Source of the DNA: a virus
Strand: one strand, 5' to 3'
DNA: 29,785 nucleotides
Virus record (IMG/VR): IMGVR_UViG_3300047457_001128
Span: 1-29,785 of that record
This document shows positions 1 to 29,785 of this stretch, in pieces. Each line of letters begins with the position of its first letter. Position 1 is the first letter of the stretch. Made by a program: the position numbers and the translations under genes. A model generated the notes under the pieces. That model had not been told where the DNA came from, did not search any database, and saw nothing but the letters and a program-made list of their open reading frames with translations.

Positions 1-3000
1 GCGTCGGAGATGACAAGCTTTGCTCGATTTGGAGTGACAGCAGCGGAGATGGCAATAGTGGTGGAGCCAGATGGCTGAACCCCACTATAGCTCTTCTTGG
101 CCCTTCCCTTTTGGGAGAGCTTGATTGTGTGGCCGGGGGAGAATAGTTCCAGAGCACTTCTGTCCACTTCAATGAGGCCACGGCTGGAGCTGATCTGTTG
201 GCAGGTCTCCCTGACATTAAAGATGTTGTTGCCGGAGGCTCGTCCGCCCACAGCATAGACCTGACCATCACTGCCTGCCACCTTGCTTGAGACCTGAACC
301 CTGCGGCCACGGTCAATTAATGCGACATCAGCTGAGACAGAAAGTCCCGTCACCTGCTTCTTGGAGAAGTGATTGGCAATGTTTTTGGCGGTGGTGGGGA
401 TGAGGCGAACCTTTTCCCCGATATCGGGAGAGGTGTCCAGAGCGACCTTGAGACGGATAGATGGCGAAGTGGCTGAGGTGGAGTAGACATAAGACTCGCC
501 ATTGAGGAGGGTGATGGAGTCATCCCCGCTCTCATCGAGCGTACTCTTATCCATGGAACCCGAGCCATCTGAACCTGCGGAGAGGGACGCCGTCATGACA
601 TCTTTCACCCCAGCGGTGGAGGCAATCACTTCAATGAGGCTAGAAGTGGTGTTTGAGGCAGTTGCAAGGGGGTAAATCGTGATGCCGAAAGTGGAGTCTA
701 AGTAGACAGCCGCCTCAGCCGTTGCTGCTGTGGTGCGGGTGACAGAGAGGGTGATTCTGCTCACCACACCTGTCAAAAGGCTTGCGATGGCGAACGGAGT
801 GTCCACATCGAAGTTCTTAGTGTCTAAAATGGCAGTCACTGTAAAAATCGTACCACCAAACTGAATTTTGTCGCCAACAGCCACAACAAAGCTTGGGTCG
901 GCATCAGCCGTGATGGCTTTTCTGGTAACCACAATGCTCACGCCGCTTTGGGTTCCCAAGGAGGTGCTGACAGCAAATACTGAGGAGCTGGTGACGGAAG
1001 AGATGTAGGTAGTGGTGGAGCCCACAACAACCTTATCCCCAATGCGAGGGGTAAAGCTCAAGCCAGAGGTGAGGGTAATCGCGGTGCCGCTGGTGTCGCC
1101 TGTCTTGGTTTCGCTCTTAAACTCAAAGCCACGGGAGGCATCGACCAAGGAGCTGACAGCTGTGATCTTGTAGGTTCCACGGTTGTTGCTATTGAAGGCT
1201 GTATCTGTGATGGAGCAGATATCTCCCACCTGAACCAAAGAGAGGTCAGCTGGGTAGCAGAAGGTCATCTTCTGAGTGTAGGGGCCAGAGCCCGAGTTTT
1301 CTACCTGAATGGGCTTACCCGCATCAAGGCTTAGGGCATAATCTTCACCAGAGGCCAAGATCAAACGGCATTTGGTGAGGTCACTTGAGGCATCAAACTC
1401 GTAGGTGGCCTTTGCGTCTTTTAGTGGCTCGGTAGGGTAGTCCACTCCAAAGGTTGTCTTCTGGCCAATAGGACCATAGAAGTTGGAGGTGATTCTCATT
1501 CCGGCATTGGAGACAGAGGTGGGGACATCGTTTCTGGCCTTGAACCAGACTTTATAGTCCTCAAACCTGTAATCCAGCCAGCGGTCGCTGCTGCCCAAGA
1601 GGGCATCGGCAAGGTTGGAGGCGGTTGAGTTCAGTGTGCTATCTGCGATATCAAGCTCAATCGTACTTGGAACCGATGGGCCCTGAATGGTGCCATCGAT
1701 GTACATCGGGATATCGTAAGTTTTCTTGGCTGCATCATTGTCAATAATGAAGACAGCGTTGTCGGATTGCCCAAACTCTGTCCAAGAGACAGATGCCAAA
1801 GTTGCATCCTTCCCAAATGGAGCATAGGTGGTTGGAGCTTCGTCCCTCAAGTTCATGTTGTTGGCATCCACCTTGGAAAGGGGCTGTCTGATCAGTTGGG
1901 CACTTGCTCCCAAGTAGGGGAAGAAACCCCTGTTGCTATCTTGATCGGTGAGGGTTTCATTGGTGTTCATCGTGTCATAGGGCGATGAAGCAATGGAATC
2001 AATGGAGTAGCGGCTTGAAGCGATGCCTGATAAGTCCTCAGACTCCATCGAGGCCACATGGGGGTCATTGGAGTCTTCAATGGTGGGGGAAATACCCAGC
2101 TCACTCGCGCTTCCACAGATAGCCGCCACAACGAGGGCGCTGCTGGTAGAGAAGCGGTCGGTGCTAATCTTGATTTGATCGGTGTCTAATACCTGAGCGG
2201 TGATGCCAGTTGTTTGAGATTCGATGGAGGTGGCAATGTCACTTGGGGACACAACACCCGAAGGCAGGATGACGCGCTGCGTATAGCCAGCGGACCTCAT
2301 CACAATGAGCTTCGTGTTCACTTGGTCACAAAGAGTTGAGGCTGCAGCTACGGGGTTTGCAGCATAGCAGTCGATATAAGAGAAAGAGGCGTCAACCTCT
2401 TTGATTTTAAAAACGCCCTCTTTGGACAGTCCATAGAGGTAAACCCAGTCGTCTGCCTTGCAGTTGGCAAATGGGGAGGTTCCAGAACCAGTGACGCGCT
2501 GAATCGCGGTCGAAGGGGCGGACAGGGTGACATTGAAGGTGGATGGCACTGCGGGGATGCTTGCCGTTGCGTCGGCAATCAAGACCATCTCTGGACTTGG
2601 GCTTGCTGAAATGGTGTAGTTTTGTTTGACACTGCTTAAGACAAAGCCACGGGTGTTGACGGTGCCCGCCTTCAGCTCATCGCCTTCAGTTAAGCGCTCG
2701 GCCAGCTCAATCTGTCCCAAAAGGGTGTTAATCGTGAAGTCAGCGGCCTTGCCCGTGGATTCAATGTTTCCACCAAAAAGCACATCGGCCAAGTCTCCGC
2801 CCGAAGCTTTTACCTGAGCAGACTCCACTTTGCCACGGTTGGACTGAATGATGAACGTGCCATCGTCTTTGGAAAAGGCTTGGATACCCGCAAACTTGGC
2901 ATTAATGACCTTCACCCAGTCAATAGCCGTTGCGCCAGTGACAGTGGCACCAGCAGCGTAGGTATCAAAAACAGTCTGATCAAGTGTGGTGAGCGGGCTC

Positions 3001-4535
3001 TCTACGCCATCGACCGTAAGCTGAAGCTCATAAGACGCGCCTGCAAAGTCCCAAAGAGAGGGAGAAAGGGATTGGATGATGGCACTTGAGCCGTTCTTTT
3101 CCAAAAGCTTGTCGTTCTTATAGAGTCTAATGGTGTATTGCTTGATGGTGGGGAACTTAATGACACTATTGGCATCATTGCTGGAGGCACTGCCCACTCT
3201 CACCCAGTCTGGGTCATCTGCGGTGGGGGTGATATACACTACGCCGTCTTTAGCTCTTGCCTCAATGGTGGAGAACGCCTCATTGATGGCTTCAGATACT
3301 TCTTGAGCAGTGACAATGCCGGGGTTTCTGAAAAGCTCGGAGTTGAGGGATACTTCTTCAGACACCCCATCCACTTCCACATAAAGCTTTTCTCCGCCAT
3401 AGAGTTCAAAAGGCTCAGTGGCCACAGAGGCGGATTGCGCTTTAACAAGCGACCACTTCTGAAGCTGCAAGTAGTTTTCCGTGCCAGCAGCAGAGGTGAC
3501 AATCACCTCTTCGCCAACGCCAGAGAAGGAGGGAGAAAATCCGGTTCCATCATCGATGAAAAGGGTGGCCCTGTCGCCTGCGACAGTAGGCTCTCTCAGA
3601 TAGGCGGTGATAACCTTCTTGCCCTCGTCGTCATCGGACACACCAATGACAGCCCTAATCAATGCCTTGGCAGTGCCCTTGCCCAAGTTATGGACACGGT
3701 CTTTGATGCGCTGCCTCAACTCGTCATCGGTCTCCGGGTCCTTGCCGCCTGATGACGGGTCTGGGTTGGAAACTGCAGCTGTGGACCAAGGGAGGCCCTT
3801 GAATTCTTTAATTTTGTGTCTTCCGACATTGCCTTGGCTTCCGGGGTTGGTGCAAAGGGCCTCAATGCCAGTGATGGTGTCTTCCCCATCCAAAAGGGTT
3901 TTAGCGACAAGCGTCCTAAAGTCGATAGAAGGAGCGCCTGACGCTGGGGGGACGAAAGCTGTGGTGCCAGCTGGAATAGTCCTGTCCCCACCTTGGGACA
4001 TGACAACCTCTTCACCTACCAGATGATCTTTCATCAATGGGGAAGAGAGGTTAATGGTCCAATAGCTACCTGCGTCAGTGACGGTGGTGTAGCTGATGGC
4101 TTCACTCGTTTGAGTCCCACGGCCCAAGTAGATGGTGCCAGAGGCTGAGAAGTTTTCAGCATTGACGACATTGATCTTGGTGTCGCCAGCTGATGGGGCA
4201 ATGGTGCCCGAGTAAATGGTGGTGGAGATCTTGGTGAATGCGGAATCTGAGATGGTGAGAAGAACTTTAGAGGACGAGGAGCCGATGCGAGTGGGGGAAA
4301 CTCCCATCTCATAGGCAAAGCTTTCTAGGTCAATACCCGAGGCTTTATCAATATTTTTAAGGTTTAAGACGCGAAGAAGCTTGGCTTCACTTTGGAAGTC
4401 AGAAGATGCAGCTGCTTCCAAGAGGGTGAGCAAGACGGAGCCGGGGCTCAAATCGGTCAAATCCGTTTCGGCAATGAGAGCGCCAGCCATCTGGCCTAAG
4501 ATTTGTTGATAACTGCGAAGCTCGATGTCTGCCAT
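1..4535 (-). CDS. Giant baseplate J/gp6-like wedge protein (3' end outside window)
   Basis: One frame stays open from the ATG at 4535 to the window edge, giving at least 1511 residues with no stop. It starts MADIELRSYQQILGQMAG. Around residues 255-280 is the signature GGKDPETDDELRQRI, typical of the Baseplate_J family (P2 gpJ, T4 gp6, XkdT), which forms the wedge ring around the tail hub. From about residue 365 come beta-rich segments of the kind '...LYVEVDGVSEEVSL...AQEVSEAINEAF', a repeat style common in phage baseplate and adhesin-like proteins. Ser/Thr/Gly-rich beta sequence continues to the end. P2 gpJ has about 300 residues and T4 gp6 about 660, so this is exceptionally long. A GAAGG Shine-Dalgarno lies about 7 nt before the ATG. 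It follows the gp25-like fusion gene, as expected for a baseplate operon. The J-like assignment is secure; the roles of the extra domains are unknown. Confidence 0.85.
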   Translation of the reverse strand, partial: MADIELRSYQQILGQMAGALIAETDLTDLSPGSVLLTLLEAAASSDFQSEAKLLRVLNLKNIDKASGIDLESFAYEMGVSPTRIGSSSSKVLLTISDSAFTKISTTIYSGTIAPSAGDTKINVVNAENFSASGTIYLGRGTQTSEAISYTTVTDAGSYWTINLSSPLMKDHLVGEEVVMSQGGDRTIPAGTTAFVPPASGAPSIDFRTLVAKTLLDGEDTITGIEALCTNPGSQGNVGRHKIKEFKGLPWSTAAVSNPDPSSGGKDPETDDELRQRIKDRVHNLGKGTAKALIRAVIGVSDDDEGKKVITAYLREPTVAGDRATLFIDDGTGFSPSFSGVGEEVIVTSAAGTENYLQLQKWSLVKAQSASVATEPFELYGGEKLYVEVDGVSEEVSLNSELFRNPGIVTAQEVSEAINEAFSTIEARAKDGVVYITPTADDPDWVRVGSASSNDANSVIKFPTIKQYTIRLYKNDKLLEKNGSSAIIQSLSPSLWDFAGASYELQLTVDGVESPLTTLDQTVFDTYAAGATVTGATAIDWVKVINAKFAGIQAFSKDDGTFIIQSNRGKVESAQVKASGGDLADVLFGGNIESTGKAADFTINTLLGQIELAERLTEGDELKAGTVNTRGFVLSSVKQNYTISASPSPEMVLIADATASIPAVPSTFNVTLSAPSTAIQRVTGSGTSPFANCKADDWVYLYGLSKEGVFKIKEVDASFSYIDCYAANPVAAASTLCDQVNTKLIVMRSAGYTQRVILPSGVVSPSDIATSIESQTTGITAQVLDTDQIKISTDRFSTSSALVVAAICGSASELGISPTIEDSNDPHVASMESEDLSGIASSRYSIDSIASSPYDTMNTNETLTDQDSNRGFFPYLGASAQLIRQPLSKVDANNMNLRDEAPTTYAPFGKDATLASVSWTEFGQSDNAVFIIDNDAAKKTYDIPMYIDGTIQGPSVPSTIELDIADSTLNSTASNLADALLGSSDRWLDYRFEDYKVWFKARNDVPTSVSNAGMRITSNFYGPIGQKTTFGVDYPTEPLKDAKATYEFDASSDLTKCRLILASGEDYALSLDAGKPIQVENSGSGPYTQKMTFCYPADLSLVQVGDICSITDTAFNSNNRGTYKITAVSSLVDASRGFEFKSETKTGDTSGTAITLTSGLSFTPRIGDKVVVGSTTTYISSVTSSSVFAVSTSLGTQSGVSIVVTRKAITADADPSFVVAVGDKIQFGGTIFTVTAILDTKNFDVDTPFAIASLLTGVVSRITLSVTRTTAATAEAAVYLDSTFGITIYPLATASNTTSSLIEVIASTAGVKDVMTASLSAGSDGSGSMDKSTLDESGDDSITLLNGESYVYSTSATSPSIRLKVALDTSPDIGEKVRLIPTTAKNIANHFSKKQVTGLSVSADVALIDRGRRVQVSSKVAGSDGQVYAVGGRASGNNIFNVRETCQQISSSRGLIEVDRSALELFSPGHTIKLSQKGRAKKSYSGVQPSGSTTIAISAAVTPNRAKLVISD

Positions 4536-4582
4536 TGAAACCTTCTAAGGGAGGGGAATAATTTAATTATATCCCATTCTTC

Positions 4583-7024
4583 CTAGACATTTACCTCAAA
4601 TTCTAATGCAACAGTGCCTGTCGATGAGGCACCCTTGGCGTCGATTTTAATCCTCACCACGCTGCCTTCCACCTTGGCGTCCACAACAGCATCGCTAAAT
4701 CTTGGGTCAGATACAACGCTTTTCTTAATTATTTCAACCACTTGCTCTGGAGAAAGCTCATTATTCTTTTCCCCAATGAAGGCGGGCATACCGTAAAGGG
4801 GGTGCTGTCTCTGCTCACCACGCTCAGTATTGAGAAGGAGCCTGAGTGCCTGAACAGCGTTTTTGTATCCATAGCTTCTCTGGGCATCCCCAACAGGGTC
4901 AATAACGATATCTCCGTCTTTGTCTAAAGACATATCGATCTTGAACACTCTTTCAGCATGGGAGAGCCTGCTGAGAAGAGGTGTATTGGGCGTATCCTGA
5001 ATATCGTTTGTTGCCAAGGTGGAGGGAATCAGGATGGTATCGCCCGAGCCTACGGTGCCGGGGAGCCGGGTGTGCAGATAGGGATTGCCTCCATTGTAGG
5101 CGTCGAGGTTGTCGTTGCCATCAACCGTGATGCGGTAGGAGTCGCCCACCTTGTCGATATTGACAATGTTGCGAATGGTTCTGGCCACCGAGGCCCCTTG
5201 GATTGAGATCTTCTGGCCAATGACGAGATTGGAGACAGAATCGACAAAGAAAGACCTTCCGCTTGGGGATTGAATGGAGAGATCAAAGCCTGCTTCATCA
5301 ATATAAGGAGCCCTCAGGCCGTTGGTGAGAGCAATCTCCCTAGCCTTTTTGACATCCTTAAAATACCTAAAAGCGATGTCCTCAAGCGACATCCCTCTAT
5401 CCACAAACACCGGAACACCTGAAAGAGGCTGCTCCATTGCATCCTCTGGTGCCACAGCATTATTGGCGTCAGTGAAGGGATTGATATCCTTGTTGTTGAA
5501 AAGGAGGCCTGAAGCCAAGGTGGAGTGAATGGCGTTTTTGGAGTCTTGAATCTGGGCTGAGAGGATAATGGAGTCTTCGGTGAGAGTTCTGGTGGCAGCC
5601 GCACTATTGGTCTGGACTCCATAGAGTGCTGCGTAGGTGGCATCCATCGAGCCTGTGCTTTTGGCAAGATTGTCGGAGATGTCTTGCATCTTCTGTGCCA
5701 AATCTCTCACTTGGCCTGAGGTGAGGGCCTGAGCCTTCTCTTCCTCCTGCTGAATCTGTTCTTGGACAGCTGGGGACAGGGTGAGGGCGTCGATCTGGAT
5801 GGCGTCCTTTACTTCACTGCTAGAGAGAAGGGCATTACCCAAGGTGGTCTTGGCAATTTGGCTAGTTGAATCCGACAGAGCGGCCTTATTCTCAATCTTA
5901 GGCACGGGCTCTGAGCCGGGGTTGGAGTCAAAGCTTGAAATGACATCCTCAATAGCTTTGCTGTTATCCGTTATCATTCTATCCCAGTTATTCTTAACTA
6001 CACCGGGGAAGTCGGCAAGAGTCTTGGCAATGCCAAGAAAGTCCTTAATAAGCAAAATGCTTTGGCCCACAATGTCCGTGATGTTCGCTATGTCACTCTG
6101 AACACCTCTGACGATGTTGTTGTATTGCTCAAAAAAGCCCCTTGTTTTTCTTAGGCTATCCAAGGCAAAGCCCACATAGGATGGGTCTCGGGTGTCTAGC
6201 CCAGCTTTGTCTTCTATGGGGTCGATGCCAGTTGCCGGGATGATTTCCCAAGCCTTCAGCATGATGCTATATCTATAGACGAGAGGACTACTGGCGTCAC
6301 GCTTCATGTCAAAGCTGACAGGAGTGACATAGTAGCCGACATTGTCCTTCCTGCTGATGAACGCAAGCCTCAGGTCGTGCTGTTTTTTCTTTTTCTTTTG
6401 CTCAGCGTAGGCCACAAGGAAGTGATGGAGGAGCCAGAATTGGTAGTAGCCCGTCTTCTCGTACTCACTGTCTTTTAGCTTGTCAGCCTCCTTACCGCTG
6501 TTAAAGATTCTGGCCGCTGTTTTGAGTGTGTTTCCAATGGCTTGGGTGGTAGATGCAAAAATGTCAGTGACAACACTCAGGGCCCCTTCTTTGGGCTTTT
6601 CAATGACATTTCGTCTTTCTGGGAGTATGCCCGTGGTGCCTGTGATAGAGATGGTTCTAAATACCACCCCATTATTCTCTTCAAGAATGCCGTTGTTGGT
6701 TGCCAAAACACTTGAAGCGAAGTGAGTGCTGATGGATATCGCCTGAGGGGGTAGGTTGAGCAATACCTCGCTGAGGCTCTGGATGCCGTTTTGGCCAATG
6801 CCATCCAGAGACTCTTTGGAGCGGCCAACACCGTTTTCTCGATAAACCCTGAATAAATAGGGGTACTGTTTGTTCCAGTCGTCACTGTTGACGTTTTGAA
6901 TCTTTTTAGAGAGATCGCCGCTTACTTGCAATTGCTTCCTGCCATAACCAGCGTCTGCAATATCGGTGTCCGTCTGACCGAGCAGCTTAGCCATGGGATT
7001 GCTTTTAAAATCTGAGAAGTCCAT
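4583..7024 (-). CDS. Baseplate fusion protein: LysM-like segment plus gp25-like wedge domain
   Basis: 813 residues. The C-terminal part, about 690-800 (FKIDMSLDKDGDIVIDP, then NAVQALRLLLNTERGEQ and HPLYGMP), has the pattern of the GPW/gp25 family, which seeds sheath assembly at the baseplate. Residues about 535-580 (VFVDRGMSLEDIAFRYFKD followed by ALTNGLRAPYI, with SGDTILIPS later) look like a LysM/gp53-type module that joins hub and wedge. The N-terminal half has a run KKKKK near residue 210 and 'SPLVYRYSIMLKAWE', similar in style to tail DNA-circularisation/XkdP-like proteins. Residues about 400-470 are Gln/Ala-rich and probably helical. In most phages these are separate proteins, so this is a natural fusion. 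It sits 2 nt after the spike gene and upstream of the J-like gene. The gp25 call is firm, the LysM-like call moderate, and the N-terminus is unassigned. Confidence 0.8.
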   Translation of the reverse strand: MDFSDFKSNPMAKLLGQTDTDIADAGYGRKQLQVSGDLSKKIQNVNSDDWNKQYPYLFRVYRENGVGRSKESLDGIGQNGIQSLSEVLLNLPPQAISISTHFASSVLATNNGILEENNGVVFRTISITGTTGILPERRNVIEKPKEGALSVVTDIFASTTQAIGNTLKTAARIFNSGKEADKLKDSEYEKTGYYQFWLLHHFLVAYAEQKKKKKQHDLRLAFISRKDNVGYYVTPVSFDMKRDASSPLVYRYSIMLKAWEIIPATGIDPIEDKAGLDTRDPSYVGFALDSLRKTRGFFEQYNNIVRGVQSDIANITDIVGQSILLIKDFLGIAKTLADFPGVVKNNWDRMITDNSKAIEDVISSFDSNPGSEPVPKIENKAALSDSTSQIAKTTLGNALLSSSEVKDAIQIDALTLSPAVQEQIQQEEEKAQALTSGQVRDLAQKMQDISDNLAKSTGSMDATYAALYGVQTNSAAATRTLTEDSIILSAQIQDSKNAIHSTLASGLLFNNKDINPFTDANNAVAPEDAMEQPLSGVPVFVDRGMSLEDIAFRYFKDVKKAREIALTNGLRAPYIDEAGFDLSIQSPSGRSFFVDSVSNLVIGQKISIQGASVARTIRNIVNIDKVGDSYRITVDGNDNLDAYNGGNPYLHTRLPGTVGSGDTILIPSTLATNDIQDTPNTPLLSRLSHAERVFKIDMSLDKDGDIVIDPVGDAQRSYGYKNAVQALRLLLNTERGEQRQHPLYGMPAFIGEKNNELSPEQVVEIIKKSVVSDPRFSDAVVDAKVEGSVVRIKIDAKGASSTGTVALEFEVNV

Positions 7025-7026
7025 AA

Positions 7027-7986
7027 TTATTTCTCAACCTTGTGTTTCTTGGAAAGAATCTTTGTTTTAAGCTGTGAAGCGAGCTGCTTGAATGCGGGTG
7101 CGTTCACAGGTGTGCCAGATGGCCCTACGCCCGTTGGCACCACAATCTGGGAGATGGCGTCAGAGAGTTTGCTCAGCCAATCCACCAAGTCATCGCCCAC
7201 CACCTGCGGCTGGAGGCTTTCTTTACCCACTTCCACCGTATTTGCCACTACTTGAACCTTGTTTGCGTCTTGGTCCATTTTGATAAAAGTATCGCCATTA
7301 CTAATAGTAATCGTTTTAGTGGTGCGATCAATACTAACGCTTTGCTTAGCATTAGTAGAAATGGATATGTTACCATTTTTATCAATTTGAATATCAGTAG
7401 GCCCAACTTCACTATTGACCAGTGTTCCATCGTCTTTTTTGGGGCCTTGAAACTTAATATTGAGTGCGCCGTCATTGGTGATTTGGAAGTTTAAGCCCTG
7501 AACCTCTCCCTCTAAATGAGTACCCTCTTCTTGTTTGGGCCGTGTGCTTGCAGCAACTTTGTTGCCATGCGGCATAGCCCCCAAGATAACCCCAGTGTTT
7601 TTCTTCCCACTGATAAATGCCACTAACACCCAGTGACCACGGACATCCTCCATGGAGGAGGACTTGCTTTTGGCCTTGGGGCCCGGATCTGTGGGTATTA
7701 CCTCTAGGTAATTGTTGAGCCCACCGCCGAAGCCCGGCTGCAACATCCTGCAGAACGGGATGATCTCCTGAGCGAGGTTGGGGTGCATGATTTTAACATC
7801 AAAAAGGACAAATCTGGCAAGCTTCTTGTCCTCCACCTTAGCTGAGCCTGCGGGGTATACTTCGACAATCTGACCCAAGCAAACACTGAAGTTTTGGTTA
7901 AGGTCCTTAACCGCACTAGGTGCTTCCGAGTATTCAAGGCAGCTTGATACCACATCTCCAAATTGGGTGTAAGAAGGCCCTGACAT
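7027..7986 (-). CDS. Baseplate spike/puncturing protein (gp5/gpV-like)
   Basis: 319 residues. Residues about 25-145 fit an OB-fold hub-binding domain: a strand-rich segment (FSVCLGQIVEVYPAG, ARFVLFDVKIMHPN), a 'GGGLNNYLEVIP' loop, then 'GHWVLVAFISGKKNTGVILGAMP', the usual ending of gp5/gpV OB domains. Residues about 165-260 are short repeated strands (LNFQITNDGALNIKF, IQIDKNGNISIS, VSIDRTTKTITIS, TFIKMDQDANKVQV), as expected for a trimeric beta-helix or prism spike. The C-terminus is polar, helical and Lys-rich instead of ending in a PAAR-binding tip, so a tip protein may be encoded elsewhere. The ATG overlaps the hub stop codon by one base (TAATG), which indicates translational coupling. The protein would pierce the host envelope. 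No lysozyme motif is visible. Confidence 0.75.
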   Translation of the reverse strand: MSGPSYTQFGDVVSSCLEYSEAPSAVKDLNQNFSVCLGQIVEVYPAGSAKVEDKKLARFVLFDVKIMHPNLAQEIIPFCRMLQPGFGGGLNNYLEVIPTDPGPKAKSKSSSMEDVRGHWVLVAFISGKKNTGVILGAMPHGNKVAASTRPKQEEGTHLEGEVQGLNFQITNDGALNIKFQGPKKDDGTLVNSEVGPTDIQIDKNGNISISTNAKQSVSIDRTTKTITISNGDTFIKMDQDANKVQVVANTVEVGKESLQPQVVGDDLVDWLSKLSDAISQIVVPTGVGPSGTPVNAPAFKQLASQLKTKILSKKHKVEK

Positions 7987-9638
7987 TATTCATTTCCCCC
8001 TGAATCATCAAAAGAAAAACCCCTGTCCCACTCCCCAAGCTGTCCTGCTATGGCTTCTGGGTTATCCATGTTTTCGGTGAGATCAATTGGGCTTTTGGTG
8101 GATAGTTTTTGGAGTCTAGAAAATGATAAGCTGGTCTTAAAGCTCTTATCCCCATCACTCCTTACATCAAACTCATGAGAAACTCTTTCAACATGAGCTA
8201 TCCAATCTCTTTCTGGGAATACGATATTAGTGCCCACCGGAATGTGCTCATGCGAGCCAATGATGGTGACCATGCCGTTTTCAAATAGGTGGGCCCTATT
8301 CCAAAGGTCTTGGGCGATTTTAGTCATGTCTCCCTGATTGGAGTCCAAAAAGTAGTTGGAATACGAGATGAATGGCCTTAAACCATATCGCTTCAAGCTT
8401 GCGGTGTTTCCGTAGCTATTGAACCCTGTTTGGGCTTTTAAAGCCTTTTCAATCATATCTGCCTCAGGGACGGCGTTGCCTTCGATGATGCTTGGCACAA
8501 CAAAGAAGAAATTGAAACGCTCGGCATCAGACTTTCCTGTGTTGAGGCCCATGATTTCATTCTCTTCGATGTATTTGGAGATGTAATAGTGGGAGCCCAT
8601 TCCCTTGGGCACCGGGTTTTTCTTTGTTTTTTGAGACCTAACAATCCCAGCACCCCTTTTGACGTTGGTGTGGTTTGGTATGTCAAAGAACCTTGCAGCC
8701 CTTGAGTCGCGCATTTTGTCAGAGCTAAATGGTATAGCTCTTAACACGAAGCTTGGAACCAGTCTCACCACGCCATTGACAGATGTGGGCAGTAGTTCTG
8801 TGTAAATCTCATTGAAAATGGAGTTGGAGAAGGATTGCAGAACGCTCCAAATAGGCGTTGTGCCGCCCAAATCCGGCATAGGGAAGGCTCTTCCCAATAG
8901 CCCCCCGGTTAAAAAGTAGGTGATCATGGTGCTAAAGTAATTACTGGGAGACGCCGAACCAAGGACCCTTTTAGCCACCGCTGGGGGTACATGGATAGGC
9001 ATACCCGACCCGCCAGCAACGGCCTTGGAGTTTTGAATCAAGCCTTTGTTTGAAGTTGCTTTGGAAGAGATGGGGCCCAGAAGGGTTTCCAAAAGCACCT
9101 CAATCATTCGATCTGGGCCAAGATCAAATCCCTTAAGCTTCTTCCTGTAGGAGTTTTCAAACAAGGCTAGGCTTAATAATGGAGTATCTCCTACAAGAGT
9201 TTGATTGATGTAAATGGGGATATTGAAAAAGGATTGGAAGTCTTCGCCGGACACGACATATCTGACATATTTGGTTCCAGACGCACCATCCACAGCCTCC
9301 TGCCTTCTCACCGACTTCACAATGCCAACCATTTTAAGTCCATTGTGGGTGCTATTGTCTTTTATGTCAATCTTATGGCCGCCCATGTAGATCATGCACC
9401 ACGAACCCGGACTGATAAGGCCCTTGTAGTTCTTAGAGCTTGCAAGAGTAACGCTCCAAGTGCCGACGCCGCTTTTCCCCTTGTTGGTTTGAATAGAGAT
9501 GATTTCTGAGGTGACATTAATCTCTTCAACGCTCAGGGTGTCGGAAGCCAAGAAGGTGGACGAGTAGGTGTTTTCCTTCTTATAGGAGAAGAAGGTCACT
9601 AATGCGTCTGGGGTATGGCTTGACACCTTAAATGACAT
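7986..9638 (-). CDS. Baseplate hub protein (gp27/late-control-D/XkdQ-like)
   Basis: 550 residues. The N-terminal 150 residues have the usual hub order: SVEEINVTSEIISIQTNKG, GTWSVTLASSKNY, 'ISPGSWCMIYMGG', 'KMVGIVKSVRR' and 'VRYVVSGEDFQSFF'. This matches the gpD/gp27/XkdQ group, whose beta-barrels form the trimeric hub between tube and spike. The C-terminal segment (NGMVTIIGSHEHIPVGTNIVFPERDWIAHVERVSHEFD) is the second barrel commonly seen in these proteins. About 300 residues between them are less conserved and larger than in T4 gp27 (391 residues). It lies 3 nt after the tape-measure gene and is coupled to the spike gene. Position and motifs agree. No enzymatic motif was seen. Confidence 0.7.
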   Translation of the reverse strand: MSFKVSSHTPDALVTFFSYKKENTYSSTFLASDTLSVEEINVTSEIISIQTNKGKSGVGTWSVTLASSKNYKGLISPGSWCMIYMGGHKIDIKDNSTHNGLKMVGIVKSVRRQEAVDGASGTKYVRYVVSGEDFQSFFNIPIYINQTLVGDTPLLSLALFENSYRKKLKGFDLGPDRMIEVLLETLLGPISSKATSNKGLIQNSKAVAGGSGMPIHVPPAVAKRVLGSASPSNYFSTMITYFLTGGLLGRAFPMPDLGGTTPIWSVLQSFSNSIFNEIYTELLPTSVNGVVRLVPSFVLRAIPFSSDKMRDSRAARFFDIPNHTNVKRGAGIVRSQKTKKNPVPKGMGSHYYISKYIEENEIMGLNTGKSDAERFNFFFVVPSIIEGNAVPEADMIEKALKAQTGFNSYGNTASLKRYGLRPFISYSNYFLDSNQGDMTKIAQDLWNRAHLFENGMVTIIGSHEHIPVGTNIVFPERDWIAHVERVSHEFDVRSDGDKSFKTSLSFSRLQKLSTKSPIDLTENMDNPEAIAGQLGEWDRGFSFDDSGGNE

Positions 9639-9641
9639 ACA

Positions 9642-12335
9642 CTACTTCTTGGGGCTGGTTGTCAGCATTTTATCCACATACTCTTTCTTCAGAACCTCAT
9701 GGGCCCTTTCAGTGAGGAGCTTAAATGCTGTGTTTAAAGTTTCGATATTTGTGCTTAGTATGGTTAAGCCCTGAGCAATTTGTTGGGCCGTTTTTTGGTC
9801 TCCAAGTTGAGCCTCCCTCGCTCCGGGCTGCCCAGAGGGTAGCTCTGGGGCACCTTGGGGCTGTGGTCCGTAGGCTGTTGATGCTGCTGTAGCTGGGTTT
9901 GCCAATCTCTTGGCCACTTCTGGGGCAAGCCTTGCTTCTTTATCTGTTGTGTGGCTGTAAATGTCAGAGATTGTGGCCAAATCGCCCACAGCACCCCTAT
10001 AGCCCATATCACCGCGAGCCCCAGCGGTTCTCATTTTGGCAACGATGTCGTCGGCCTCCTCCTTGTTTTTTGGAGTGTAGCCAGTCATCTTGGTGAAGTC
10101 TTCGATGTCCATAGTGTCAAAACTATGACTGAACCTGAGGGAGTCGGTAAAGGAGAGGTTTTTTAGTTTATACTTGTTTTGAAGCTCCGAGTAAACGCCA
10201 CGAGCCCCCATCAGCCCCTTCACAAGGCCTATGCCGCCAGCCTGCTTGCCAGCACTATTGATTTTTGATTGCTCTCTCTGGACAAAATCCATCTGGTGGC
10301 CTTCAATTGCTCCACCAAATAAACCCTGAGCAGCCCCCATGGCCATGCTATAGTTATCACGCGCACCCTGAGCAGCGCCAAGGCCTTGGCTTGCTTGAGC
10401 AGCAACAATCTTAAGGCTATCCCCAACTTTTTCCTTGGCAAGTCCAGCTGCGACGGCTTCGGAAAACATTTCCTTAGTTTGCCTCATGGAGTCGTCGCGA
10501 CCAATGCCGCCCTGAAATAATCCAGCAGCAAGCTGCGGAGCATTCGCAAACCCCATTCCCTGAGCCTCAAAAAGAGCCCCTAAACCACCCTTAGCGCTCA
10601 GAAGTCTTGGGTCTTTATTTCCGAAGACTCCGCCCATTGTGGATGTCAATTGACCCATGGTCTGATCATAAAGGTCGCCAGCAAAGGCGTTCGAGGCGTA
10701 GTCTCTTAGAGTTCCTGTCCCACCAGCGCCATCGTTCGCCCTTGGGTCAAACATCTGGTATTTTCTGGCTCTGGCAATTTTGGGGTACATAGAGGCAGCC
10801 TCTGATTCCGTGGCTGCAATTCTGCCAGAGGCAGAGCGGGACAATGAAGCTGCCCATTTTTGATTGGGGCTATTTTTCAGCTGTTCGACATAAGCGGCAT
10901 CTTCCATGCTAGAAAGATTCAAGCTAGATGCTCTTTTCATCATCAAGGACACATCTTCGCCGCCAGTGAGCATCCCGCTTAGCTCCGGGGCACCCATATT
11001 GCGGGCAGATCTAAATGAGCCCATGGCCGTTCCAAGTCCAGCCCTATATGGATCGAAAAACTCTTTGTTGGTGCCCATTTGCTTGTTAATCTGGTCTTCC
11101 ATGGAGGAGTTCATTCTAGAATTGAAGCCAGTAACAAAATTGGTAGCCCCCATGGCAGCCCCGCCTATTGCACCATAAGCAGCGCCAGCACCGGGGGCAA
11201 CCGTATTGCCAATCATTGCTCCGCCAATGGCGTCCCTCAAAATGCCACCAACACCAGTCATGGTGGACTCAAACACAGATTGGCGAGACATTGCCTCTCT
11301 TCCGCCCAGTGTCTGCATAGCAAGAAGCCTGTCGTATTCGCCCGCAGCAAATGACCTGCCTTCTTTGTTGTCTACTTCAGAACCAGCGTAGGCTGACTCT
11401 CTAAGAGCCCCCGGAAGATGGCCAGCAAAAGCCATGGCGGAGCCGACTGCGGTTCCAATTCTGGAAGCCCTGCCAAACATTTGAGCACGCCTAGCATCTG
11501 CCGCCGCCTTCTCTGCGCCAAGCACGCTGTCAACCTCAGCAACTCTTTTGAGTTCGGCATTGGCTTTGTCTTCAAGTATGCTTTTTTCGGACTGTTTTTT
11601 AGCAAGCTCTGCTTGGACTTCGGTGAGGTCTTTATTCTGCTCCCTCAACCTTACCATCTCATCCTTCAGGCTCTGAATGCTCTTGTCGAGTGTCCTCAGT
11701 TCGCTCAGGTCTGCGGAGGTGGAATCTTTCAGCAATTCTTGGTGATAACCAAGAGCATCCCTGAAATTTCTGCTTTCACCGCCGACCTCAAAGCTGCCTC
11801 CCAAGATATTGTAGCTTGGGTCAAGCCTGTTTTGCTTCTTCCTGACCTGAAGCTCGTTGTAAATGCGGTCTTCCTGAATTGCCTTTGTTAATTGAAACCT
11901 TTCGTCCGCACTATTCATTGCAGCATCATGGCTGCCAATAGCAAACTTAGCGGAAACATAGTCGGACATACCAGCACTTCTAGGAAGATAGCCGTATGAG
12001 GAGGAGGTTCCATAGAATGGGAGTGCGTTGCCAGAGCCAGCCCCTGCGCTCACCACTTGGGCCTGCGTTGTTCCGGGCAACATTGGCTGTGTGTTGGTGT
12101 TTTGGCTTGTGGGACGTTGGTCGAGAAGCTGGGCCATCTGGCTCTGCCCGCCATTTTTAAGGCGCTCAACAATGCCCTCCATGATCTTGTCGGCAATCTT
12201 TGCGCCAAGGCCAGAGAAGGCCCCCTCAAGGGCTGTGGACATTTTATTGGCAACAGCTTGAGATGCAGCCTGCAGCTCATCGCTTGCCTCTAGTCTCGCC
12301 TTTAAAATGAGTTCAATTTCTTTTGAAGTTTTCAT
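9642..12335 (-). CDS. Tail tape measure protein
   Basis: 897 residues. The N-terminus (ELILKARLEASDELQAASQ) resembles tape-measure starts. A charged region at about 190-270 (SLKDEMVRLREQNKDLTEVQ) looks like coiled coil. A Gly/Ala-rich hydrophobic stretch at about 360-410 (GGILRDAIGGAMIGNTVAPG) could insert in the host membrane at ejection. The rest is Ala/Gly/Met-rich with little predicted fold, and the C-terminus is polar. As the longest gene of the tube-to-hub interval it is in the tape-measure position. If nearly all residues span the tube at about 0.15 nm each, the tail would be roughly 130 nm, which is an inference. The start codon is only nine bases after the CCA end of the tRNA gene, and no Shine-Dalgarno is visible there. 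No transglycosylase or peptidase motif was recognised. Confidence 0.85.
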   Translation of the reverse strand: MKTSKEIELILKARLEASDELQAASQAVANKMSTALEGAFSGLGAKIADKIMEGIVERLKNGGQSQMAQLLDQRPTSQNTNTQPMLPGTTQAQVVSAGAGSGNALPFYGTSSSYGYLPRSAGMSDYVSAKFAIGSHDAAMNSADERFQLTKAIQEDRIYNELQVRKKQNRLDPSYNILGGSFEVGGESRNFRDALGYHQELLKDSTSADLSELRTLDKSIQSLKDEMVRLREQNKDLTEVQAELAKKQSEKSILEDKANAELKRVAEVDSVLGAEKAAADARRAQMFGRASRIGTAVGSAMAFAGHLPGALRESAYAGSEVDNKEGRSFAAGEYDRLLAMQTLGGREAMSRQSVFESTMTGVGGILRDAIGGAMIGNTVAPGAGAAYGAIGGAAMGATNFVTGFNSRMNSSMEDQINKQMGTNKEFFDPYRAGLGTAMGSFRSARNMGAPELSGMLTGGEDVSLMMKRASSLNLSSMEDAAYVEQLKNSPNQKWAASLSRSASGRIAATESEAASMYPKIARARKYQMFDPRANDGAGGTGTLRDYASNAFAGDLYDQTMGQLTSTMGGVFGNKDPRLLSAKGGLGALFEAQGMGFANAPQLAAGLFQGGIGRDDSMRQTKEMFSEAVAAGLAKEKVGDSLKIVAAQASQGLGAAQGARDNYSMAMGAAQGLFGGAIEGHQMDFVQREQSKINSAGKQAGGIGLVKGLMGARGVYSELQNKYKLKNLSFTDSLRFSHSFDTMDIEDFTKMTGYTPKNKEEADDIVAKMRTAGARGDMGYRGAVGDLATISDIYSHTTDKEARLAPEVAKRLANPATAASTAYGPQPQGAPELPSGQPGAREAQLGDQKTAQQIAQGLTILSTNIETLNTAFKLLTERAHEVLKKEYVDKMLTTSPKK

Positions 12336-12344
12336 GGATTAAGT

Positions 12345-12419
12345 TGGTGGAGACAGGGGGAATCGAACCCCCACTCGTTGAATGCAAATCAACAGTGCTA
12401 CCTTTATCACCATGTCCCC
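12345..12419 (-). tRNA. tRNA-Ala, anticodon UGC, with encoded CCA
   Basis: A 75-base cloverleaf. The acceptor GGGGACA pairs with TGTCTCC including a G3-U70 wobble, the main identity element for alanyl-tRNA synthetase. The D arm is GTG/CAC with a GG-containing loop. The anticodon stem GTTGA/TCAAC holds loop TTTGCAT, so the anticodon is TGC with A at position 37. The variable loop has 4 bases. The T arm is GGGGG-TTCGATT-CCCCC. The discriminator is A and CCA is encoded. It lies inside the late tail operon, 50 bases after the preceding gene and 9 bases before the tape-measure ATG. A Cys (GCA) reading would need a shifted loop that breaks the stem. Confidence 0.92.
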
Positions 12420-12437
12420 ACAGTAGATAAAGCCCTA

Positions 12438-12443
12438 ATTATA
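12438..12443 (-). promoter_or_regulatory. Possible -10 element before the tRNA
   Basis: A perfect TATAAT lies 18 bases upstream of the tRNA 5' end. No convincing -35 hexamer sits 16-18 bases further upstream (GCCTAA is nearest). It could be a weak or activator-dependent promoter, or a phage-specific late promoter of the TATAATTA kind. A similar TATAATTA is in the gap at about 4570. Chance is possible in this A/T-rich gap. Confidence 0.3.
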
Positions 12444-12469
12444 TTGTATCTTAGAATGGTTAGGCGGGT

Positions 12470-12877
12470 TTATTCGTCAAAATTAGTGGAAAACTCTGGC
12501 AGCTCCATGGGCGAAGCAGCTTCTTGAGCATCCTTGCTCTTTTCTTCAATCTTTTCAAGCACTTTGGACACCTGAGCCTGTGCAGTTTGTATCTGCTCAA
12601 ACTGCTTCCTCACCCAGTCCTCTTCGCTTTCCTTGGCCTGAACCTGCTCCCTAGCCTTCACCGGGTCATTCTCTGGGTCTGAGTAGAAGTGCCTCAAAAA
12701 CTCGTAGCAAAGCTCGTCTATTGTATAAGACAATAAAACCGGGTCCTTCAATGGTCTGTTATAGGTCTTACACCACCAGAATTCAAGGTAACGCTTGAGG
12801 GCGTCAAGGCTAGAGCTTGGGTTTTCTATGGTGTGGGCCTCGGCAAGACGCCTGACCTCTTCCCAGTGGATTTTCAT
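12470..12877 (-). CDS. Small protein in tail assembly chaperone position
   Basis: 135 residues. The N-terminal two thirds are compact (YLEFWWCKTYNRPLKDP, then SYTIDELCYEFLRHFYSDPEN); the C-terminal third is a charged probable coiled coil (WVRKQFEQIQTAQAQVSKV) with an acidic tail. It is encoded just before the tRNA and the tape measure, where phages of long-tailed type carry their tail assembly chaperones, which coat the tape measure until the tube is built. No slippery heptamer or overlapping extension frame is visible at its end, so the classic frameshifted G/GT pair is not seen. The start is preceded by a weak GGGA site that is part of a threefold repeat. The assignment rests on position, size and composition. 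Confidence 0.5.
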   Translation of the reverse strand: MKIHWEEVRRLAEAHTIENPSSSLDALKRYLEFWWCKTYNRPLKDPVLLSYTIDELCYEFLRHFYSDPENDPVKAREQVQAKESEEDWVRKQFEQIQTAQAQVSKVLEKIEEKSKDAQEAASPMELPEFSTNFDE

Positions 12878-12881
12878 CTAT

Positions 12882-12921
12882 TGTCCCAATACTGTCCCAA
12901 TTCGACCCTATTTGTCCCAAT
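12882..12921 (-). repeat. Three direct copies of ATTGGGACA
   Basis: On the minus strand ATTGGGACA occurs at 12913-12921, 12893-12901 and 12882-12890, with centre spacings of 20 and 11 bases. They fill the gap between the AAA+ gene stop and the next ATG, and the last copy is 4 bases before that ATG. Each copy carries a weak GGGA Shine-Dalgarno-like core, so it may act in translation or bind a regulator. Confidence 0.7.
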
Positions 12922-14054
12922 TATCCCCACAAGCTGTCATCGTCATCGCCACTGCTGATGCCGATCTTGATCTTCTTCTCTTCAGCAAAGTCGCTCTTAA
13001 CAAGCTCCTTGTGCTTTTTCATGGCCTTGATGCCCTCTTCCAAGGATAGTCCCTTCAGCCTCGCAAACAGGCAGCTTTCTTTAATAGCGGCAATGGAGAA
13101 CTCTTTGGTGAGGTCCAAGTCCTTATCTGAAACTGTGTCGGTGCTCAGATAGTGCTTGAGAAGTTTGAGTCTAGATTCCTTGGAGGGGATGCCGACCTTG
13201 TAGAGCTTGTCAAAGCGGCTGGGTCTGTCCACCAGATTGCCGGGCAGGCGCTCTGGGTAGTTGGTGGTGCCAATCACCAAAGACTTGTCAATCGAGCGTT
13301 CGCCGTCCAAGAAATCAAGCACACGCTCAATCTTACAGTTTTCAATGACAGCAGCCAGTTCTTCAAAAACAAACACCTTCAAGCGATCTGCCTCAATCTC
13401 CTTGATTTTGTTCATCATGTCATTGGACATCATCTGGTCCATGAAGATGACAATTGCGTCTTTGGGAAGGATGCTCTTTAAGATGTGACGCAAAAGTGAC
13501 GTTTTGCCAGTGCCGGGAGGGCCATAAAGAAGCATACCACGGCGGTAGAGTATCCCAAGGTCACGATAAATCTTCTCTCCAGCCAAGAAGGATTGGATAT
13601 CCGAAACCACGGCAGAGGAGAGGTCGTTGATTTCAAGCAAGGTGTCGTCCCGCAGGGTTGTTGGGACAAGCCGTTCTGGCGTTTGGCTATACACCTCAGC
13701 ATCCTTGTGATAGTAGAAGCCGCCCGGCAAGGTAACTGCCTCTTGGGAAGAGTCTTTTACGTCCCAGCGAACCATGAGAAGGTTCCCAAATGCCATATCG
13801 TAATCCGGGTCCTCCTCAAGTTTCTTCAACACATCATTCGGTGTAGGCTTATCCTTACCACTTCCAGCCAGCTCATAAATGGGCTTGCTTCTTCCGATGC
13901 AGTCGTAATACCCACCGCTTTTGGTTTCCGTGTAATACCAGCCCTTTTTAGGTCCATTTTCCTTTTCTTTTTGCAGTCTTTTCTTGGTTTTATTCATACT
14001 TGCTCTAATCCTCTTTGCAGCTTTTCTGACCCTAGCACTGGAAAATGGACGCAT
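12921..14054 (-). CDS. BCS1-like AAA+ ATPase in the tail assembly cassette
   Basis: 377 residues. The AAA+ core shows Walker A GPPGTGKT (178-185), Walker B VFVFEE (227-232, with Glu in place of the usual Asp), sensor-1 Asn265 in GTTNYPE, and arginine-finger candidates R277/R280 in DRPSRFD. The pattern 'RRGMLLYGPPGTGKTSL ... NRPSRFD' fits the BCS1/FtsH-like classic AAA group. N-terminal residues 1-37 are strongly basic; 38-135 form an unrecognised domain with many aromatic residues (GWYYTETKSGGYYDCIG). The C-terminus ends in DDDDSLWG, a possible partner-binding tail. No helicase, protease or nuclease domain is fused. It sits 3 nt after one chaperone-position gene and just before another, so a role in assembling or remodelling tail proteins is inferred, not shown. 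Confidence 0.8.
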   Translation of the reverse strand: MRPFSSARVRKAAKRIRASMNKTKKRLQKEKENGPKKGWYYTETKSGGYYDCIGRSKPIYELAGSGKDKPTPNDVLKKLEEDPDYDMAFGNLLMVRWDVKDSSQEAVTLPGGFYYHKDAEVYSQTPERLVPTTLRDDTLLEINDLSSAVVSDIQSFLAGEKIYRDLGILYRRGMLLYGPPGTGKTSLLRHILKSILPKDAIVIFMDQMMSNDMMNKIKEIEADRLKVFVFEELAAVIENCKIERVLDFLDGERSIDKSLVIGTTNYPERLPGNLVDRPSRFDKLYKVGIPSKESRLKLLKHYLSTDTVSDKDLDLTKEFSIAAIKESCLFARLKGLSLEEGIKAMKKHKELVKSDFAEEKKIKIGISSGDDDDSLWG

Positions 14055-14057
14055 GGA

Positions 14058-14471
14058 TTACCCCTCAGCTGATTTCTTAGCCTTCTTTGGGTTCTGGTTG
14101 GCAAACTCTTCAGCCTCTTCGGCGGCCTTGCTGATGCGCTCGTCGTATACTTTTTCGGCATCCAAGGCCTTGTTGTAAACTTCATACAAGACATTGCGGT
14201 CCAGAAGCTCGCGGCCAGAGTCCGAGTCCTTCCACCAAGAAGGGGCCTTGGTGATAGCCACCTCAAGATAGGCAATAGCGCGATTCATCAGCCCTACGCC
14301 CGTTGTGGAGACAGACTGAGAACCGTTGTTATAGGCATCGGTCCTGAGCCCCACTTCGATCAATTCTTTGTTGGAAAGCAGGCATTTGACGGTGAATGAA
14401 CCTTCAAACTTCTGCTTTGTTTTCTCTCCCTGAGCACTCAGGGAAAAGCTATACTCATTGCTGGGCAACAT
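14058..14471 (-). CDS. Small tail assembly protein, probable chaperone
   Basis: 137 residues. It begins with a beta-rich half (EYSFSLSAQGEKTKQKFEGSF, then LIEVGLRTDAYNNG), continues with 'GLMNRAIAYLEVAITKAPSWW', and ends in a Lys/Ala-rich helix (AEEAEEFANQNPKKAKKS). The ITKAPSWW segment followed by 'GRELLDRNVLYEVYN' looks like a conserved core of small phage tail proteins found between tube and tape measure, but I cannot name the family. The first codons overlap the end of the peptidase-like gene by 17 bases, and the AAA+ gene follows 3 nt after the stop. Tight packing suggests joint expression with both. A tail assembly chaperone role is inferred from position. Confidence 0.5.
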   Translation of the reverse strand: MLPSNEYSFSLSAQGEKTKQKFEGSFTVKCLLSNKELIEVGLRTDAYNNGSQSVSTTGVGLMNRAIAYLEVAITKAPSWWKDSDSGRELLDRNVLYEVYNKALDAEKVYDERISKAAEEAEEFANQNPKKAKKSAEG

Positions 14472-14985
14472 TCTTCTTTCTCCTTGTTTTGTTGTACCGT
14501 TTCACAAACCACGCTTGTGGATAATGGCCATCACGGCATAGCCAAGCTTTCATATGAAGTTCACCCACAAAATGGCGGGCGGGCGTATCCCAAAAGGCAT
14601 TCACAACCTCAAACACCGGGGTGCCTGTATTGGATTCTATCTTAGTGACGAGAGTGTAATGGAGGTTCCCATGGTCGCTTTTATGAAGCAAGACCACACT
14701 TCCACCCTTCTCTAGGTGATTGACAATCCCCCTGTAGGTAGGAATCATTCGGTGAACCACTTTCAGGGAGACCCTTTTGCCCACCTGATGGAGAACCCGA
14801 TCAAAGTCTTTTGCTTTAGTACCTGAGTATTCGTGCCCGTCTGGGTCCTTGGTGGCGCAGGCCTTTTCTAAGAATTCGTAATGGGTTTTGATGGTGGCGC
14901 GATGTCCCGACCATTTCAGTAGGTTGATAATGGCAATCGGGCCGCAGCCGTAGTTGTTGTTTTGTTTGGTATACCGAATTCTCAC
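14455..14985 (-). CDS. C39-like papain-fold cysteine peptidase candidate
   Basis: 176 residues. 'KQNNNYGCGPIAIINLLKWSG' carries the nucleophile-type Cys14 at the start of a helix, with Gln8 as possible oxyanion residue. 'GNLHYTLVTKIE' gives His109, and 'FEVVNAFWDT' gives Asn129 as third residue. Order and spacing fit the C39-like/papain-fold superfamily. The C-terminus is basic (NKTRRKKN). There is no signal peptide or wall-binding domain, so it could process virion proteins, act on peptidoglycan as part of the tail, or have lost activity. The start is GTG with no obvious Shine-Dalgarno. It lies between the tube-like genes and the tail chaperone candidates. The fold call is moderately sure, the substrate unknown. 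Confidence 0.6.
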   Translation of the reverse strand: MRIRYTKQNNNYGCGPIAIINLLKWSGHRATIKTHYEFLEKACATKDPDGHEYSGTKAKDFDRVLHQVGKRVSLKVVHRMIPTYRGIVNHLEKGGSVVLLHKSDHGNLHYTLVTKIESNTGTPVFEVVNAFWDTPARHFVGELHMKAWLCRDGHYPQAWFVKRYNKTRRKKNVAQQ

Positions 14986-15010
14986 ATTCGGTTATACGGA
15001 TTTAGGATGT

Positions 15011-15442
15011 TCAGCTTGGACCGATGAAACCGATGGAAACTATTGACCAATTTTCAATGAGAAACTCGCCGTGGGCCATGGAGCTTGAGCGGCGAACAAT
15101 CCAAGCTCTGGGTAAGTAGATGATGGTTTTGTTGTTGTTGTCTTTGATTTCTAAGGAAATGTACTTGGCTTGGGTGAAGCCTTCTTGTTCGGACTGGCCG
15201 ATGGAATTGGTGCCCGGAGCATAGCCATCTAGAACTGGATCATTGTCCGGGGAACGATATACCCTGAGGTTCATCGAAACCCTGACTCGATCTGGGGCTA
15301 TTTCATATGGGAAAACGGAGTCAATGCACTCGATTTGAGTGGCGGAGGTGTCGATGCTCCAGTCAGCAACAAACGCCGCTGCGACCACCTCGCCATTAAT
15401 GAGGACCTGACACCGCGCTCCGCTATAGAGCTGAGGCATCAT
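15011..15442 (-). CDS. Third tail-tube-like protein (divergent paralog)
   Basis: 143 residues. The start MMPQLYSGARCQVLINGEVV matches the opening of the two genes upstream (PQLLSGARGKIEV and PQLLSGARAEIKI). It then has 'AAAFVADWSIDTSATQIECI' where they have 'AFATDISVSVNH'. The rest is beta-rich and lacks their 'YDAAS' ending. It probably shares the tube fold (one hexameric ring of the gp19/Hcp type) but has diverged, perhaps as a tube initiator, terminator or special ring. It is 3 nt after the second tube-like gene. Confidence 0.65.
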   Translation of the reverse strand: MMPQLYSGARCQVLINGEVVAAAFVADWSIDTSATQIECIDSVFPYEIAPDRVRVSMNLRVYRSPDNDPVLDGYAPGTNSIGQSEQEGFTQAKYISLEIKDNNNKTIIYLPRAWIVRRSSSMAHGEFLIENWSIVSIGFIGPS

Positions 15443-15445
15443 AAA

Positions 15446-16006
15446 TTATTGGGTATCTACGCCCTTGCCGTAGCCAAGGCCATCGGCATCGGTAGAGTTG
15501 TTGCTTGCTGCGTCGTAAAGACCAACGAAGTTGTAGCGCTCTGAAGCGACATCGCCAGAAGAAACCGAGAAGGAGCGTCCGGTAAACCTTGCGCCTTGGA
15601 TGCTGGCAATGGTTTGATTGGTCTGCTTGTCGGTAATCGTGATGGTCATCGAGTCTCTTTCGAGAATCTTATTGATCTCGTTTTCGAGCTTATGCTGGAT
15701 GGCCGTGGTGTCAGCGAGGACCTTAACGGAAACGGTTTCGCCATTGGCGTTCTTGGTTTCTGCGGTGGTGGTGTTGATCGGAAAGATTCTTCCAATAGAG
15801 CAGGAAACATCATAGCCAACTGGGTCAAGGGCGACTGGGTTGGATGACCCGACCACATAGGTGGTGCGGATATCGTGATTGACGCTTACGCTGATGTCGG
15901 TAGCGAAGGCTAGAGTTTCTTTGCTTCCATCGGCCTTGGTGACTTCGATCTTGCCGCGAGCGCCGGATAAAAGCTGTGGGAGGTGGGTTGGGGTTACGTT
16001 AGCCAT
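15446..16006 (-). CDS. Tail tube-like protein, paralog 2
   Basis: 186 residues, clearly homologous to the gene at 16019-16495. Shared blocks are PQLLSGAR near the start, LAFATDISVSVNHDIRTTYV, SIGRIFPIN, and near the end 'RFTGRSFSVSSGDVASERYNF' with 'GLYDAASNNSTD'. It has an extra C-terminal tail, DADGLGYGKGVDTQ. The beta-rich composition and the place between sheath and tape measure fit a tail tube subunit. A Shine-Dalgarno AGGAG precedes the ATG (GGAGATTGAAATG). The DNA shows a run of near identity with its neighbour at the YDAAS block, consistent with tandem duplication. Which copy is the major tube subunit cannot be decided from sequence. Confidence 0.72.
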   Translation of the reverse strand: MANVTPTHLPQLLSGARGKIEVTKADGSKETLAFATDISVSVNHDIRTTYVVGSSNPVALDPVGYDVSCSIGRIFPINTTTAETKNANGETVSVKVLADTTAIQHKLENEINKILERDSMTITITDKQTNQTIASIQGARFTGRSFSVSSGDVASERYNFVGLYDAASNNSTDADGLGYGKGVDTQ

Positions 16007-16018
16007 TTCAATCTCCTA

Positions 16019-16495
16019 TTAGAAACCGAGCTTGTCGGTGGTGTTACCGCTTGCTGCGTCGTAAATGCCGATAAACTGCAGGCGTTCGGTGGCAAGCTGG
16101 GAGGCCGACAGGCTCAAGCTTCGGCCTGCAAAACGGCAATTCTTGATGGTGGCAACCGTTGCTCCGGTAATCTTGTCTTTCAAGTCGATCTGGATATCGT
16201 CGGCCTTGAGCATCTGATTGATGGCAGGCTCAATGCCCTTAGTGACCGTGGAAATGTCCACCTTGCCGTCATTCTGGTTTGCTGCAGAGGCCTTATTGAC
16301 CGGGAAAACTCGGCCAACGCTGATCTGCACCGGGCTCACCGACAGGGGCTCAACCGAGCGAGCATTGGGAGCGCCGAAGGTGTGGACAGGGCGGACATTG
16401 TGGGACAGGGAAATGGAGACATCGGTGGCAAAAGCGATGGTTTCGGTTCCGATTTTGATCTCGGCTCTTGCACCAGATAAGAGTTGTGGGAGCAT
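16019..16495 (-). CDS. Tail tube-like protein, paralog 1
   Basis: 158 residues: PQLLSGARAEIKIGTETIAF, ATDVSISLSHNV, SVGRVFPVN, then RFAGRSLSLSASQLATERLQF and GIYDAASGNTTD. It shares all these blocks with the next gene. The size and beta-strand pattern are those of contractile tail tube subunits (about 150-190 residues), which form stacked hexamers inside the sheath. The start codon lies 7 nt after GAGGT, which is part of a small inverted repeat TACCT-TG-AGGTA that could cover the ribosome site. It is the first gene of the late block after a 185-base gap. Confidence 0.72.
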   Translation of the reverse strand: MLPQLLSGARAEIKIGTETIAFATDVSISLSHNVRPVHTFGAPNARSVEPLSVSPVQISVGRVFPVNKASAANQNDGKVDISTVTKGIEPAINQMLKADDIQIDLKDKITGATVATIKNCRFAGRSLSLSASQLATERLQFIGIYDAASGNTTDKLGF

Positions 16496-16680
16496 TGATT
16501 TACCTCAAGGTAATAGATTTTGGCCCATCAATAGGCCTTGAAGCTATTATCTCAAAAAAAACCTAGATTTATCCCCCGCTGCAAAGAATGATGGGATGAG
16601 AAGCCCTCATTAGCATCTGATAAGATTACTTAATGATATCAAGCACTTGTTCCAATTGAGCATGCTATTGGGTTTTTAGG
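16496..16680. other. Noncoding gap upstream of the tail-tube genes
   Basis: No open frame with a convincing start was found on either strand. The minus strand holds A/T-rich runs (a T8 tract near 16553) and GATAAT/GATAAA boxes that could be part of a late promoter, but no -35 pair with good spacing. No strong terminator was seen. Confidence 0.5.
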
Positions 16681-16735
16681 TCAGAACTTGATGTCAAGAT
16701 CTGCAAATAGAGGATTGCCCCTAAGTGATTCAAGC

Positions 16736-17116
16736 TCACCTTTTTTCACGAGCTTCCTTCTCAGCCTTGGTCTCAGTAAGGATTAAGGCCGTCTTGACAT
16801 GGACTGGTTTATTAGACTTGATCTTGACCATAAGGTCCTTATGACTCATAACCTGCCCAAGCTTTTCATATTTATCGTAGGCTGGATTTTCCAAAATTGT
16901 GTACAAACAATCAACATCATTGGTGTTTTCAATTAAAAATGTGATCTGCTTTGGGCTCAACAGCGGGCACTCATAAACGAAATCTGTGGCACCAGATTGA
17001 ATAGCTTCATCCAAAATCCTTTCGGCAAGCTTTGGGTACATCAATGCCGTCACATAGCTTTCTACAGCTACGGATAGAAACTCTTTACTTCTTCTAGAAA
17101 CACTCTTTTTTTTCAT
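16736..17116 (-). CDS. Hypothetical protein with possible frameshifted extension
   Basis: 126 residues from the ATG at 17116 (start MKKKSVSRRSKEF), chosen because AGGAG lies 10 nt upstream. An ATG at 17143 would add nine residues but falls inside a palindrome and before that site. The protein is helical and mixed-charge (LSVAVESYVTALMYPKLAE, then LLSPKQITFLIEN), with a Lys/Glu tail ETKAEKEAREKR. I do not recognise the family. The stop follows an A6 run (GAA AAA AGG TGA). In the +1 frame the reading continues for 19 codons (GELESLRGNPLFADLDIKF) to a stop at 16681. One A fewer would join the two. It sits between the VWA unit and the tail-tube genes. Confidence 0.65.
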   Translation of the reverse strand: MKKKSVSRRSKEFLSVAVESYVTALMYPKLAERILDEAIQSGATDFVYECPLLSPKQITFLIENTNDVDCLYTILENPAYDKYEKLGQVMSHKDLMVKIKSNKPVHVKTALILTETKAEKEAREKR

Positions 17117-17133
17117 AACCACTTTTCTCCTTA

Positions 17134-17148
17134 TTGGTATCATACCAA
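17134..17148. promoter_or_regulatory. Perfect 15-bp palindrome, possible operator
   Basis: TTGGTAT-C-ATACCAA is a perfect 7-bp inverted repeat around one base. On the minus strand it contains TATGAT, a good -10 hexamer, just upstream of the AGGAG site of the 126-residue gene. The best -35 candidate (TCTAAA) is poor. A repressor site over a weak promoter is possible. Confidence 0.4.
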
Positions 17149-17161
17149 AACAGGGGGTCTT

Positions 17162-17242
17162 TTAGATCTTAATGCTTGCCAACACAGAGAACAAAAGGAA
17201 AAAGAGCCAAATCCTGACAACACTGATAACAACAGCCTTCAC
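17162..17242 (-). CDS. Possible 26-residue membrane microprotein
   Basis: A GTG start overlaps the VWA gene stop (GTGA), with GAGGG four bases upstream as ribosome site. The peptide is (M)KAVVISVVRIWLFFLLFSV followed by LASIKI: one hydrophobic segment with one internal Arg and a basic start, able to span a membrane. The overlap geometry is that of translational coupling to the ViaA-like gene. It is very short, so it could be chance. Conservation of the overlap in relatives would decide. Confidence 0.4.
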   Translation of the reverse strand: MKAVVISVVRIWLFFLLFSVLASIKI

Positions 17243-18582
17243 GCGACCCTCGCAGTCTTGCCCACCAAGTCTTTCACCGTACCCATGTTGCCCTCTGCAT
17301 CCACTTGAGCAATGTGGTCAGAGAACAGCTCCAAGGTCTTGACGCTATAGCACTGGATGGCGATAGAATAGATTCTAGCGCCCGTTTGCTTTTTGTAAAG
17401 AAGAATCTGCTCCAGCTGCTCGTCGGAAAGGCGGGCTTCGCCATCGGTGATGAAGATGATATCAGCAGGCTTCAGCACTTCTTTGGTGCCCTTTTCAGTC
17501 ATCATCTGGAAAGCTTCGGTGAGAGGGGCATAGAAGTTGGTGCCGCCGCCATTGGAGGAGGTGGAGGCGATGGCCACTTTATCCTGAATGGTGGCTGGGC
17601 TTTCTTTCTTGAAAAGCTTCTTGTCGGTGACATAGGACTCAAAGGCCACGAATCCAAAGTCACGCTTTTGCTTCTCAGCCAAGCCCATCAGAGACAGGAT
17701 GACGGCTTTTGCCCACACTTCAGGCGAGCCCGCCATGGAGCCAGACACATCGAGGCAGGCCACAATGGGGCCCTTACCCAGTTCTTCCACACCCTTCAGG
17801 TCGTATTGGAGCAATGCCCGATTGGAGTAGTCCAGAGCAAACTGAGTGGGGTTCATCTTCATTTTGAAGAGTTCGGTGGGAAGCAGGCGGCGGATATCAT
17901 TGCCAGTGATAATGTCCACAATCTCGTCTTGGCCATGGGTATAGGAGGTGGAGACTTCGGTATTGACAATGTTCTTCATCTTGCCAGCAAGGTCTGAAAT
18001 GCGCTTAAGCTGATTTGCTGCAGTGAGTTGTTCAGCCAACTTAAACTTCTCTTCAAAGGGGAGGTTCTGAAGCTCACCCTTATTGATGCCCCAAGTAGAA
18101 ACAGCTTGACCCCAGTCATCAGCTGCCTGCTGGGCAGCCTCAACACCCTTGCGGATAGCCTGACGGACATGAGACATTTCTTCTTCAGTGAGGAGGTCTT
18201 CAAGGCCATCGCCAGAAACGGGGGTGCCATCGGACTTTTTGCCAGTCTTTTTGGCCTGCTCTGCCTTCTTTTCTGCCTCTTTTTGCTGCTCAATGAAGTT
18301 GGGAGCAAACTTGGTGGTGCCAAAGGCTGAGGCAACGTCATCCATGCGGGTGGAGGTGTGGAGGGCCTTGTAGTCTTTAGAGGAAATGAGCTGGCTCATC
18401 ATGGAGCTATTGGTGGTGTTTTCAACCAGCTCCGGGCTCATCTTAAAGAAGGAGTTGAAGACATCCTGAGTGAGGGTCTCGTTCTTTTCACAGAGGGAGG
18501 AGATTTTGCTTGATTCCTTAACGGACTCAAACTGAATCTTGTCAAACCCGGTAAAAGCAATTGCATTGTTCTTCTTACTCAT
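17239..18582 (-). CDS. ViaA-like VWA-domain protein, partner of the MoxR ATPase
   Basis: 447 residues from the ATG at 18582 (MSKKNNAIAF). A longer frame back to 18660 runs through the promoter and is rejected. The C-terminal VWA domain has a complete MIDAS: D278-x-S280-x-S282 in DVSGSMAGS, T348 in GGGTNF and D380 in ITDGEA. Upstream, 'LPFEEKFKLAEQL', 'LKRISDLAGKMKNI' and 'GNDIRRLLPTELFKMKMNP' resemble the region before the VWA domain in ViaA/CoxE-type proteins. Residues 97-120 are a Lys/Glu/Ala-rich linker. Proteins of this kind act with RavA-type MoxR ATPases as chaperones for metal centres or complexes. A RavA-like gene lies 2 kb upstream under a related promoter. The ATG comes 6 nt after the -10, so the transcript may be leaderless. 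Confidence 0.85.
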   Translation of the reverse strand: MSKKNNAIAFTGFDKIQFESVKESSKISSLCEKNETLTQDVFNSFFKMSPELVENTTNSSMMSQLISSKDYKALHTSTRMDDVASAFGTTKFAPNFIEQQKEAEKKAEQAKKTGKKSDGTPVSGDGLEDLLTEEEMSHVRQAIRKGVEAAQQAADDWGQAVSTWGINKGELQNLPFEEKFKLAEQLTAANQLKRISDLAGKMKNIVNTEVSTSYTHGQDEIVDIITGNDIRRLLPTELFKMKMNPTQFALDYSNRALLQYDLKGVEELGKGPIVACLDVSGSMAGSPEVWAKAVILSLMGLAEKQKRDFGFVAFESYVTDKKLFKKESPATIQDKVAIASTSSNGGGTNFYAPLTEAFQMMTEKGTKEVLKPADIIFITDGEARLSDEQLEQILLYKKQTGARIYSIAIQCYSVKTLELFSDHIAQVDAEGNMGTVKDLVGKTARVA

Positions 18583-18588
18583 AAATCC

Positions 18589-18617
18589 AGCATAGCAGGG
18601 TTCATGACTAAATGCAA
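18589..18617 (-). promoter_or_regulatory. Repeated promoter module, copy 1 (VWA gene)
   Basis: -35 TTGCAT (18612-18617), 17-base spacer, -10 TATGCT (18589-18594). The spacer starts TTAGTCAT and ends ACCCTGC, as in copies 4 and 5. The VWA ATG is exactly 6 bases after the -10. The preceding small gene ends 4 bases upstream of the -35. Confidence 0.8.
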
Positions 18618-18620
18618 CAA

Positions 18621-18908
18621 CTATTTTACTCTTTTTAATGGATTCACCATAACGTAACAAACCTCCTCCACACGGAGGGGTTCATCCTCGAACAGGCTTC
18701 TGAATTCGGTATGTCTCACTGTGAGCTTAAATTCCATCTTTTTAGTTGTGGGAGATGCGTCGGGTAAGGAGTCCCCAATGGACTCTATTTCTATCGGCTC
18801 ATGCACTGCTATTGAATAATAGTAGGGGGGATTTTCCCCCAGCTCCAAGGACAGGATGGCCTTAGAGTATGGGGTGTTGATGTTCCTATAGAATCGGTAT
18901 TGTTTCAT
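18621..18908 (-). CDS. Hypothetical protein starting at a terminator U-tract
   Basis: 95 residues from the ATG at 18908 (MKQYRFYRNINTPYSK). A GTG at 18938 would add ten residues, but it lies inside a terminator stem. The protein looks globular and beta-rich (AILSLELGENPPYYYSIAVH, FKLTVRHTEFRSLFEDEP, LRVEEVCYVMVNPL). The family is not recognised. There is no Shine-Dalgarno, since the bases before the ATG are the terminator's T-tract. Expression would need read-through from the 298-residue gene. It ends just before promoter copy 1. Confidence 0.6.
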   Translation of the reverse strand: MKQYRFYRNINTPYSKAILSLELGENPPYYYSIAVHEPIEIESIGDSLPDASPTTKKMEFKLTVRHTEFRSLFEDEPLRVEEVCYVMVNPLKRVK

Positions 18909-18940
18909 ATAAAAGGTGGGGGCTCTTTTGACCCCCACCC
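18909..18940 (-). terminator. Intrinsic terminator after the 298-residue gene
   Basis: An 8-bp stem GGTGGGGG (18932-18939 on the minus strand) pairs with CCCCCACC (18915-18922), loop of nine bases, followed by TTTTAT. It lies 16 bases after the stop of the upstream gene. The next ATG follows the U-tract directly. Confidence 0.85.
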
Positions 18941-18955
18941 ATTTATTGTACGGAT

Positions 18956-19852
18956 TTAAGCGGTGGTTTCCTCCCCAACCACACCAGTCAAAGTTTTGGC
19001 AAGTGAACCCAGACGGTCCTTGAGCTTGTCGGCAGTGCCTTGAAGCAGGAAGGCGTAGTTGTCCACCTTAGCCTCAAGCTGAGCAAAGCGTTCAACACGA
19101 ACCTTGATGGAGCGGTCAGACTCAACACCAGTCAAGTCTGAAAAGTCGGTTTCCATGGTCTTGATTTCAGCCTCAACCTCAGCCTTGAAGGCGTCCCACA
19201 TGAACCTGCGCTCATTGGCGGTATCAGGAACGCCCAAAGTGAGGAGGCTTGCCTCAGGATAAAGGGCAAACAATGCCTTGATTTTGCTCAGTTGCTCATC
19301 ATTGGTGCGTGGGACAAAGTACATGCCACCACGGTCGCGCACAGTGAGGTAGTCACAGTAGTGCTTGAGCAAGTACAGAACGAGGTCTCTCATCTGGTCA
19401 CTGTCGTAGTGGTGCAGCCAGTAGTTGTAGCGGTTTTTGATTTCTTCTTCTGCAGGAGAAAGTTGGGTGAGTTCTTGGCCATTGAGGTCGCGGAACTTCA
19501 CCTCACCAGTGCCCTTAACCAACACTGCCTTGGTGGAGGTTTGGACAGTGACATTGTAATTGTCGGGGTCAACTTGAGTGTAAATGATGATTCTGACGCA
19601 GACAGCCTGATTGTCTGGGCCCTTTTCCACTCTGGCCCCAATTTCCTTGGCCACATGGTCAACAGACTTCAGGAATGCGGTCTTATTGCGGACATTTCCA
19701 ACCAGATTGCCATCTAGGCCAGCCCGGTTGACATTGTCTCTGATGCTGGTGACGGAGTCACGGAACCCAGTGATAGACCAGCAAAGGACTGAACCTATGC
19801 TGTTGCTGTATTCTGAGGACTTATTAATCAATTCTCTGATTTGGTTACTCAT
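18956..19852 (-). CDS. Unknown 298-residue protein between the MoxR and VWA genes
   Basis: 298 residues, no recognised catalytic motif. Residues 1-130 are mixed alpha/beta (RELINKSSEYSNSIGSVLCW, then CVRIIIYTQVDPDNYNVTV). The middle has 'WLHHYDSDQMRDLVLYLLKH' and 'TVRDRGGMYFVPRTNDEQL', where GGMYFVP looks like a conserved core. The C-terminal 90 residues are helical and charged, probably coiled coil (DAFKAEVEAEIKTMETDF, RVERFAQLEAKVDNYAFLL). Phages with MoxR/VWA pairs often encode other unknown proteins nearby. Promoter copy 2 and AAGGGAG before the ATG drive it, and an intrinsic terminator follows, so it is its own unit, co-regulated with the ATPase and VWA genes. A substrate, adaptor or structural role is possible. 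I cannot name the family. Confidence 0.75.
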   Translation of the reverse strand: MSNQIRELINKSSEYSNSIGSVLCWSITGFRDSVTSIRDNVNRAGLDGNLVGNVRNKTAFLKSVDHVAKEIGARVEKGPDNQAVCVRIIIYTQVDPDNYNVTVQTSTKAVLVKGTGEVKFRDLNGQELTQLSPAEEEIKNRYNYWLHHYDSDQMRDLVLYLLKHYCDYLTVRDRGGMYFVPRTNDEQLSKIKALFALYPEASLLTLGVPDTANERRFMWDAFKAEVEAEIKTMETDFSDLTGVESDRSIKVRVERFAQLEAKVDNYAFLLQGTADKLKDRLGSLAKTLTGVVGEETTA

Positions 19853-19876
19853 GTTTTCTCTCTCCCTTATAAAACC

Positions 19877-19905
19877 AGCATAGCCTGAATGACTGAAATA
19901 GTCAA
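19877..19905 (-). promoter_or_regulatory. Repeated promoter module, copy 2 (298-residue gene)
   Basis: -35 TTGACT (19900-19905), 17-base spacer, -10 TATGCT (19877-19882). The spacer differs from copy 3 by one base (ATTTC-A/G-GTCATTCAGGC). Here the triplet 6 bases after the -10 is ATA, not ATG, and a strong AAGGGAG site serves the gene. Confidence 0.85.
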
Positions 19906-19912
19906 CAACTAT

Positions 19913-20128
19913 TTATTTAAATGTCTTTTCTGTAATCCTATTTATGTCCCTAAGCTGCACCTGAAGGTCCCATCGGTCACTAGCAATCCACTTCCTAACA
20001 GTGTTCTTTGCTTCACCAAGCTTATCAAACGGTCCTTTAGCTGAGGTGTAGTCCAGCGGCGGAAACTCCCCATCCTCAAGCTTAATAATGCTATACTCCA
20101 AATTAACGCCAACGGCCCAATATTTCAT
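19913..20128 (-). CDS. Hypothetical 71-residue protein
   Basis: MKYWAVGVNLEYSIIKLEDG, then a segment FDKLGEAKNTVRKWIASDRW, ending INRITEKTFK. A small alpha/beta fold is likely. The layout (short strands, then 'G-x-A...W') resembles small host-takeover proteins of large phages, without a recognisable family. AAAGAGGGGG precedes the ATG. It is the last gene of a three-gene unit from promoter copy 3 and stops just upstream of promoter copy 2. Confidence 0.6.
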   Translation of the reverse strand: MKYWAVGVNLEYSIIKLEDGEFPPLDYTSAKGPFDKLGEAKNTVRKWIASDRWDLQVQLRDINRITEKTFK

Positions 20129-20143
20129 ATCACGCCCCCTCTT

Positions 20144-20389
20144 TCATGATTTGCCCTCAAGCTTATAGTCAATTGCACTCACAGCATCTCGAAGCCGACT
20201 AAACCCTTTGTCACAGTTTAGATACCAGTCAAAGCAGCTTGGTTTGCCGTTTTCAAAATGATTGTAAATCTCAAAGTAGTTTTGCACGAACCAGCATCTA
20301 ACAATGATGTACCCACGATATTCGTAGACAGGGTGATTCTTTTGAAATTGGGTGTAAGTTCCGATGCGCTTGGGTTTTGCATCTTTCAT
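20144..20389 (-). CDS. Hypothetical 81-residue protein
   Basis: MKDAKPKRIGTYTQFQKNHP, then VYEYRGYIIVRCWFVQNYFE and a segment GKPSCFDWYLNCDKGFSRL, ending YKLEGKS. The 'YRGYIIVRCWF...F-x-I' pattern and the late 'DAVSAID' helix suggest a compact alpha/beta protein. The ATG overlaps the stop of the upstream 37-residue frame (ATGA). Its own last codons lie in a 22-bp repeat shared with that frame. Function unknown. Confidence 0.65.
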   Translation of the reverse strand: MKDAKPKRIGTYTQFQKNHPVYEYRGYIIVRCWFVQNYFEIYNHFENGKPSCFDWYLNCDKGFSRLRDAVSAIDYKLEGKS

Positions 20390-20404
20390 GATTCGCCCTC
20401 AAGC
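20383..20404. repeat. 22-bp direct repeat, second copy at 20141-20162
   Basis: The two 22-bp copies differ at one base (CTTTCATGATT-C/T-GCCCTCAAGC on the plus strand). Each encodes the ending LEG(E/K)S plus stop of a small gene: here the 37-residue frame, at 20141-20162 the 81-residue frame. This suggests duplication of a gene-end/gene-start junction. Confidence 0.7.
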
Positions 20405-20499
20405 AGGCAACAGAAATGTCCTTGGTGGTGTAGTTTCCCACACTGTTCTGCTTGGTTCTGAGGTACTTTCCATCTTTTTTTCAGTCTAGCAACAAACAT
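20386..20499 (-). CDS. 37-residue Cys/His-rich mini-protein
   Basis: The frame starts with an ATG 6 bases after the -10 of promoter copy 3. It reads MFVARLKKRWKVPQNQAEQ, then CGKLHHQGHFCC and LLEGES. The cluster C20, H24, H25, H28, C30, C31 could bind a metal. The stop overlaps the next ATG (ATGA). There is no Shine-Dalgarno, so it would rely on leaderless initiation. Coupling and metal-type spacing support it, but the short length leaves doubt. Confidence 0.5.
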   Translation of the reverse strand: MFVARLKKRWKVPQNQAEQCGKLHHQGHFCCLLEGES

Positions 20500-20505
20500 A
20501 AAACC

Positions 20506-20534
20506 AGCATAGCCTGAATGACCGAAATAGTCAA
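20506..20534 (-). promoter_or_regulatory. Repeated promoter module, copy 3 (small-gene unit)
   Basis: -35 TTGACT (20529-20534), 17-base spacer, -10 TATGCT (20506-20511), preceded by AAAATAGTTG. Nearly identical to copy 2 from upstream of the -35 through the TTTTAT after the -10. An ATG follows the -10 by 6 bases. Confidence 0.85.
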
Positions 20535-20545
20535 CAACTATTTTA

Positions 20546-20573
20546 TAAAAAAGGGGCCATTCCGTGGCCCCTT
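20546..20573 (-). terminator. Intrinsic terminator after the MoxR gene
   Basis: Stem GGGGCCA/TGGCCCC (20553-20571) with loop CGGAA, followed by T6. It is 8 bases after the MoxR stop and directly before promoter copy 3, so the MoxR unit is closed off from the small-gene unit. Confidence 0.93.
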
Positions 20574-20581
20574 AAACTAGA

Positions 20582-21706
20582 TCACTTTTTACCAGCAGGA
20601 GTTCCGTCCAAGACCTTCATTCTGAGGTCTTTAACCAGAGAGATGGCTTGGGCGAGCTTCTCGTTTTCACTTGACTTACCCAGACCCTCAAGGCCCTTGA
20701 CAATCTTACCCAAGGCAATGCCCGCTTCCATTGCATCGGCCTTAGCGTTGTTCCAGTTCTCGTACTGCTCGCGGGCAGCGTCGGTGAATTCCACAATCTT
20801 CTCACCCACGGGATTGGTGAAGCGGGCAATAAGTTTCTTGATGAGCTTGTGGTGGGACGGGTCATCTTCCCACAGGACGTGCTCCAAAATTTCGATATCG
20901 TCTAAAGACACAGCGGTGCGGCCACGGTAGTGGGCATGGGCCTTCATCACTTTATATGCTTTATTGAGTTTGCGGTCACTAATGTAGAGGCCTTCATTTT
21001 GGATGGCCCTTCTGAGATTAAGCAGAGCGTCAATCACAGCATCATCATCGGCCACTTCGTCAACCTGTTTTTGTGCTTCAGCCAACTCTTCCATGGAGAT
21101 GCTGGGGACATCTACTTTTCCAGACTTTTTCAGCATGCTCTTGACAGAGTCATCTTCCTGCATTTGCTTCACCTCAAGGCGCAGGGTAAAGCGGTTATTG
21201 AATGCAGCCAGCTCCTTAGCTTCCGGCAGCTCATTGGATGCACCAACAATCATCTGGAGAGGGAGCTTCTTGGCTACGCCATTTTCAGTGAAAGTGCGTT
21301 CATTGGCAATAGAAAGGAGAGCATTGAGGGTGGCTGAATTACATTTGAAAATTTCATCAATGAAGGCAACATGAGCTTCTTGGATAGAGTTCTTGGTGTT
21401 GCGTTTGAACTGGCCCTTGATGAGGTCTTCAACAGAAGGAGCGCCAACAATCTCATCCACAACGGTGGTTTTGGAGACCAACACCTGAAAGGAGTTTCCA
21501 CCAACGGCTGCGGTGAAAGCTTCGGTGATGGCTGATTTGGCAGTGCCGGGCAAGCCCAAGAGAAGGATGTTTTCTTGAGAGAGAGCGGTCACCATCAGGG
21601 CATCCACAACGGAGTCACGCTCTTTGAAGTTGGTTTTGAGAGCATTTGCTATTGCTTGTAGCTTGTTGCCATTTGCAGACTTAATTTCCAATACTTTCTT
21701 TGCCAT
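20582..21706 (-). CDS. RavA-like MoxR-family AAA+ ATPase
   Basis: 374 residues from the ATG at 21706 (MAKKVLEIKSANG), chosen because AAGGAG lies 6 nt upstream. An in-frame ATG at 21733 begins 6 nt after the -10. Walker A is GLPGTAKS (51-58), Walker B AFIDE (114-118), sensor-1 Asn158 in GASNELPEA, and arginine-finger R172 in FNNRF. The 'GLPGTAKS ... DEIFKCNSATLNALL ... NERTF ... ASNELPEA' pattern matches the RavA branch of MoxR. The C-terminal 120 residues are helical with an extended lid. MoxR ATPases work with VWA proteins as chaperones, and the ViaA-like gene downstream fits as partner. Promoter copy 4 and a strong terminator make it a single-gene unit. The role in phage infection is not established from sequence. 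Confidence 0.92.
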   Translation of the reverse strand: MAKKVLEIKSANGNKLQAIANALKTNFKERDSVVDALMVTALSQENILLLGLPGTAKSAITEAFTAAVGGNSFQVLVSKTTVVDEIVGAPSVEDLIKGQFKRNTKNSIQEAHVAFIDEIFKCNSATLNALLSIANERTFTENGVAKKLPLQMIVGASNELPEAKELAAFNNRFTLRLEVKQMQEDDSVKSMLKKSGKVDVPSISMEELAEAQKQVDEVADDDAVIDALLNLRRAIQNEGLYISDRKLNKAYKVMKAHAHYRGRTAVSLDDIEILEHVLWEDDPSHHKLIKKLIARFTNPVGEKIVEFTDAAREQYENWNNAKADAMEAGIALGKIVKGLEGLGKSSENEKLAQAISLVKDLRMKVLDGTPAGKK

Positions 21707-21739
21707 CCTCATCTCCTTTTGCCCATCAGGCATATACTC

Positions 21740-21768
21740 AATCTAACAGGGTGTATGACTAAATGCAA
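21740..21768 (-). promoter_or_regulatory. Repeated promoter module, copy 4 (MoxR gene)
   Basis: -35 TTGCAT (21763-21768), 17-base spacer starting TTAGTCAT and ending ACCCTGT, -10 TAGATT (21740-21745). The leader GAGTATATG with a downstream AAAAGGAG is shared in outline with copies 5 and 6. Confidence 0.85.
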
Positions 21769-21777
21769 CAAAAAAGT

Positions 21778-22161
21778 TTATGATGAATGATTTTTTTTGG
21801 TCCTTTTATAGATAGCCTCTATCTTGGCAAGGGTTGCGGCTTTAGCCTCCTCTATGGAGCCATAGCCCTCCATAACGCCATCGGTAGATGATGCCCCAAA
21901 CACTTTTCCACCACGGGTCTGATGGATGGAGAAGTTGGGGGCTTTCCCAACCATCACATGACGGACACCACGCCTGTAGTAGACCTCGTCTTCTGGACTG
22001 ACCACCTCTGACTTCTTGTAAGCGGGTTCGTTGGGCATGACATAAATCTTCACCCCAACATCACGTCCTTTGCTATCTTTAACACCAAAGCTGATGCTGG
22101 CCACCACAGAGTGTTTCCAATCACCATTGTTTTCCCAGACAAGGTTAGAAAGATTTAGCAT
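21778..22161 (-). CDS. Hypothetical 127-residue protein
   Basis: MLNLSNLVWENNGDWKHSVV, then a strand-rich core (VGVKIYVMPNEPAY, EVYYRRGVRHVMVG, NFSIHQTRGGKVF) and a helix (IEEAKAATLAKIEAIYKRT). It looks like a small soluble alpha/beta protein. The GGGAGG ribosome site is 6 nt before the ATG. A 10-codon frame starting 6 nt after the -10 ends across this ATG, so upstream translation could couple to it. It sits between promoter copies 5 and 4. Family not recognised. Confidence 0.65.
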   Translation of the reverse strand: MLNLSNLVWENNGDWKHSVVASISFGVKDSKGRDVGVKIYVMPNEPAYKKSEVVSPEDEVYYRRGVRHVMVGKAPNFSIHQTRGGKVFGASSTDGVMEGYGSIEEAKAATLAKIEAIYKRTKKNHSS

Positions 22162-22193
22162 CTGAGCCTCCCTGCCCCATTGGGCATATACCC

Positions 22194-22222
22194 AATCTAA
22201 CAGGGTCTATGACTAAATGCAA
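22194..22222 (-). promoter_or_regulatory. Repeated promoter module, copy 5
   Basis: -35 TTGCAT (22217-22222), 17-base spacer, -10 TAGATT (22194-22199). The spacer differs from copy 4 by one base, and both are preceded by a T6 tract and GTTGCAT. The leader GGGTATATG and GGGAGG follow. Confidence 0.85.
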
Positions 22223-22234
22223 CAAAAAAGTGCT

Positions 22235-22429
22235 TTATTGGTTATTTTTATTAAAAGCCATTTCAGTTTCCCACTCAATATACTCAAGCTCCTCAAACAG
22301 TGGTTTACTGATCTTTAATGGCCTTTCCCTGCCTTGGGAGTAGAAAAAGTACCCATTGTCACACTTGCCAACATAGGCTTGCTTTTGCTTGATGAGTTCA
22401 ATTTTTTGTTGCTTAGAAATTCTCTTCAT
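22235..22429 (-). CDS. Hypothetical 64-residue basic protein
   Basis: Starts MKRISKQQKIELIKQKQAYV, then GKCDNGYFFYSQGRERPL and FEELEYIEWETEMAFNKNNQ. The basic N-terminal helix could bind nucleic acid; the rest is acidic and aromatic. The ATG at 22429 is preceded by AAGGAAG about 8 nt upstream. An in-frame ATG at 22459 is 6 nt after the -10 of promoter copy 6 and would add ten residues. Its leader resembles that of the MoxR gene. Family not recognised. Confidence 0.55.
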   Translation of the reverse strand: MKRISKQQKIELIKQKQAYVGKCDNGYFFYSQGRERPLKISKPLFEELEYIEWETEMAFNKNNQ

Positions 22430-22465
22430 TTTGTTAGCTTCCTTTTGTTCATTGGACATATACTC

Positions 22466-22494
22466 AATCTAACAGGGTGCGTTAGAAATGGCAA
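22466..22494 (-). promoter_or_regulatory. Repeated promoter module, copy 6
   Basis: -35 TTGCCA (22489-22494), 17-base spacer ending CACCCTGT, -10 TAGATT (22466-22471). It keeps the spacer end and -10 of copies 4 and 5 but diverges in the first half of the spacer. It starts 12 bases after the stop of the 55-residue gene. Confidence 0.8.
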
Positions 22495-22506
22495 CAAGAA
22501 AATGCG

Positions 22507-22674
22507 TTATTCCCCATCTTTTTTTACAAGCTCCAGATAGGGATTCCTCACCTCTTCCGGCATATCAACCCCGATGTAGAGGCGTCCATTCTCTCCGAAG
22601 GAGATGTAGACCTTTCCCGGATACTCTTTGCAGAGGATGTAAAACATGCTTTGCTCAAACTCGATTTTGTCCAT
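22507..22674 (-). CDS. Hypothetical 55-residue protein
   Basis: MDKIEFEQSMFYILCKEYPG, then KVYISFGENGRLYIGVDMPE and EVRNPYLELVKKDGE. The 'KVYISFGENGRLYIGV' hairpin suggests a small all-beta or alpha/beta protein. AGGAG is 6 nt before the ATG and overlaps the stop of the upstream membrane mini-gene (TAGGAG), so the two are probably coupled. Not recognised. Confidence 0.65.
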   Translation of the reverse strand: MDKIEFEQSMFYILCKEYPGKVYISFGENGRLYIGVDMPEEVRNPYLELVKKDGE

Positions 22675-22682
22675 AAGTTCTC

Positions 22683-22811
22683 CTACTTAAAGAACCACCA
22701 AAGTACAAAGATTATGCCAAGCAACGGGTGTATGCTCCACAAAAACAATGCTAAGGCTATGATCGAACCATACACTGCCAACAGTACCGCCAACAGAAAT
22801 AGAGACTCCAT
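22683..22811 (-). CDS. 42-residue membrane mini-protein
   Basis: MESLFLLAVLLAVYGSII, then ALALFLWSIHPLLGIIFVLWWFFK: almost fully hydrophobic, two membrane segments separated by SIHP. GAGG lies 10 nt upstream of this ATG. An in-frame ATG at 22820 (three more residues) is too close to that site. A promoter (22833-22861) is directly upstream. The size is like holins or membrane-acting phage peptides, but no function can be assigned. Confidence 0.6.
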   Translation of the reverse strand: MESLFLLAVLLAVYGSIIALALFLWSIHPLLGIIFVLWWFFK

Positions 22812-22832
22812 ACGCTCCATACCTCAGTTATT

Positions 22833-22861
22833 AGTGTACTAGGATTGTTTAATAAAGGCAA
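22833..22861 (-). promoter_or_regulatory. Promoter of the membrane mini-gene unit
   Basis: -35 TTGCCT (22856-22861), 17-base spacer, -10 TACACT (22833-22838), starting two bases after the sheath terminator U-tract. The spacer is unlike the six repeated modules. Each hexamer matches sigma70 consensus at 4 of 6 positions. Confidence 0.55.
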
Positions 22862-22863
22862 TA

Positions 22864-22899
22864 GAAAAAGGGGTGGAGCTAATTAAAGCTCACACCCCT
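22864..22899 (-). terminator. Intrinsic terminator of the sheath transcript
   Basis: A 12-bp stem AGGGGTG-T-GAGCT/AGCTC-CACCCCT (22869-22880 with 22887-22899, one bulged base) with a 6-base loop, followed by TTTTTCT on the minus strand. It closes the head-neck-sheath block. Confidence 0.92.
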
Positions 22900-23028
22900 C
22901 GGGATAGATAGCGCCCTGCGCATTGAGCTGTCGGTCCTATCTTCGACCGCTCAGGCAATGTGTTGTCGCTTTTTTATGCGAAAGAACAGGCCTGAGGTAT
23001 GTATAACTAGAAGTTATACAGTGTTTTA
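22900..23028 (-). ncRNA. Structured untranslated stretch after the sheath gene
   Basis: 129 bases without a gene. In minus-strand order: a perfect 8-bp inverted repeat TGTATAAC/GTTATACA (23000-23020) 8 bases after the sheath stop, a small TCGC/GCGA hairpin near 22970-22980, then a larger hairpin (22921-22960) with stem CGGTC/GACCG and GAG/CTC below it. Its loop bases AGATAG (22937-22942) can pair with CTATCT (22906-22911), a possible pseudoknot. The terminator follows. It may be a 3' UTR fold or a small RNA. No known RNA family was recognised. Confidence 0.4.
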
Positions 23029-24807
23029 TTAAGCAGCTCTCTGAACACGAATGTCGGAGAGAACGAACTCGTAGTTTTCAACCAGAGCGAGCGTAACGCC
23101 GATGCGGATAATGGAGCCTTCGAGCTTAATCGTGAGGTCCTTATATCCACGGCCACCCGTGTTATTGTCGCCAACGATGATGCCAGCCGATTTCAGGCTG
23201 TCAAACACGCTGATGAGGCTGTTACGAATGCTCTCTTCAGACAAGTCGCTATTGCGAACGCCAATGAATGCTTCGGTGTTCAGACGCAGGGTATATGCAG
23301 CCAAGTCAGCGGCATAGATGACGCTAGGACGATTGAAAATCCAAGCATCCTTGGTGTCTTGATAAGTGGTGTTGTCCATGGCGAAACGATATCCGCCATT
23401 AGGAGCTTTTTCCACATAACAGAGGTTTGCTCTGATAGCTTTTTCTGCCTGAGTTTCTGGGTCGAAATCTGCATGGCTGAAGCCCGAGATGCTAGGAGCC
23501 TTGTTCAGGTTAGAAAGTCCGGGGAGAGCGGAGGCTTTCATGCCTGCAGAAAGCACTGCGAGCATATGAGGCTGCATGGTGACCAGTTCACCCGAAGCGG
23601 CGATGGCATCAACATCTTGGAATGCCATCTGAACGCGATAAGCATTCAAGTCGGAAGCTGCTTCGATAGCCTCATCAAATGAACCCTTGAAGCCAACAAA
23701 GCCCTGACGCTCTTTGCGTCCTTTGATGGTAGAAGCTTCGTTGCAATGGCTTCTGACAGCAGCATGCACAGAAGCGATGCTGTAGCTTGAGGCTGCGTCG
23801 GTGAGGTCGTCAGAAATGTCGTCAGCAGCGTCTCTCGAAAAGAGAGGGATGACGAAATTGATACGACGTTTCAGGAGGGCATCAATCCCGTCCTGAATGT
23901 CAGCTTGAGAGGTGGCACCTTTAGCGCCGCCAGAGAGGAGCGTGCGTGCCATTACGGAAGGAACGCCTGCGGTCGCCGTTGCGGAGAAATCCACCAACGA
24001 GGAGGCTGCGAAAAATTCCTTCACTTCACTCAGATCTTTGTCGAAATCGCGAGCAACGAGAATTCCTGCTGCAGACGCTTTGTCCAGAACAGAAACAGGC
24101 TTTGCGCCCATTGTTGCGGAAGCGGCTGATGCGGAGTAGCCGGGATTCTGATTGATCAATTCAACCAGCTTAGCAACATTGGAGACCGTCGAAAGATCGA
24201 TATCGAGGTTCTGAGCGGTGGAGCCGCCAGTGACAGCCGTGGTGAGTTTCTTGTCGGTGAGGGTGACGGTAGCAGCCGAGGCAGCGCCATCGGTGCATTG
24301 AAGGGTCATAACCGTATTGCCGCCAATCGGGTCACTCACTTCAACCAAACCTTTTTGAAGGTCGTTGATGGTGATAATTGTGCTGCCAGATACGAGAGCA
24401 ACCTGAACAGAAATCTGATTTCCGCCGATGCCGCCACGCTTGTCAGTGACAGTGCCGTAGCTAGGCAGGGTGAGGGATGCCTTGGTGGTGGCATTTGTCT
24501 TGATGAGGACCAGTTCCTGAGCACCGCCACGGATGGCTGGGTCATTGGAGGGGCTGATAGCGAGCTTTGCAGCATCAACCAGCGGGCCGCTTCCAAACTT
24601 CTCAGCAATCGCAGCAAACTCATCTGGGCCAAAGGTCACAGCCGAGAGTCCCGATTCTTCCGAGAAGGGTGCGCCTTCCGTCGATTCACCGATCAAAGCA
24701 ACAACGCCCAAGGCCGGAGATGCGACCGTGGAGCCTGTAACTCTAACATCCGAATAGCTGCCCGGTTTAACCAGAGTAGCTCCATTGAAATTCACTGTAA
24801 TTGCCAT
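23029..24807 (-). CDS. Contractile tail sheath protein
   Basis: 592 residues. The start (LVKPGSYSDVRV, then SPALGVVALIGESTEGAPF) is the classic tail sheath N-terminus. Later blocks include 'LVLIKTNATTKASLTLPSYG', 'GNQISVQVALVSGS', and the conserved C-terminal part ('NGGYRFAMDNTTYQDTKD', 'TEAFIGVRNSDLSEESIRNS', 'GRGYKDLTIKLEG') that forms the core contacting the tube. The length is normal for large sheaths (T4 gp18 has 659 residues). The sheath contracts to drive the tube through the host envelope. The gene is the last of the neck-sheath block and ends at a terminator. Usually the tube gene follows directly, whereas here 6.5 kb of other genes intervene. Confidence 0.95.
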   Translation of the reverse strand: MAITVNFNGATLVKPGSYSDVRVTGSTVASPALGVVALIGESTEGAPFSEESGLSAVTFGPDEFAAIAEKFGSGPLVDAAKLAISPSNDPAIRGGAQELVLIKTNATTKASLTLPSYGTVTDKRGGIGGNQISVQVALVSGSTIITINDLQKGLVEVSDPIGGNTVMTLQCTDGAASAATVTLTDKKLTTAVTGGSTAQNLDIDLSTVSNVAKLVELINQNPGYSASAASATMGAKPVSVLDKASAAGILVARDFDKDLSEVKEFFAASSLVDFSATATAGVPSVMARTLLSGGAKGATSQADIQDGIDALLKRRINFVIPLFSRDAADDISDDLTDAASSYSIASVHAAVRSHCNEASTIKGRKERQGFVGFKGSFDEAIEAASDLNAYRVQMAFQDVDAIAASGELVTMQPHMLAVLSAGMKASALPGLSNLNKAPSISGFSHADFDPETQAEKAIRANLCYVEKAPNGGYRFAMDNTTYQDTKDAWIFNRPSVIYAADLAAYTLRLNTEAFIGVRNSDLSEESIRNSLISVFDSLKSAGIIVGDNNTGGRGYKDLTIKLEGSIIRIGVTLALVENYEFVLSDIRVQRAA

Positions 24808-24820
24808 TTTCTATTCTCCC

Positions 24821-25036
24821 TTAGAAACCAAATTTCTTGAGTGCGGCATCAAAAGCAGAGGCCGTTTCGTTTTCAGTCAATTTATTGGCTTTAAAATAAG
24901 CCAATACGGGCTCATAATGAGCCGAGCGAAGCTTCTGGTGCTTCTTAAGTTTTAAAGAAAACCATGTCGTAAAAGACAACTTGCTCTCTTCTTTCTTATC
25001 CTTCTTGCTGGGCCGTTCCTCGTTAAAATCGTTCAT
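24821..25036 (-). CDS. Hypothetical 71-residue basic protein
   Basis: A Lys/Glu-rich start (MNDFNEERPSKKDKKEESK), then 'FTTWFSLKLKKHQKLRSAHY' and 'VLAYFKANKLTENETASAF', with a helix DAALKKFGF at the end. The second half looks like a small helical domain, the first half disordered. It sits between a neck/tail candidate and the sheath, 13 bases before the sheath start, and may be a minor virion protein or chaperone. Family not recognised. Confidence 0.6.
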   Translation of the reverse strand: MNDFNEERPSKKDKKEESKLSFTTWFSLKLKKHQKLRSAHYEPVLAYFKANKLTENETASAFDAALKKFGF

Positions 25037-25065
25037 ATCGTTATTATCTCTCAGTTTTCCTAGAT

Positions 25066-25974
25066 CTAAGATTCATAGGGCTCGTAAAAAACTGACATAA
25101 TAAGGCCCAAGATATCCTTTTGTTTGGCCTGCTCCCATGTCCAAGTGGTCTTGGTAGAGACAGAAATGAACCTACGCCAGATATTATTGTCTGCAAACGA
25201 GTCGTCTTTAGAGAAGTCAGAGGCCGAGGGGAAGGATAGCTCCATGCCAAAAGTGGCCGCCAGAATGGGTCTAGAGCGCAAAAGAATCCACATCACGATG
25301 TAGTAGAGCCATAACCCCTCGTTTCTATTGGAGTGTCCATGGACACCCACCACAGCCTGTTCGTCGTAAATCATGGCCCCACGGCTATATCTGGCGTCCA
25401 TATAAGGGGAGATGACCTCAAGCTCGGTGAGGTCGATTTCGGAAAGAGGCGAATTCTTTTCTAAAATCAATATGTTACCGTTGTCATCCAGTGACAGGGG
25501 GTATTCTTTGTTCTTATTGTCCCTGACGGTGAGGCCGGGCAGGAACAGCTCTTTCTGCTCCAAGGGCATATTTGCGGGTGGGGTGATCATCAGGGCCCCT
25601 TCCGAGGTTTCTGTGGCGGACTCGGGGACAAACTTGGGGACCAGCACCTCCCGCTCCTGAGATGGGACATCTTCCCACTCATGACCCATATAATCTCCCA
25701 GCATGGGCATGGCCGGGCTTGCCCCCTGAAGGACGATGGTGACGGCTGGGAATTTGGCCTCGGTAAGGTCAAACCCAAGAACAACTGGGACATCCGTCTT
25801 CATGAACCAGTTCTTAACCATTTCAATCATGCGATTGCCATAAATGGCTGCATGGGGTTCCAGCTGGGCATTTCCAAAGATGTCTTTAATGAATCTATCG
25901 GGGTTAGCGCGAATGGTCTTAAAACCAAGCTCGATGACGTATTTGAGGTGGAGATCGGTCATTGGGGCACTCAT
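25066..25974 (-). CDS. Putative neck or tail-completion protein
   Basis: 302 residues, mixed alpha/beta: LHLKYVIELGFKTIRANP, FIKDIFGNAQLEPHAAIYG, then 'VPVVLGFDLTEAKFPAVTIV', 'AVVGVHGHSNRNEGLWLYY' and 'VMWILLRSRPILAATFGMEL'. The mid-protein segment 'FPAVTIVLQG' followed by sheet-rich blocks and a helix next to 'RRFISVSTKTTWTWEQAK' resembles tail terminator/connector proteins encoded just before the sheath. It lies downstream of the gp10-like gene. The ATG overlaps the stop of the lipoprotein frame (ATGA). The role is inferred from position. Confidence 0.5.
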   Translation of the reverse strand: MSAPMTDLHLKYVIELGFKTIRANPDRFIKDIFGNAQLEPHAAIYGNRMIEMVKNWFMKTDVPVVLGFDLTEAKFPAVTIVLQGASPAMPMLGDYMGHEWEDVPSQEREVLVPKFVPESATETSEGALMITPPANMPLEQKELFLPGLTVRDNKNKEYPLSLDDNGNILILEKNSPLSEIDLTELEVISPYMDARYSRGAMIYDEQAVVGVHGHSNRNEGLWLYYIVMWILLRSRPILAATFGMELSFPSASDFSKDDSFADNNIWRRFISVSTKTTWTWEQAKQKDILGLIMSVFYEPYES

Positions 25975-26123
25975 CTGAAATCTCCCTTAATGAGGTTGAA
26001 CCTATGGACCTGCCTGTTGCAGAGGTGGTTTGGTTGTTCCAACTCCTGACAAAACTCAGGCTCAGGCTCTATGGTGGCGCAGGCGGACAATAAAAACAGG
26101 AATAGGGTCAAAAACCTAGTCAT
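25971..26123 (-). CDS. 50-residue lipoprotein
   Basis: MTRFLTLFLFLLSACATIEP is a short signal peptide with a lipobox LLSAC, so Cys15 would be lipidated after signal peptidase II cleavage. The mature part has about 36 residues (EPEFCQELEQPNHLCNRQVH) with two more cysteines. The stop overlaps the next gene's ATG (ATGA). An AGGTGG site and a TATAAT lie immediately upstream. Candidate roles are a Rz1-type outer spanin or a superinfection-exclusion lipoprotein; neither is shown. It is oddly placed inside the neck gene block. Confidence 0.7.
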   Translation of the reverse strand: MTRFLTLFLFLLSACATIEPEPEFCQELEQPNHLCNRQVHRFNLIKGDFR

Positions 26124-26146
26124 CCACCTATTATACCCTTTTAGGC

Positions 26147-26362
26147 TTAGGGGGCCTTATACTTTGGGCAATAGTAGGTGTGGCGTCTTGAGGCGTTGGG
26201 TTCAGTCTCCCTCACCTTGTCTAAGCCGCATTCACAGACGCCCCCAGAGGAGAAGACGGGCTCATTGAAGTGCCCCCTTTTACAATACCCTGCGTCATAA
26301 TGTCCATGGGGCACTTCTGCCCTGCAATCATCAAAAGTGCAGCGGCGATAGAAGCTACTCAT
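26147..26362 (-). CDS. 71-residue zinc-binding mini-protein
   Basis: MSSFYRRCTFDDCRAEVPHG, with Cys8, Cys13, Cys27, Cys43, Cys45 and Cys65 and several His. C8-x4-C13, then C27, and C43-x-C45 with C65 suggest one or two metal sites (a zinc ribbon or treble-clef kind). Its start overlaps the upstream stop (ATGA). Small zinc proteins of this sort are frequent in phages, often with unknown roles. Confidence 0.6.
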   Translation of the reverse strand: MSSFYRRCTFDDCRAEVPHGHYDAGYCKRGHFNEPVFSSGGVCECGLDKVRETEPNASRRHTYYCPKYKAP

Positions 26363-27204
26363 AGGTCTCTCAAGATTCTTTCAAGCTCTTGATCTACCCA
26401 AGCAGCGACTTCGGGGAAAAAACGGGCACCGACCCAGCCAGGATGTTCCCATTTCCCCTGCGCCTCTGGGTTATTACTCACAGTGCGGAAGGTGACGTAG
26501 GCCTTCTTGTTCCTACCCTTCTTATCTTGGTAGGAAACCTGTTTCATGTTAGTGAGAAGCGGGTTCATAGGTTTACCGAGATCCACCCTTGGGGAAGCAT
26601 CGGTGCCCTGTCCGCTATCCACAATCATATTGTTGGTGTTCAAAGGGTCTGGCTTGAAAGTGACATTTCCACTGGTAGAGATACCAGCGTTCTTGGCGGA
26701 TTTCAGCATATGCTGAATGTCTGCTCTGAGCGAACCCTTGGTGTATTTACCAACCGCTCCGGGCATCTGATTGCCAAGCATGGCAGCTTGTCTTTCTAGG
26801 ACATTCCACATATGCTGAACTTGGGTGTTATTGCCAGTCTTGGCATTGGGCTGATGATCAAAGGGGATGCGCTTGTACTTGTAGCCCTTTTTGGAGATCT
26901 TGGCATTCTTGAGGAGGCCATCTTTCATGGAGAAAGGAGGGTATCCTGTTTCCAAGTGTTCCGCCGATTCATCTAAAGAAATGCGGTAGACATCCTTCTC
27001 CACTACCTCAAAGGTGATGGCGTCTTGATACTGCTGCCTTGTCGTATTGAGGCGCTGTCCTGCCAATTGATAAAGCTGGGCTTCTGCTCTTTTGGCAAGG
27101 TCTGCTACCGCATTGCGATAAGCGGTGGACACCGTTCCTGCAGCAGACATTGCTGCCTGCTCGATGGCCTTTCTGATGTCGTCTTTATTAAACTTCCAGT
27201 TCAC
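26359..27204 (-). CDS. HK97 gp10-like neck/tail component candidate
   Basis: 281 residues. The N-terminal helical part (IRKAIEQAAMSAAGTVSTAY, DLAKRAEAQLYQLAGQRLN) followed by 'YRISLDESAEHLETGYPPF' and the C-terminal 'WEHPGWVGARFFPEVAAWVD' fit the gp10-like tail-completion family, in which 'HPG...F...A' is a recurrent ending. It is longer than the usual 110-180 residues because of an insertion (about 125-215) rich in Gly, Asn and Lys. It comes before the neck and sheath genes. The assignment is plausible, not certain. Confidence 0.55.
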   Translation of the reverse strand: MNWKFNKDDIRKAIEQAAMSAAGTVSTAYRNAVADLAKRAEAQLYQLAGQRLNTTRQQYQDAITFEVVEKDVYRISLDESAEHLETGYPPFSMKDGLLKNAKISKKGYKYKRIPFDHQPNAKTGNNTQVQHMWNVLERQAAMLGNQMPGAVGKYTKGSLRADIQHMLKSAKNAGISTSGNVTFKPDPLNTNNMIVDSGQGTDASPRVDLGKPMNPLLTNMKQVSYQDKKGRNKKAYVTFRTVSNNPEAQGKWEHPGWVGARFFPEVAAWVDQELERILRDL

Positions 27205-27238
27205 TTGACACCTAAGGCCTTAGTGCTTTATTGTTGCC

Positions 27239-27568
27239 TCAAGGCTTTTTGTTGGGATCTTTTGGCGTCTTAATGGCGGCAATTGCTGCTGCCATGGCAT
27301 CTTTCTTTTTTTGAGCCAAAGCCTTCTTCTCTTCTTCGGTGAGAGGCTTCATTGCGGCTTGCTTTGAGGCAAGCTTTTGTGACCAGCCTTTGGAAAGAAC
27401 CTCTTTTGCCCGATTACTGCCTCGGATGGGCCTTCCTTTTTCGTCCTGACCCTTATTCAGTTCCTGTTTCTTCAGGTCATTATAGGACATGCCCTTCTCT
27501 AAAGAAGGCTCCTCCCCTTTATTGAGGATTTCTTTTGTCTTTTTAATGAGGTCATCTATTTTTGACAT
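27239..27568 (-). CDS. Lys-rich protein with shared N-terminal peptide (paralog A)
   Basis: 109 residues. MSKIDDLIKKTKEILNKG, then PSLEKGMSYNDLKKQELNKG. The first 34 residues match the next gene upstream closely. The rest is highly Lys/Ala-rich and probably helical or disordered (EEEKKALAQKKKDAMAAAIA). The start is TAATG-coupled to the previous stop. A DNA- or capsid-interior-associated virion protein is possible; the common peptide could be a targeting or cleavage element. Confidence 0.6.
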   Translation of the reverse strand: MSKIDDLIKKTKEILNKGEEPSLEKGMSYNDLKKQELNKGQDEKGRPIRGSNRAKEVLSKGWSQKLASKQAAMKPLTEEEKKALAQKKKDAMAAAIAAIKTPKDPNKKP

Positions 27569-28008
27569 TATTCTTCGTCTTTTACTATCTTGGCAGTGTC
27601 TTGCCTTGCCAGCTTGCGCTGTTTGCCACCCATCTTGGCTTTGCCTTGGGGGTAGAGTGTCTCTATTTTCTTGCGGTTTTCATTGTCCTTTTCATTGACA
27701 ATGATGTTTTTTGCGCGTTCAATAGAAAAGCTGGCCAGCCAATTAGCATGTTCTTCCGGGGCCTTCTGTATGTGAGGGAAGGCCTCCTTGATTTTATTGA
27801 CGGTGCTCGGGTCTTTAAGAAACTGAGCCTCCCTAACCGCAACACCAACATCTGAAATGCCCGGATTCTTTGGGTCGGCTGGCTTATAAACAGCCTTCTC
27901 AAGGTCCTTCAGTTGGTTGTAGCTCATTCCCTCTTGTAAAGTGGGGGCTGGTGCTGATTTGGTGAGAATTTCTTTAGCCTTCTTAATAAGAGAGATGATT
28001 TTGGACAT
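27568..28008 (-). CDS. Protein with shared N-terminal peptide (paralog B)
   Basis: 146 residues. MSKIISLIKKAKEILTKS, then APTLQEGMSYNQLKDLEKAV: the start is a near copy of the neighbour at 27239-27568. The middle (ISDVGVAVREAQFLKDPSTV, FPHIQKAPEEHANWLASFSI) looks folded; the end is basic (GKAKMGGKQRKLARQDTAKI). Both ends are TAATG-coupled to their neighbours. No known family. Position before neck genes suggests a virion or assembly role. Confidence 0.6.
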   Translation of the reverse strand: MSKIISLIKKAKEILTKSAPAPTLQEGMSYNQLKDLEKAVYKPADPKNPGISDVGVAVREAQFLKDPSTVNKIKEAFPHIQKAPEEHANWLASFSIERAKNIIVNEKDNENRKKIETLYPQGKAKMGGKQRKLARQDTAKIVKDEE

Positions 28009-29771
28009 TACTTGGTCTCTTTTTCTTTCAGCTGATTGTAGGACATGCCCTTTTTGATGGTGAGTTTGTGCCCTTCTTTTTCTTCTGCTTCCTTGTTTTC
28101 GACCATGTGTTGCTCTACCAGCTCTTCCACCTTTTCGCCAAGCTCTGCGTCAGACTTGGAGTCGGGGTTGGATTCAGACTTTTTCATGTTATGAATATAT
28201 CTGTTCAACTTATCTTCGCCTTTACCGGCATAGTGATGTCCCGATCCAGGCCTAGCGCTTCCGTTCCAATGCCAATTTCCATCCTTTTGGTAAACAGAGA
28301 TTGACCTGTCAGCCCTTTTGTAGGTGTGGTGATTGATTTTTTCACCATTGAGATGGGTGACTGGGGTTGAATGGCTATATGAAAATCCGGCATCAATTAG
28401 GGTTTCATGGTGCGGATTTTTAGTATGGTCTGCATCAAATCCCTGACCACAAGAATTTGCATCTTTAATTGCCTTCGCGAGCGGCTTATTGGCCTTAGGC
28501 TTGTCGAAATGGGTGGCTGGTGCAGCTGGCTTAGACGGCGTCATGTGTGGGTTCGGAGCCGCTGGAGCCTTGGGCTTCTTGTTTGAGTGGTTGTCAGATG
28601 GAGCCGATGGTGCTACAGCTAAGTTTTTGTCTAGCTCAGACTTGCCCATACCGGAGCGGTCTTGGTACTTCATTTTTGTTGTTTGAAGGGCCCTTTCTTT
28701 TGCCTCACCCACGGCGGCTTTCATCTCTCCGCGCTGATGTTGAGTCACCGCAGTTTTAAGCTCTGGGCTTTTGGCTTGAATTGCTTCGCTGGCCGCACTC
28801 GGTGCAGCATGTCTAACATGCACACCCTGTTTTGATGCGTTGTAGGCTCCGGTCTTGTGGTCCTTCAGTTGTTCTGAGGGGTCAAACTTCGCGCCCTTCT
28901 CCAGTTCCTTCATCTGATTGAAAGACTTTCCAATCAAAGACTTTTCACATTTTTCCATAGGTCCTCCGTGGGTTGCGCCGCAATAGGCACATTGGGATTC
29001 TTGTTTCTCAGGTTTGGCCATTTCTGGCTTTGCATTTCTCATCTCAGTGAGTTTCTGACGCAAAGCTTCAATCTTCTTGGCCTTATTTTCATGAATTTCT
29101 TCAGAATGAACAATAATATGAGGGTCGTTACCATCGTACTCTACCGGGGTTGGGGCCGTCATGTGGGGATCGATAGCCTTATTATGCTGTTCATGGGCAA
29201 TACCAGCGGCGGCGATGGTTGTGGTGAGGGCCGCGCCAAGGACAGCGTCCTTAATAATGCCCTTCTCAAGGGTGGGTTCGGACTTATTCATTTTGTTTTT
29301 TGGATTCTTTTTGGACTTCTCTTGGGCCAAAAATTCATGCTCATAGGATTCGGCCAAATCCCTATGTCTGAGGGTGTTATCTCTGTTTGGATTTTTAGCA
29401 CTCTCCTTAAGCTGATTTGCAACTTTTAAGTGATCTTTACTGTTCCAATGCTTAGTTCCATTTCGCATTCTTGAACCAAGGTCGCCTTGATAGTCAAATT
29501 CGATCGCTTTAGAAGCGTGCGTAAGTTTGCTTACATAAGCTTTGTCGTGACCATACTTGGTCTCAGTAACACTAGGCTTTTCATTGCTTGCGTCAGCTAC
29601 CTTAAGTTGCCCCTTAGGCTCTGATGGGCTGTCGGTTGGGAGGTCCGCGAGGACCTTACCCGGCTCTTCTTTGTTTCCGGGGCCAGCAATAATCTTAGCC
29701 TTATTCAGCTCGTCCTGCTTCATTTGAGCGTAGGACTTGGCTACAGCCTCAGATTTATAACATTTTTTCAT
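28008..29771 (-). CDS. Multi-segment Lys/His-rich protein with repeated peptide motifs
   Basis: 587 residues from the ATG at 29771. The frame stays open upstream to the window edge and no Shine-Dalgarno is visible, so the real start may lie outside. Three motif copies: KSYAQMKQDELNK (12-24), GKSFNQMKELEKG (281-293), KGMSYNQLKEKE (574-585). Also 'SEPTLEKG' at 164-171, as in the two small paralogs. Residues 173-192 are a Gly/Ala hydrophobic segment. C261-x2-C264 and C275 with H268 could bind zinc. About 440-530 is a His/Gly/Trp-rich domain (INHHTYKRADRSISVYQ, NWHWNGSARPGSGHH). Pro/Ala-rich linkers (385-425) separate parts. A capsid-interior or injected multi-domain protein is an attractive but unproven reading. 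Confidence 0.6.
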   Translation of the reverse strand: MKKCYKSEAVAKSYAQMKQDELNKAKIIAGPGNKEEPGKVLADLPTDSPSEPKGQLKVADASNEKPSVTETKYGHDKAYVSKLTHASKAIEFDYQGDLGSRMRNGTKHWNSKDHLKVANQLKESAKNPNRDNTLRHRDLAESYEHEFLAQEKSKKNPKNKMNKSEPTLEKGIIKDAVLGAALTTTIAAAGIAHEQHNKAIDPHMTAPTPVEYDGNDPHIIVHSEEIHENKAKKIEALRQKLTEMRNAKPEMAKPEKQESQCAYCGATHGGPMEKCEKSLIGKSFNQMKELEKGAKFDPSEQLKDHKTGAYNASKQGVHVRHAAPSAASEAIQAKSPELKTAVTQHQRGEMKAAVGEAKERALQTTKMKYQDRSGMGKSELDKNLAVAPSAPSDNHSNKKPKAPAAPNPHMTPSKPAAPATHFDKPKANKPLAKAIKDANSCGQGFDADHTKNPHHETLIDAGFSYSHSTPVTHLNGEKINHHTYKRADRSISVYQKDGNWHWNGSARPGSGHHYAGKGEDKLNRYIHNMKKSESNPDSKSDAELGEKVEELVEQHMVENKEAEEKEGHKLTIKKGMSYNQLKEKETK

Positions 29772-29785
29772 TTCGGCATGTTTCT

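Follow-up and report, generated by a model that had tools for sequence, protein, structure and literature searches.

Judging from sequence, the genes for a MoxR ATPase, a VWA protein and a DUF6744 protein form a conserved three-component module of viruses. The stretch of DNA analysed here (the window, 29,785 b) is the whole of IMG/VR virus record IMGVR_UViG_3300047457_001128, a viral genome fragment that also encodes a tail sheath, a baseplate and further tail genes. All three genes of the module are on the minus strand within one 4.5-kb stretch, at the positions reported in a first-pass annotation of the DNA, whose observation was confirmed. No account of such a viral module was found in the searchable literature. 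Elsewhere in the window, the seemingly ORF-free region at 1-4.5 kb was rejected as such, because it is a single ORF that runs off the contig end. The features of the cluster are as follows.

17239-18582, minus strand: ViaA-like VWA protein, 447 aa, full MIDAS (VWA_CoxE, phrog_24053, hhalign to ViaA)
18587-18617, minus strand: promoter copy 5′ of the VWA gene (matrix)
18914-18940, minus strand: terminator-like hairpin 3′ of the DUF6744 gene
18956-19852, minus strand: DUF6744 protein, 298 aa, third component (PF20529, linkage to the MoxR-VWA pair)
19875-19905, minus strand: promoter copy 5′ of the DUF6744 gene (TTGACT, 17 nt, TATGCT)
19913-20389, minus strand: two small genes, 81 and 71 aa, no convincing family
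20504-20534, minus strand: promoter copy 5′ of the small genes at 20144-20389 and 19913-20128 (matrix)
20551-20573, minus strand: terminator-like hairpin 3′ of the MoxR gene
20582-21706, minus strand: RavA-branch MoxR AAA+ ATPase, 374 aa (Pfam and RavA profile match)
21738-21768, minus strand: promoter copy 5′ of the MoxR gene (TTGCAT, 17 nt, TAGATT)
21778-22161, minus strand: small 127-aa gene within this promoter cluster, without a family match
22192-22222, minus strand: promoter copy 5′ of the 127-aa gene (matrix)
22464-22494, minus strand: promoter copy 5′ of a 74-aa gene (matrix)

The ATPase has a complete MoxR-type AAA+ core, with Walker A and B, the sensors and the arginine all intact according to the alignment and Pfam (bpMoxR, 1.2e-47; AAA_5, 2e-21; AAA_lid_8, 2.1e-16). 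The motifs seen in the alignment were Walker A GLPGTAKS, Walker B FIDE, sensor-1 SNELPE and the SDRK sensor-2 region. Among solved MoxR proteins, RavA was the closest in profile comparison: the family profile matched the RavA structure 3nbx at 7.6e-81, against 6.3e-15 for the second-best MoxR structure (2r44), which bears out its earlier assignment to the RavA branch. The RavA match ends around residue 316, and the LARA domain, which binds lysine decarboxylase, is absent from the viral protein (374 aa versus about 500 aa). It is therefore a member of the RavA branch and no RavA orthologue. The listed ORF spans 20582-21733, and its ATG at 21733 lies upstream of an alternative start at 21706. 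The latter is the likelier start, because transcription is inferred to begin right at the ATG at 21733, and a GGAG-like site is found 5′ of 21706.

The VWA protein matched VWA_CoxE (1.4e-8, Pfam) and phrog_24053 (1.1e-54). Its listed ORF begins with TTG at 18660, and the ATG at 18582, located 3′ of the promoter copy, yields the 447-aa product. Alignment with ViaA (hhalign: 99.9%, 2e-33, 270 columns) showed that the homology extends upstream of the VWA domain, as proposed from the sequence earlier. The aligned part of ViaA covers residues 174-472 only, and the N-terminus of the viral protein is predicted to be helical. The MIDAS residues (D278-S280-S282, T348 and D374/D380) were almost invariant in 47 sequences at about 25% sequence identity. 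The VWA domain is C-terminal; Pfam detected no other domain or effector fusion in the protein and no metallopeptidase match to its helical N-terminal half. The AlphaFold2 model (pLDDT 90.4) had the NorD VWA (9qhe) among its structure matches.

The 298-aa protein, previously described as unknown, belongs to the named Pfam family DUF6744 (PF20529; E-value 2.7e-18, 66.4 bits against a cut-off of 27 bits, model positions 8-302 of 314); it is thus no orphan. Pfam revealed no other family in this protein. Its AlphaFold2 model was of high confidence (pLDDT 93.2), and no convincing relative was found among solved proteins by sequence or fold (best fold E-value 5e-3, TM-score to the query below about 0.2). 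No fusion of DUF6744 to MoxR or VWA was found. DUF6744 is also carried by haloarchaeal tailed viruses.

Six copies of one sigma70-like promoter are located at 18.58-22.5 kb, each 5′ of a transcription unit. A matrix built from the six copies detected nothing else in the whole window that scored higher than the shuffle maximum, so that the separate units under copies of one promoter, noticed in the first-pass annotation, are confined to this cluster. The 127-aa gene is not conserved with the module among the neighbour genes of relatives.

To assess conservation, we collected 76 non-redundant loci of RavA-type MoxR, nearly all of them viral. A VWA gene was present in 75 of them, and DUF6744 was also nearby in 59, a fraction that is no unbiased rate because the MoxR search relied on one motif pattern near the query. 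The three genes thus do co-occur in related phages, and the grouping of the 298-aa protein with the other two is upheld by this conserved linkage. In 58 of the 59 complete triads the genes were on a single strand; five gene orders were observed, with a median span of 4.1 kb. Across the 1,818 genes surrounding these loci, no families other than MoxR, VWA and DUF6744 recurred widely (46-63 loci for these three), the next family being found in 14. Pairwise distances of the three families were correlated (r = 0.66-0.74 versus a permutation maximum of 0.26), though shared descent inflates r. A reverse search from viral DUF6744 recovered the pair alongside in five of six cases, the sixth being cut by the contig end, and the triad was local in seven of 12 bacterial genomes bearing DUF6744. 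Several RavA/ViaA matches from INPHARED “phages” are, or resemble, bacterial sequence (contigs of Salmonella, fragments labelled “Escherichia phage”) and were left uncounted.

The association has exceptions in both directions. Eight large viral records of one clade (L045, L046, L051-L053, L061, L064 and L072) keep the pair and lack DUF6744 throughout the record, and Bacillota have RavA/ViaA-type pairs with no DUF6744 nearby. Therefore, the pair can work without DUF6744. Conversely, DUF6744 occurs without a recognised pair nearby in L121, L124 and L125. In L120 it lacks the RavA pair and sits with another AAA gene and a DUF2201 metallopeptidase-VWA gene, and in HVTV-1, likewise without the RavA pair, the same genome encodes an AAA and VWA pair. 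Triads were scattered over a MoxR tree made by a quick method, on which the DUF6744 status changed several times; its backbone is weak and does not allow the gain or loss of DUF6744 to be dated.

On balance, we think it probable that the three proteins constitute one protein-remodelling module of tailed viruses, directed at replication/recombination or at an early host complex. In such a module, a hexamer of the RavA-type MoxR would generate ATP-driven force. The ViaA-like VWA protein would dock on the MoxR ring, probably through a conserved beta-stranded protrusion immediately N-terminal to the VWA core (GxDLxRLLPxEL...QYxL), by analogy with the docking model drawn from NorQD (PMC13036017, PMC9976466), and its metal-ion site would grip an acidic residue of the target. 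DUF6744 may be a third partner dedicated to the pair; it would most likely act as an adaptor delivering the target, or may itself be remodelled. Rather than the virion, the target would probably be a replication or recombination complex of the virus or a host complex encountered at an early stage of infection.

The earlier suggestion of an action on phage assembly corresponds to a virion-assembly chaperone, which would help tail or head proteins to fold or assemble and would count DUF6744, as a virion or scaffold protein, among its clients. The module does lie among tail genes in the window and in L043, the MoxR protein p618 of Acidianus two-tailed virus (ATV) interacts with the VWA protein p892 as well as with virion proteins (PMC4124505), and Iyer et al. 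proposed this role for jumbo-phage MoxR-vWA pairs (PMC7824862). However, the recognisable neighbours in other relatives are mostly replication and recombination genes, although neighbours are a weak guide to function because such genes are recognised more readily than structural genes. None of the neighbour genes that recur with the module is a tail or head gene. A tail sheath was recognisable in only nine of 48 records, with none above the cut-off in the stricter PF04984 test; a contractile tail was accordingly rejected as a common trait. In L043 the tail genes lie on the other strand from the module, which is followed by a DNA ligase gene, and in the window sigma70-like promoters of its own set the cluster apart from the tail genes. 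The suggestion is thus not supported, and we regard an assembly role as possible but doubtful.

A host-directed or conflict module, which would remodel a host complex or exclude other phages with DUF6744 as sensor or effector, appears rather unlikely. A role of this kind was proposed for cellular MoxR-vWA ternary systems, which likewise add a third protein to a MoxR-vWA core (PMC7159879). Of the three families, DUF6744 has the lowest conservation (mean identity 18% versus 26% and 34%, the last for MoxR), which would suit a component that meets a changing target, and the promoters resemble the host type. Nevertheless, PADLOC defence models gave no match for the three proteins of the window, the VWA protein lacks an effector domain, and the third component is stable, with no swapping.

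Linkage without shared function, by chance or recent common descent of three early genes, might account for the inflated distance correlations, but it is improbable given the mean MoxR identity of 34%, the retention of linkage through the different gene orders, and surrounding genes that are not common to the loci. Insertion of a metal or cofactor into a viral enzyme such as ribonucleotide reductase, in the way that NorQD serves nitric oxide reductase, is highly improbable and this target was rejected: a ribonucleotide reductase gene immediately precedes DUF6744 in Moorella phage MTATph1, and in HVTV-1 the two are less than 1 kb apart, but the enzyme occurs in only seven of 43 module-bearing records, mostly far off, and is close to DUF6744 only in these two.

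Returning to the remodelling module, the retention of the third gene across highly divergent viruses provides a first functional context for DUF6744 and a testable way to its target. DUF6744 is present in the isolated phage MTATph1, whose trio comprises CDS0114, CDS0115 and CDS0119, and also in haloarchaeal isolates, there with a different AAA/VWA pair. We tentatively speculate that DUF6744 marks a virus-specific ternary MoxR-VWA class, in bacterial and archaeal tailed viruses, that remodels the viral replication/recombination apparatus or a host complex standing in its way; if true, this would be a previously undescribed AAA+ remodelling step in phage replication.

Viral MoxR-VWA pairs are known chiefly from ATV, haloviruses and jumbo phages, and their targets are little understood. 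Enterobacterial RavA-ViaA shares with the viral module the ATPase branch, the type of VWA partner including the pre-VWA region, and gene adjacency. In contrast, the viral MoxR lacks LARA, the N-terminal half of ViaA is unaligned, and the third gene is absent from the E. coli control. ATV p618 and p892 are likewise a viral MoxR and VWA that bind each other and have a proposed chaperone role (PMC4124505), but p618 is a virion component of 618 aa with only a partial AAA match (29.8%), and DUF6744 was not reported. The jumbo-phage MoxR-vWA pairs of group 2.2 also occur in tailed phages (PMC7824862), but their vWA has an N-terminal metallopeptidase where the present protein has a helical half. MoxR-vWA ternary systems (VMAP, iSTAND and others) have the same core and a third protein that is also conserved (PMC7159879), whereas here that protein is DUF6744, effector domains are lacking, and the carriers are viruses and prophage-like loci; by Pfam, the third gene matched no VMAP, iSTAND, FtsH-type or beta-propeller component of the cellular ternary conflict systems. 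NorQD, a MoxR hexamer with a VWA/MIDAS adaptor, offers the best docking model, although it belongs to another MoxR branch and acts on nitric oxide reductase.

The window, a whole IMG/VR record of 29,785 b, is a fragment of a virus genome with nearly all of its convincing genes on the minus strand. Its features include:

left end, a long ORF that runs off the window
4583-7024, baseplate-type protein
15446-16495, small virion-structural proteins
17239-18582, minus strand, VWA protein (by hhalign to Salmonella ViaA)
18956-19852, minus strand, DUF6744 protein of 298 aa (PF20529, 2.7e-18)
20582-21706, minus strand, MoxR ATPase (Pfam bpMoxR 1.2e-47, AAA_5, AAA_lid_8)
23029-24807, tail sheath (phrog_279, 1.7e-44)

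The sheath, baseplate-type and virion-structural genes, together with the long left-end ORF, identify a contractile-tailed phage. The tail gene cluster also contains a tRNA-Ala (TGC) gene (12345-12419, minus strand) and encodes a 176-aa protein (14455-14985, minus strand) whose YGCGPIAIINLLKWSG motif resembles by eye a C39/papain-like peptidase. A regex check located the peptide GMSYNQLKxxE in the products of three genes at 27239-29771 (minus strand): close to the N-terminus in those of 109 and 146 aa, and at both termini and in the middle of the one of 587 aa. Judged from its sequence, it could be a signal for targeting or protease cleavage that head proteins have in common.

The MoxR, VWA and DUF6744 genes recur together. 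IMG/VR was scanned with MoxR and DUF6744 profiles and GTDB genomes with the DUF6744 profile, and all ORFs of the fetched loci were then searched with profiles of the three families. This MoxR was present at 76 non-redundant loci; 75 of these had the VWA gene and 59 had DUF6744 in the fetched stretch. In 58 of the 59 the trio lies on one strand; five gene orders occur, and the median span is 4.1 kb. The first-pass annotation named a lack of conserved co-occurrence in related phages as a refutation, and the result went against that refutation. Whole-record searches added DUF6744 in two further MoxR records, at the far contig end in one (adjacent if the record is circular) and about 11 kb away in the other. 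When the 1,818 genes of the MoxR loci were clustered by sequence only, the three families appeared in 63, 62 and 46 loci and the next in 14. This constancy amid unrelated surroundings suggests that selection holds the trio together.

Starting from DUF6744, six viral loci were found, five with the MoxR-VWA pair and one truncated at a contig end. Among four loci from bacterial assemblies, three had the pair; the remaining one, on a contig of 4 kb, had the VWA gene. In the phylum of the Ammonifex assembly, DUF6744 exceeded the cut-off in 12 of 399 genomes, seven of them with the triad around it. The others comprised a contig that was too short, a DUF6744 gene that is truncated and stands by itself, two loci, nearly identical, with no recognised pair, and a genome (L120) in which the pair is replaced by an AAA gene plus a gene for a DUF2201 metallopeptidase-VWA protein. 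Seven genomes were shared between those with DUF6744 (12) and those with a RavA-type lid (17) (hypergeometric 5e-8, relatedness ignored). Some Bacillota RavA/ViaA-type pairs had no DUF6744 nearby, and it was absent from the E. coli control genome.

The assignment of the ATPase to the RavA branch was confirmed, as a profile of six family members matched RavA (3nbx) at 7.6e-81 against 6e-15 for the next MoxR structure. Because this match stops where the LARA-bearing part starts and the protein is 374 aa long, it lacks the LdcI-binding domain. The predicted ViaA-like upstream region and full MIDAS of the VWA protein likewise held. An alignment of 49 relatives matched Salmonella ViaA (hhalign: 99.9%, 270 columns) from upstream of the VWA core, taking in GDDxLRLLPPEL, and the MIDAS residues D278, S280, S282, T348, D374 and D380 show little or no variation across 47 sequences. 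In the predicted model (pLDDT 90), the N-terminal half is helical, and strands 220-227 and 257-263 precede the VWA core; by likeness to NorD (PMC9976466, PMC13036017), they are a candidate pore finger. The DUF6744 model is confident (pLDDT 93), with a mixed alpha/beta N-terminal part, three long C-terminal helices and a conserved R-x-x-G-G-x-Y-F-V-P motif at 172-181. It resembles viral predicted models, including L7TK87 of HVTV-1; no convincing likeness was found among solved structures.

A sigma70-like promoter repeat (TTGCAT/TTGACT, 17 nt, TAGATT/TATGCT) occurs in six copies at 18.58-22.5 kb, each upstream of a unit. With a matrix built from these copies, no further site in the window exceeded the shuffle maximum used as threshold. 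T-run hairpins lie 3' of MoxR and DUF6744. Transcription of the module cluster is separate from the tail genes, and promoters of the host type hint that the cluster is expressed earlier than the late genes.

In known systems, a MoxR ring and a MIDAS adaptor pull or twist a target (NorQD, PMC13036017); homology and motif conservation suggest that this module would act similarly. Its best-conserved neighbours encode a PD-(D/E)XK nuclease, helicase, AAA_24 and DNA polymerase A. Among the 300 nearest neighbours, exonucleases, primase/helicase, DnaB, Sak4, DNA polymerase, clamp loader and processivity factor lead the PHROG matches, and structural families are few. This evidence is moderate, since the tally lacks a baseline and replication proteins are the more readily recognised. 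We lean towards a replication or early host target. The virion is an unlikely target, although the module lies among tail genes here and ATV offers a precedent (PMC4124505): no structural gene recurs with the module, a sheath was seen in nine of 48 records, and in L043, the nearest sheath-bearing relative, the module lies on the strand opposite the tail genes, with a DNA ligase gene coming after it. The suggested action on phage assembly was accordingly not borne out.

The trio is also present in an isolate, Moorella phage MTATph1 (CDS0119 for DUF6744, CDS0115 and CDS0114). Haloarchaeal viruses HVTV-1, HCTV-1, HCTV-5 and their kin also encode DUF6744 (PF20529 3e-19, hhalign 98.7%), in HVTV-1 about 15 kb from an AAA and VWA pair that did not match the RavA/ViaA profiles used here. 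Therefore, a DUF6744-like partner may serve more than one MoxR/VWA branch. On the bacterial chromosome of L120 (9546-15231, minus strand), DUF6744 adjoins RadC, a DUF2201 metallopeptidase-VWA gene and an AAA gene, the same trio logic in a different branch.

Eight large viral records, forming one clade, retain the pair and lack DUF6744. Alongside the pair, a reverse-transcriptase gene is common to the clade and most members encode a single-chain RNA polymerase of about 2,020 aa, in which a single ORF holds both the Rpb2 and the Rpb1 domains (L046:2691-8795; homologues in L051, L052, L053, L061, L064 and L072). RavA/ViaA matches in six INPHARED "phage" records (OR845595, OR850905, OR845822, OR851173, MG065691 and MG065686) look, judging by hit similarity, like bacterial host contamination.

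In the searchable literature, which leaves out most subscription journals, no paper names DUF6744, and no viral ternary MoxR-vWA system with it was found. MoxR-vWA pairs are already known in viruses (PMC7824862, PMC4124505, PMC7911831), and ternary MoxR-vWA systems are known in cells (PMC7159879).
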